DNA from: Antitrichia curtipendula
Taxonomy: Eukaryota; Streptophyta; Bryopsida; Hypnales; Leucodontaceae
DNA length: 64,000 nucleotides
Direction of reading: 5' to 3'
NCBI GenBank assembly: GCA_951230915.1
Contig: OX579638.1
Location: forward strand, 3,986,696 to 4,050,695
Shown: positions 1 to 64,000 of the stretch, piece after piece
How the letters are laid out: every line of letters begins with the position of its first letter
How positions within the stretch are numbered: the first letter of the stretch is position 1
The notes under the pieces: model-generated
The model's database searches: none
What the model was told of the DNA's origin: nothing
What the model saw: the letters and a program-made list of their open reading frames with translations, nothing else
Translations under genes and position numbers: made by a program

Positions 1-1949
1 AAGTCTCATGGTAACAACAAGGGAAATACTCATTTGTGTTTGTTCTTCATAATCTTGAATGCGTGGTCATTACCTAATGTATTCTCAAAGGAGGCAAATT
101 TGAATTGTTTCGTGAAGCATCCAATGACTAGATTAGTTCAAATGTTAATCATAGGAATAAATTGCCATTTTTTAATATTATACTTAGCCCATTTTGTATG
201 AGGTAAACATGCCAATCATTGCACAGACAAACTTTGAAACCTTCTTCCAAACAAATTCTAAGTCAATTTTCTTTGAAATTTGGTATAATGAATCCATGTT
301 GAGTGCAGACTTTGGAGATAACCAAATCAAACTATAAAATTGCATGAGTTCAACGCAATTGTAAATCTTGTCTAGAAAGGTTTGTTTAAAAATAAATAAA
401 AATCCAACGACCCTTCATTGCACATTGTGTGGTGGCCGTGTGGTGGTTGTGCATTTGTTGTGCAAAGCTGATGACTACCTTTAACACTTGAATCATTAGT
501 ATTACATGTATCTCGTGGTGGTTGTGAGTTTCTAGGCATTGTACGGTAAATGGCATGTCTTCATTAGCTCCTATGAGAAGCTTTTGAAAACTTTCATCAT
601 CATCTATTATGTGCATATTGTCTCTCTTAAAGGATAAGGTCCATAAATTGTCAAAACTTCTAGCATCGTTGATATTAACTTTGCCTCTTCTTAGCCAAAC
701 ACAATTTGTCATAGTGGCAAAGATTTAGTAGGCATTCAAAGTGTGTTAAATTATTATTTTTATTTATTATTAATTCTACAAAAAACTGAATTATTAATGT
801 ATCGATTGTTTTGTTCTCATATTCACCCACAAGTTGCATAGACCTCATTCAAATAATATTTTTTTCACGATATGATCAATTGAATTGATCTTTTTTCAAA
901 CCTGAAGTTTTTTTTTGTGGGTGGGGGGGGGGGGCGCGGGGTTGTTCCGCGTAAGAGGATTCCAATGCCCCCCATAATGCAAAAGTCACTGATCAATTGA
1001 TAGTCGCTCCAATCATCAATCCTATGCCCATATTGTTTGGGGGTGGGGGATGTACACCAAGGGAACATCTGACGAAGTGTCGACTTTGGGTCAGTCCCTC
1101 TTTCCATACCTGCCCCAGTTACTTATTCATCTGCCTCAGTTGACAGCAACAACAGTCTCATCAGTCACTTGGGAAAAGGTCCTGCCTGAGAACAAAAACT
1201 TGTGGCTCCAAGCAATTTGAAACCTTTCAGTTGGTGGAATTTGTGGTGCCCCTCCCCAAAACAAAAACAAAACAAAATTTTGTGGCTCGGCTGGTTTTCG
1301 TTCCCTGGAATTCATGGCCTCAAGTTTTACCAGTTTTCAAGTAAACTGTACTTAGGCTAATATTTTTATAATATTTTATTTCGGTACTACGAATAGAACA
1401 CTCACCTGCAAAAAGAGTGGAAATTGGCCATGGCACACTCACTGGGCAACCAGTGCTTGTGCCTGGGAGTCAAAAGTTTGCTACGGCGCAGTATGGCTTC
1501 AAATTACTGTCACCTGCAAAATTAGTGTTCCTCAACATTACTACCTCTTTTTCTGTAAAATACAAAGGAAACATGTTTATTTAGAAATGGAGAGAGTATC
1601 TTTTCGTGCGGAAATTGGTACACTAGAGGTAACTTACCCCCATTGCATTGGCAACATTTCTTTCGGTCATTTTCTTATTTATTTACATTATTAACAAATG
1701 GAAAGGAATCACTGCATTAAAAAAAATGAGAACACCAAACAACCAAGTCACAGAGGCTAGACAATGGAGAGATAAGAGCAAAAAAGGGAAAGGAAAGGAA
1801 AACAAACTAAGAGAATAAACAATAACAAAAATCCTTCTTGTTCCAAGAAATGCTAGTACCATTTCTATAAAGCTAGGACTGGGGATTTAACCCAACTACA
1901 ATCAAACTTAGCCGCATCTTGTGGGTGTTGACCAACCGTGAATTGAGAC
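1..1949. other. Intergenic, no gene seen
   Basis: AT-rich sequence without a credible coding region. The longest open frames (386-712 and 865-1107, minus) have biased, low-information translations and no recognisable motif. A G-rich run lies near 918-940. I see no RNA gene or clear repeat boundary here. Confidence 0.6.
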
Positions 1950-2873
1950 TTAACCCCTAAAGTCCCAAGGCCTTTTTTCCATCAAAAAATAATCAAAATT
2001 GTCATATCTATAGCAAAGAACAACAAACTTTAAAAATTATTTTTTTCACATATGTAACCATTGGATCTTAAACTACACTAGTATAAGAATTTGTGGAAAA
2101 AGTTTTAGAAACTTTGACTGCGTATATTGCGAGATTTTTTTTTTAAAGTGAAGAAAACATATTCTTTTACACCTTGCTCGATTCAATTTTTTTGGCTTTG
2201 AATCTTATTAACTTAAAATTTTTGTACTATTGATTTTGATTTTCTAATTTTCAATATTGAAGAATTGAGTTGAGAATCTAAGAAAAAAAATTTAACAAAA
2301 AAACACTTAATTTTCATTAATTTTTTAATATTAAATAGAAGTAGGTTCAAGATTGAAGGGATAACTAAATAGTTAATAGCTCTAAGATGGAATCAAACAC
2401 AATAATTTCAATGGTGAAATTGTTCTAGCAAGCAAACTTAACATGTCTAACAATTCTTTTTGATAAAATATTAAAATTGCATTAAAAAATGAATTGTATA
2501 AGTTAATTTTTCAAAAAGATGCTTAGATTGCCCGAAAAACAAGATTGTCCATAACCTTTTCATCACTAGTCCAAATAGAATGAATCAAAGCTTCGGATGT
2601 AGAAAAAAATAGAATGTTTGAGGAAAAATTAAAAGTAAAAAAATTGAACTTTTTGTGATTTTTTTGGATTGCCCCTCGAGTTGTTTTTTAACCTCATAGT
2701 GGCATAACTTTTGCTCCTGGGTACCAATTGAAATAAAAATTATATTCTCAAAAAACTAATCTTATTTCCTATCTTCAAAAAAAATTAAAAAAAATCATGT
2801 CAAAAATTGAGATCACACAAGCCTATCCGAAATTCCAAGAATCCCTGGCAAGGATTTTGGGACTTTAAATTGA
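1950..2873. mobile_element. TTAA-flanked non-autonomous element, decayed copy
   Basis: The left end reads TTAACCCCTAAAGTCCCAAG. The right end, reverse complemented, is a degenerate version (around 2850-2873, with the AAAGTCCC core kept). Internal sequence near 2518-2600 matches 55591-55690, and 2031-2340 matches 40180-40480 in reverse, so this is a dispersed family. There is no coding capacity. The TTAA plus CCC-type terminus resembles the piggyBac superfamily; that assignment is inference. The right end is the less certain one. Confidence 0.55.
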
Positions 2874-5640
2874 GCCTAAGTCAAGTAGAGCATCCCTTGA
2901 ATGTGTGACAATGTAACAATGTAACAATATAACAATATAACAAAAAGATGCGTCATGTTCATTTCCTCCCCCACTTTCCCGCCTGAAAAATTGAGAGCCA
3001 TTGATTTAAAAAAAAAATCCTCTCCCTCATGATGCCGTTGATCTTGAAAAACAACTTTGAATACGGATATATACGATATGATATACAATATATGGATACG
3101 GTACAGATATAAATATTATATGGATATTGTACAAATAGATATGGATATAATATGGATATGATACAAATACAAGTATTGTATGGATGCAGATACAAATATG
3201 GGTAAAGGATATGGGTAAAGGATATGGGATATATCCCATATCAAATGCCACTCCTACCTCTACTTGAAAATTACAAGGGGGTGGAATGGGGGTGGGGGAT
3301 GGGGAGGGTTCACAAAAATTAATTTAACTAATTTAGTTTTGAACTCACCAGGGGGGGACAAATTTTTTTAATTTAATTTAAATTATTTTTTGAGCTTACC
3401 ATGGAGATGAAATTCATCCAAATTTATTTTGTTTTATTTTTGAGCTCATTTTGACAGTTTGAATGTGTGACTTTCCATCAGTTTGCACGAGCAGGATTCT
3501 AAACTCAAGAATGGGCTTAACATATATGTGCGAATTTGGAAACCTCAATGACCATCCAAATGGGTGAAATAATGACAACTGTTTGTGACGTTGTCCACAT
3601 CATAATATTAGAAATAGATCTAGTAATATTTCCAGTCTGCACCATAGTAATTTGAAAGTAGCCTGTGACCCGGCCTTGGTTTGAAATTACAGTCACACTC
3701 CACACTAAGGTAACTACACCTACAATCTCATGAATAAGCTTTGTGGCATGACCAATATGCTCTAAAAAATGAAGAATAATTTTTGCACATTGGTAAAAAA
3801 CTGAATCAAAATGCAAGTGGTTTCATAATTTTTGGACACATTGTGAATTAGTTACAAAATTTTCAAAGATGCAAGGTGTAGGGTGCTAATAGTGTCATGT
3901 AGGTGATGCCAAAATGCATTTGATACACTATAGAAGAAGTTAAAGCAACAAAGAGTGTACCCAAAATTGTCCACTAGCCACTTCTACAGTACTACAAATA
4001 GAGCTGCACACTATTCAAAATTCACCTTAGATTTGTCCTTGTCATGCGCTTCATTTTTGGTATCCTCCCTCCTCTCCTGAAATAGGGGTCGATTCTGAGG
4101 AGCGGTCCATTTTAGGTGCAGCTACCTTAGCAACTGAAAAGAAATCAGTGAATGTACCGTAGTTCGTTTCAGCCAATGACGGAGTCGACTCTGAACGTCT
4201 GCAACTCTGCATATTATTTTCCACTAATAAGTTATGGTATCATGACTTCCTACTGCGCCCGCTTCAGTTCTGTCTGCCGGACTGCGGGCGTGCCGTGCAC
4301 AAGCAGCCAAAAAACTAGAATTCAGTTCCCCAATCCGGGTAAAAAACTTTTCAACGGGGATTAAGTCAATGCTTAACTTAACTTAATCCCCCTCCTGCAC
4401 AAAATACGCCAGCGTTTCAGGAACTGAAGCCGAAGAGCCGTTATACTTTAAAAGCGGACCCATACTAATTAATCGCCTTTCCCCCCCCCAATATATATAT
4501 ATATATATACCTTTGTTGTACATCAATGTTTTAAACATCTACAGTTTTCTACAACAAGTCTCTTTAATTTTTTGGTCTCCTTCATACCCCTATTTAGTGT
4601 AGAACTGAACAAGTGGTATTGTAAACAAAATAACAAGTGAACACCCAATTCCAAATTGAATCATGGCTCCAATGCGTGGTGGTAAGAAGTCCTTACCCGT
4701 CTTTTAAAACAAAATGAGTGGTTGAGTTTATGGCTTAATTCCTAATCTCAAGTGATCATTTTTTGGTTGTTGTCCCCCTTATTTGAGTTGCTCGCTATCA
4801 AATTTTAAGTTTTATTTTGATAAAAAATTATTTGTGGAAAATAGACTGCGTTATAAATCCAATAGCAAGAGTTTTAGCAAATTTTTGAGTTATATTCCGC
4901 CTTGTGGAATTTTTAAAATTTAAGTGGTGTAGTATAGTTTATGGCTTTTCGGATTTTTTTGGTTCAGTTTGGATATGGATTGCGAGTGCGGTTTTTGCCT
5001 AGGTCAAAAAGGGAAGATCCAAGGAGCTCAAGGAGAAAACAAGTGTGTCCATTCTACTTTTAAAAAAAAAAAATACTATTGTCATTGAGTGATCACCGTG
5101 CATTGCAAGCTTCAATAAAAATTGCAAAATGACTAAAATGTTGTGAAATTTTAGATGAGCATTCTCAACTCTCTTATCTTTCATTGAATACAAAAAAATG
5201 ATGATTTCAAAAGATTTTCACTAAGATATGCTCCTTCAAAATGCATTGCCTTGTTTTTCCATTGATCCTAATAAAACTTCAAACTTAAAGACCTACTAAG
5301 TGGTGTAGTCAAATAATCCGAATTTTTTTGAGGTTCTCATTCTTAGTGTAAACTACAAGATCCTACAACATTGCTCAAAATGCGACACCTACATTTAAAC
5401 AAAAAAATAGTCATTGCTTCTTAGATAGTGATTACACAAGATCAGTACACAATCAATACATGAAAGTCTATAAGAACCTAGTAACTTACTCTTAGTTACA
5501 CCTACCAAACAATTGTTTGAAAATTCATAACTTATTCATACGGAGTCCTAATAATGCAGGCTAAACCTTGTTGAAATCCTCTTTTAGTTGCCAATAAGGG
5601 TATAACAAAAAACAATTTGTGGTTTAGTGACTGAAAAGTA
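2874..5640. other. Intergenic, low-complexity and AT-rich
   Basis: No gene recognised. It holds a short 10-bp tandem (units like AATGTAACA, about 2905-2943), an imperfect GGATATGGATAC-type simple repeat (3060-3240) whose open frames are artefacts, and an AT dinucleotide run at 4490-4510. About 90 bp around 3815-3905 resembles 47300-47400. The open frame at 4152-4364 has no recognisable domain. Confidence 0.55.
3060..3240. repeat. GGATAT-type imperfect simple repeat
   Basis: Successive variants of GATATGGATA and GGTACAGATA with drifting units. The tyrosine/isoleucine-rich open frames across it on the minus strand follow from the repeat, not from a gene. Confidence 0.6.
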
Positions 5641-6184
5641 ACTGTGCTCAGTTGTAATTAGTGTCGATTCTAGGTCTGCGTACCTCAGTGTTCAAAAGTT
5701 TTACACAACAGGTCTCAAAAAGAGTAGTAATTGTGCTGCTCACTGACTTGCCCAAACTGAGTGCAAGAAAGTTTCTATCCACGCCAGCATGTCTGAAAAC
5801 GTGAGTACTTTAACCATGCCTCCGTCTCTGGCTGATGCCATGACTTCGTTTTTACACATCACGTCTGACAGCAAAAGATGAGTGATTGCGGTAAGTTCCA
5901 TCATCTTCACAGAGAATGGCTGCTCCCCACAGTACAGTACGTCCTCCCGGAGGTCGTGGCTTCTAGTTGGTGGAAACCGCATCATTCCAGATTCCAATCT
6001 TAGACTGATGCCTGCACATGGACGGGTTCTCCTGTTCTCCATGGACGGAGTCGTCCACACCCTTCGAATCTAAGAACTTATAGGCAAAGGTCATCGTGAG
6101 CTGGTCAGAGAGAGAAAAGAGAGAGAGAATCATGTGGATAATGGACGACAGAGGACGCCAGTAGGGATTTGCTAACTTATTACT
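5641..6184. other. Upstream of ABA receptor, unassigned
   Basis: More balanced base composition than the sequence to its left. Overlapping open frames occur on both strands (5740-6060 minus, 5882-6073 plus), but neither translation shows a domain I recognise. A GA-rich run at 6103-6130 may belong to the promoter of the receptor gene downstream. Confidence 0.35.
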
Positions 6185-6589
6185 GTGGGTGCAACTGGGC
6201 CGGGGAGACTGTGTCCTTGTGGGTCATACATACCGAATACCAGTTCTTTCTCGTGTTCTCTCTCAAGCTCTCGCTCAGTCTCTCAGTCTTCCGAGTCGCC
6301 GAGGTTACAGGTTTTTCGCAAGGGTTTTAGGAACGATCTCTTTCTCTTCATCTCTCTCACGAGATTTGCTTTCCTGGATCAAAAGTTCTTCCTTTTCCTT
6401 GTGTGTGGGAATCCAGGGTGTGAGTTTGGGAAGAGTGAGTGTGGTTGATGGTGGAAGGGAAGGAGAGGGCGATGAAAGGGTGCTTGATCGACAGTGGTAG
6501 AGGTGGGCTTACGCTTGGAGTAAACGATTTTCAATTAGGTTTGTAGCTTTGAAAACAACTTGGTGCAGGAGTGAAGACCGTAAGTTGCG
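6185..6589 (+). promoter_or_regulatory. Probable core promoter/5' leader of the PYL gene
   Basis: A CT-rich stretch (CTCTCTCAAGCTCTCGCTC around 6258-6278, and 6330-6362) precedes the receptor start by about 250-330 nt, as in many plant 5' leaders. The stretch GTGCAG just before 6571 could be the acceptor of a leader intron. No TATA box was identified with confidence, so the transcription start is not placed. Confidence 0.35.
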
Positions 6590-7673
6590 ATGAAAGGGCT
6601 CCATGGGCAAGCCGATTTCCAGACGCTTCTGGAGGGGCAAAAGGGTCTGATTTGCCGGTTTCACCGGCACGAGCTTCAAGCGCACCAGTGCGGCTCCATT
6701 TTGTTACAGCAGATCAAGGCGCCCGTAGAGACTGTGTGGAGTGTATTACGACGGTTTGATAAGCCACAGGTGAGGGATCCAGGGATCCGTCCCGCACAAA
6801 CCAAGATCTTAATCTCGTTATTTAGGACCATTTCGTAATGTTTACAGTCATACATGTCCATCACTTGCGTAGTACAACATTTAGACGACGTGAATTAGGC
6901 CTGGAGTATTCAACACACCAAGATCTTAGTCTGGGTACTTGCAAAATATTTCCTAATGGGTACCACACATATCCATCACTTGCCTAGTACGACATTTAGA
7001 CAACATCAAAAGTTGTAAATTAGGCATGGAGTATCTTAACGCACCAAGATCTTCGTCTCGGTAGTTGTAAATATTTCGCAATGGTTGTCAAAACATATCC
7101 ATCACTTGCGGAGTACAACATTTAGACAACATTAGAGCTTTTTTACGAAGAGAATTTGGCCTGGTGTTTGCACAGGTTTACAAGCGCTTCATCGAGTCGT
7201 GCGACGTAATAGAGGGCGATGGCGGCGTGGGCACAATTCGAGAGGTTCACGTGGTGTCTTCCATCCCCGCCACTTCCAGTATCGAGAGACTAGAGATCCT
7301 CGACGAGGAGGAGCATATCATAAGCTTCCGTGTTCTGGGCGGCGGCCACCGATTGCAAAACTACTGGTCGGTGACTTCGCTTCACAACCACGAGATGGAC
7401 GGGCATATTGGCACTTTGGTGCTGGAGTCTTATGTTGTGGACATCCCCGAGGGCAACACCCGTGAGGAGACGCACATGTTTGTGGATACTGTAGTGAGGT
7501 GCAACTTGAAGGCGTTGTCTCAAGTCTCCGACCACAAGTTTTTCCACGAGTCCAAGTCATCCAAGGTTGCAGCCAAGGTTACAACAGGTTCGCCCAAAGT
7601 TGTTACGGAAGCTCCAGTGCCAGCTTCGTCTTTGCCAGTTTCCATCACTGAGCCTGAGTTTGTGCAAGGGTAG
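6590..7673 (+). CDS. PYL: PYR/PYL/RCAR abscisic-acid receptor
   Basis: START/Bet v 1-fold ABA receptor of nucleus and cytosol; the ABA-bound form inhibits clade A PP2C phosphatases and so releases SnRK2 kinases. Two exons, 6590-6769 and 7176-7673, join in phase 0 (PQ|VYK) to give 225 residues. The latch HRL (118-120) lies in GGGHRLQNY. The gate loop reads SSIPA (88-92) instead of the usual SGLPA. Residues matching PYR1 K59, E94, R116 and E141 are present (K63, E97, R119, E144), as is N170 of the C-terminal helix, so hormone binding looks intact. The C-terminus carries about 40 extra Ser/Val/Pro-rich residues after FFHESK. The chosen ATG gives the short N-terminus usual for the family. The intron (6770-7175) is unusual because it is made of tandem units. 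Family assignment is firm; the effect of the gate changes is unknown. Confidence 0.95.
6801..7175 (+). repeat. Three tandem ~120-bp units filling the PYL intron
   Basis: CCAAGATCTT starts at 6801, 6918 and 7044, giving periods of 117 and 126. Each unit also carries CATCACTTGC followed by AGTACAACATTTAGAC and a GGCCTGGAGTATT-like end. The third unit ends in the functional acceptor TTTGCACAG; the first two end in related CAACACACC and TTAACGCACC sequences. The intron therefore seems to have grown by tandem duplication of its 3' part. Confidence 0.85.
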
Positions 7674-9579
7674 GATTACATCAGTTTGGAAAGATAACCT
7701 GCTCGTCCTCACATCTACATCATCTCTTTCATCTTTCGTTTTTTGGAACGCAAATGAAGAGGTTTCATTGCGCATCAACGTTCAAACATGTGCCTGGCGT
7801 TACAGAAATATATAATTTCAGACCTTTCACATGTGAATCTTGAGAGCTTGCTAGCTCGGAGAAGAGGCTCTGTCACAGTCGATTATACATAATTCAAAAT
7901 GTAGTGGATCGATCATGTTCCTGTGGGGGAAGTTTGTGATCGTGACAGCGTTTGGATTCTAGGTTTTCGGAGGTTTAAGTAGCCAATGAGAAGACTAATG
8001 TACAATGTTAGAGTTAGTGGCAGCTGTGCTACGAGTGTGGGCCGGTGATGGCAACCAATTTTAGGATTGCAATTTCGTTTCATATGTATAGTATCAAGCT
8101 GTTAGTCTTGACTTCTAGACAGAGACTTAAATTCATTCCAACATAGTGATTTTTTTATTTCCTGGGGCCTCGACCTTAGACTCTATGATTCTTTACTTCT
8201 AGAGAGCACAGGAAACTTTCACAGATCTAGAGGGTTCCCATATATTAAATGGTAGGTGGGAATGGAGCACTAGGTTCGGTAGCTAAGTTACTGTTTCGTT
8301 TCTGAGCATCCCATAAGCTTCCGAGTAGATAGGAACGGAAAGAAAGCACAATTGTTCCTGGTTGGATCGGAAGCGTATAATCTATTGGCATTAAATTCTG
8401 GATCCTGAGCATCACAGGATCCTCACATTTCACAGATTGCATCCTCAGATTTCCCAGATTCTTGCAGAATGATCGTCAAGTCGTCAATGCAAGCCTTGAT
8501 CATGTTTTGATTAGCAGTGCTCAATCAAATCAAGTCTTGCACTTCGAGCAGGTTATCAGCAATTGCAACAATTTTTGCAGCAGTTTTGAGTTATTGTTTG
8601 CCTGATTACTCTCCTGTCTCACACGCCTCGGGAGCTCCTTCTAGGATTAAACTTAAAGTAGGAGATCAATTTGTGTGCCACTTTCCGGCCACCATGTATC
8701 ACTAGAGTGCATTTGAAATTTGAAATGTACACCAAGCATAGGATGGCTTCACACAAATCGGGCCTCCTAGACCTTAGCCAAAGTTTTCGTGGTTTTAGTT
8801 ATTTTGGGTTGCAAACGAGAGATTGAAGCTCCATTTGCAAAACTGGGCGAATCAGTTACAGTTGCTGACTTCTCGTCAGGTTGCAATGTTGCATTCATCA
8901 TTTATCTCGCTATGCGTGGTGACGTTGACACTTCGATCCTCTTTGACATAATTCTGGAACTCAATATGCCCTCATATCCTTTGCACGTGGGTCCAGATTG
9001 TGTATTAGCTGGACTCGGGCGAACAGGAACGATTCTACAGCTGCCCGGCATCTGGGCCTTCTTTGGCAGCATGGTGCAATCCAAATAACGTAGCATCTTG
9101 GGAATGGAGGTCGCTGTTTGCTGAGTTTGAAAGCTGGAAGGGAACTGTGCCGAGATTGATGAGGTCGCTCTCTCGTTGATAGACCAAATCAAATGAAATT
9201 CCTTTGCGAGTACAGCACTTGGTCAACAGAGAACAGCACAATCGTTCCGCTAGTGGGGACATGACCACACTAATTGACTACAGCTGATACCGGAATCCAG
9301 TCCCCTTGAGGCGCAACCAAATCATTAACTACAGATACATGCATTGAAATGTATCAGAGAAATGAAGTGCAGAAGCTGGTACCTCGGACGCAATTGCAAA
9401 CTGGGTCAGTACCAATAAAACTTTCAAACAACATATAGTTCTTTGAAATTAAAGACTTCGTCAAATATAGTACGACACTTTGTTGAAATAGTCATTTACA
9501 ATTTAGGATATATATTAGCTCTAGCGCTCATAGTTAAGTCAAATTAAAATAAGAATTTTATTTGAAGTAGAATTTCAAA
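7674..9579. other. 3' flank of PYL and intergenic sequence
   Basis: The first few hundred bases are presumably the 3' untranslated region of the receptor gene. Beyond about 8200 the composition stays moderately balanced, and open frames exist on both strands (8245-8442 minus, 8789-9088 plus, 8902-9192 minus). None shows a recognisable domain and they overlap one another, so I call no gene. Confidence 0.45.
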
Positions 9580-9905
9580 CCTCATTTAGGCATAGTAGAA
9601 TAACTTTTTTCTTAAAACTTTGAACTAAAAAAAGTTGGTAAATCTATCTAAGTTTCATCTACAATTTTATTTTTGAGATTTCTAGCCTCCAATCAAAAGT
9701 TGTGGACAGATTTCAGAGAGGGGTTGGACGAAATATTTTTTCTACAATTTCAAACATCCTCTTTGAGTTTTTTCTGTAACTTTTGATAGGAGGCTTGAAA
9801 TATCAAACGGATTTTTGGAGATGAAACTTAGATAGATTTACCAACTTTTTCTAGTTCAAATTTTTTTTTATTTTTTAATTTTACTGAGACTAAATGAGAT
9901 CTAAA
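9580..9905. repeat. Long imperfect foldback (hairpin)
   Basis: The segment around 9627-9700 (AGTTGGTAAATCTATCTAAG and onward) returns as its reverse complement at about 9773-9860. Shorter outer matches (CTCATTTA near 9580, TAAATGAGA near 9893) extend the arms. A related left half occurs at 46950-47055. It could be a foldback MITE or give a small-RNA hairpin. No protein is encoded. Confidence 0.65.
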
Positions 9906-11237
9906 ATTCTACATCAAACATAATTTTTATATTTTGACAATGAGTGGTCAAGCTCTCATTTCAAATTATCCCATACCCTTCGAAGATTTATGGTGGACAA
10001 TTGATTTCAATATAAAACTTAAATCTCCAATCTTCATTCCCAAGATTGTCAATGAAGCAATTCCTTTGTTGGGCCATCAATTTGATTTACTTTTGATTGC
10101 AAAAGGTTAAATGACATTTGTATTTGATTCAAGGGCTTGTAAAGATTTTTGGCAAATCATCTTAACATTTCTTTGTTGATTTGTTTATCTAGTCCGAGAT
10201 TTAGTAGAAAGAACAATGTACACCATACATCTACTGCCACAACCTTGGTACCCGGTACCAAAGCTTATTCTAATTGCCCATGTGGATGTTTTTTATGGAT
10301 GAGGCTTCTAGAGAGGGAAAGACAGCCTCTTTGAAGGCTATTGAATGTTAGGTGCTTGTATTTTTTCTTAAGTGCAGTAAGGGTTTCCTTTATTTGTGTC
10401 AAAAACATATCTATATCTATATAGCATATTTGAAGAGCATATAAAATATTTTTATATTATTTTACATGATTTTCTTGGAGATGTTTTAGAGTGAACTATA
10501 AGAATTGTAAATATTTGAAGTCATCATTTAGTCAGTAATATTTCCTCGATACAATTTTAATATTCTTGAAATTCTCACCAATAAATTTCAAAAAGAATTT
10601 TCATTCCACTTACTATAGAATCTAAGTAAATTATTTTTATTGAATTTTTTTATTAACAAATTTGATTAAATTTTTAAAAATTGAAAAAAAAATTTGAAAA
10701 ATCATTTTATACAAGTGTCTTACTTGCATGTCAACATGTTTAAATTTTTTTTGAAAGTCTAATTTTTCAATTTGTTATGGCAATTTTTAAAATTTATGTG
10801 AATACTTACTAGAGTCATACAAAAGAGATAAAACGTTCTTCTTTTCAATTCCAATCTTTTGCATGGACTTAGATGTCCATTCTTGAACAATGGACTTTAA
10901 ATTGAAGTTGGCTTGGAAAAACAAACGAAAATCAAATACATATTTTATTACATGTTCTGACCTCCTAAGAAAATTTATTTACATCTAAAATCTGGTCATA
11001 ACAAATTGAAAAATTAGAACAATTTAGTGAAATTTACACATGTGATGCAATCATATAATTCATTATGCATGAAATTGATTTTTAAATTTCAAAATTATAG
11101 TTGGATCCTATATTTAATTTGAAAAAGATTTCTAAGTGAAAAAAAATCTCATTATGCAAATATAAAATCTCCAAGACCATATTATGAAATATGCATATTC
11201 TTTATTGAACCATATCTTAAATTTTGGGAAATGTCTC
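9906..11237. other. Intergenic, AT-rich, nothing recognised
   Basis: Very AT-rich sequence without a usable open frame, RNA gene or boundary that I can support. Confidence 0.5.
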
Positions 11238-11795
11238 AGGGAGTTCACTTAGAGTATCCATTAGAAATCACGTGCAAACAAAACTTTGGACCCCCTATTT
11301 ACTTTTTGAATTTTAAATAAAACAAAATAAAAAAATTATTAATAGATTTTCTTACTTTAAGAGTTTATATTTTGAATTATTGATTGTTTTATTTGTTAAT
11401 GATAATTAGTTACAAATTTTTGAAGTAAAAAGATACATTGTAGAACTGAAAAATAACTTTCACACCTCTATATTATATAAGAAAAAATTGTCTAAAAGAA
11501 GAACAAAAAATTCCTAAAAATAACTCTCTATTGAAAGTTCATTTTGAGTTGAATATTGATTCAATGGTCATCTAAATGTGTTCTCTATAATTATTTTAGT
11601 TGAAAAGCATGCCATTTTAATTCAATTTCTACCTCTTCTAGAAATCATTTCATATTTTATTTGAGTTGGAAATTTTGGCAATAGAAACCTATAGTCATTA
11701 TTAATCAATGCTCAAAATTTTAGGTTGGAATTATAGTTTATTAGAAACCACTTGTTTGCACGTGGTTTGTTGTAGTAGAACTAAGTACACCCCCC
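11238..11795 (-). mobile_element. ~0.55 kb non-autonomous element, GGGGTGCACTTAG family, copy A
   Basis: One of three related copies (others 36652-37205 and 48533-49074), here in reverse orientation. The ends are short imperfect inverted repeats (about GGGGTGCACTTAG against GGGGGTTCACTTAG). Just inside lie a CAAACAAGTGGTTTCTAATA block at one end and a CCAAAGTTTTG block at the other. There is no coding capacity and no convincing target-site duplication. Confidence 0.65.
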
Positions 11796-13973
11796 GAGGG
11801 AAATGTTCATAGATGCAATGTAATCACATATTGAACTAATTTCAAATTTTGGCAATCTTTCTATTTTTTCAAAAATGATCTCAATAATCATTGTGTAATC
11901 ATATCATGTTGTAGTTACATTTTAAATTTTTTTGTAGAAAACATTAAAATTAACCCCTAAAAGACCATTGTCCCTTTGAGGGACAAAGTGGATTTTGGGC
12001 ATGTATTTATGGTCTCAATTTTTGTCAAGATTTTTTGAATGTTTTTGAAAGATAGAAAACTTGATTATTTTTGTGGAAATATTATTATTTTTTACTTGAT
12101 GCTTGGAAATAGAAAGTTATGTCCAATAAGCTCAAAACATGAGAAATTGGATATAAAAAAAGACTCAAAAATTTGAATTTTTGAATTTTTCCTCATAGAT
12201 TTTATTTTTTATACATGGAAAGCTTTTATGCATTTCATTTGGATAAGTGTGAGCGCTTTTATGTCCACCTTTGATGTACAAGTGGAACACAACTAGGCTC
12301 TATGTCTTGATTGTAATTTTTACTCTATTGAGTATCTAAAATGTCAATCCATTGTGTTTTCTAACCAATAAATTTTTTGTAGTGTAATTCTAAGTGATTA
12401 ACAAATGCTTAAAATTCTCAAATTCCAATTAAGTCTCTAATTTCTCAATGAATGGTTAAATATACTAAGCTACTATAGTTTTTAGCGGAAGATTATTTGG
12501 ATTAATTCTAAAAGTCTAAAGTCAAAAATTAGGCCCTTCCCTTTTCAAAAGTATAAAAATTCACCCCAATCCAACTTTCTAAGCAAAAGTTATGGTTGGA
12601 TGAAGTATTTCTCTTTAAAGATTATGTAATTTTCATCCACTATATTCTTTTTAGCTTCTACTTTTAATTAACTTTGAATTTTTCACCAACTCCTTAGATT
12701 GTAAACTTCTTCTTAATCCTAAAGTTTACACTTGTTTGGACACTTCCTTATAACTTTCATCCAATTCCTTATTAAATCTTCATTCCTTCATATCTTGTGA
12801 GTTTTTAATATTTTTCAAGAGTTTGTTTGATGTTTGGACTTCTATTGGACTTCTTCTAGACTTTTTTGGAACTTTTTCTAAAAGGTAAAAATTCTAAGTT
12901 CTTCTTTAGACCTAGTCTTTATGTTTGTTATTCTAATTTTCTTTGATTCTAAGTCTCTGTGTTACTTCTAGAAAGTTTACTATTTTTAGAATCTAAATAT
13001 TTTTCTATTGGTAGAGTTTAATTCTAGCTTTCCAAATTGCTAAGGCACTTATAATTAGAGTTATTCTAGCAAAAGTTATTAATGGATGAAGCTTTATTAC
13101 TAATCGGTCTTCTAAACTTCATCTACTATTTTCACAATTTGAAACTAACTTTTACTTTTTTCAAACTTTTTAAACTTTTTTCTGAATCCTAACTTTCTAT
13201 TCTTGATCTAAGTTGATGTTTTTTACTAAGTTTCATTCAATTTTACTCCTAAACTTCATCCTTCTATATCTTTCTCATTTTAGCTCTAATTTTTACTTAT
13301 TTTATCTTTTCAAAAAGCTCTAAATTCCTACTTTAAGATTCTATCTTCAAATGTGACCTAACTCTTGAACCTAAAGCTCTAGGTCTTGGCTCAATTGTAA
13401 TTTTTACTAAGTTGATCTATTTAAGAGAGAAGGAGTATTTAGAAACGTACCTCAAATTGCACTTTGTCGATTAGGTAGTCAAAGACACCTTCAAACTCTT
13501 CTTGGGCCATTGTAACTCCCCAATTTGAATTACCATTTTTTTTGTTTATTATATACGCTAAAAAATCTTTTGCTCAACTTTTCTATTTTCTTTCTAATTC
13601 CTTCTTCTCACTTCTCTCTTGACTTTTAAGACTACTCTATCCTATCTTGATTTTCCTATTAGTTGACTTTGGTTACAATAACTTTTTTGCCATTAGTTTG
13701 ATAATTTAGGCATTCTTCCCGGTGTTGTTAATGTTTTGTTCCTAATGAATCAAAAGACTTTCTTGATGCATCTCTAATCTAGTCTCTTTCTGAACTCTTC
13801 CCTCTTCAAACATCTCTTCATTTTTCTTCTTGTTTTTGAAATGTTTGAGAACTTCATGTGGTAGCGAAATTGAGAGAAATGTGTTGCTATATGAACTATT
13901 CACAATTTTTTGGCTTCATGCCCTATTTAACTACTTTTGGACTGGGGGTAGTCCAGAATTAAGGAAGTGGCAA
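11796..13973. other. Intergenic, AT-rich; orphan TTAA-element end
   Basis: TTAACCCCTAAAAGACC at 11950 matches the terminus of the TTAA-flanked family, but I could not find a partner end. A small palindrome TTGTCCCTTTGAGGGACAA follows at about 11970. The rest, to the first palindromic half-site at 13974, is T/C-rich sequence without a gene. Confidence 0.45.
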
Positions 13974-15266
13974 AATCCCCCGATGTTTTCCTCTATATCA
14001 GGAGATTTCCCCATGTATGATGGGGTTGCATGCATCAAGTTTTGCAGTCGTTACTACTGCATGAACTGCTTTGTCTGTATAGAAATGACTCGAATTCTTC
14101 AGACATTGCTCGATAATTACTGTGCAGAAGTTTGCACTACTGGATTGGGAGAAATCCGACCAAGGTATCCAATATTTGAGGATCCCATTAGCAGTAGAAC
14201 GACGTCCCAAAAAGTATCGAGAGATCTCCCGATGAAAAGTGCTTGAAGCAAATATAGCTCCCATCACCCATATGAATCCCTATCTCAATTCTTGTGGTAC
14301 AATGCGAGTGCTATACTTACAGTCCTCCAAAACAGTATATGATTCACAAGAAGACATGATGTAAGAGATTGTCTCAAAGAGTAGGAGATGATTACATAAT
14401 TATCAAATGAGGATTTCTTCTTAGGGAAAATGCCCGTAGTCATGATTTCAACGTGAGATCCCCCGATAGAGTACTAACATCGTCAAGCAATGTAATCATC
14501 TATAACAAAGTGATGCTTTGTGATTAAATGCCAACACTCACCGTATATTATTAACCACTCATTCACGCGGAGGTCCACGACTGCGTTCGTAGTTAGAATC
14601 CGTTTTGCAGCAAATGTACATCATGGCTGACCTCCAGTGGTACACCAGGAGATCCTCCGATGAAATTTGTAGGAAGGCAATTGGAGGAGTGTGTAAAGAC
14701 TAAGACATTGCCAATCTGACTCCAGATGAATAATGGCAAGCATATTGTTCCATCAAAAATAGTAACAGATTGTGTGAAAGGAACATGGAGTCTCTCTCAC
14801 TACTAGAAATGGTCTCTACCTGGTTGCCTACTTCTTGAGACTAAAGATCAAGAAATCCATGAAAGCAGAATTCCCTCGTTCACTAAATGTGAGAGGAAAT
14901 AAATTGCAGACACAGATTAATACTGAAGCACGCATAATCCAAGCACTGCACTTTCAATCTGATACAAACATGAACCACATGCAATGCAACACATCAGAGA
15001 AAGCCGAAGCCACACTTCAGGTATAATCAAAATTATCCTAAGTTGCATGCAGAGATTAAACTGCAGCATACCGAAATAGATGTTTTCATTATGCCGACAT
15101 ACGGTATTACATGTCACAGACAACAGCTGCAAAAAAACGGTGTCTACAAGCAGTCATACTCAAACACAGAAGTACAACTCTTGACTGCGCTAAGTGGTTG
15201 GAGATTTCATCAGGAGATCTCACGATGGCGGCATGGCCCGTAGAAAGGATCAGAAGATCCCCCGAT
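13974..15266. repeat. Palindrome cluster I (five copies plus decayed ones)
   Basis: Copies at 14216-14233 (ATCGAGAGATCTCCCGAT), 14450-14467, 14644-14661, 15209-15226 (ATCAGGAGATCTCACGAT) and 15249-15266. Decayed copies lie at 13974-13985 (half-site) and 13997-14014. The cluster sits just beyond the 3' end of the minus-strand DUF7869-like gene. The open frames crossing it show no domain. Confidence 0.85.
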
Positions 15267-17315
15267 GATCGGAAAGATCCGAACAGGGGAGTCCATCAAG
15301 GGTCAACCTCGTTTGCCCGATTCAAATTTACTAAGGCAGCCTCCCTACTCTTCTTTGGAATTGTCCGTGACTTTGGATCTACTATCTTGGACCAGTTCGA
15401 ATACACAACACAAGTAGCATCCACCCATTCCGGGGCCCTTCTCTCAACAACCCACTTACCCTCCCAGCAATTCCGGTACCTCAATTCCATGGTACTCTCC
15501 GATTATCCGGTCGCCAATACTGTATCAAGAACTTCCCATTATTTGCATCTCCATTGACTTTGCATACGGCAGATAGTGCTCTTCCTTGCCATACAACACA
15601 GATTGCTGGGTTTTTGGGTCTCAGAAGTACCCATGACCCTAGGCGTATGTCAAGCTAGGGATTGAAGCTTTCCAGAGGCGCTTCATTTGCAGGGCCGCAG
15701 TAAGGTTCGAGATCCTCCTCCTCCGGAATCACATCGAAGGGATTCCCAGTGAACCCCGCGAGAGGTCCTTCAGTGCGAGGCACCCTCCAATCGTGCTTCG
15801 GCCAGAAACCCTCCACTAATTCAGCAGCACATTCAGGTAATGGTTCCTTCAACTCGATCAGCACGCGCTTCCAATATTCCACGTATGGACTGAACGCCGT
15901 CGCAAATCCGTCGCATTTGGACATTCCGTTCTGCCAATACTGAATGTACTTCTCTAGGCCTATTAGCATGAATTCCTTATTCACGGTTGCCTTTCGTGCC
16001 ATTTCCTTAGCCTTCTCTTGATTTCCCGTTGGTTTAGGAACCTCACTGCCCCACATTGGCTTGAATGGAACAGGCTTTGGAAACCCATGAGGGAGCATTG
16101 GCCGACCATTGCGGTCTCGCTTCCAAAGGCGGGTTGACGGCTTATCAGATGGTAGCCACTTTGAGTCCACTGCTGACTTCTTATATTTCATGACTGGGAC
16201 TCCATCACTATCCACGTAGAACTTGAAAAGATGCATCTCCCCTAGTCCAATTAGTCTAGCGGAGCCATTGCTCTGGTAACCCTTTATGAACGACTTGAAG
16301 TCCCCCACTTCCTGTATGAACTCCGGCATAAATGACAGTTTCTGAGATTGTATGAACGCCTTCATGAGGTCCGCGACAACAAAAGTGTTTTTGCTCTTCA
16401 AGGCCTTCGAGAGATGGCTGAAATATGCATCGATGTCTTCATGAGTGTGTCCCACAAGCAGAAAACCAACTTGAATTTCTTTAAAGACACCTCGTGCAGT
16501 CAGCAGGGACAAGAACGCCATGAGGTACTGGTTCTTGTTATCCTTAGCAGAGTTGTCAAGCTGAAGATACAAATTTCGGGGAAGAGGAGTGGAGCCGACC
16601 CGAGCTCCTGGTTCAACAAGGGTTAAGCTGTCCAAACATCTAGACTTCCCCCTCAGAAGAGCCTCAAACATCGGATTAGCCGGCGGATACGGGAACAGGT
16701 CGCCTGTCTCTCGAATCGGTGGACCCTCCAACCGGCGCAACAGTCTGGCCAGCGACGAAATTGTGAAGTTGGAATCTCCTAGCCAGCAAGACGGAGCATA
16801 ATGGGCGTAAGCCCCATCAGCATGACCATGGGCTACCATACCAGTAACGCTAAGTGGAAGTTGTCCCAACCCCGCCGTGGCCTTCGTGGTCACCCGCATT
16901 CTTGGTAAAGCCGTCTTGGCTGTATCCATCTTGTCGTGAATTATACACAATATCTCCTGAGGGTTTTGTTTGGATTCCTCACGCCAAGACGCATACAGTC
17001 GACGGCAAGAAGCTTGGTGATTGAAATGTTCAGTGCGTTGCTTCATGAACTCCACATATTGAGGGCACCCCTTCGGTGATTTCAGAAGAAATTGCTGAAG
17101 CTGGTCGCATGTGTTACACTTTGCAAACGAACTTCCAACATGCTTAATATAAACATTGTTGAAGTGCTCCTTCCTCAATCTACTGATAGTGGACTGACTG
17201 ACAGGAGGAAGTCCGTAGTCCGCATTGAGCTGCACAAGAAAGAGAATCGCACATTAGCCTGGGTACAACTGACAATGAAGAACTGCAAAGTTGAACATCC
17301 AACATCCAAGAGAAC

Positions 17316-17333
17316 ATCGTGAGATTACACGAT
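17316..17333. repeat. Palindrome copy inside the DUF7869-like gene's intron
   Basis: ATCGTGAGATTACACGAT, one central change from the best copy, lies in the 167-bp intron 17230-17396. It occupies about a tenth of the intron yet leaves both splice sites intact. Confidence 0.85.
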
Positions 17334-18294
17334 GATCACAGCCTATGGTAGAAAATCACAATCAGCCATGCATTGAGCAATGAGTAAGACAAATACCTCG
17401 TTGGCATCTGCCTAGACACGTTTCCAGTTTCGTCCCGCAGGCAAGAACTTCAGCGTGTCCACTTGCCCGTTCTTGATTCCACGCATTTGATGGGGCATTT
17501 GGTCCGCGTTCTCGTCTATGATGGATTTCATAGCTCCAGTGACCTGGACAGTTCGAATCCGTGGGCACTTAACGCCCTTGTTTCCGTGCGTTCCCGATAC
17601 AGTGCCCTCGTTATACTTCTCTATGTAACTATGGTATGTCGACTTCGGGATACCGTGAATTATGTACCATGCCGTGGCACAAACCTCCATCCCCATTAAT
17701 GTGACGAATTTTCTCTTCCGATTCCCGTCAAGCTCATGAAGTTGTCCTCCGACAGAGATGCCATACTCGCGGCGGTCCTCAAATGCCTTCAAGTAGTATT
17801 TCTACCTCACAAGGAGTGTCTGGAACTGGTTGAAGTGCTGGCAACATAAACGATTGCAGCATTTCGACAAGGTGACCTCCCGAATCTCATTGTCAGTAGT
17901 TTTCCGATCGTATAGTGAATCCGTCACGTCCAAACATGGCTTACGAACTACGAATCGATACGGAGCTTTCATTCTGCCGCCGAGATAAGCTAGAGGGTCG
18001 TCCAAGTCCGGAACTACTGCAAAATGATGCACGGTCTCCTCCAAGGACCGACCATTCGGGAACCAGCACTCAGACAGTGGCCACCGAGCGTGAGACATAA
18101 CATCCTCTTCATTCCCCACAAAAACCTCGCGGATTGTCACACCCACGTGGTCCTCACCAAGTGTTTCATCCTGAAAATGATCATCCGGCCTCCAACTGAA
18201 TATTCGACCCAATGACAATACGACACCGCTCGAGTCTTTCCGATGCACATCTAGACCCCACCAGGCTCCCTGTCGAATATACGAACGTGCATCC

Positions 18295-18312
18295 ATCGGG
18301 GGATCTCCTGAT
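18295..18312. repeat. Palindrome copy inside a DUF7869-like gene exon
   Basis: ATCGGGGGATCTCCTGAT on the plus strand. In the minus-strand reading frame it encodes SSGDPPM at about residue 125 of the first part of the protein. The phase is the same as in the two exonic copies at 29724 and 30042. Confidence 0.85.
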
Positions 18313-18959
18313 GATCTGACGACGTCGGCGGCTCTCCACAGAACTATCCGTTCTTGAGCGTCCCCCAAAAATCTCACCCCTATCTGAACGGGTGCGCACC
18401 TTAAACCTTGAAATTCGGGTTTGATAGACTGCGCCCAAACTAAAATGTAAGTCCACGGCTCCAACGGGATGGGCATACCAAGCCACTGACCCTCTGGACG
18501 AACCTCCTTTACCATCCCTGCTCCAACTTCACCAAAGCCATAAGCAAACAGCCTAACCCAATCACCATTGGCGAATGGTTCAGGTGCACCACTGGAGGCA
18601 TGCGATTCACCATGCACGCCTGATCCTTCAAAATGAGGAATTATCGCACCAGCATTCGAATGACGCGTTGAGACCATCATGAACGGTGAACTTCTTGAAA
18701 AAGGGAAAACTGGTGGAGCACAATTATCTGCGAATAGGATGAAGGCTAGACAGAGTTAGGCAGGGCAGGGACATAATTCATAGCACTTGCCCAGTACAGG
18801 ATACGACATCTGCCCAAACATTTTGAATCATGTGAAAGCAGATATGCTAATCAAGGCGCAAAACATATGGAAACCATCTCATTATAGTCAAGGTCATGCA
18901 ATGCAACATCACCTTGTGATCAGAAGATGAATGGTCATTATCAACCATTTGTTTTCCTC

Positions 18960-19585
18960 ATCAGGAGATCTCACGATGTATGTACTAAGAGAACTAGGGA
19001 TGGTTCCTTTTGTAACCAAGCGATATTGTCGCTTGCATTATTTGGAATCGCGCTAAGCATTACACGTACATGATTCCAAACTAGGCACCATTTGATGCCC
19101 CTAACATGGATGTAGACTACCATCCCCGGAAAATGGTATCATGTAACTTCATAATACGACTGACACGAGATCCTCTGCCGGAGCTATCAAGTCATCCATG
19201 GATAAGACGATAGAGAAACCTCAGGATTCATCTATCGTGCGATCCCACGATTTCCCATTTCTCAAAATACTTGGTGAAAACTATAAGTTGCAGCCCAAGA
19301 TTAACTATCGTGAGATCCCCTGATCCAACTCTGAACCAAAAGCTCCGACTGCCAAATGTCGTAATGTAGACAACGTGAGATCCCACGATACCTCCATGAA
19401 AACGGAGGACACAATAGGCTGCACCACAAGTTAATCTATGTAGAGGTCTCCTGTTCCAAATCTGAAGGGAAGCCCCAGAACTCCTGTCGTGGGATCCCAT
19501 GATGTAGACATCGCAAGATCCTGCAATAACTACACGTAATAGGGATTGTCGAACAGCCTAGCAAACTATCGTGGGATCACACGAT
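18960..19585. repeat. Palindrome cluster II (seven copies) upstream of the DUF7869-like gene
   Basis: Copies at 18960-18977, 19234-19251, 19307-19324, 19372-19389, 19486-19503, 19510-19527 (weak) and 19568-19585, with further decayed ones near 19161 and 19437. Neighbouring copies are only 24-270 bp apart, the densest run in the block. It begins about 280 bp upstream of the DUF7869-like ATG, where promoter or replication-type sites would be expected. Confidence 0.85.
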
Positions 19586-19694
19586 AGTCATTCTGTACAT
19601 TCAAACATACGTATACGTATGCCGTGGATACAAGACATCATATACATACAACATTGTCGTCTCCATATTACATGATCGTTGTGTCCACGTACAC

Positions 19695-20260
19695 CTAGAC
19701 CTCTGTTCCATCCTTCTCAGGTGCTGAATCTTGATCTAATCCGGCTGCAGTCGAGAACAATGGACAAACTAAATGCAGCCTCTGCTCTTCCCGGATCTTA
19801 TCCCTCTCTCTCTCCGCAGATGCCTGTTTCTCATCTGAGGAACAGCTGGGTCGTCTAGAGCGAAGCGAAATCATTGAAGCAATCATGAGCAATGAAATTG
19901 GAAGTCTTGGTAGCATACCTTGCAACGACTGGATCAGTTGAGAGCCTTCTATGCCAGCAACAAGAGGAAATGGCACTAGCAAGCAGCACGACTTGCTCAC
20001 TCCAAAGCCTCCACAGCTTAATCAAGTGCAGAAAAGAGAAAGCTTCAGGTTCCTCAAAGCTTATGACTGAACTGGGTTGGGATTCTCGAACTCCGAATTC
20101 CCTCCTTGACATTTTGAAATGGAGGCGCGTTCCTTCATTTCGGATGTTGGATGCGTTCTTGAATGTCGCGCCGCATTCAACAAGGCGCTGGATTACGTGC
20201 TGCCGTTTCCCGCTTATGTTGACCGATCTTTCCATATCCGCGCGGCCCTGACAACATGAA
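19695..20260 (-). other. Unrecognised gene or gene fragment
   Basis: A minus-strand open frame from an ATG at 20235 runs 126 residues. Its start (NISGKRQHVIQRLVECG) resembles the second half of a SAP DNA-binding motif, but the match is short. A possible donor (GCAAG|GTATGC, about 19920) precedes a charged segment in another frame (SSDEKQASAERERDKIREEQ) that ends at a TAG at 19695-19697, so a spliced protein is possible. A plus-strand frame (19892-20251) overlaps it and has no motif. The segment is GC-richer than its surroundings and lies between the two gene sets of the palindrome block. I do not assign a function. Confidence 0.25.
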
Positions 20261-20936
20261 GGGAGGGCGTGCGTCTCTTGATTTCCTGCCAGAAAATTTA
20301 GAATTCGAATCTTGACCGGTCTTTCAAATCCTCACTGACATGTGGAATTTCGTTGCATTCAAAGATGGCATCGTTGCAAGGGACTCTGAGGGTCAATGAT
20401 ACTTTCAGCAAAGCGAACCTAGCTTTGAACACTGTCAGTTTCTCAGTGAGCTAAGGAATCCCGAATTCATATTCGACGCTTTGCCATTTGCAGATCAATT
20501 TATTGTCCTAAGATAATTCTTCATGAAAGAAGCATGAGAAATATATGCCATGACAGCAAGGAACTCACAATTCTCCAAAAAAATAAAAAAATAAAAAAAT
20601 AAAAAAATAAAAAAATAAAAAAACTCAAAACATTGAAAATAGTAATAAAATTTAAATGAAGATAAGCTAAAAATGTAAATGAAAAAAAAAAAATGAAAAA
20701 AATAGAATATCAAAAAAATGCAGAAAGTACAAAACGTACGGGTTCATTAATATTCATTTCAAATACATATGCTAGAGTTGGCACTAGTTTTGCTAGATAA
20801 ATACTGGGGGTTAGTTTTTATTTCTAATAGCAAATTTCAAACCGTCTTGTATTAATGTATTAACTATCTATTATTAATGTAATAAAAAAAAATTCCTTAG
20901 CATTTTTATGGATAAGGATTTCAGAATTCAGCGTTC
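20261..20936. other. Intergenic with AAAAAAT tandem
   Basis: Contains about seven tandem units of AAAAAAT/AAATAAA at 20576-20625 and other A-rich tracts. The phenylalanine-rich minus-strand frame across it is an artefact. No palindrome copies were found here. Confidence 0.6.
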
Positions 20937-21090
20937 TTAGGGTTTAGGGTTTCTTTAGGGTTTTAGGGTTTTAGGGTTTAGGGTTTAGGGGGGGGAGGGT
21001 TTTCAGGGTTTTAGGGTTATTTAGGGTTCAAGGGCTTTAGGGCTTAGGGTTTAGGGTTTAGATTAAAGTGAATTTAAGGGTTTAGGGTTT
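20937..21090. repeat. Interstitial telomere-like array (TTTAGGG)
   Basis: About fourteen perfect or slightly altered units of the plant telomere heptamer, including TTAGGGTTTAGGG runs, interrupted by a G-run and by variants such as TTTTAGGG. It lies in the AT-rich, palindrome-free middle of the 20 kb block. Such arrays can mark a repaired double-strand break or a former chromosome end. Confidence 0.9.
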
Positions 21091-22812
21091 CAATATCTTA
21101 TGCTGCAAGGTTCACGGTCTTCGATTTTAGGGTTCACAATCTTAGTTTTTTGGTTCCTTTGCTTTAGAGTTATAGGTTTATATTGTCCACAATAGTAGGA
21201 TTTCAAACATCAAGATAATATAAAATTGGAGGGTGTTTTTTGGCAGTGAAAGTAGTAAATTTAGACGGTATTTTTATACCAATCATTTGTTTATCTTAAT
21301 TAGAAAATGTCGAATCGAGGAATGCTCTTAATATAAATTATGATTTCACAAAACTGAAGGGCTATAAGTGCCCACATCTTGCAAAACAATTTGAACCATT
21401 GATATTGAAGTGTAATTTATGTTCATGTTTTTAATTCAAATTACATTGACTAATGGTTAGCTTTCAATAATTTATGTGATCATGTTGTTTAGGAGCGATC
21501 GTGGCTTAGACAACCTTTGTGTTGATTTTTCTCTCCATTGAATTTGATGTTGAGTTACATTGTTATTTAATAATGGTGTCCCTAGTTGTTGTTTTCCTAA
21601 ATGCAAGCCTTTAATTTGAAACAAGGACATTCAACCTATGTCTCAAGTTTATGCAAACTTTAATTTTAAATGTTTTCTACAACAAGGTTCTATAATTCGT
21701 AATTGAAGATATCAAAAGTAATTGTTTCAGTTTGTATGCAAGTACAACTACCACATATGTAACTAGTAGGCAATATACACAAATTTTTAAATTTTGAATT
21801 GAATTGTAGAATAATCATTAGATAGATTTCTTTAGGCACTCTCAAAAAAACTTAGTATCAAATGAAGAACAGAGGCATGGAATCTATTGAATTCCCCCAA
21901 AACTATTGCGCACCATAAAATTGAAATTGATGTCATATACTAGCAGTTATATTTTTAATTCACGTAAGCTGGCAAAAGGCTGCAAATGTTTGGCGTTCCG
22001 TAGCTTTGCTAAGTTTATAAATTATTAAAATGAAAACGAGGAATTCAGGAAAATCATGTACCAGATGACCAATATATAGAGTGCCACTTCAAATAGTAGT
22101 TGGATGTTCATTTTAAAAAAGAAAAAATAGGAGCAAAACGGGTTTACTTAGAAGAGTTTGTTAGTTGCATGGAGTGCAACTGAGTGAAACAACTTTTTGT
22201 AACGTTTAAATCCTTCTGCAATGGGCACTTCTTCTTAAGCACCATATTTGGGAACTCTAAATTCTTCACCGAAGTTTCTAACTTTCAGTCGGAAGTGGTG
22301 GGAAAAAAAATTAGAGCTGAAAAAAAATTAAAGAGAAAAAAATATAAGAGTAAAATGGCATATGGTAAATTTATGGCAATTGAAGATTGCAATTAATGTA
22401 TGCCCCCTTTTGCTAGTGTTAAATACAAATAACCTTTTATGTTTTTGTAAGCTGAACTTGTTAGAAAAATTAAATAGTTACACTATCATTGTGAAGATTG
22501 GAGTAATAAATCATGTCATGTCAAATGAATGGAAATTATCTCACGTGGATTAGCACTTACTGAATTTATGATGTATCATGGCACATCATTGCAAGCCATA
22601 TGATTGCGTATGATGTATAGGTAAATGATTTTTTATGATGTATACTAAAAGCATGGATTTCATTTTGAAATTATGATTCACAACAATTACCAAAATTTTA
22701 CTACAAGTACATTTAATTTATGCACATGAATTACATGATTTTAATTTACATAGATTATCTTCATTTCCAGCAAGTGATGATTGTGGCAGTATTTTGTAGC
22801 AATGAATATTCG
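21091..22812. other. Intergenic, AT-rich, nothing recognised
   Basis: No gene, RNA gene or palindrome copy seen. Short open frames (22184-22396, 22362-22553) are lysine- or asparagine-rich and without motifs. Confidence 0.5.
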
Positions 22813-22960
22813 TTTTGACCTGAAATTGACATAAAACCTTTGAGATTTGACCTAATTTTGAAAGGTTTTATTGCAATTTAGGACGAATTGACATAAATTG
22901 CAAGAAAACCTTTCAAAATTGGGTCAAATCTCAAACGTTTTATGTCAATTCAGGTCAAAA
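22813..22960. repeat. Near-perfect 148-nt hairpin
   Basis: An arm of about 65 nt (22813-22880, starting TTTTGACCTGAAATTGACAT) is followed by a loop of about 13 nt and its reverse complement (22894-22960, ending ATGTCAATTCAGGTCAAAA). Only a few bulges or mismatches interrupt the stem. A transcript from either strand would form one long stem, so it could be a young MIRNA-like or siRNA hairpin, or a foldback MITE. No protein is implied. Confidence 0.85.
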
Positions 22961-23846
22961 CTCGACTTCAATTGCATTAAAACCCTTTCACCGAATTTTT
23001 TAAATTTATCTTTCATTTCAATGGAAAACTCTCATTTGAATGAATATGGTGTTCATGGAAGAAAGGCCTTTGAACTTCGCTAACCTTATAGCGTTTTGCT
23101 GAATTGCAAGTATTCCTAATAAAACATGATCCAATTTAGGTTGTATGATTGTAATAATTGATTCATTTTGTGATTATTACTCTAAGTTATAAGATGTAAG
23201 ATGCTCACGATCCAATTTGGATTAGACAAAGTGACCTACTCTCAACCAGGGTGGTCAATTTTTTAACGTTCTGAAAATGTGACGAAGTAACATCTAATAA
23301 AGTTGTTAAGATTTTGCACTAGGAAAAATAGGTATTCCTATATATTGGAAATAGGACAAATGACAATGTACACTTCCTTTTTTTTTAACTAATTCTAATC
23401 TTGATGGAAAATTAACCAGAAGAAAACATTCGTAGTGTTTTCAATTTCTTAACTGTAGGAAATAATCCTTCGCAATGTTGTTGAACTGGACATTTGATAC
23501 ATTGCTTAGGGTGTCAAAAATAATTGACATACTTTAATTCAATTACGAACTAATTAGTTAACCTTTTCTTTACTTTTATCTTGGTTGTACACACACGGAT
23601 AGTACACATCATGTTCTAAGCAAGTATTTGTTATATAAAAAAGAAAGTAGTTCTAAAACTTATTGGAAAAGAGTGTTCATCAATTTAAATTTGAATAGTT
23701 AGTAGTAAGTTAAATAAATTTTGATTAGACCTCCGTCCTCTACAGGAGCCAGAAAATCTCATGATATGTATTTCATGGATTTTATAAAAATCTCATGATG
23801 TGGATTTTAATAAAGGGAGTTCCTTGATGAATTTTGGTCATGATGA
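22961..23846. other. Intergenic; half-sites of the palindrome at its end
   Basis: AT-rich, no gene. Two partial, decayed palindrome halves (AAAATCTCATGAT) occur at about 23752-23765 and 23787-23799, just before the GC-rich start of the next gene. Confidence 0.45.
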
Positions 23847-24731
23847 CCCTGTACATCCGCCGCCGGTCTTCCGCCTCGCCCTGTCCGCTCGCGCCACGTG
23901 GCCTCTATCGCCTCCGGATGGTTTTCTCTTTCCCCCGATGAGAGTTTTGCTGCCTCCCGTTGTTTTCTCTCCCGATACTCTTCCTTTCCCCAACCTCACG
24001 CTGTTTTCTCTCCCGATGTTCCAGTCTTCGATCCTGATCCTTTGCGTTTTGTGCCGCTGGTCTTCCGGAGTGGACAACTTCCCTTGTCGTTAGTGAGTGG
24101 AACTCGGCGTTGTTGGCGGCGAGGCGCGTCCGACATTGGAGGATTGCTGGAGCTGCAGGACATTGGAACTACTCCGGGAGCGCGTCCGACCTTGGAGGAG
24201 TTGGAGCAAATAGTACCTGCTTTGCGACGTGCAGCGGGCTTGAAAGAGTTGTTGCGCAGGTGAGTCAATGTCTCCGTTTGAGTGTCCCCACTTGCTCGCT
24301 TTTGGAAATGCATCACGGGATTTTTGTTTTGTGCGTTGAGAACAATTGTGCTGTTAGCTTGTGCTATCTTGTTGGTAGCTTTGACATTGTGGACGTTGGA
24401 CGGCATGTAGATGTTATTAGTAGTTTCATTGAGTTTCGGAGAAATGCTACTCGCTTCCGTTCAAATTTGTCCCACCTCGTTCTTGTGCTCACTGGCGTGC
24501 AAGTTTAAGCTGTATCCATTGCGGTTCTTTGAGTTTGATACATAGTTCAAATTTATGGCTTCCTGATGTTGATCTTTGCCGTCATGTATCAGGAGTTGAG
24601 GCTGCGATTCGTACATTGAAGGTTGCTTTGTGGCCTTGACCACGTTGAAGACGAAGCATGGCAGGACCGTCATCACAACGCAGCGGAGGCCTTCCAATTT
24701 GGAATGACAGGTAAATTCCTCTGAACCGTAT

Positions 24732-25521
24732 GTCGTGAGATCTCACCATACTACCATTACAAAGTTTTAGACAAGAACAGCAGAGGTTTTAGAATTAGCA
24801 GATTGAAGAATGCACGATAATTACAGGTCTGTAGTTCAGAACCCACGGTTTTAAGGTTGTTAAAACCCTGTAACCGCGCATCGTGGCGTGGCATCAACCA
24901 GAGAAATGCATAAGGGGTCAGCCCTATCAGGAGATCCCACGATGAAGTATCCATTAGAGTAGTCCGACTGGGAAATTTGGGACAGTTAATCTGCATTGGA
25001 TGTCCTGTTAATGATTGTATTCACATTCAAATCATCGTGAGATCCCTTGATAACCAAGAGACATCAAAGAAATGAAGGAAATAAGATACTCAATAAGCTG
25101 AAAAAGCAACCGCATAACCGTAAAATCTCACTCCTGAGACTGAAGCTGTAGAATAAAAGAGAGATTACCGTGAGATCTCACGATAACGGATCATGAGTGG
25201 TATCCCAGAACACCAAAGCTTATTGTAGTCTGCCCAACCGGAGCTGCTCCCCTTATAGTGATTGCATCATATGATCCCCTGATAAGCAAGGTAGACCAAC
25301 AGATCATGAATAATAAGTAGTTCAGTCTAAACCCTAAACCCGGATGTGTGAGTGAGGACACATCGTGAGATCTCACGATGACGACCAGTAATAGTCTAGC
25401 ATCGTGAGATCCCCTGATGATGTTCACGTAGGAACTCTCCAGTTCCATTCGAAGCCGCAGTGTCGTAATAATCTGTCATAGAAGCCCTACTGTATAAGCA
25501 GACATTGTGTGATCTCACGAT
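24732..25521. repeat. Palindrome cluster III (eight copies) in intron 1 of the ParB-like gene
   Basis: Copies at 24732-24749, 24926-24943, 25033-25050, 25167-25184, 25266-25283, 25362-25379 (perfect ATCGTGAGATCTCACGAT), 25401-25418 and 25504-25521. Spacing is 39-194 bp. They lie between the proposed exon 1 donor and the exon 2 acceptor, or upstream of the gene if exon 1 is wrong. Confidence 0.9.
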
Positions 25522-26975
25522 GATTCCAGATGTGGACCTGCTATGATGACACTCTAATCTAACACTTCGTATGATATGAAATGCTGCAGTGGTGCACAGA
25601 TGCAGGACATTCCTGAGGACTTGAGCCCAAGGAAGCTTGCAGCCTTTGTCGACTGCTGGATACATTCCTTCGAGTACATCGGAGAGCACAATCCGGCGGA
25701 AGTTTTCCGATGCAACCTCAGCGTCACGGAGTGGTGGCTGGAGTTCGTGATAGAGGAAGGCAAGGCTCTCATCGTCCCGATGTTGAGACATCTCGACAGG
25801 GTGCACAAACCAGCTGGGCTAAACGTCACGGAGATGCAGGGCCTTGATGGGCATACAGTTCTTGTCGTTGTGGAGGAAAAGATACCGAAGAGTGACCAGT
25901 TCATCACCTACGGCTTAATCCTGGACTACGCTAAGCTCAACATGACGAAGTGCAAGTCCATGACAGACAGATCCTTGCTGTTCTGTAGAAGCACCTCATC
26001 ACCCCATTGGAGTGTGGCTGAAATGAAATCTTAGTGGGATTTGATTGACGAGGATCGGATCGACGTTGGAGCTCCCGAGCGTCCAGTTGTTCACGGTACT
26101 CCTACCAAACCATCTCCGAAGAAGAAGGCCAAGAAGCGCAAGTCAGTTGCCGGAGCTCCAGGTGACAAAAAGGTGGTAGAAGAAGCCACATCATCTGGGA
26201 AAAAGCGAAAGGTAGGGACCGAGTTATCTATTCACGTGTGCGTGAATATGGAAGAGAGCGAAATCAAGAAGCTGACAAGGGAGGACATGACTAAGATGAA
26301 GAAGTTGTATGACACCCATTTCACGGACTTGTACCGATGGGGGAAGAAACCATTCTGCAACGTGGCCAGAAATCCCATCCGCGTACACTACGATTGCCTG
26401 CACGAGGCTCCCCCCGGAATTCTCGTGTACAGAGGGATAGAGCAAAGCCGCCTTGAAGGGATCACGAACAAGGCCAGAATCGCACCTGACTTCGACTCAG
26501 ATAATAGAGTTATAACGGTGCTCCCTGTCGAGCGCGATCCTTATGGGGACAAGAAGAAGGCCGACTTCTACAAAGAGGAGCCCAACAATGCGGTTTTCAG
26601 CACAAAGACTCAGTACTTCATTATAGGGGGACAACACACTATGAGGGCGTACAGGAATCTGGTGAAAGACGGCGAGATAGCAGAGGCGGACAGGAAGTTA
26701 GCGACGACATTCAACATAGTACCCATCTTCGCCAAGAAGGAGAACTTCGATAACATGTTGTTGCTTTCACGGGCCCTCAACCAAAATCTTGCTGGCGAAC
26801 AGAAAGAGCAGTGCTTCACGAAGCAACTAATCAACGCCAGGATCAAATGGAGAGACATGGGCAGCCCGCAACCAGCACTCTTCGGCAGGCACCACGACAA
26901 GAAGTACCTGGTATGAGTGATGTCAAATGCCCTCATTTGGTCGGTCCACTGCTAAATGCAGTCTTCATTCTCAAT

Positions 26976-28910
26976 ATCGTGGGATCCCCTGATGCTAATG
27001 TAGCTCTCAATCTAGGATCATGAGTTCGCTTACTCTAGAATGAAATGTCCACTTCGATTGTCGAAATACACGGTGACTTCCTCCAAAATAGTATATCATC
27101 GTGAGATCCCCTGATGCTTCAATGCTGTACACGGTCCTGTACTAATAGTCCCGTTGTGTTTCTGGTCTTGAGCAGGCATTTCATCCGTCCCTTGTAACAA
27201 TCTTCACGGGTCAGAAGCCGAAAGACAACAAGGAGCTGCGGATTCCACTTGCCTTTCTCGAGGACGACAAGGATGTTGACAGATGGATTAAAATCGAGGA
27301 GAAGTACATGACAGGGTTGCTGCCGGACACCGCAGGGTCAGTCAATGAGATCGGATCTCTGAAGCGCAAGCCCCTTACTGCAAACGATTTCAAGACGTTG
27401 TATGGGCTTCGAGCGGAAGACATCAACTACCTTGCGACTCTCGTGGAAGAGAAAATAATTTCCGTGAAGAGCGGCAAGGTCAAGACCCCGAAATCCCTCA
27501 CAACTCTTGCTTCGGCAGGCGCCAAGGAGCGCCTCATTCGGGGGATGAAGAACGAGTTGATGCTTCACTATAGGAAGCATCCACTACCCAGCAAGAAGCC
27601 GGAGTACGAACCATACTCCCCAACGGAGTGGGACAACTTCGCGAAGGAGAAGGGAATAGATCGCGAGCAAGTAGAGCTTTGGGTGAACAAAGCCATGGAT
27701 TCGCATTCCGGATCGAAGTGGCTGCTGGATCGCACAGCGGGGCTTAACAAGACGATCGACCCGGCTGACTGTCCGCAATTTGTGCGGGACATGTGGGAGG
27801 CGTACTTCAGTTCGACGGCGACCATTGGAGTGGAGGAGGCGCTTGAGAAGGGGTACTCCGAGAACTACATGTGCAGAGTCTTGGACGACCACTCCGGGAA
27901 TCTCAGCAGTGTTCTGAGGAACCCCGACGTCGTTTCTTGGCGGGATGGAAGTAAGCCGCACATGTACTTCTGGTTTCTCTTTGAGTAGACGGATTTGGGA
28001 TCACGGGCAAAACTTCTGGAGGATCGAAGACTGAGACTATTCTTCGACGCTTTGGAGTGCTACGACCCATTCACGAAGCTTATCACAGCCCGGTCTGCCG
28101 CCGTACTCCTTACTGATGCAGAGGGATACCACATGCTGTGTCTTCATTTGGAGAAGAGAAGACGTGAAAACGGCAACACTAGAGTATGGGACCTGCACCT
28201 CGTCAATTACATGACGGCACCAGAGGACGGATTCCCGGAGGCTGTCGCCGGGGAGGGCTTCAACGTCTTCGTTGTGTTCTGCTTCGGGTACAACAAGGAA
28301 TATGGTTCGCAATTGTCGTTCAAAACGTTCTTCCCGGGAGAATCTAAAAAGATGAAGCAAGTGTACAGGTCCAAAGAGCATCGGGATGACTTCACATATT
28401 GGAGACGGCAGAATGTACCGTACTTGAAGATTTCGACGGCCATGATCATCTTCTTCGAGCACGTATATGGCGACCTTATCCTCGTCAACATTAACGGTGG
28501 ACCAGAGTTTACATTCCTAGGAATGGTACGCAACTGATTGTCCCTCTCCTTTTCATCGCCTTCCAATATTATGTTGATCCCATAAACTAGCAGATACTGA
28601 CGTACTCTTCTTCCCCATCTGCTGTAGAGTGCCAAAGTGAAAGTCCTCGAAGTTGTGAAATCCGCGGAGGCTGCATATGAAAGTCAAGCCTTTGCGAGAC
28701 AAATGTGGGACCACTTCCACTTGAAGCCGAAGCCACTGTCTGAGCACCAAGTACTGAACGACGAGGAGCAGGACTCGGATGAGGAGGAAGAAGCGTACAA
28801 GGAATTGGACAATTCCGGTGAACGAGAACATGAAGGAGGAACCGGATTATTGCAGGGGAACAATAAGGTCAGTGTACACTTCTTGTTGAGCCATTGTGAG
28901 ATCTCCGGAT
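26976..28910. repeat. Palindrome copies in introns 2 and 4 of the ParB-like gene
   Basis: Copies at 26976-26993 and 27098-27115 lie in intron 2 (26911-27175), and one at 28893-28910 (ATTGTGAGATCTCCGGAT) lies in intron 4 (28868-28965). The 102-bp intron 3 has none. Confidence 0.85.
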
Positions 28911-29723
28911 GCCTGGCAGCGCACATCAATGATATACGCTATCCCAATGGCTTACTGATTTCCAGTGTCGTTGGCATGTTCCGACGCAGGAGGACTTTCC
29001 GCGAGGAAGGGGGCAGACGGGTGACTTCGAGACTCCGCCTTTGGTCAACAAGATAGAAAAGGAAGTTCGTCCAGCGCGGGAGAGCGGGAGGGAAAGGCAT
29101 GGGGAGGGAGTTCGGGATTCACCAGCTGGTTCAGGTGCTGCTCGTCACTATAGTGAGTTGGAGGACGACGCTGCGGACGCGGCGCTTACTGACAAGAGAA
29201 AACTCCGTAAGAAAGCCGTCAAAAACTCTTCGAAGTCAGTCAGAGGTCCAGAGCAGTCGACGCAGGAGAAGCGGAAAAAACCAGAAATCAAGAAGAAGCT
29301 TTCTGATGTTCTGGAGAAGGTGAAGGACAAGGTAATCGTTAAGAAGAAGAGCAAGAGCACCGCAGTGCTAGTGGCGGAGAAGTTCCTGGAGGACGGAATC
29401 ACCTCGTCACCTGACGTGGAAGTGATTGAGAAGGACCGGTTTGTTCGTCACTCAGATCCTGAGATGGTGGCAACCGGAAATCAACAGGGCAAGGGCTCCG
29501 GCGACGATGCAGTGGATTCGCCGTCACCGGAAGCGTCGAAAGCCGCGAAGACACTTGTTTCCTGCGCCTCTTGACCGTCACATTTAGAGTCCGCCGACGA
29601 TACACTCTCGGGTGCTGAGCACCCTCAGATGTCTGATGCGGAGCAGGGAAATGGAGAGGGTCCGATCGTTCAGTCACCTGTGAAGGAGGCAGGACGACCG
29701 CAGGAGGAAGTTGCCCAGCCGTC

Positions 29724-30059
29724 ATCGGGGGATCTCACGATGGCACAGGAGGACCCGGTTGTCGTTAGGCAAGACGGTCAGTCACCTAGCCCTGCACTTG
29801 GCTGCACGCTGGAGCTTTCCGGCATACATGAAGAGGTGAATCAGTTGAGGATTGGAGAGTCTGAGCTACTATCGAGTCCTGCAAGTGAGACACGGATCCC
29901 AGGGAAGGAGGAATCAGAACTTGCAACCGGCACTTTGGTATCGGGTGAGATGCTAAAGGAGACACCGGTTATCTCCCATGACTATGTTACTTCTAGATGT
30001 AAGGGGAAGGGTATAAAGACGGTGGAGGAGAACCTTCCTTCATCGAGGGATCCCACGAT
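29724..30059. repeat. Two palindrome copies inside exon 5
   Basis: 29724-29741 (ATCGGGGGATCTCACGAT, encoding SSGDLTM) and 30042-30059 (ATCGAGGGATCCCACGAT, encoding SSRDPTI). Both are read in the same phase as the exonic copy at 18295. In that phase the canonical ATCGTGAG would place TGA in frame; both copies carry bases that avoid it. Confidence 0.85.
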
Positions 30060-30610
30060 AGTACCTTTGGAAAAGCGCGTGCAGGTGGACATGAGTGTTG
30101 ACGTTCGAAGGGATGCTATGACGGATTTGGACTTATTCAGTCCCGTATCAGGTAGGGACTCGTCGAGGCTTGAGGAGGCATTTGTAGTAAACATCGCCCT
30201 CAAGGCAGCAGGTGAGGTTGCTCGAGAAAGCGATACAAGTGTGGACACGGGGGTTTTGGATGCCTTGCCCTTAGATGGGGCAGAGGTTCTGAAGGTCAAC
30301 AATTTTGATGTGTTCAAGGAGTTATGTCATTTCTTGAGTCTAAATTCATACCCCAATCGACGACTAGATAATCCGAAGTCAAAGCATCTGGAAGCCGTAA
30401 GGCAAGCAAATCGTTTCATATACAAAGAGGTGTTTAACTGGAATCTTGAACAGGGGGCGCCGTCACAAGATGCTTTGAAAGTACCGGAGAGCGATGCGCC
30501 GAAGCAGAGGGGAAATGAGACGGAAGACGTCACAGGTGCTTGAGTGCTCTACTATTTCATTGTATCATATTTTGTTTTAAAGCTATGTCTCCTGAATTGA
30601 CTCTAACTAC

Positions 30611-31288
30611 ATGTTTCTTTTGTCTTTTGCAAAGCTTGGAATGCCTTCCTTGCTTGTGGCGAGTTCATCGAGAGAGGTAGTTTTCAGACGGTACTCTGTG
30701 GTCCTTGACCTCAATGGGCTTCTTCTTCACAGATCCTTTGATGATCGTAATCGACGCAAGATTGTACCCCGTCCGGGTGTTGTAGAGTTCCTTGACTGGT
30801 TGCGTAGACATGCAGCCGTTGCGTTCTGGAGCAGCGCTTTGAGCCGGAATGTGAGGTCTCTACTGGATACCCTTCTACGGCCCACCTCATTTAAAGCAGC
30901 GGACGTCATTGTTCTCTCGCAGGAGGATTGCAGGGTGTCGTCCTTTAGAGACCGCAACAATCCGGATAGGCCCTACTTCCTGAAGGATCTGACCACCTTC
31001 GCCACAATCGCGAATTTGAATTCCTTAGACAATGTTCTTCTAATTGATGACAGTCCGATTAAGAACCTCCTGAATGATCCATGCACCGCCGTTCATCCGA
31101 AAACATGGGCCGGTGATCTGAGGGACTACTTCTTGGAGGGGCAGTTGAAGCCATGGCTTCAAGATCTGTTTCAGTCAAACGAGAGTGTTGTCTCCTACGT
31201 CTTGAACCATCCACTTCCGGGTGGTCAGAGGTCGGAGATTAAGTTTTCCAGGCTGGCGAAGAGTATTCTGGGCGGAATTCCTAAATAG
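30611..31288 (+). CDS. FCP1/SCP-type HAD phosphatase-like protein
   Basis: 225 residues from an ATG at 30611, or the last exon of the upstream gene, since AAAG|CTTGG at 30634 is a plausible acceptor. HAD motif I reads VVLDLNGLLLHR: the nucleophile Asp is present, but the usual second Asp of DxD is Asn, a change that would be expected to weaken or abolish phosphatase chemistry. Motif II is FWSSALSRNV, and motif III/IV includes NVLLIDDSPIKN with the acidic pair. The spacing fits the FCP1 homology domain (NIF family), whose members act on the RNA polymerase II CTD or other phosphoproteins. The open frame is intact, unlike its neighbours, and ends in TAG. Domain assignment is good; activity and substrate are unknown. 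Confidence 0.7.
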   Translation: MFLLSFAKLGMPSLLVASSSREVVFRRYSVVLDLNGLLLHRSFDDRNRRKIVPRPGVVEFLDWLRRHAAVAFWSSALSRNVRSLLDTLLRPTSFKAADVIVLSQEDCRVSSFRDRNNPDRPYFLKDLTTFATIANLNSLDNVLLIDDSPIKNLLNDPCTAVHPKTWAGDLRDYFLEGQLKPWLQDLFQSNESVVSYVLNHPLPGGQRSEIKFSRLAKSILGGIPK

Positions 31289-31316
31289 GGCTGTTTTTTC
31301 ATACTCGGTAGGCGTT

Positions 31317-33560
31317 ATCAGGAGATCTCACGATGATATCTGGGACTTCTTTATAAGTAGAGATAGTGGGTGTCACAATATTGGTAGAACAGACTATAAT
31401 CATAGTAAATGTATCTTCTGTAACTGACTTCGACGCTTATGTTCATAACAGAGAAACTGGTTGACCTTATAAATTTACTTGTAATCTTCATAGTAATGCG
31501 ATCATCGTGATATCTCACGATGCTTTCTTTTACTTCAATGTTGTTGTAGTCGAATACCAAGTTGTTCTTGTTCTCTCTTTAAAGTACTCTATTTTCCGTC
31601 CCTTCTGTGAGTTACTGTTTTCTAATGTCTGTAATCGATATGATGGGAATTTCCAGCGAATTCGCTAATGTGGTTGTTTATTTCTTAGTATGGCCGTCTG
31701 TTTTCCATGATCCTGTAATATGTAAATTATAATCCTTCGGGCAGACTCAATTTGTTAAATTTGCGTAGTTTTAGGATTTTCTTGGAAGAAATGTAGATGT
31801 CTGATTTGTCTCACAAATGCTCTCCGTTTTATGAGTCCTTCATTATGTTTTTGTCAGATACTTCATTTACGCTCTCGGTATTCTATTACCCCTCTACCTT
31901 CTTTGGAATAATTTTAATCGTATTTGAATTGTGGTAAGTTGGGGCCCCTAGCCTTCCCACTGTTGACTCTTCATCAGGAGATCTCCCGTTACATGATTCC
32001 TTATACATGTCATATCTTTATTCTGAGTGCGTATGGTATCATTGTTTTGTTTCTTATTTCTTTCGCTTAGAATTTGTTCTTACAATATATATTTTTTTTT
32101 CTTACCAACTTATTTGTCCATCAGTAATATGGACACTGGTTCAGTTCGCTTTTGCATAAATTCTTCGGATGTTTTTTTGTAATAAGCTCGTCCATTACCT
32201 CATCCGGAGATCTCCTGATGTTCGATAATTCTGCTTTTCGGGTACAGGTGTATTACTCTTTTACAGTCTGCATCACGAGATTTTACGATACGAATCTTCA
32301 TGGTTTACCTCAGTCCGAATTCTTTTCCTCTGAGTCTACCACCACATGTGGAGGTAGTTTTTTAGTTCATTTTAGTTTATGAATGATCTACATTCTCCAT
32401 AAGCAGTTCACTTAAGAATGGAGCCCTACTTCTCTCGATCATCTCGGAATTACTTTGAACCGATGGGAGCATAATTACACAAGTCTCACATTTTTCCCAA
32501 AGCTTCTGGGGTCGTCGGAAGTACGAATTGTTTTCTGCGTTCTTCTTTATAATTTTATTAGTAAATCGGAATGCTTGATTACTGCAGTTCATGGAACACT
32601 GATCCCTTGTTCGGGTATGCTACAGACAGTTTCATAGGATATATTCCATCAGGAGATCTCTCGATAATTAAGGTCAAATTTCCTTTCATTATAGGTATTG
32701 TGTCCTTGACTATGGGCGGGTGTTGTTCTCTGCAGGCGGTGGTGATCCGGGTACTCACGGGTGCTCTCTGCAGTGGCGATTCTCCTTCAGATCTCCAGAT
32801 TAATGTGAAGACATTATCACGCTTCGAGGCGTTCATTAGTCTTCTGCTGACAACGACTTCCGTTTTCCTCTGGTCGAATATGCATTGGTCGTCATTGAAA
32901 GAGATTCTTGCACGTTTTCTTCCACAAAAACTTATTTCGAGGTTATGGCGGATAACTTGTGGATGTGATTTACATTGCAAGTTGCAACTGCATCATCCTC
33001 ATCGTCGACATGTATTGAAGACCCTCGTTAGTGATCCTCATGCCAAGGAGGTACTTAGGAATCGAACGGTTCATTTCCTTGATATAGATCCTATGAACAT
33101 GCGGATGCATTTAATCCCCCCGGTCATACATGTTAGAGATGACCCCAATTACTTGTATAGTAGACTCTGAAATGCAAGCTAATTTCATATTCATTTCAGA
33201 GGCGCACGCCTAAGTATGCTTTGGTGTATCTTTATGAATGAATTGTGGTGATTTCACCTTACTTCACTATACAATTGTCTCTATTTTGCAGAAATCTCTC
33301 TATTTGCATGCATTGAACATGTCATCCTATATGCCTGTATAATGCTATGGGAATTTCATCTGGAGATCTCTTGATCTCCAATTCCCAATTTCAGTGATGG
33401 ATTTCATACCTCCATTTTGTTGTGGATCTCAATGCTTCTAACGAAATAAACATGTAGACATGTTAGCATTTGAATTCACAATATTTACACATGGTCTGCA
33501 ATTTCCAGAAGTAAATTTGTGGACAAGTATTTCAATCTCTACATCATGAAATCCCTAGAT
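31317..33560. repeat. Palindrome cluster IV (eight copies) after the HAD-like gene
   Basis: Copies at 31317-31334, 31504-31521, 31973-31990, 32202-32219, 32272-32289, 32648-32665, 33358-33375 and 33543-33560, with a decayed one at 33731-33748. They flank the second HAD-like fragment and grow weaker towards the right limit of the block. Confidence 0.85.
32736..33170 (+). pseudogene. Second HAD/FCP1-like fragment, motif I missing
   Basis: An open frame after a good acceptor (TTCTCTGCAG|GCGGTG at 32735/32736) runs 144 residues to a TGA. It parallels the C-terminal two thirds of the HAD-like gene 1.5 kb upstream: RFEAFISLLLTTTSVFLWSN corresponds to motif II (EFLDWLRR...FWSS), and NRTVHFLDIDPMNM corresponds to the acidic motif. 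The N-terminal DxD motif is not visible, so either an upstream exon is undetected or the gene is truncated. Similarity to the upstream gene is at the level of motifs only, so tandem origin is tentative. Confidence 0.4.
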
Positions 33561-34628
33561 GATGGATTTGTTTCAATGAATAAAACAGCAAAAAACGCAC
33601 CCTAAACGCTTACAATGCCAAAGCGTGTTCTGTTATATGGCTTTTAATATACATATGTGCTCAATTACCTATTATCCTAGCTACTTTCAACATCATGACG
33701 ATGATTTTTTCCATAATGTCGGTTGTAATCATCATGGGATATCTTCCAAAAAGTCCGAAATTGGGCCCAAAGTCCAAAAGTAGTTAAATAGGGCATTTTC
33801 TAAATGAGCTTCAGTTTTGTTTTAATCTCCTTCTTTCCTTCACTAATTGTATTATAAGTCAAAGCTTTGTCGTCTCTTGGGTGTTTGGCAAAGTTCTAGA
33901 TACTTCTAAAACATTCAAAGTCAAAATTCTACAGTCTCTTGATTCACTTTTCAAACTCTAACAATTCCTATAATGTCTAAGTTCAAAGCTTTGCCATATG
34001 GGAAGAAATACATAAAGTATTAGATAAATCTAGACAAGGAAAAGTTAGTAAAACTTGTTCGTACAATAACCAACTCTTATACAACATGTGTTAGTATGAA
34101 CAAATAAACGTCAAAATAAACATAACTTTGTTAGTATATCCCAATACACAGCTTCTAGGAAAAAATTTACTGAAAGATTTTCCATTTAAAAATATGCAAA
34201 ACTCAACATGTGCTAGAGGTCCCTCAAAGCAACATCACCAAGGTACGATGGAGGGTGTGCTCTAGGATTTGTACAACAACAAGATTCAAATAAAAACTCA
34301 AATAAAAACAAACAAGTTAGTAACAAGAACTTGCAACAATTGCATACAATAACAAACTTTGAAGGGACCCCAATGTCCTTTGAAGGGAGCTTAAAAAAAC
34401 AAAAACAAAGCATGAAAGGCTTCTAAAACAATCGTTTAAGTAATTTACCTTACAAATGATCAAACTCAATTAAATGAATCCAACAAAGTACAAGTGCCAA
34501 AAAATGGCTACAAAGGGGTTAGAAGGGATGTTTTGAGAAGAGTAGGGATGCCCTTATATAATCTTTCAAAAGCACCACCTCCTCTCATTTTCAAACAATA
34601 ATCTTATCATCTAAGATTTTCATCTTAA
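33561..34628. other. Right margin of the palindrome block and intergenic sequence
   Basis: After the last palindrome copies the sequence becomes ordinary AT-rich DNA. No gene, terminal repeat or target-site duplication marking a right end was identified. Confidence 0.45.
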
Positions 34629-34844
34629 CACTAAAAAAATCCATGTTTTAGATGACGTTTTGTAATTTTAAAAAATGGATTTTAGAAGATGTCCAATACA
34701 ACAAACCCATGTTTTTATGTCAACAACATGTCCAATATAACATCAATGTTGACATAAAAACATGGTTTTTTTGCAATGGATGTCACCTAAAATTCGTTTA
34801 AAAAAATTACAAAATATCACTTAAAAAGTGGGTTTCTTATAGTG
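34629..34844. mobile_element. 216-bp CACTA-like MITE
   Basis: Begins CACTAAAAAAATCC and ends TTCTTATAGTG, flanked by TAA on both sides as a possible 3-bp target-site duplication. The interior folds back on itself (ACCCATGTTTTTATGTCAAC near 34707 and its complement near 34750-34775). CACTA ends and a 3-bp duplication point to the CACTA/En-Spm superfamily. Non-coding. Confidence 0.65.
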
Positions 34845-36651
34845 TAATTTTCAATTTTTGACTCTCAATGCTAGTCCAAATCCTAAATTCTAGAGAAAGA
34901 TTCCAAATCACAAATGGATTGTGCCATTGGCTTCAAAAAGCTATTTTAAGTCAGTAAGAATCCTCCACCCTTTTTTCCTATGCAAACAAGATGTGTGGGC
35001 CTTGGAAAATCACCTACAAAAACACATTGAAGAAAATTGGATCATCACATATCTATTATCAATTGCTTCAATTTTCAACCAAATATTTGTTCTTTTTTCT
35101 GCATGGTCTTCATGCAAAATTGTAGATGGATGTCACACCTGATAGATGAACAAAATTAGATGATTTGTCTGTCGTGCTTCCATTCGAGATTGCCTTTCTT
35201 GCAAGAAAACAAAAATATCACTACTGATTGTGTTGAGAAATGTCCACAAAAGATACTTTGTAGGTGTAAATGGTAAGGAGTACATATATTCAACGATATA
35301 TTCGGTCTGAAGTCCTAAACCTCATGAAGGTTTTGAGTACAACACCATCTTCCAACTCTGCGGGGTTTTTTTTCATTAATTCACATCTTTGCTTGGGCGC
35401 ATCACTATTTCCAAGTGACGTGTTTGCGCAAATCCTTCAAAATGAGTTCTATGAAGTTTTGCTGAGAATTGTGAGCAATTACATCTTGAAATTTTTGTCT
35501 CTATTGATGAGTTTTGTTTCCTATTGTTTCCATGGAACAAGACTGTTGCATTGTTGTGTGGCAATAATATCATGTACCCGCAGGAAAATTGGGAGAAGAA
35601 GGTCTTGCTCTACGCTTGCCGGAATTGTAATCACTAGGTGAGAGTTTTGCATTGTGAAATTTTGACATGTTTTTAGGGTTTTGGAATGGTGGAAAATTGA
35701 GGTTTGAATGAGGATTTGATGGTGATTGAGCAAAAGAATGCAGACAACAATTGCATGCACTTAAATTATAGAAAAAATGGTGTTGTTTTGAACACTTGGT
35801 AGCAATGGAATTAGTTTATGTGTGTCGATTGTGGTTTGTGGTTTGGAAATATTCTGACCCTTCACAATGCCCCAAAAAATAATTGCTATAGTGTAAGGGT
35901 TGCATTGATGTTGAGTTCGTGTCTTGAAGGATATGATTGTTGATTGCGTGATTGGAGTTTTTTCAAAAGCAATTAGAATTCAATAGGGAAGAATCTATAG
36001 GGTGTCTAAACCATGAAGCCATTAGAGTTTGGGTTTTTTCATGTACTTAAGATGCTTCACAAGTTGGAGCTGCCAAGTTTTATAACGTTTGGGGTACACA
36101 TTGTGTATTTTTCTTATGAACAAGAAGTTGGATAGTGCATTTTGAATCGTGCTAACCAATTGCAACTAATTTGCTTGTGCAATGCTTGTTTTCAAGGTCT
36201 TTGAGGGTTATGTGAAAGAAATTTAGGAGTTCTGTTTTGTTTTCATTCCAATCACTTTTATGCATTAGTCATTTAAGTTGTAGCTTGAGCACAAAATTCA
36301 AATAAGAATAGATTCTAAGTTCTAACAATGATTTTTGGCATCTCTTTGTATCTTGTCTACCAATTTGGTGATGCCGTCATTAATTGCATAGTAAAGCTTA
36401 GAGTTCTCCTTTAGAAAGTTTTCAATTTTGAAACATTAAATTCAACATTTAGATTACGTCAAGATCCTTCAAAATTTAGACCAGCTCAAATCAACAATAA
36501 TTTATAGACATAACTTATGAATATTCCTTTGATGTTCTTCCAACGAAGAGCACAATTAGAGAAGAAGAGATGAAAATCGCACCTGGAGAAATAAGAGAGA
36601 CGTTCCCGAAGTTTGTTCCCCAGCACTTCCCAGAGTTCCTCAACGCTCGAG
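34845..36651. other. Intergenic, no gene recognised
   Basis: Open frames at 35270-35641 (plus), 35376-35573 and 35521-35760 (minus) show no domain. The composition is AT-rich except just before 36650. No RNA gene seen. Confidence 0.45.
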
Positions 36652-37205
36652 AGGTGCACTTAATTCTACTACAACAAACCACGTGCAAACAAGTGGTTTC
36701 TAATAAACTATAATTTCAACCTAAAATTTTGAGCATTGTTTAATAATGACTATAGGTTTCTATTCCCAAAATTTCCAACTCAAATAAAATATGAAATGAT
36801 TTCTAGAAGAGGTTGAAAATGAACTAAAATGACATGTTTTTCAACTAAAATAATTATAGAGAACACATTTAGATGACCATTGAATCAATATTCAACTCAA
36901 AATGAACTTTCAATAGAGAGTTATTTTTAGGAATTTTTTGTTCTTTTTTAGACAATTTTTTCTTATATAATATAGAGGTGTGAAAGTTATTTTTTAGTTC
37001 TATAGTGTATTTTTTTACTTCAAAAATTTGTAACTAATAATTATTAAGAAATAAAAATATCAATAATTCAAAACATAAACTTTCAAAGTAGAAAAATCTA
37101 TTCATATTTTTTTTTTTAATTTTAATTTAAAATTCAAAAAGTATATAGGGGGTCCAAAGTTTTGTTCGCACGTGGTTTATAATGAATACTCTAAGTGATC
37201 CCTCC
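36652..37205 (+). mobile_element. ~0.55 kb element, GGGGTGCACTTAG family, copy B
   Basis: Same termini and interior as copies at 11238-11795 (reversed) and 48533-49074. It starts GAGGTGCACTTAATTC and ends CTCTAAGTGATCCCTCC. Divergence from the other copies is visible as scattered substitutions, so the insertions are not recent. Confidence 0.65.
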
Positions 37206-37927
37206 AAGCCTCAACGGTGCTGCCGTTCTCAATGTGGGAGCGTCACTTTTCTTAAATGGGGCCCTTAACAAGACATGTGGACCCTAGAAAATCACCTACA
37301 AAACCACATATTGAAAAATTTTAGATCTATTACAAAGATTATTTTTTACTAATAAATAGTCTTTATCTTTAAATTTGAATGTTGGAAATTGGATGCAATC
37401 AAAAGATAGAGACCAGAGATGAGAGAAAAAAAGGCGAGAGATTTGTACCAAGTGCTTGTACCACAGATTGTGGAATAGGAGCTTGACTGCATGCAGAATC
37501 ACCAGCATAACACAATAACAAACAAATGATGCGAGTACCAGAACACGTTAAACCCCGTCAACCTATGATATCTGCTCTAGTGAAATCAAATATGTATTCA
37601 ACTTATCTCTCCAGTGAAATCAAAATCCTAAATGGGCTCAATTGGAATTCACAAAACGGGAACTGCGTTTTCCTTTCTCATTCCTTGACCCTAAACCACA
37701 AAAATACAGATATTGAGTTCCCCAGATTGTCACACTTGCCAAAATTTCAATTCTTTCAAGATTAGCATCAAGCTAAATTCCCAGCCGCCTTGGCTTTCAC
37801 AGCATCGAGCTAAATCACATGATGACATTAGTAATCAAAGCTCAATTTGACAAAACTTATCAATTCTGCGCAAACTTGGAAATTCTGTACAGACTTGAAT
37901 CCACAGAGTCCACGCGATGATGCTCAC
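37206..37927. other. Intergenic; possible degraded exon
   Basis: Nothing firm. On the minus strand, CTCGATGCTGTGAAAGCC near 37810, preceded by an acceptor-like GATTTAG, reads LDAVKAKAAGNLA before a stop. It could be a remnant downstream of the J-domain fragment, but it does not look like the expected HPD-containing continuation. Confidence 0.3.
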
Positions 37928-38059
37928 CTTCCGGGCGAGCTTTCGGTACGCAACCTTGATTCCGTACTTGGAAATGCCAAGAGTGGAGTAGTAATCAGCA
38001 GCCATACGCACACAAGCTTTGCCTCCGTTATCACTCCTTTTCCGTGAAGACGACCACAA
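37928..38059 (-). pseudogene. DnaJ (Hsp40) J-domain fragment, helix I-II only
   Basis: The minus-strand frame contains RMAADYYSTLGISK directly followed by IKVAYRKLARK, then AAG|GTGAGC, a good splice donor. This is the start of a J-domain of the plastid-type DnaJ proteins (DYYSTLG, AYRKLAR). The loop between the two helices is several residues shorter than normal, and the invariant HPD segment is not found in what follows. I read it as a decayed or captured exon. The upstream SSSRKRSDNGGKACVRM fits the end of a transit peptide. It sits head to head with a ZIP transporter fragment. Confidence 0.55.
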
Positions 38060-38224
38060 TCTCGACCAGTCATAGCTATTATATCAGTGCTTGAGCTTAG
38101 TATTTGATGTGACTGACCATAGCCATAGCTGTTATCTTAGTGTTTGGGCTTGCCATTGCATGCGAGTGATGTAAGTGAATCTTTTGTGCAAAATTGTGAA
38201 TCTTTTTGGCTTCTGTATCAGACG

Positions 38225-38607
38225 ATGGCGAGAATCATCAGTTTCGGAGTGGTGTGTTTTGCCAAGCATGCGATCAACGGGTCCAAAATATATTGGGCTC
38301 GATCTGAGTGCCAAGGGTAATGCTCCGCCCTGGTCATCGTCTTCGGTATTGCATTCCTAGGTAGCAACATTCCTTACTTCTTCCGCAAGAACACCTTGTT
38401 CCTACTGCTGGGCACCCAATTCGTAGGGTGTGTTCCTCAACACCGCATTGATACACTTCCTTATGGACTTCGACATGACATTCAAGCACTTGCTGTCGTC
38501 AAAAGTCATACTCGTGTTCGCTGTGGTGGCAATGCAATCGTTCCCCGAAGTTTCCCTTGCGTTACCCCGGAGAATCAAATCCCGCTGCTTCCTTTAAATT
38601 CTAGATA
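38225..38607 (+). pseudogene. ZIP-family metal transporter fragment, stop and frameshift
   Basis: From an ATG at 38225 the frame reads to a TAA at 38318-38320. It then continues with CSALVIVFGIAFLGSNIPYF and LLLGTQFVG, the first two membrane segments of plant ZIP (Zn/Fe) transporters. At about 38428 one base appears to be missing; the next frame carries on with GVFLNTALIHFLMDF and then LLSSKVILVFAVVAMQ. The combined pattern GTQF-G-GVFL-TAL-HFL is diagnostic of the family. Only the N-terminal third is present. With the neighbouring J-domain fragment it suggests gene-fragment capture or a small duplicated segment. Confidence 0.6.
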
Positions 38608-39463
38608 ATAGAAAATCTTTCATACAAAAGAAAATCATGGAAAACCAATTGCATCGTTGAACTTCTAGTGTGATTTCCACCTCAAACTACCATATCCTGG
38701 TCGTAGATGTCCTTTATTGATCCATCTTGAATTTTCTTTACATGTACTAGGCTAATGATTGGGGTTTCTACTATTTTGCAAAATGGAATGGGAAACTAAA
38801 ACCTTTCTCTGGGAATTAATTTAGGGATCTCACATAGTTTCCTCGGACCAATTTAGTTAGTACTTGTCATACGTACAATAGATTTAGACAATTTAACCAA
38901 TTTTTGCTTTCATATACTTATTTTGTATAAATTATAGGTTTCTATCATGTTGACATGCGTGATTTGGCTGTAATTGAAGGAAAACACTCATTTAGGATCA
39001 AATATTATATTGACATGTGACATACCTATTTTGATTTTACACTCTTTTTTGAGCTTTTAATATTTAAAACTACACTCAAAATAGTTTGACAATGTTTTAA
39101 TTATATTTTTATTGAATATAATTGTCAATAGTTTATCATATATATTTTTGTTATTATAAAACATACTAACAATATATTTAGTGCATCAATAAATTGTTGA
39201 ACTTCAACTAAAAATACTTATTCAAAATAACTCAAAGTCTTGGTATCACTTTCTTGTTGACATATCATATTAAATCACCTACAATCCAAACAAATGTACT
39301 ATATACAATCCTTACAAACTAATATCTTTGATTGAAAAAGATTGCGGTGAAAAGAATTGTTTTGGTTGCTAAATACAAATTAAAATGATTTAAACTAATT
39401 GTATATTAGGACAAATATCTTCAAATCTTTTCAAAGTAGATGTACAGTAACAATGGTTCAAAT
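38608..39463. other. Intergenic, AT-rich, nothing recognised
   Basis: No open frame with a domain, no RNA gene, no clear repeat end. Confidence 0.5.
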
Positions 39464-39621
39464 CACTACTAGAAAATTCATTTTTTTTTGTTGATTTGGT
39501 TGTGTTAATCTATATCACTTTCTGTTGATTTGGACAATAACCTATTCAAATCAATAGATTACTATCAAAATCAACAGAAAAGTGATTCAAATCAATAATT
39601 TTTTTTTTCTTTCTAGTAATG
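39464..39621. mobile_element. 158-bp CACTA-like MITE
   Basis: Ends CACTACTAGAAAATTC and TTTCTTTCTAGTAATG form a terminal inverted repeat. AAT on both sides is a possible 3-bp target duplication. The interior is palindromic around GTTGATTTG. Non-coding. Confidence 0.7.
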
Positions 39622-39688
39622 AATTATTCATGATCATAAATGAAATCTCAAGTCTTTAATTCATTAAGATCTTCAAATTCCATTCAAA

Positions 39689-39695
<7 letters not shown>

Positions 39696-39748
<53 letters not shown>
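39696..39748. repeat. (AT)n microsatellite
   Basis: An uninterrupted AT dinucleotide run of about 53 bp. Confidence 0.95.
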
Positions 39749-39752
<4 letters not shown>

Positions 39753-40179
39753 TTGAAGCACACGTATGTCAACTTCTTTCAATTCCAATGGGGGTGGGTC
39801 TTAAATGATGTACAACATGTAGTAAAATATTTAAGTCATCAAGACTCAAAAAAAAAGCATATGTGATATTTGGAGTGATTAGAAACGCACCTCAATAACA
39901 AAGTCTATGGGATAATAAGCTTTGAAATTAATTTATTTCCAAATTGTCATTGTTTTTTCCTTTGAGTATTTTTAGAATTGTAGTGCACAAAAGATACTAA
40001 ACATTTGTGTTTGCTCATTTGGATTTTGTCCACTCATTTTCAACACATAATGCGTGGATTGAAACTAAACACAACATATACTGAATTTTTGAAATTATTG
40101 TTTTTTAATTTGATTGCTTGAACAATCTCACATTTGGAATTACTAAATTTTAATTCCATCTTAGAACTATTAATGATTT
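39749..40179. other. Intergenic, AT-rich, nothing recognised
   Basis: No feature that I can support between the microsatellite and the next element. Confidence 0.5.
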
Positions 40180-40579
40180 AGTTTTTCCTTCTATCTCATA
40201 CTTTCTTCTATTTTATTTATTTTTAAATGAAAATTAAGTGTGCATTTTTTTAAATAAAAATAATCTAAACTCAATTCTTCAACATAAAAAATTAGAAAAT
40301 AAAAATAGTTAGTGCAAAAATCTTAAATTAAAAAGAATCAAAGCCAAAAAATCTAGTTGAGCAAGATGAAAAATAGTTAGTTTTCTTCACTTTAAATGCA
40401 AATATCTCGCAATCTACATGGTTCAAGTTTCTAAAATTTCTTCCACATATTTTTTATAATAGTCTAGTGTAAGATCCTATGGTTAGATATAGAAGAAAAT
40501 AAAATCTGCTCTTTGCAATAAAAATGGTAGTTTTGAGTATTTTATAGTGGAGAAAGGCCTTGGGACTTTTGGGGTTAAA
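40180..40579 (-). mobile_element. TTAA-flanked element, truncated reverse copy
   Basis: The right end, read on the minus strand, is TTTAACCCCAAAAGTCCC, the terminus of the family. Sequence leftwards matches the reverse of 1950-2340, including the block around TGCAAATATCTCGCAATCTA (compare 2116-2160). The other end is not found, so the copy is probably incomplete. Confidence 0.55.
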
Positions 40580-41275
40580 TGATTTCTCTTGGCCTAGTAG
40601 GCAAAGCCCGAAGGAGAAAAAAATCTCCTTCAAGTGGAACACAAATTTTAAGATAGACCAACCCAGTTTCGTCCGTTGTGCAATTTCGTCTTCTACTTTT
40701 GGCCCTAAATAATTCCATATAATCAAACATCCAAATCTACTTAGAAAATATCCAAATCCCTTCAAGATTTCAAATTAATTTCCAAATGGATAACATGTCA
40801 ATCCTTGATTGGTAGAAACTTAAGTGCCAGTAGATACATGGAAAGGCAGTTACGGGGTGTTTATAGGGTGTTTATGACTTCACTATATAGGTGGTTTTCT
40901 AATACCAGGGCAAATCACTTCAAAAATTTACAATTTAATCAGAAAATTATAATTCTTGTTGTGTTTGATCCATAAAACAAACACACACCTTTGAAAAATA
41001 TGCAACCCTCTTAGAATTGGCCCCAAGATATTTAGATTTCAAATCAGGGTGGTAATAGGCTTGTCTACCTTATTCTTTGTCCAAGGTTTGCGGATTAAGG
41101 CATATAAAATGAAACAATGAATAGAGCTTAAATTTTTTGACCTAAATGCAATGCTTGGCAAGCCTTATTTATTATATAATTAGGTCCAATAGGTTAAAAC
41201 ATTTAAAAAAAAATTTAGAGCTACTTTTTGTCAAAGATTCACTTGAAACTAAACCCAAAGAACATAGCTTGCCAT
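40580..41275. other. Intergenic, nothing recognised
   Basis: AT-rich. A minus-strand open frame at 40454-40765 overlaps the element end and has no domain. Confidence 0.5.
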
Positions 41276-42097
41276 TTAACCCCTAACTGCCCAAGCGACC
41301 ATATATAGTCAGTCTGAAATTTCAAGCTCATTTTGGTGTAGGCAGTTAAATTCCTTTGATCATTTAAAAAATATTTATGGGCAATTTTTATGATAAACTA
41401 TTGGAGTCTTCCATTTTTCACTGAAAAAGTTAAATATTTGATAATTGAGAGGTCTTCAAAGGCATATATGTACCATCAGTGAAGAGTAATATTTGCAAAT
41501 TTTACTCAATTTCTAAGCCTTGAGCAAAGTTTGCCAATTTCACTTGATTTGAGATATACAAAATTGTACATATCCATTTGCTTTGAAAATGGTCCCAACA
41601 GATAGAATAAAGTGTTTTCATGGTTTTCGTTGCTAAAAATGTATTCATACAAATGTTAATTTGAAGTTATTTGCAATCTTCTATTTATTAAAAGAATTGC
41701 ATAACAACAATTGCACGGTGGATTGTGTAATGAATTTGATAGCTTTTCATGTGAAATTAAGTTTTTTGAAAGTGCATTTTAGTGTACTAGCACTATTTGT
41801 AGTTGTTTATATCACTTCCAATCCCAAAAAACTCTTATGTGCAAATTTTTAAAACACTATGGAGAGGGGCAATATACTAAAAATAAAAAACATACATTTC
41901 TCTTGTTATAATCTCACAACTTCTATGCAGTTTTGCACTAAAAATTGGTATGCTTACTAATAACCAAGCTCTCTAAACACCTATATGGTTAGATTTTGGA
42001 AAAAAATACAATTTATTTCATTGGAGATAACTATAAGTTTATGTTCATTTTTCATAGGAAAAATACACTTCAGAAAGCTTAGGCGTTTAGGGGTTAA
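41276..42097 (+). mobile_element. 822-bp TTAA-flanked non-autonomous element
   Basis: Starts TTAACCCCTAACTGCCCAAG and ends CTTAGGCGTTTAGGGGTTAA, an imperfect terminal inverted repeat of about 20 bp with TTAA at both ends. A second copy of similar length lies at 50643-51461 in the same orientation, alignable throughout. There is no transposase. The TTAA duplication with CCC-starting ends is the hallmark of piggyBac-type elements; assignment is by this signature only. Confidence 0.75.
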
Positions 42098-43039
42098 GTG
42101 TAAAGGAATAAGACCTATCACCAAAGTACTTTGCCAAAAAGTGAATCAATAGGTGCATTCTTCATTTCTACACTAGTCTTAAAAGTCATCCATTGGCCAC
42201 TATTTGGATGTGAAGCATTTCAAGGTTTAGGATTAAAAAAAAAACTGAAATTTCGGATCATGTGAAGTTCTTACAAAAATTGCATCTAAGGTAACAAACT
42301 CTAAAATTGCACATGCTCTGAAATCACCCACCTCCTCGACTGTATATTATGTGACCATGTTTCTTTTTTACAGCCTTCATCAATGTACAAACCGTGTACA
42401 TTTTAGGAGGTGGGCGGTTTTAGAGCCTTATGCCATTTCAACTTCAAAATTTTATAACTAATTCCACAAAGCTTCAAAAAATATGAAACGACTTGGATTA
42501 GATGACAATTACTCTTGTCTTTAAAAGAAAATTTACTGAAAATTATTTCAAGAAGCTTCACCTCCCCCAAATTCAGTTTCAGCTCTTAGTGCGGCATTAA
42601 ATCTATAAACCAAAGTCAAATGAATGTCACATACACAACAAGACTTTTTTGAATTTGTGCAACTCAAAGGAACGCCACATTAATCGTCGATGTTTGGCAA
42701 GCGCGTTGTCGACACTTTCTTGGCCACAATCAGAGTTCAAATCTTTCACCCTTAGAAAGGAAAATTGATTTCGAAATGTTGGACAATTGTATATACATTG
42801 CCAATATTTAGGTTTCAGCAAACATCCACTCCTCTTGGCCTTCGATGCTTGTAACGTAATGTTTACATTAGTTCTTTGAGGCGTTTATTGTTTAAATGCC
42901 GTTTTTTCGGTAAGAAATTCGCCCGCGGTTCTCTGCGTTCCTTGATTCTTAGAATAGTGAGAATTGTAATCCAGTATTGAACTGAGAGTCTCTGAAAACT
43001 GGAGCTCAGACACCGCAGTAATTCGTAAATTGAAGAAAG
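42098..43039. other. Intergenic, nothing firm
   Basis: AT-rich with two partly complementary segments near 42300-42420 (ACCCACCTCC and GGAGGTGGGCGG). No gene recognised. From about 43040 the sequence is shared with the third peroxidase block (59950 onward). Confidence 0.45.
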
Positions 43040-44146
43040 GAGAGTTGGACCTTTCGAATGCCAAGACTAATGATTGTACAGTATAACACTTCCTGGTTCC
43101 TAATTTTGCTGCAGTGGCTTCCCCGACGACCGATAGCTTCTCCATTTTCTTGAAGCGCTGTTTGCTTTCTCTGTAAGAGGCTGGCAATATGTCAGTATTC
43201 ATGGTTTGTTAGAGGTTTCACGGCCTTCACATTCAGTTAGGTGTGACTGTTTCGACTGCCCTGTGCACCATGGCTTCGTATACCGACTCTCGGCATTGCT
43301 TGCTGCCTGTGGTGGAATTAGAGGTATAGCGTTTGAATGTCCGTATTTTGAGTTTCAATGTCGACTCTGCCGATGTCATATACCTTTTCGTGAAGTAGTC
43401 ACACGAGGTAGTTATTTCTTTTCAATGGAGCCAAATACAAGGCTCAATATGAGATTAGTAGAAATGCGTGCACCGAATGGAAAACGACCTTCTGACTATT
43501 CGCCGGGTCTCCAACCAATAATGATGTCGAATGCATTGGTCTCTAAGTTCGAAGTGATGACCTCGAAAGAGTGAAATCTGTACCTGCAGGGCCAGCCACA
43601 TGCATACAGGATGTAGCTGGCTGGCGGCCTGGCGCCCACGAACCAACATTCAAAAACCATTGAAGAGAGAGTCAGAGTACATGATCTCGTCGCTCAACTA
43701 ATCAACTGGAGCTCTAACATTCAGTTCAAGAGCACTGAGACAACTGAAACTTGGGAAATTATCCAGAAGCGGCCAATTAACCGAAGTGCCAATTCAATTA
43801 TGTCAACTGGGTGTCATGAAGACGTGACAGCCTGGAAATGTCATACGAGCGCAGACAGCACCGGAAGCCAAAGAATCATAAAATACATGAATCTCCTCAA
43901 CACTGAATTGATCGATGTGGGGACATTCAGAATCGAACTAACTCACGAGGAAATCAATGCAGGCACCGATTGGATTGGGAAACACCCTTCGGGTCTACAA
44001 CCAATCCTGAGTTCCTGACGTGGAAAGAATGGTTTCTAGTTTCTACCTCATGGTCTAAAAAGAATGAATTTTGTACAGTACTTGCGGTGCCCGCCATGGA
44101 GCTCGCTGCAACTCAATCAAGTTTACATTTGGCCTCACTACCTTGA

Positions 44147-45151
44147 TTAGTTCACGGAAGAGCACACTCGCCGGATCTCGCCGGCGCTGCCCGTCAGCAC
44201 ATCCACCTGGCTCAGCGCCACCATGGCTTCGGCGAAGTTGGCGTTGAACGTGGCGCTGTCGGTGTTGGCGCGGACGGAGCCCTTGGTGCGCGAGTCCACC
44301 CACATGCTCTGATCGGAAGTGAGCAACCCCAGCTTGTTCACGATGTTCTTGAAGTACTGCGAGTCGAACTTGGTGGGCGACACCAAGTCCAGCGGCACGT
44401 CGGTGCTGTTGATGCCGGCCATGGGACACTTCTTCTTCAAGTCCTGGGCGAAGTGCGCTTGCATGGTGGGGTCGACCTGGGCGCCCTGAATGCGGTTGTC
44501 GAACGCCAGGCACGGCGCCTTCCCGAGGGTGTGAGCGCCAGCCAGCGCCACCATCTGCGCGGCGTTCAGGCCCTTCTTCTGGAACGCCTTCAGCAGCGCC
44601 GGCACCGTGTTGTTGGGCGTCAGCAGATTGATGGCCACCTCGGAGGATCGGGACACCTTTCCGTCGCGTCTCCCGGCGGGGACGGTCCAGCCTTGTCCTC
44701 CCGTCAGCTTCACGGTGTCGCGGACGGCGAACTGCAGCACGTCGGAGCAGGACACGACCCCCGGACAAGCCTCCTCCACGGCGGCCTTGGCAGCGTCGAT
44801 GGCGTCGAATCCGTGGAGTCCGCCATTGATAATGTTGGTTTTCTCTGTGTTGGATCCGTTGAGGAGCAAGGACGCGTCGCAGCCGCGGACGAAGCAGTCG
44901 TGGTACGCGAGTCGGAGCACGCCGGGTGCCACCGTGCTGTCCTGTTGGAACGACTTGAGCATGGACTCGTAGACGATGGTTTCGACGTTGGGGCACGAGT
45001 GCTGGTAGAAGGCTTCTTGGCAACCGCCAGTGGCAGAGCTGGAGAGGCTTCGACTTGCAGCAGCCACGGGTGCGCTCATGGAGCTGAGAAGGACTGCTGT
45101 CGCGCACAGCATGGCCACCCAGCTACCCATCGCAGACCTGGAAACGGCCAT
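44147..45151 (-). CDS. Class III (secretory) peroxidase, copy 1
   Basis: Haem peroxidase of the plant secretory class, which oxidises phenolics or produces reactive oxygen with H2O2 in the cell wall. 334 residues, single exon. The N-terminal hydrophobic signal peptide ends near APVAAASR. The distal haem motif RLAYHDCF supplies the catalytic Arg and His, followed by the calcium/disulfide motif FVRGCDAS. The proximal His lies in ALAGAHTLG. The eight family cysteines are present (HSC, HDC, RGC, ACP, VSC, APC, KKC, RRVC) plus one extra in GGCQEAF. It ends GEIRRVCSSVN with no vacuolar extension, so the enzyme is probably apoplastic. The ATG at 45151 starts the signal peptide; the frame is open further 5' without an ATG. 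A TATA box lies about 250 bp upstream. It differs from copy 2 by one residue (QGAQV against QGTQV). Confidence 0.95.
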   Translation of the reverse strand: MAVSRSAMGSWVAMLCATAVLLSSMSAPVAAASRSLSSSATGGCQEAFYQHSCPNVETIVYESMLKSFQQDSTVAPGVLRLAYHDCFVRGCDASLLLNGSNTEKTNIINGGLHGFDAIDAAKAAVEEACPGVVSCSDVLQFAVRDTVKLTGGQGWTVPAGRRDGKVSRSSEVAINLLTPNNTVPALLKAFQKKGLNAAQMVALAGAHTLGKAPCLAFDNRIQGAQVDPTMQAHFAQDLKKKCPMAGINSTDVPLDLVSPTKFDSQYFKNIVNKLGLLTSDQSMWVDSRTKGSVRANTDSATFNANFAEAMVALSQVDVLTGSAGEIRRVCSSVN

Positions 45152-45404
45152 CGCGCACTTGCAAGACGTCGAGGAAGTTGAATCCCCCAATATATTGGAT
45201 GAATGCAATTCAATTGGGCTGTTGTCAAGGAATCAGTGATCGAACTGGAATGCGCAGAATTTGGACTTCAGAGAATCTGCCTTGACTTGAGAAGTGTTGG
45301 TGTGAGATCGAGATCGAGATCGAGGGGGTCACTTGAGTTAGCTGATGCGTCCTTGATTGAGACTTGCTCTGTGAAGTGATGAGAAGTGCGGAGGGCTCAC
45401 CAGG

Positions 45405-45410
45405 CTTATA
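45405..45410 (-). promoter_or_regulatory. TATA box of peroxidase copy 1
   Basis: TATAAG read on the minus strand, in a context (TATAAGCCTGGTGAGCCCTC) shared by all three copies. It puts the transcription start near 45375 and the 5' leader at about 225 nt. A short ATCGAG hexamer run lies in the leader (45306-45326). Confidence 0.7.
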
Positions 45411-45745
45411 TGCGTCCAAAGTTTAACTGACTCCATGATGCCAGCTAAGGTCTCCGTCCTCCTTGACTAGTGTGTCTGGGCTAGCCTCGTGCACAGCCAG
45501 TCCGTCGTCTTCTCCGAGTACCTGAGAGCGTGAGTTATGCAAATTAGTTTAATTGTATTTCACTCGCCTTGCCGTTGGCCGTATGTAATTCAACCCGACT
45601 TGCTGGTTCCCCGGGTGCAGCAGGTTTACGATTGCGCCGGTTGACCGGTTGACCAACTGTTTCATTACAAGTTTTCTGGAAGTCGGCCCCGCACTTCGAA
45701 GCAGTTGGACCGGCGGATGAACTTCCTTCAAGGGAGATGACACGC

Positions 45746-46315
45746 TGTTGAAATGTAACTTTCTCGAACTGATCCAGTGAACTGATTCAGTCGCGGATGA
45801 ATGCGTTCACCATAGAAACTTTCAGCATGTTATTAAAAATAGAAAAGAGGCCGGATTGCTTAATAATTCCGGAAGGACAGGAAGTCAATGCTCCAGCCAG
45901 GATGAGAAGCAGATCGACAGGAAACGAAACAAGAAACAATTTAAACTTCTACAGAGGTTGCCTGCTCGTGTCCACTCCGTATTCCTTCTGCATTCCATTC
46001 TATGTGTAGTGACCGTGCCTCAAAACCTACCACCCCTCCCCTCCAAAGAAAGTGCCCTATCATTAAAGAAAATTGCAAGCCTCAATAGGGTCGCTCCAAA
46101 GTGACCAAACCAATCTATTAATTGAAAAATAGGCAGCTTGATAAATCTAGGTGTAGTGTATTGTCAATTTATCTGAATTTCGTAAAGGACGTCAGAATTT
46201 TGCAAACAATGTTAATGAGGCTGTAACAAAGGTCTGTTTAATATTTACCTGCATAAGCATACAAGGTGATTAGTTGACAAATCAGTCAAAATGAAGTGGG
46301 TTTTTAAGTTGATTG
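45746..46315. other. Start of the inverted-repeat spacer
   Basis: Unique to the left arm side. Open frames 45797-46009 and 45856-46104 have no domain. Confidence 0.45.
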
Positions 46316-46611
46316 TAAAAAAAAAAAAATTTTGAACTAATTTCATATGTCATTTTGATGTGCATGTTTAAAGTTGTGAATGAAAGATATTTATAGAACT
46401 GAGGTAGTAGTAGGTAGAAAAAAATTTTGAACTAATTTCATATGTCATTTTGATGTGCATGTTTAAAGTCAAGAATGAAAGATATTTATAGAACTGAGGT
46501 AGTAGTAGGTAGAAAAAAATTTTGAACTAATTTCATATGTCATTTTGATGTGCATGTTTAAAGTCAAGAATGAAAGATATTTATAGAACTGAGGTAGTAG
46601 TAGGTAGAACA
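46316..46611. repeat. Three tandem 95-bp units
   Basis: TTTGAACTAATTTCATATGT starts at 46331, 46426 and 46521, an exact period of 95. Each unit ends GAGGTAGTAGTAGGTAGAA. The units are almost identical, which suggests recent amplification. Confidence 0.9.
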
Positions 46612-46696
46612 ATCCATGTGGGATATGTAAATTAGGATTAATAAGAGCACAATTGCTCATAGTAAGTTAAGTGAAAAACAAAAATTGTGTTGAAAG

Positions 46697-46945
46697 CATT
46701 ACAAAAAATATGAGGCCTCAACGAGGCCGTGAGTGCTGATTTTCGGGACCCGCGGGTGATATTACGGAAAAAATTAATTGAAAAGTGACGTCACGCTGAT
46801 GTGGCGCTGACGTCAGCGCTGGCGTGGAACTTCGACCACGTCAGAATTTCAGTTTCTGAATTTTTTTTTTTGAAAAAGAACTCCGTAGTATCACTACAGG
46901 GTCCAGACTTAACGGCCTTCCGGAGGCCTCATATTTTTTGTAATG
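46697..46945. mobile_element. 249-bp MITE with GAGGCCTC-containing inverted repeats, copy 1
   Basis: Begins CATTACAAAAAATATGAGGC and ends with its reverse complement (23 bp matching). The interior is unusually GC-rich, with a TGACGTCA-like and GCGCTGACGTCAGCGC-like core. A reversed second copy lies at 49382-49693. No clear target-site duplication. The open frames inside are artefacts. Confidence 0.8.
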
Positions 46946-48532
46946 CCAAATTTCAGACCCCATTTAAGTATAATAGAATATATTTTTTCAAAACTCTTTG
47001 AACAAAAAAAAAAGTTTAAAATCAATCTAGTTTTTTTTGAAGTTTAGAGCTTCCAATAAAAATTCATTAAAAACATCATTAATAACTTTAGTGGTTTGAT
47101 GCAACCTAGCAAGGACATTGGCCTCTTGATTGAATTAGTACTTCATGCCAATACTCGGACAACATACTCAATTCATTAAGGTAGGATGCTCTAAAAGGGA
47201 CCATTTATAGGCTGTTACACCTTTTTTATAGGCTTTTGTAGACTGTAAGTTTTTTTATTTACTTATTTTAAAGAGAAAGATAAATGGATGCGGCATCTAA
47301 CACAAGTGGTTTCATAATTTTCCAAGCAATATTGAATTAGTTATGATTTTTCAAAGTTTTTGGTTCTAGGCACCTATTTATGACAGTAGGTCTGGCAAAA
47401 TCAGCACACGTGTGACCTATAAAGGGAGATGAGGAAACCAAGAATAAACATGGGGATTTGCAATAAGTAACAAGCAAGGGTCCTTAAAGCAACCATACTT
47501 ATATGAGTTATATCCAATCAATTTCAGATTTTGCATTCTCCAAATAAAATAGTTGGCTTGTTAACTTCTTATTTAAATACATAAATGCCTACCTATCACT
47601 ACATTTAAAAATGAACGTAACCACATGCTTTAACCATCCACATTTAAACTTTAAAGCAATCTTTAACACACTTTAAGTTGTTCCCACTTTATCTTCAGTT
47701 CATTAAAAGTCTATCATATATCCATTGTAGGATCACTTGATGTTCATTTTATACCTAAATATAGGGTCCATTTGAAGAAGATGGGTGCTTTTACAGCATA
47801 CTACCTTACATGAATTAACTTGGAAGTTGGATCGAAGTACAACATACAAAACTTCGTTTTGGGATATCAGATTATTCTAGTTCTGGTCGTAATCCAACGA
47901 CAATTTCAACATGTAATAACAATTTCCAATCTTTTTATGTGTACTTACAGCTTTAACTCCAAAAAGACCCACACATTTAAATTTTGAACAAAGGATGAAT
48001 GCGAATACATCCCTCCCACACAAGAATGAATTTTTTCATCTATCATTTATTTTGAAGATTTTGGTGTTAATTCTTTAACATTTGTATAATGTAGATTTTG
48101 AACTCTCTAATTAAAAGGTTGCCAGGTATCAAAGGTTTGACAAGCACAACTATTTCGAGAGTACTAAAGAGCTAGTAAAAGGATTAAAAGATCAAATCTT
48201 TGATAAAAAAAATTATTCATTTTGTGTGAATATTGAGAAGGAGAGAAAGTATAGGGTGATTGCAAGAAAGACTAATACTATTTTCCATCACAATTGGAAT
48301 GACAGAGTTGCCATTAGCTATAATTTTTGGAAAATGAAGCCAAAATACTTGAAGTTTTATTAGAGATGGCTAATTTGGAAGTTATGGGATTCTTTATTTT
48401 TCAAAAATGTGAAAAAAAATTCTATAATTAAATTTCAATTTAGCTAATTTGTCACACTTTGGGGTTAAGGTTTTTTTAGTACTAGGCAGTACCCAAAATT
48501 AATGATCTAGAGCTAAAACTTGAGGGGTGCAC
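46946..48532. other. Spacer, AT-rich; repeat fragments only
   Basis: The first about 110 bp resemble the left arm of the foldback at 9580. About 90 bp near 47300-47400 resemble 3815-3905 and, reversed, 51600-51690. No gene recognised. Confidence 0.5.
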
Positions 48533-49074
48533 TTAGTTCTACTACAATAAACCATGCGCAAACAAGTGGTTTCTAATAAACTATAATTTCAATCTAAAAT
48601 TATAAGCATTGTTCAATAATGACAATAGGTTTCTATTGCCAAAATTTCCAATTCAAATAAAATATGAAACAATTTCTAGAAGAGGTTGAAAATGAACTAA
48701 AATGGCATGTTTTTCAATTCAAATAACTATAGAGAACACATTTAGATGATCATTGAATCAATATTCAACTCAAAATGAGTTTTCAATAGAGATTTATTTT
48801 TAGGAATTTTTTGTTCATTATTTAGACAATTTTTTCTTATATAATATAGAGGTGTGAAGTTATTTTTCAGTTCTACAGTGCATCTTTTTACTTCAAAAAT
48901 TTGTAACTAATTATTATTAATAAAAAAAAATATCAATAATTCAAAACATAAACTTTCAAAGTAGGAAAATCTATTCATATTTTATTTATTTATATTTAAA
49001 ATTCAAAAAGTATATAGGGGGTCCAAAGTTTTGTGTGCATGTGGTTTCTAATGGATACTCTAAGTGAACCCCCG
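48533..49074 (+). mobile_element. ~0.54 kb element, GGGGTGCACTTAG family, copy C
   Basis: Starts GGGGTGCACTTAGTTC and ends CTCTAAGTGAACCCCC. It aligns over its length with 36652-37205 and, reversed, with 11238-11795. GAG occurs directly outside both ends, a possible but weak 3-bp duplication. Confidence 0.65.
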
Positions 49075-49381
49075 AGAGCTAAAAATTTTGTGGTCTATTT
49101 TCACAGTAGGTGGATATGTGCCAACCAGAGGGCAATCTAAATATTCATTATTTTATGACCTCCATATTTATACAATTCAGGCTCCCTTGCACGCACACTT
49201 TTAAACATTGAAGATGATTTTCACTTCCATTTTTTAGTGAAATATGATTACTATCAACTCTTTTCTAATGGCCAATTTTTAGGGGTTTTTTGTTCATGAT
49301 TTTCTAATTATTATTAATTTTTTACCTAGTTGTATCTATTTTCTATGACAATTTTTTTCTTTTTCAAATAGTACTTTTTGA
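49075..49381. other. Spacer, nothing recognised
   Basis: AT-rich sequence between two elements. Confidence 0.5.
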
Positions 49382-49693
49382 CATTACAAAAAATATGAAG
49401 CCTCCGGAAGGCCGTTAAGCCTGGACCCCGTAGTGATACTACGGAGTTTTTTTTCAAAAAAAAAAATTCAGAAACTGAAATTCTGACGTGGTCGAAGTTC
49501 CACGCCAGCGCTGACATCAGCGCCACATCAGCGTGACGTCACTTTTCAAATTTTTTTTCGGGAAAAAAAAAAAAAAAAAAAAGTTATTTTTTTTCAAAAA
49601 AAAAAGATTTTTTTTTTTTTTTCCGTAATATCACCCGCGGGTCCCGAAAATCAGCACTCACGGCCTTGTTGAGGCCTCATATTTTTTGTAATG
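49382..49693. mobile_element. 312-bp MITE with GAGGCCTC-containing inverted repeats, copy 2
   Basis: The same ends as the copy at 46697-46945, in opposite orientation. The extra length comes from A and T runs around 49560-49620. The shared GC-rich core (GACGTGGTCGAAGTTCCACG) is well conserved. Confidence 0.8.
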
Positions 49694-50642
49694 GTACTTG
49701 CAAGTAATTAGTGTTACTTGTATGCATCATTTTTTCAGATTAACAATTGAGATTGTTTTGTTTTATAGTACTTGTAGTACTCATAGTATTGAATATAGAA
49801 ACTACTATTTTGGCAAAATGCTACCAAAATCGTTTGGTCTTTCTTGCAACCACCCTATATCTTAATTTCCTATTTTTTTTTAATATAAATTTATAATTAC
49901 TACAGTCTTCCAAAACTTCATTAAACTACTTGTGTACCAATGCTGGTGTATAAATTCTTTGACAATTGGTAGTGCAATACTACAATGATTAGCAAAAATA
50001 GGAAAAAAAATCATAGGTAATAAAAAAAAAGTAATGCTTGGGTTCCTTGTGACACTTCTAAACGGCCCTTTGGAGAGTTGAAATTTTCACTAATGGTTTT
50101 TTTGGAAATGTTTCAACCTAAAGAACTTACTTCAGTAGTGAATAAGGCTTATCAAGCATTACTTTTAGACTGTCTACAAGCACTCTTCATTGATTAATTT
50201 TATATGTCATGATGGCACAAACCTTGAGCAAAGAAGAAGATCCATGTTTTGCTACAAAGAGATTTTTTACTCCCTTTGGGCATCAAAACTAGCATCCTAA
50301 TGTTATGTTTGATGTCCAAGAAATTTGATGTTCAGTTTTTAGACGTAAAAAAAAACACGAGTTTCTTATAGTGCCACTAGGCCATCAAATATCATTTAAT
50401 GGCTTAAGAGCTAAGTGACTAAGTACTTAATCTCTTATATTAAATGCAAACTTTGTCTCTATTCCATATGGCATGTTCTCATGTGCAGAATATTAATTCA
50501 TTTATTCTTCCTAAATCCTAAACATCTGCATCCAAATATATTCTCTGTGAAACTAATTACAAATAAGGTAGTGTGCTCTAAAAGTGCCCGTCTTCTTCAA
50601 ACCACCCCTATTTTTAGGTGGAGAATGGAGATGGGATGATCC
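49694..50642. other. Spacer, nothing recognised
   Basis: AT-rich. The open frame 50415-50639 has no domain. Confidence 0.5.
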
Positions 50643-51461
50643 TTAATCCCTAAGTGCCTAAGCAACCATATATGGTCGATCTGAAATTTGAGACTTATTT
50701 TGGCGTGGGCAATTAAATTCCATTGATAGTTTAAAAACAATTTACGGACAGTTTTTAGAGTTAACTATTGGAATCTTTCATTTTCACTGAAAAAGTTAAA
50801 TATTTGATAATTGAGAGGTCCTCAAAGGCATATATGTACCATTAATGAAGAGTAAAGTTTACAAATTTAACTCAATTTTGGACTGAGCAAAGTTTGCTAA
50901 TTTCACATGATTTGAGATCTACAAAATTGTACATATCCATTTGCTTAGAAAATGGTCCCAATAGAAAGAGTAAAGTGTTTTCATGATTTTCACTATTGAA
51001 AATGTGAATATGCAAATGTTAATTTGGAGTTATTTATGATCTTCTATTTTATTAAAAAATTGCATTACAACAATTGCAAGGTGGATTGTGTAATGAATTT
51101 GATAGCTTTTCATGTAAAATTAATTTTTTTGAAAGTGCGTTTCAGTGTGCTCGTACTATTTGTAGTTGTTCATGTCACCTCCAATCCCAAAAAACTCTTA
51201 TGTGCAAATTTCTGAAGCATTGTAGGGAAGGGCAACATACTAAAAATAGAAAATAGACATTATTCTTGTTATAATCTCACAACTCCTATGCAATTTTGCA
51301 CTCAAAATTGGTATGCTTATTAATAAGCAAGCTAGTCTTTAAACATCTATACAATTAGATTTTGGAAAAAAACAATTCACTTCATTGGAGATAATTATAA
51401 GTTCGTGCTCATTTTTCATAGGAAAAATACACTTCAAAAGGCTTAGGCATTTAGGGATTAA
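50643..51461 (+). mobile_element. 819-bp TTAA-flanked non-autonomous element, second copy
   Basis: TTAATCCCTAAGTGCCTAAG at the start, CTTAGGCATTTAGGGATTAA at the end. The whole length aligns with 41276-42097. The changes are scattered and symmetrical in the two ends. Confidence 0.75.
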
Positions 51462-52108
51462 ATGGACTAGTTTAGCAATTGAATGCATCAAGGAAAAATT
51501 GTTTTTCTATTGCAAGAACTAATCATTATCTTTGATTTCCGCACACCTCTTTACAAGTTGCAAGTGGATTGCTTTTGGAAGAGCTATGTTCACAATTAGG
51601 TGCCTATGCCCTGAATCTTTGAAAATTTATAAGTAAGTCAAAAGTGCTTGGAAAAATATAAAACCACTTGTGTTAGGTTCCACATCATTCTACTTTTCTT
51701 TCTCTGCAAATTGAAATAAAAATATTTTTGTCCACGGAAGCCTGTGAAAAAGGCGGACCAGCCTTAAATGGTCGCTTTCAGAGCATATTACCTTACGCAC
51801 AAGGAGTTCGAGGAAACACTGTGGTACTCACACCAGTGCGTGTCAATGACCTCAAGAAGCAAAGTAATCAAGAGTCCAGGAGAAATAAAAATTCTACGCC
51901 TTTTCAACACCTTTTACAAAGATATAATTTGAAGCCGCGCATAATCAGACTCTGCTCAGCCAGGGACGACGGAAGCCCCACAAGCACATCACGAAGCCAA
52001 GTTTGGGACTTGGGGACCAAGCTGAAATACTCCGCACCCGTGCACCCGCCACTTGAACAGTGAGTTCATTTAGTTTTAGTTTTTAAGAAAATCTTATTGC
52101 AAGAGAGG
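51462..52108. other. End of the inverted-repeat spacer
   Basis: The open frame 51728-52063 (111 residues, rich in Ser/Arg) has no recognisable motif. The last about 60 bp (CCACTTGAACAG...TTCATTT) match copy 3's far upstream region (62590-62640, reversed) but not copy 1's. Confidence 0.45.
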
Positions 52109-52443
52109 GCGTGTCATCTCCCTTGAAGGAAGTTCATCCGCCGGTCCAACTGCTTCGAAGTGCGGGGCCGACTTCCAGAAAACTTGTAATGAAACAGTTG
52201 GTCAACCGGTCAACCGGCGCAATCGTAAACCTGCTGCACCCGGGGAACCAGCAAGTCGGGTTGAATTACATACGGCCAACGGCAAGGCGAGTGAAATACA
52301 ATTAAACTAATTTGCATAACTCACGCTCTCAGGTACTCGGAGAAGACGACGGACTGGCTGTGCACGAGGCTAGCCCAGACACACTAGTCAAGGAGGACGG
52401 AGACCTTAGCTGGCATCATGGAGTCAGTTAAACTTTGGACGCA

Positions 52444-52449
52444 TATAAG
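52444..52449 (+). promoter_or_regulatory. TATA box of peroxidase copy 2
   Basis: TATAAG, 259 bp before the ATG and in the same context as the other copies. The leader carries a TCGATC hexamer repeat near 52529-52549. Confidence 0.7.
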
Positions 52450-52702
52450 CCTGGTGAGCCCTCCGCACTTCTCATCACTTCACAGAGCAAGTCTCAATCA
52501 AGGACGCATCAGCTAACTCAAGTGACCCCCTCGATCTCGATCTCGATCTCACACCAACACTTCTCAAGTCAAGGCAGATTCTCTGAAGTCCAAATTCTGC
52601 GCATTCCAGTTCGATCACTGATTCCTTGACAACAGCCCAATTGAATTGCATTCATCCAATATATTGGGGGATTCAACTTCCTCGACGTCTTGCAAGTGCG
52701 CG

Positions 52703-53707
52703 ATGGCCGTTTCCAGGTCTGCGATGGGTAGCTGGGTGGCCATGCTGTGCGCGACAGCAGTCCTTCTCAGCTCCATGAGCGCACCCGTGGCTGCTGCAAG
52801 TCGAAGCCTCTCCAGCTCTGCCACTGGCGGTTGCCAAGAAGCCTTCTACCAGCACTCGTGCCCCAACGTCGAAACCATCGTCTACGAGTCCATGCTCAAG
52901 TCGTTCCAACAGGACAGCACGGTGGCACCCGGCGTGCTCCGACTCGCGTACCACGACTGCTTCGTCCGCGGCTGCGACGCGTCCTTGCTCCTCAACGGAT
53001 CCAACACAGAGAAAACCAACATCATCAATGGCGGACTCCACGGATTCGACGCCATCGACGCCGCCAAGGCCGCCGTGGAGGAGGCTTGTCCGGGGGTCGT
53101 GTCCTGCTCCGACGTGCTGCAGTTCGCCGTCCGCGACACCGTGAAGCTGACGGGAGGACAAGGCTGGACCGTCCCCGCCGGGAGACGCGACGGAAAGGTG
53201 TCCCGATCCTCCGAGGTGGCCATCAATCTGCTGACGCCCAACAACACGGTGCCGGCGCTGCTGAAGGCGTTCCAGAAGAAGGGCCTGAACGCCGCGCAGA
53301 TGGTGGCGCTGGCTGGCGCTCACACCCTCGGGAAGGCGCCGTGCCTGGCGTTCGACAACCGCATTCAGGGCACCCAAGTCGACCCCACCATGCAAGCGCA
53401 CTTCGCCCAGGACTTGAAGAAGAAGTGTCCCATGGCCGGGATCAACAGCACCGACGTGCCGCTGGACTTGGTGTCGCCCACCAAGTTCGACTCGCAGTAC
53501 TTCAAGAACATCGTGAACAAGCTGGGGTTGCTCACTTCCGATCAGAGCATGTGGGTGGACTCGCGCACCAAGGGCTCCGTCCGCGCCAACACCGACAGCG
53601 CCACGTTCAACGCCAACTTCGCCGAAGCCATGGTGGCGCTGAGCCAGGTGGATGTGCTGACGGGCAGCGCCGGCGAGATCCGGCGAGTGTGCTCTTCCGT
53701 GAACTAA
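52703..53707 (+). CDS. Class III (secretory) peroxidase, copy 2
   Basis: 334 residues, one exon, identical to copy 1 except Thr for Ala in QGTQVDPTM. Signal peptide, RLAYHDCF, ALAGAHTLG and all cysteines are kept. It is transcribed away from copy 1, with promoters facing each other across the spacer. Several silent differences exist (for example in the codons for NIING and AGINS). At the Ala/Thr position it agrees with copy 3 rather than copy 1, so exchange between copies or a later change in copy 1 is likely. The ATG was chosen at the start of the signal peptide. Confidence 0.95.
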   Translation: MAVSRSAMGSWVAMLCATAVLLSSMSAPVAAASRSLSSSATGGCQEAFYQHSCPNVETIVYESMLKSFQQDSTVAPGVLRLAYHDCFVRGCDASLLLNGSNTEKTNIINGGLHGFDAIDAAKAAVEEACPGVVSCSDVLQFAVRDTVKLTGGQGWTVPAGRRDGKVSRSSEVAINLLTPNNTVPALLKAFQKKGLNAAQMVALAGAHTLGKAPCLAFDNRIQGTQVDPTMQAHFAQDLKKKCPMAGINSTDVPLDLVSPTKFDSQYFKNIVNKLGLLTSDQSMWVDSRTKGSVRANTDSATFNANFAEAMVALSQVDVLTGSAGEIRRVCSSVN

Positions 53708-54325
53708 TCAAGGTAGTGAGGCCAAATGTAAACTTGATTGAGTTGCAGCGAGCTCCATGGCGGGCACCGCAAGTACTGTACAAAATTCATTCTTTTTAGA
53801 CCATGAGGTAGAAACTAGAAACCATTCTTTCGACGTCAGGAACTCAGGATTGGTTGTAGACCCGAAGGGCGTTCCCGAATCCATTCGGTGCCTGCATTGA
53901 TTTCCTCGTGAGTTTAGTTTTGATTCTGAATGTCCCCATATCGATCAATTCAGTAATGAGGAGATTCATGTATTTTATGATTCTTTGGCTTCCGGTGCTG
54001 TCTGCGCTCGTATGACATTTCCAGGCTGTCACGTCTTCATGACACCCAGTTGACATAATTGAATTGGCACTTCGGTTAATTGGCCGCTTCTGGATAATTT
54101 CCCAAGTTTCAGTTCTCTCAGTGCTCCTGAACTGAATGTTAGAGCTCCAGTCGATTGGTTGAGCGACGAGATCATGCACTCTGACTCTCTCTTCAATGGT
54201 TTTTGAATGTTGGTTCGTGGGCGCCAGGCCGCCAGCCAGCTACATCCTGTATGCATGTGGCTGGCCCTGCAGGTACAGATTTCACTCTTTCGAGGTCATC
54301 ACTTCGAACTTAGAGACCAATTCAT

Positions 54326-55382
54326 TCTATGTCATTTTAAATTGGAGTTGGTAGTTTGTTGCTGAATGCATGTCACAGCGGACCTTGGACCAGTGCTTAC
54401 CTGGAACACAAGGCAGGTAGAGTTCATATGGCTTCGGCGATTTCTACTCTATCACGATCAGTGGGTGTTTAGAATTTTGATCACAGAAGAAGTCCTTTGA
54501 ACAATGTTTAACGTTGGTCTTATGTTGGCCCATGGACAAGACAAGACTACCTCTGTTCCTGTAGAGACCGGTGTTTCCTCTGTAAGTAAAAACCGAAACA
54601 CAAGTCTTTTCCAGAAAAGAAAGAGAGTACGCATCTCGTAGAGGACTAAATCCATAGCCAAAAAGTCAAACATCATGTTGGTGCTAAATTTTCCCTTTTA
54701 TATTGTGTTTATATATCAATCTTATATTTTTATTACGTAACATTATGAATTGTCAATCATTATGAAAATTTTCACTTTTAATTATCTCATGAAAAATTGT
54801 CATAGGTGATAGGTATAATTTTTGTGACTAAAAGTGAAAATATATTTGTAAAAATAGAAAAAATAGTTTTATTAATTTGAAATTGTTTCAAAAGGTACAA
54901 GTAGCAATGAAAATTAGTGTGAAAATTTCACAATTAGTTGTTTTATTTCTTACATGCAAAACCCCCTTGACAATGACCTTTAAGTCAAATTTCACTAGCA
55001 CACTAACTTTATCCTATTATATAATGATATTTAAACTATCTATTAGTTATATAATCTTGATACTTTCAAGTATGTAGGAGTGTATTTTCTATAGACAATG
55101 ATTTTTTCAATAAATTTTGATGGAAAAATAAAATTATGGAATTTTTTATTGTAAAAGATGGAAATAGTTTTATATCAATTTCAATATATATTAGAGTAAT
55201 CTGGGATTTTTACAATAAATGAAGGTTAGTATGAAAAAAATAATTTTATAATTTAAATGTAAAAAATATGTTTAAATAAAAGAACTTGAACAAAAAACAC
55301 ACAATACGGTGTAATATGGATTTTGACACCTAGAGATTGCAATTGCAATAGTTCTTTTTAATTATTCAATTTTTTCAAGATT
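54326..55382. other. Intergenic; fragment shared with 63630-63760
   Basis: About 54360-54480 (AGCGGACCTTGGACCAGTG and onward) matches 63630-63760 in reverse, so this flank too is duplicated. The rest is AT-rich without a gene. Confidence 0.55.
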
Positions 55383-55955
55383 TTAACCTTTAAAGCCCAA
55401 GGGTGTTTTCTGTCAAAAACCACTTAAAACTACCACTTTTGTTGCATTACTTAAGGAAACCATTTTTTTTTAATTTAACCATATGATCTTGTACTTCACT
55501 TGTTTGAGAACATGTAGTAAAAATTTCATCAAATTGTATCCTACGGATTAGAAGATATTAGCATTCAAAGTTGGACAAAGGTTTTTTCTTAAGAAGATTC
55601 TTAAATTGCCCGAAAAACTAAGATTGTCCATAATTTTCTCATCCCTAGTCCAAACAGAATGCTTCAATGCTTCAAATATAGATAAAAATATAATATTTAA
55701 AGAAAAAATTCAAAAAAAACTATTTTGGCTTTTTGTAATTTTTTTGGGTTGCTCGCTAATCTCCATTTCTTGCTTATTGTGTCATAACTTTTTCAACCGG
55801 CATCTAATTGAAACAAAAATTATATATTCACAAAGGTCTCGCTAAACTACAGAACTTCAAAAAATCTCAAAAGAATTCACTTCAAATTGAGACAATAGGA
55901 ACCTATCCGGATCCAAATTGTCCCCTAAGGGGACATGCGATAATTTAGGGGTTAA
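55383..55955 (+). mobile_element. 573-bp TTAA-flanked element
   Basis: Starts TTAACCTTTAAAGCCCAAGG and ends TTTAGGGGTTAA. Interior sequence around 55591-55690 is shared with 2518-2600. Non-coding. Confidence 0.65.
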
Positions 55956-56571
55956 ACAGGGATAGAACTAAGACTTATTAAGCTTCATTTTCATAGTTTA
56001 AAGCACACACCAATAATGAATATTTTGAAAGTTACAATTAGGGTTGACCAATGCGCATCCACTTTTTGGATGTACATACCTTAAAAGGTTAAGTTAAGTA
56101 TAAGTGTTTTCAGAGAACTAGAATGTGTTCTTGTTTCTTGGATTTTAAGTGGATCTTAAAATGTTTTGTATGCTCACAAAACTTGCTAGAACTAATTGAG
56201 GAATTAGAGATTTACAACAAAATTTGATTGCGTTGTGGTAGAAATAGCTCACTGTGCAGAAAATCAATTTTCAAAACTTTTACAAATAGTTTTTCAATAA
56301 TTTTTTTTTAATCAAGTTAATTATTGAAACAAAAATTTAATGTAAGTAAATTTTTCTTTGAAGGTTCTTTAATATGTGGATTGTGGAATGATAATTTGTT
56401 TATGAACTTTATGGTTAGAATTTTACAAAGTTACAAATTTTATTGTGTAAATTATCGTTGCTTCAAGTATGACCCTAAATTATTATGATTTCATAATTCA
56501 CTCCAAAAATATCTAAAAAAGGTGTAATTTTTTTGAATAAGTCATAGTGTATAAAACATTCTTATATTATT
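55956..56571. other. Intergenic, nothing recognised
   Basis: AT-rich. Confidence 0.5.
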
Positions 56572-57531
56572 TTAACCCCTAAAGGACCAAAGTGTATTTT
56601 TTGGCAACATAGTGATTTTGGGGCAGCTCACTACGAATGAATTTTTTTTTTTTTTTCTTTGAAGTTTTAACACAACATTTTCTCGAGGAGCAGCTTTAAG
56701 GCCTGACAATTTTTACAACTTTTGACTACATTGTCAAAAAGTTATTAAATGATATGTAGTGTTTATTGCTCGATGGGCAAATCGGGCAACAAAAAATAAT
56801 TCTTTAAAAATCACTTTTTTATAAATAAAAGATTGAAATAGTTTTTTTGAATTTCTATATACATAAAAAACTTTGAATCATTATAATTTGATTAATGAGA
56901 TGAAAGTTATAAGGAGTTTTAGTTGTAGGTAGTTTACAAGTAGTTATGAAAGCTTTATTCTAAAATAAACTTTGAAGTCCTTTATTTAATTTAATTTTTA
57001 TTATTTAAAAAATAAATAAAAACATTAGGTTTACATTATTTATTACAACATTACAACCATTGTGATTGGCATTCTTTAGTTCCATAAATAAATGGTTAAC
57101 AATTTAGTATTTTGAATTATTCTCTTTTTCTTTGTACTTACTAATTTTTTCCTATATGTTGTACAATTCCAAATGATCTAAATTATTTCAAGAATGTAGA
57201 CAACTTGCCTTGAAGAATGAATCCAAAGAGTTATAAGTTTATAACCATTTTGGAATTTTTTTCATAAAGATTTGACCTTGTGAAGTGCATGTTGCTTGGT
57301 TATCGCAGGGGCAAAAAAATGATTTTTATCACTTCAAACGCTAATATCTTGCAATCTACACAATGGAATTTTCTGAAATTTTTTCCACAACTTCTCAAAC
57401 CAGCTTACTACAAGATTTTATGGTTACATTTCTCCAAAATATATATTTTTCTAAAATTTGGTACTTGTATTAAATATGGCAGTTTGGGAGTGTTTTAGGT
57501 GAAGACATAGTCAAAAAACTTTAGGGGTTAA
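56572..57531 (+). mobile_element. 960-bp TTAA-flanked element
   Basis: TTAACCCCTAAAGGACC at the start and CTTTAGGGGTTAA at the end. A block around 57321-57430 (GCTAATATCTTGCAATCTAC) is shared with the copies at 1950 and 40180. The only frame inside (57280-57498) has no domain. Confidence 0.7.
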
Positions 57532-59949
57532 GTATTTTTTTTAGATTTTTAGAGTGAAATTTATAAAATGTAACTGTTTAAGGTCATTTACTCATCTGTT
57601 AATTAGTACTATTTAATCAATAAAAGTTTAAATTTTTTGAAATTCTAGCTTGGTATAAAATTTCCAAAAGAAATTTAACCTCATTTCTGAAAGAATCTTG
57701 AAATTTGGTTACTTGAATCAAAAGTTTTTTTCACTAATAAGTTTGATTCCATTTAAAAAAAATAAAAAGCTATCTTGTTTTTTTTCTTGTCCCTTTGGCC
57801 TTGTACAAGTATTTTTTTGCTCATAACTTTTGAATCTTATGTTAGTTTTACATAAAATTCTAAATAAAGGTACATATAGACATATAGTAGTTGCAAACAT
57901 TGATTAATTTTTTACATTTAAAAAAAATTATTTTACTATTTTTGAATAGCCCCTGAACCTTGACCATTTCGAGGGGCTTTAGTACTATTTTTTATACAAA
58001 AAATGCAAATTTTAAGCTCAAAAACTTGTACACAAGGACTTCTATTAAAGTTACACAAGCCCATAAAGAGATTTCCTAAAAATACTAAATTTTACACCTT
58101 TCACATGTGCTCAAAGTGCACTTCCTTTGCCCAACTTGTGCAGAAAACACATTTTTTTTTCAAAAATGAAAATGTTTGAGAAGGAGCACCTTTAAACTAG
58201 GAAAATATTTATTGTTATTTTTTTTTTTTTTTTTACATTGTTAAAAATTTCAAGCATCAAAATGTCCATTTTCTTGGCATTTTTCATTGTCTTTTTTGTG
58301 TGCATAAAATTTCCTAGGTTTAAATTTTAAGAGACATAATTTTTTCAATTTTTTACAAACAACAAATTCTACATATTTTATTTTATTTTTCAAAAACCTA
58401 TTCCAAAAGTCACAATATTCATTGAAATAGTTTGTTTTGAACCCCAAATGGTTGTCGTCCCTATATAAGGTTCTAATATGATTAATGCAAAACCAAATAA
58501 TTGATCTAGCTAGAAAAGATTAATACGTGTCTCCTCATGCTATCTAGACAGAATACAAAGTTGTAAGGAAGTTGTAAGGGACAAAATTCAACCTTGAGAT
58601 GGATGGAGAGGGAAAGGAAAATGCTGCCAATGGCCCAATTTTGTACACAAAAAAAATGATAAACAAATGAGAAGCCATAAATGATTTGTTTTCAATTAAT
58701 AGAAATATCAGGAAATAAATGTTTGGTCTTCAATGATCCATTTTCAATTAATGAGAAACAATTTCTAAACCTATGTTGCTTGCCATTTAATTACAAGGGG
58801 ATTGCTTTTGGGAATACATCATGTCCCATTCATAGGACTATGCCATGTGGTTAATACACGACCTATGAACTAAAATAGCAGCCTACAAGTTTTAACTCTT
58901 TTAGAAACTATAACTAAGCATTTTGCATTCCAGAAATTATGCAACTTCTTGCATTCACTGTGGTTTTCATTCTTCTTTCACTAAAAATTTGCTGTAAAAC
59001 CTTCCACTGAACCAAAACGACCCCAATTTCAGTTCACCTGATAAAGCGTCGCTTCTTGGACGTTTTACCTTACTGGTTCTGTTTTGAATGTGACTAGATT
59101 TGCCCCCAAAATCTAATAATTATTCTTTTTCCAGATTTTTCTGTTTGTAATTGCGGAGTGCTCATCAACAAACTCAGACTTCAATCAGGTATGGAAAAAT
59201 CTCAGGTTATAAATGAAGAACACATCTGCTCTGTTTGGCTACCTGAATAGCATTCTATTTCCTTCAGAATTTAGAGGCAATGTACCATCTTCTTCATAAT
59301 AGGTCACTAGTGCAGGAGTTGTTTTTGGGGACACAGTCATAATTTAGAAGACGGAAGTCGCTAAACTGATCGAATGACAAGTCTTTGCTGCTACAAATTT
59401 CATCAAAAAAATTCTGCACGAGATGATCCTTTTATTAGCAAAGACCTGTTGCCGTGTAACATTGAACTTACAGTAGGAGATCCCTTACAACGGGTCGTGA
59501 CAGATAGCGTGACGATGTGTGTTTAATATAATTGATATACATTCTACGATGAGACGAATTGCACAAATTGATAGTTTGAATTAAGCTCCCAGGGATCGAA
59601 ATTCGCAGGTACTGATTCTCCAAAAAAGACGACTGCTTCTAGCTTTGCAGTGCGGTAGGGACGCAATAGCGCGCGACATGGCTTGTTCGGACACCATGTT
59701 ATATATCTAGACATGGAACGGAGCCGCTGCATCAATCTTTGAAATCAATTAGCTGTCGCGCTGTAGATGATTACTTTGTAGTTGAATTCGACGATTTTGG
59801 AGGAATATTCATCACTTCGTAGTCATATTTACATTACTTCGCCGCCTGACTAGGTTGAGGAAGACGATAATGCGGAACAACGAAGAAATTCTTGCGTTGA
59901 TGCTTGGATGTGAGGTATGTACTCACCTAAGGTGCGTACAACAGGAAAA
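57532..59949. other. Intergenic, nothing recognised
   Basis: AT-rich to about 59000, then more balanced. The minus-strand frame 59544-59735 has no domain. No RNA gene seen. Confidence 0.45.
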
Positions 59950-61025
59950 TTTTCAGTGAGCGCCACCTACACCGTCCAAAGCACTTCGGAATGCCAAGGC
60001 TAAGGAATGTAATACACTTCCTGCTTCCTACTTTGCATGCAGTGGCCTCTCCGTCTTCCGATGCTGATGACCAATAGGTTTTTCGTATTCCTGACGCTTT
60101 GTTTGCTTCCTTTCTAATATGAATTCGTGGTTTGCTAATTACAGGCTCTACGGACTTCAGAACAGGTGTGACTATTTTGATTGCCCTGTGCGCCATGGCT
60201 TCGTATAACGACTCTCGGCATTGCTGGTTGCCTGTGGTGGAACTGGAGGTAATAAAGCGCTGCAGAATCATCGTGGAGTAGTCACACGAAGCAGTTGTTT
60301 CTTTTTTAATGGAGCCAAATACAAGGCTCAATGTGAGATTAGTAGACCTGCATGCACCGATTGAAAAACGACCTTCTGACTATTCGTCGGGTCTCTAACC
60401 AATAATGACGTCGAATGCATTGGTCTCTAAGCTCGAAGTGATGACCTCGAAAGAGTGAAATCTGTACCTGCGGGGCCAGACACATGCACACAGGATGTAG
60501 CTGGCTGGCGCCCACGAACCAACATTCAAAAACCATTGAAGAGAGAGTCAGAGTGCATGATCTCGTCGCTCAACTAATCAACTGGAGCTCTAACATTCAG
60601 TTCAAGAGCACTGAGAACTGAAACTCGGAAATTATATGGACAAAAACGGCCAATTAACCGAAGTGCCAATTCAATTATGTCAACTGGGTGTCATGAAGAC
60701 GTGACAGCCTGGAAATGTCATACGAGCGCAGACAGCACCGGAAGCCAAAGAATCATAAAATACATGAATCTCCTCACCACTGAATTGATCGATGTGGGGA
60801 CATTCAGAATCAAAACTAAACTCACGAGGAAATCAATGCAGGCACCGAATGGATTCGGGAACGCCCTTCGGGTCTACAACCAATCCTGAGTTCCTGACGT
60901 GGAAAGAATGGTTTCTAGTTTCTACCTCATGGTCTAAAAAGAATGAATTTTGTACAGTACTTGCGGTGCCCGCCATGGAGCTCGCTGCAAATCAACGAAG
61001 TTTACATTTGGCCTCACTACCTTGA

Positions 61026-62030
61026 TTAGTTCACGGAAGAGCACACTCGCCGGATCTCGCCGGCGCTGCCCGTCAGCACATCCACCTGGCTCAGCGCCAC
61101 CATGGCTTCGGCGAAGTTGGCGCTGAACGTGGCGCTGTCGGTGTTGGCGCGCACGGAGCCCTTGGTGCGCGAGTCCACCCACATGCTCTGATCGGAAGTG
61201 AGCAACCCCAGCTTGTTCACGATGTTCTTGAAGTACTGCGAGTCGAACTTGGTGGGCGACACCAAGTCCAGCGGCACGTCGGTGCTGTTGATGCCGGCCA
61301 TGGGACACTTCTTCTTCAAGTCCTGGGCGAAGTGCGCTTGCATGGTGGGGTCGACCTGGGTGCCCTGAATGCGGTTGTCGAACGCCAGGCACGGCGCCTT
61401 CCCGAGGGTGTGAGCGCCAGCCAGCGCCACCATCTGCGCGGCGTTCAGGCCCTTCTTCTGGAACGCCTTCAGCAGCGCCGGCACCGTGTTGTTGGGCCTC
61501 AGCAGATTGTCGGCCACCTCGGAGGATCGGGACACCTTTCCGTCGCGTCTCCCGGCGGGGACGGTCCAGCCTTGTCCTCCCGTCAGCTTCACGGTGTCGC
61601 GGACGGCGAATTGCAGCACGTCGGAGCAGGACACGACCCCCGGACAAGCCTCCTCCACGGCGGCCTTGGCGGCGTCGATGGCGTCGAATCCGTGGAGTCC
61701 GCCATTGATGATGTTGGTTTTCTCTGTGTTGGATCCGTTTAGGAGCAAGGACGCGTCGCAGCCGCGGACGAAGCAGTCGTGGTAGGCGAGTCGGAGCACG
61801 CCGGGTGCCACCGTGCTGTCCTGCTGGAACGACTTGAGCATGGACTCGTAGATGATGGTTTCGACGTTGGGGCAGGAGTGCTGGTAGAAGGCTTCCTGGC
61901 AGCCGCCGTTGCCAGAGCTGGAGAGGCTTCGACTTGCAGCAGCCACAGGTGCGCTCATGAAGCTGAGAAGGACTGCTGCGATGCACAGCATGGCGTTCCA
62001 GCTGCCCATCGCAGACCTCGAGAGGGCCAT
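61026..62030 (-). CDS. Class III (secretory) peroxidase, copy 3
   Basis: 334 residues, one exon. It differs from copies 1 and 2 mainly in the signal peptide (MALSRSAMGSWNAMLCIAAV) and mildly elsewhere (SSSGNGGCQ, EVADNLLRPNN, TFSANF). The mature enzyme keeps RLAYHDCF, FVRGCDAS, ALAGAHTLG and all cysteines. The concentration of replacements in the leader with a nearly fixed mature chain suggests purifying selection or gene conversion over the catalytic part. The promoter is related but diverged. Confidence 0.95.
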   Translation of the reverse strand: MALSRSAMGSWNAMLCIAAVLLSFMSAPVAAASRSLSSSGNGGCQEAFYQHSCPNVETIIYESMLKSFQQDSTVAPGVLRLAYHDCFVRGCDASLLLNGSNTEKTNIINGGLHGFDAIDAAKAAVEEACPGVVSCSDVLQFAVRDTVKLTGGQGWTVPAGRRDGKVSRSSEVADNLLRPNNTVPALLKAFQKKGLNAAQMVALAGAHTLGKAPCLAFDNRIQGTQVDPTMQAHFAQDLKKKCPMAGINSTDVPLDLVSPTKFDSQYFKNIVNKLGLLTSDQSMWVDSRTKGSVRANTDSATFSANFAEAMVALSQVDVLTGSAGEIRRVCSSVN

Positions 62031-62274
62031 CGCGCACTTACTGGACGTCGAGGAAGTTGATTCCCCCAATTAATTGGATGAATGCAATTCGCCCGGGTTC
62101 CTTTTTTGTCAGTGATGGAACTGGAATGCGCAAAGTTTGGACTTCAGAGAATCTGTCTTGAATTGAGCAGTGTACGTTTGAGATCGAGATTGAGCTGGGC
62201 ACTTGAATAAGCTGACGCGTCCTTGATTGAGAGTTGCTCTGTCAAGTTGTGAGAAGTGCGGAGGGCTCACCAGG

Positions 62275-62280
62275 CTTATA
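62275..62280 (-). promoter_or_regulatory. TATA box of peroxidase copy 3
   Basis: TATAAG on the minus strand in the conserved TATAAGCCTGGTGAGCCCTC context, 245 bp before the ATG. The upstream region matches the other promoters in patches only. Confidence 0.65.
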
Positions 62281-62640
62281 TACGGCCAAACTGACTCCCT
62301 GTGAGTTAAAGGTCTTGGTCCTCTTGAAACAGTGAATCTGCGCTTGTCTCGTGGACAGTCGTCTCTCCGAGTTACTGAAAGAGCGTGAGTATGCAATTGA
62401 TCGTATTTTTCTCGCCTTGTCGTTGGCCACATATAATTAATTCAACCCGACTTGCTGCTTGACTGGTTCCCCGGTGCAGTCTTCGATTGCTCCGGTTCCC
62501 CGGTTGACCATTCATTACTTTCTGGATGTTGGGCCCGCACTTCGACGCAGTTGCACCGGCAGATGAACTTTCTTCAAGTGAGCTGACACGCTGTTGAAAT
62601 CTAACTAAGTTCTTAAAAGAAATGAACTGTTCAAGTGGCG

Positions 62641-63769
62641 TAGACATGCAGTGGGTGAGGATTGTTTCCTGAAGGCTGGAGGTTTAATTAGTGATGAAAA
62701 CTTTTGATTCGAATAGAAAAATTTCAAGATTCTTTCATAAGTTTAATTAGAATTGTTTCGGTATTTTATTTGGTAAGAATTTCAGAAATTTTAAATTGTT
62801 GTTATTTAAATTATTATTGACTATTGATTGAAATATGACCCTAAATTGTTACATTTTCGTAATTCACTCTGAAAATCTCAAACAATTATTTGAATTTAAT
62901 CAGTAGAGTTAATTGTAAAGTAACCCCAGTCTGAAACAGGGGTGTCACAAGAAGGTATAACTGCAAATAGTACAAAAGAAACATGACCCCAAATTCCATC
63001 GGACCTCAGTTTTGGTGCTTTGGCAAGGTGTTTCGTCCCATGTTTTTGCTGAACTTTGGCTCATGGTCCCGCATTGTGCATACTTTACAATTAACTCTAA
63101 TATAGAAATATTATATACACTATTCAAATTTTTCACAATGTTTCAGAGATTTTTGGAGTAAATTATGAAATTACAACTATCTTGGGTCTGATTTGAGTCA
63201 ACAATATTTCACTCAGTAAGTCATTAAATTTTTAAAAGTTGTGAAATTCTTACCACAAAATTCAGAAGAGACCTCATTCCACGTGTACTAAAGATTCTCG
63301 AGGAAAAAATGTACATGTATCGTAAGTTTTTCTTAGTATTAACTTTGCTTTATTTCTTTTTAAATCAAAAACCGTTTTAAGAATTTTGAAAATTCTTTTT
63401 CTGCACAGTGAACTAGCATGTTCAAATTTTGTTGGAAATCTCTAATTCCTCAGTTATTTATGGCACTTTTTTGGAAGTGGACGGAGCATATTGAAATCCA
63501 GTGCAAGTCCGTGAAACGAAAACACTTTCTCAGTAACAGGTTCTCTGAAAACATTTATACTGAACTTAAATACGTGACTTGTCCATCGGTCAATATCGAG
63601 CAATCTTTTTAGACTGAAAAACTTCTTTTTGAGAGCAAAATTCTAAACTCCAATCGTGAATCTGACGGAAGGAGGAGATAGAGTTGAAATCGCCGTAGCC
63701 ATGTTAATTCTGCCTGTTTTGTGTTCCAGGTAAACACCGGTCCAAGGTCCGCTGTGGCATTCCACAGGA
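62641..63769. other. Intergenic; duplicated fragment at its end
   Basis: AT-rich without a gene. The last about 130 bp match 54360-54480 in reverse. Confidence 0.5.
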
Positions 63770-64000
63770 AGATTTCGTGGCGTTAGCCCCTAGGGCTAAA
63801 GTTTTGGGGGGGTCTAAACTGCCCCACTTTAGACCCCAAGGCTTAACCCTGCATGCACTTTAGCCCGGCTAAGGTGGCACATTTTGGGGTCTAAAGTAGT
63901 GTGGAAAAAAAAATCCAAGATTTTTCAAGCACTGTGTACATGGGGTCTAAAGTGGGGGCTATTCCTCAAAGGATTAGCCCCGGTTAACGTCACGAAATCT
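63770..64000. mobile_element. ~231-bp element with long inverted ends, reaching the window edge
   Basis: The left end AGATTTCGTGGCGTTAGCC mirrors the right end, whose reverse complement is AGATTTCGTGACGTTAACC. The interior repeats GGGGTCTAAA in both orientations (near 63807, 63828 reversed, 63886 and 63948). Non-coding. The true right end could lie beyond the window. Confidence 0.65.

Follow-up and report, generated by a model that had tools for sequence, protein, structure and literature searches.

Introduction

Few plant elements have had their self-recognition and evasion of silencing worked out in detail, the example that we found being VANC in Arabidopsis. VANDAL elements are of the Mutator type, and VANC proteins are unrelated to the proteins described here. 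CACTA (En/Spm) elements, giant plant TIR elements with many short protein sites like the element of this study, carry TNPA sites only near their ends. ParB-like proteins of giant algal (Ectocarpus) transposons have been suggested to bind their own DNA, and the excerpts of that paper at hand describe no sites; it was the only relevant one found in the literature searched on ParB in transposons and on Sola with ParB, and nothing matching was found there on dispersed palindromes in transposons. Among ParB-fold proteins, the available sections on KorB and Noc place OB sites near promoters or up to more than 1 kb upstream, and describe sister proteins with switched specificity, for parS versus NBS (PMC11790492, PMC7383237).

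Here we describe a comparable arrangement in a window of 64,000 nucleotides from the moss Antitrichia curtipendula (contig OX579638.1).

Results

A first, sequence-only reading of the window had reported at least 35 copies of an 18-bp palindrome, here named M1, in one block of about 20 kb. A symmetric matrix was derived from the window sites and used with cut-offs of 9 and 12 bits, and the count was borne out: between 13.9 and 33.8 kb the scan detected 38 sites above 9 bits, 36 of them above 12 bits, against a mean of 0.36 sites above 12 bits (maximum 3) in 200 dinucleotide shuffles of the block. The claimed absence from the other 44 kb is nearly exact, with a single matrix site at 47724 (13.9 bits), and the claimed confinement to one block holds within the window but not genome-wide, where the motif recurs in other copies of the same transposon. 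Sequences within two mismatches of M1 occur at 2034 places in the genome compared with 4 for the control, and all 19 exact-M1 loci opened are family copies, MITEs or fragments. The genome matches cluster with DUF7869-like and ParB-like genes, and an even spread was not observed.

The two half-site types, ATCGTGAG and ATCAGGAG, that flank the central GATC of M1 were confirmed, but concerted variation of the two halves, as had been proposed, is not seen: in three elements pooled, 43 of 101 sites have halves of the same type versus 38.7 +/- 4.6 after shuffling, and 3 of the 101 are perfect palindromes. In the window, the copy at 25362 is perfect. Spacing is mainly irregular, as first described, except for local runs of 24, 28 and 36 bp in related subfamilies. 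A CRISPR-like or tandem array was rejected as a general rule, in agreement with the sequence-only reading, the exception being the subfamily sub25, in which a 28-bp run contains the palindrome.

The block is a single copy of a TIR DNA transposon (13918-33796, 19,879 bp). That the block is one such element, and that another palindrome takes the place of M1 in a sister lineage, are points absent from the sequence-only reading. The flanks of the window copy, CTTC and TTTC, agree at three of the four bases of a 4-bp duplication, and so do those of a 247-bp MITE, while among related MITEs of 241 bp the 4-bp target duplication is perfect in 12 of 12, which fits Sola. A duplication of 4 bp is given as a criterion for Sola in the part of the source at hand, which also gives 4-6 bp for Ginger, so that 4 bp is not exclusive to Sola (PMC10741241). 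The element thus has both the duplication (seen in the MITEs) and the terminal inverted repeats (26 of 26 bp) of Sola, and we describe the family as giant (about 20 kb), Sola-like, cut-and-paste DNA transposons, the assignment to Sola being provisional. A further trait of Sola is a DDD transposase akin to known Sola transposases; on this point DUF7869 shows near-invariant acidic residues and no fold match. The TIR pattern ATGCC[AC]TATTTAACTACTTTTGGACT, with up to two mismatches, is found at 808 + 840 places genome-wide versus 0 for the control. Searches of viral contigs for relatives of the two proteins gave 9 and 76 pattern matches, with zero confirmed, and the search for known RNA families gave no match at gathering thresholds.

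The element carries two divergent genes (Table 1). In the left gene, 49 aligned DUF7869 sequences have near-invariant residues D110, D233/N234, H271, D273 and D275, and an invariant H269. The named relatives listed for this protein come from mosses, liverworts and Chara, with a lancelet low in the list, and no paper on DUF7869 was found in the literature searched. A predicted model of an N-terminal homologue contains two small barrels resembling Tudor/agenet/KOW folds, a match of low specificity; these Tudor-like barrels filled the match list, and no fold match was obtained for DUF7869 in a search that barely reached that part. A possible further exon at about 19855-20331, upstream of the left cluster, is matched weakly and with many stops in two subfamilies, and not at all in the third.

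For the right gene, the predicted model of the ParB-like domain conforms to the ParB-CTPase fold, with a mean pLDDT of 69.6 and a best Foldseek E not below 0.09. The canonical GxxR, described in the part of the source at hand as the P motif in ParB Box II (PMC12704722), differs here, the arginine being present in 0 of 13 aligned sequences, which have IIGGQHT and variants instead. Pfam searches of the right-hand exons found no DNA methyltransferase, and no helix-turn-helix was found by Pfam in the exons scanned or by folding, which covered the protein as far as the ParB-like part; the further exons had no Pfam match above the cut-off. The phosphatase domain is retained in two diverged subfamilies, and coverage of the third does not reach it.

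Table 1. Features of the transposon copy in the window
Feature	Position	Strand	Remarks
Left TIR	13918..13943	+	26 bp, starts ATGCC; 26/26 match to reverse complement of right end
Left-end palindrome group	13997..15266		13997, 14216, 14450, 14644, 15209, 15249; weak 13967; matrix scan
Left gene main exon, DUF7869 (PF25273), putative transposase	15655..17253	-	Pfam E 2.8e-43
Left-gene intron palindrome	17316..17333		Within intron 17254-17411
Left gene N-terminal exon	17412..18755	-	In-frame stop in window copy
Left-gene coding palindrome	18295..18312		Same codon in two other M1 subfamilies
Cluster of 7 upstream of left gene	18960..19585		18960, 19234, 19307, 19372, 19486, 19510 (weak), 19568
AT-rich central spacer between divergent genes	19586..24731		Zero sites >12 bits
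Cluster of 8 upstream of right gene	24732..25521		24732, 24926, 25034, 25167, 25266, 25362, 25401, 25504
Right gene first part, incl. ParB-fold domain (about 26350-26850)	25558..26916	+	In-frame stop in window copy
Right-gene intronic palindromes	26976..28910		26976, 27098, 28893; matrix scan; intron assignment is our reading
Right gene further exons, no known domain	27149..30543	+	30-65% identity across diverged subfamilies
Two right-gene coding palindromes	29724..30059		29724, 30042
NIF/FCP-type phosphatase domain (PF03031)	30596..31288	+	E 1.2e-16
Right-end palindrome group	31317..33560		31317, 31504, 31973, 32202, 32272, 32648, 33358, 33543
Right TIR	33771..33796	-	Closes element at 33796

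Coding DNA is avoided: most sites are noncoding, placed upstream of each gene, within introns or toward either end. This layout recurs in other elements: the 860 bp or so upstream of the left gene hold 6-11 sites in 10 of 10 elements compared, the left-gene intron holds a site of the element's own type in 10 of 10 (weak, 13 bits, in the element L031), and a long site-free spacer lies at the same place in three diverged subfamilies. One element, L033, had been picked as a further subfamily but was left out of the motif comparison because an LTR-type insertion is nested in its intron. For the right gene, 26 ParB-like copies have an exact M1 within the 3 kb upstream, the nearest one lying at 656-675 bp in 23 of them. 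Deletion of a site was seen in none of the covering copies, with sites near the ends covered by only 1-3 copies, and the site at 33543 reaches only 10 bits in the sole other copy that covers it.

Two diverged subfamilies retain M1, with 34 sites each, in noncoding DNA that is largely unalignable. A third subfamily has zero M1 sites and carries at the corresponding positions a different 18-bp palindrome, M2 (ATCTGGAKYRMTCCAGAT). When 72 ParB-like copies were examined for exact upstream sites, 26 in one group had M1 and 6 in the other had M2, with no crossing; 11/37 and 29/35 copies, respectively, lacked both exact M1 and exact M2 within 3 kb, a count that omits diverged but valid sites. The exclusivity is not absolute: the window contains two M2-matrix sites above 14 bits, the elements L012 and L014 have one site each of the other type above 12 bits, and one DUF7869 match has both exact M1 and exact M2 within 20 kb, possibly in different elements. 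The M2 rows form one clade on the N-terminal tree, where the swap is one change, so that its association with either protein amounts to a single evolutionary contrast.

Discussion

Our results indicate that the block is a copy of a giant Sola-like transposon, and that its palindromes probably serve as a multi-site target for a dimeric DNA-binding protein that the element itself encodes. All exact sites examined fall within the family, are constrained across subfamilies and were replaced as a set in one lineage. A multi-site protein target was one of two roles offered by the sequence-only reading, and it appears well supported by the subfamily conservation, the coordinated replacement, the upstream clustering and the avoidance of coding DNA. 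The other role, a tiny mobile insertion, was suggested by the many near-identical short copies with unrelated flanks, and its probability is now practically nil: sites occupy the same positions in every covering copy and the deleted state was never seen, relatives without the coding site at 18295 (M2 elements and L031) show no gap there in the alignment, and the same intron has differing site sequences in two lineages, so that for the sites examined this explanation was dropped. Binding by a host factor (an activator or a silencer) that the element exploits or cannot escape would suit the clusters directly upstream of both genes, yet it predicts neither the coordinated replacement of the palindrome in a sister subfamily of the same genome nor the retention of sites in the intron and towards the ends, and with all 19 opened exact-site loci inside the family we regard it as improbable.

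The left-hand DUF7869 protein could also be the reader, through its N-terminal part, with the palindromes as enhancer or assembly sites for transposition. Its N-terminal exon diverges between M1 and M2 elements (48-55%) far beyond the DUF7869 exon between subfamilies (80-84%), and MITEs keep a site above 14 bits as well, one in each of twelve of 241 bp and one in a MITE of 247 bp. The sample of MITEs has a bias, however: of the twelve, 4 were found by way of the palindrome and 8 because they resembled one of these 4. Moreover, sites occur along all of the 20 kb, with their clusters upstream of genes and not at the ends, Tudor/agenet-like folds are usually chromatin readers and not a DNA-reading fold, the right-hand exons diverge with motif type too, and L031 carries M1 yet has an N-terminal exon that is nearly equidistant from the other M1 elements (53-59%) and from M2 elements (53-55%). 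Taken together, this makes the transposase an unlikely reader. A stronger contender, falling somewhat short of probable, is a VANC-like anti-silencing function in which the sites would serve to remove DNA methylation from copies of the element itself, whichever element protein binds, with co-evolution of site and reader. The VANDAL/VANC motifs of Arabidopsis are, in the part of the report at hand, also family-specific, short, dense and mainly noncoding, with subfamily-specific changes (PMC5735166), but they form same-orientation tandem arrays of 9 bp and not mostly dispersed 18-bp palindromes. Stops in the closer DUF7869 copies (33 TAG, 15 TGA and 2 TAA in 27 stop-bearing rows of 40 at >=89%) show the excess of TAG and TGA expected from methyl-C decay in CAG and CGA, suggesting that these copies seem to undergo methylation; against this, the bias is weaker in diverged copies (27 TAG, 10 TGA, 10 TAA). 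CHG deamination is equal inside and outside the sites, and CG decay is merely slightly lower inside, so that the sites of dead copies have no clear protection from methylation.

Within the preferred reading, an element-encoded protein at many sites, the reader would most likely be the ParB-fold protein of the right-hand gene, which may load at the palindromes in the manner of ParB, Noc and KorB at their own sites, and loading would mark the element along its full length. The purpose may be self-recognition, by autoregulation together with shielding against silencing by the host, or its reversal; the reader may perhaps also aid transposition of the element and its MITEs. A more tentative reading, less likely than not, is that this eukaryotic transposon has its own ParB-parS-like system, in which the protein would load at the approximately 35 palindromes, spread, and coat or mark the 20 kb as a self-recognition and anti-silencing mark; the wholesale site switch, like that of Noc from parS to NBS, would then prevent cross-activation of co-resident subfamilies.

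With respect to known systems, the element departs from CACTA elements, which have CACTA ends and 3-bp duplications, in its ATGCC ends and 4-bp duplications, and from Mutator-type elements, with duplications of 7-12 bp, in its 4-bp duplications and DUF7869 (class features from the part of PMC10741241 at hand). Like VANDAL/VANC, as far as the available sections go, it has short transposon-family-specific motifs, noncoding and subfamily-specific, with a proposed co-evolution with an element protein, and the motif is dense in one family; the VANDAL motifs differ in being 9-bp, tandem and non-palindromic, whereas the moss sites are palindromic and mostly dispersed (PMC5735166, PMC10398659). KorB-OB of plasmid RK2 and Noc-NBS/ParB-parS combine, as here, a ParB-fold protein with short palindromic sites, but in the excerpts consulted they are bacterial, with 16-bp sites and with the canonical GxxR and HTH, neither of which was found in the moss protein (PMC11790492, PMC7383237). 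The giant Ectocarpus transposons, as portrayed in the part of that work at hand, are alike in size, in transposon type (provisionally) and in a ParB-like gene opposite in strand to the transposase; in Ectocarpus the ParB-like domain forms a fusion with a DNA methyltransferase, an enzyme not recognised in the moss element, where the ParB-like part is followed by a NIF/FCP-type phosphatase domain. What the moss family adds is a site of defined sequence and its distribution along the element, a natural swap of that site inside a single genome that serves as a control, and numerous MITEs that share the ends of the element and carry a site. With these at hand, protein-DNA recognition and its co-evolution become directly testable.

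The palindrome-bearing block is a DNA transposon

The block carrying the palindromes is a transposon with divergently oriented left and right genes, and we read the right-hand exons as a single gene, its ParB-like part first. The terminal repeat was found with up to two mismatches at 808 + 840 places in the 400-Mb host genome, with 0 for the control. A 241-bp miniature derivative (MITE) with the same ends as the element has at least 40 full-length matches among 851 candidates in the host genome. Base-level inspection of 12 of these MITEs showed that all 12 have perfect 4-bp target duplications and that each contains one palindrome site above 14 bits, a retention count that is biased because four of them were found via the palindrome and eight by similarity to one of those four. 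In the passages of PMC10741241 on these superfamilies, Sola elements are described with 4-bp duplications, terminal inverted repeats, sizes occasionally above 15 kb and an occurrence in a moss, and Ginger elements with duplications of 4-6 bp and longer terminal repeats. We provisionally place the element in Sola.

The element's central spacer holds a run of degenerate telomere-type repeats, of which the stretches of subfamilies sub16, sub26 and sub25 have only scattered single units (1, 7 and 5, both strands). Its 152-bp inverted repeat, probably an old nested hairpin MITE, recurs at 10 of the 12 further loci retrieved from the same subfamily.

Features of the element and other repeats, in window coordinates
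Feature	Position	Strand	Details
Terminal inverted repeat, left	starts 13918		26 bp, perfect
Terminal inverted repeat, right partner	ends 33796		26 bp, perfect
Left gene		minus	DUF7869, Pfam E 2.8e-43
Right gene		plus	last part NIF/FCP-type phosphatase domain, E 1.2e-16
Degenerate TTTAGGG repeats	20937-21061		plant telomere type
Self-inverted repeat	22812-22961		152 bp, near-perfect
GC-rich unit, ~2.2 kb, three copies	43520-45745, 52109-54336, 60271-62606		copies 98.9% and 91% identical, one inverted; open frames ~350 codons
0.55-kb repeat, three places	11234-11798, 36646-37203, 48519-49077		90-93% identical
95-bp unit, three copies	46323-46609		nearly perfect

The palindrome M1 is a property of the transposon family

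Training a symmetric position matrix on the window gave the consensus ATCRKGRGATCYCMYGAT for the palindrome, here named M1. Above 12 bits, 36 sites lie inside the block, compared with an average of 0.36 and a maximum of 3 in 200 dinucleotide shuffles, confirming the density reported by the sequence-only reading. Its statement that none could be found outside held with one exception: above 9 bits the matrix finds 38 sites between 13.97 and 33.56 kb and a single one elsewhere, at 47724. The claim that the two halves vary in concert was not upheld, as same-type halves occur in 43 of 101 sites pooled from three elements versus 38.7 +/- 4.6 after shuffling. Only 3 of these 101 sites are perfect palindromes, and the halves combine freely.

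Allowing two mismatches, M1 occurs at 2034 places in the genome versus 4 for the reversed control. We inspected 20 stretches with exact M1, representing 19 loci. Twelve are window-subfamily copies whose main pieces are 93-98% identical, one is a diverged relative (L016), four are clean MITEs, and two (L008 and L009) look by eye like short, truncated forms related to a 247-bp MITE; none of the 19 inspected was unrelated to the element family. M1 is thus a property of this transposon family.

The palindrome sites are under constraint

The sites are maintained where the surrounding DNA is not. In sub16 (contig C2) and sub26 (C9), two diverged M1 subfamilies, the right-gene exons share 30-65% protein identity with those of the window and noncoding DNA is mostly unalignable, and the window matrix still detects 34 sites in each versus 0.3-0.4 in shuffles (20-kb stretches scanned, right ends of the elements not located). 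Only 3 of the 36 window sites fall wholly within the coding mask, which covers 41% of the element (P 1.3e-5). Among 13 window-subfamily copies no site was deleted in any copy spanning it, at a mean coverage of 6 copies per site and 1-3 for the end sites. In the same copies, changes at A/T positions affected 6 of 1712 cells in sites versus 631 of 44,287 in other noncoding DNA (Fisher P 2e-5, with the caveats that the cells lack independence, that the sites had been selected on score and that an exact site served to retrieve the copies). CG change was modestly lower in sites (24/554 versus 282/3943 outside), and CHG change was alike (15/242 versus 234/4019).

A sister lineage carries a different palindrome

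The palindrome is swapped between lineages. Subfamily sub25 (C8) has the same genes as the window element, with DUF7869 84% and the ParB-like exon 49% identical, and the window matrix detected no window-type palindrome across its 20 kb. Unbiased word counting in sub25 discovered another dispersed 18-bp palindromic word, M2, whose matrix reads ATCTGGAKYRMTCCAGAT. Above 14 bits, M2 has 31 sites in sub25, 0 in sub16, 0 in sub26 and 2 in the window; with up to two mismatches it occurs at 395 + 422 genome places (control, 6 + 9). Seven M2 sites stand in tandem at 28-bp steps in a sub25 stretch (L027/L025, reverse complement 5658-5843), so tandem duplication generates some sites.

For five extra elements, the 4.5 kb preceding the DUF7869 exon was sampled. 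Of these, L031 is of M1 type (M1/M2 sites 6/0), and L030, L032 and L034 are of M2 type (0/10, 0/10 and 0/12); L033 (0/0), in which a nested LTR-type insertion fills the sampled stretch, was left out of the comparison. The comparison covered 10 elements, of which three belong to the window's own subfamily. Each has 6-11 proper-type sites in the ~860 bp preceding the N-terminal exon of the left gene, and at least one in the same left-gene intron, whose sequence otherwise aligns poorly (in L031 this intron site is weak, at 13 bits). Loci L012 and L014 have one additional M2-like site apiece. The swap maps as a single change on the N-terminal exon tree, and therefore represents one natural experiment, not several. 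For this exon, L031 (M1) is roughly as distant from the other M1 subfamilies (53-59% identity) as from M2 (53-55%).

Among 72 ParB-like copies (C1-C4 and C5 up to 27.6 Mb, of 135 rows), those with at least 62% identity had exact M1 within 3 kb upstream in 26/37 and exact M2 in 0/37; those at 50-56% had exact M2 in 6/35 and exact M1 in 0/35. The closest upstream site lies at 656-675 bp for M1 (23/26) and 671-688 bp for M2 (5/6). For DUF7869, 81 matches were scored among 1671 candidates, and 38 scored matches were compared with the exact places on C1-C4. There, 16/36 exact M1 and 18/36 exact M2 places lie within 20 kb of a match, with 0.7% expected by chance; seen from the matches, 15 have M1 within that distance, 7 M2, 1 both and 15 neither. 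The clustering of genomic palindromes with DUF7869-like and ParB-like genes, raised earlier as a check, was therefore observed for both. Twenty ParB-like rows on 19 small contigs (C149, C161, C275, C102 and others), and a further one at C5:23020, have near-identical scores, are 56% identical to the window and are open over 489 aa; they may represent a single subfamily in high copy number or in a tandem array.

Putative function and relation to known systems

The position of the site clusters, upstream of each gene, points to autoregulation. Dead copies show signs of decay of methylated cytosines: the closer DUF7869 copies have 33 TAG, 15 TGA and 2 TAA stops, but the diverged ones 27 TAG, 10 TGA and 10 TAA. 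Together with the coverage of introns and ends and the exclusivity of each subfamily for its palindrome, these signs suggest that the sites may serve self-recognition in an escape from silencing.

Giant algal transposons with ParB-like genes have already been published, and therefore the kind of system is known; our searches of open-licence literature turned up neither a cognate site nor a site swap in print. VANC proteins let the Arabidopsis VANDAL transposons escape silencing (PMC5735166). The proposed self-recognition of the moss element for escaping silencing would resemble this system. However, VANC sites are 9-bp tandem arrays whereas those of the moss element are 18-bp palindromes, and both the transposon superfamily and the protein are unlike.
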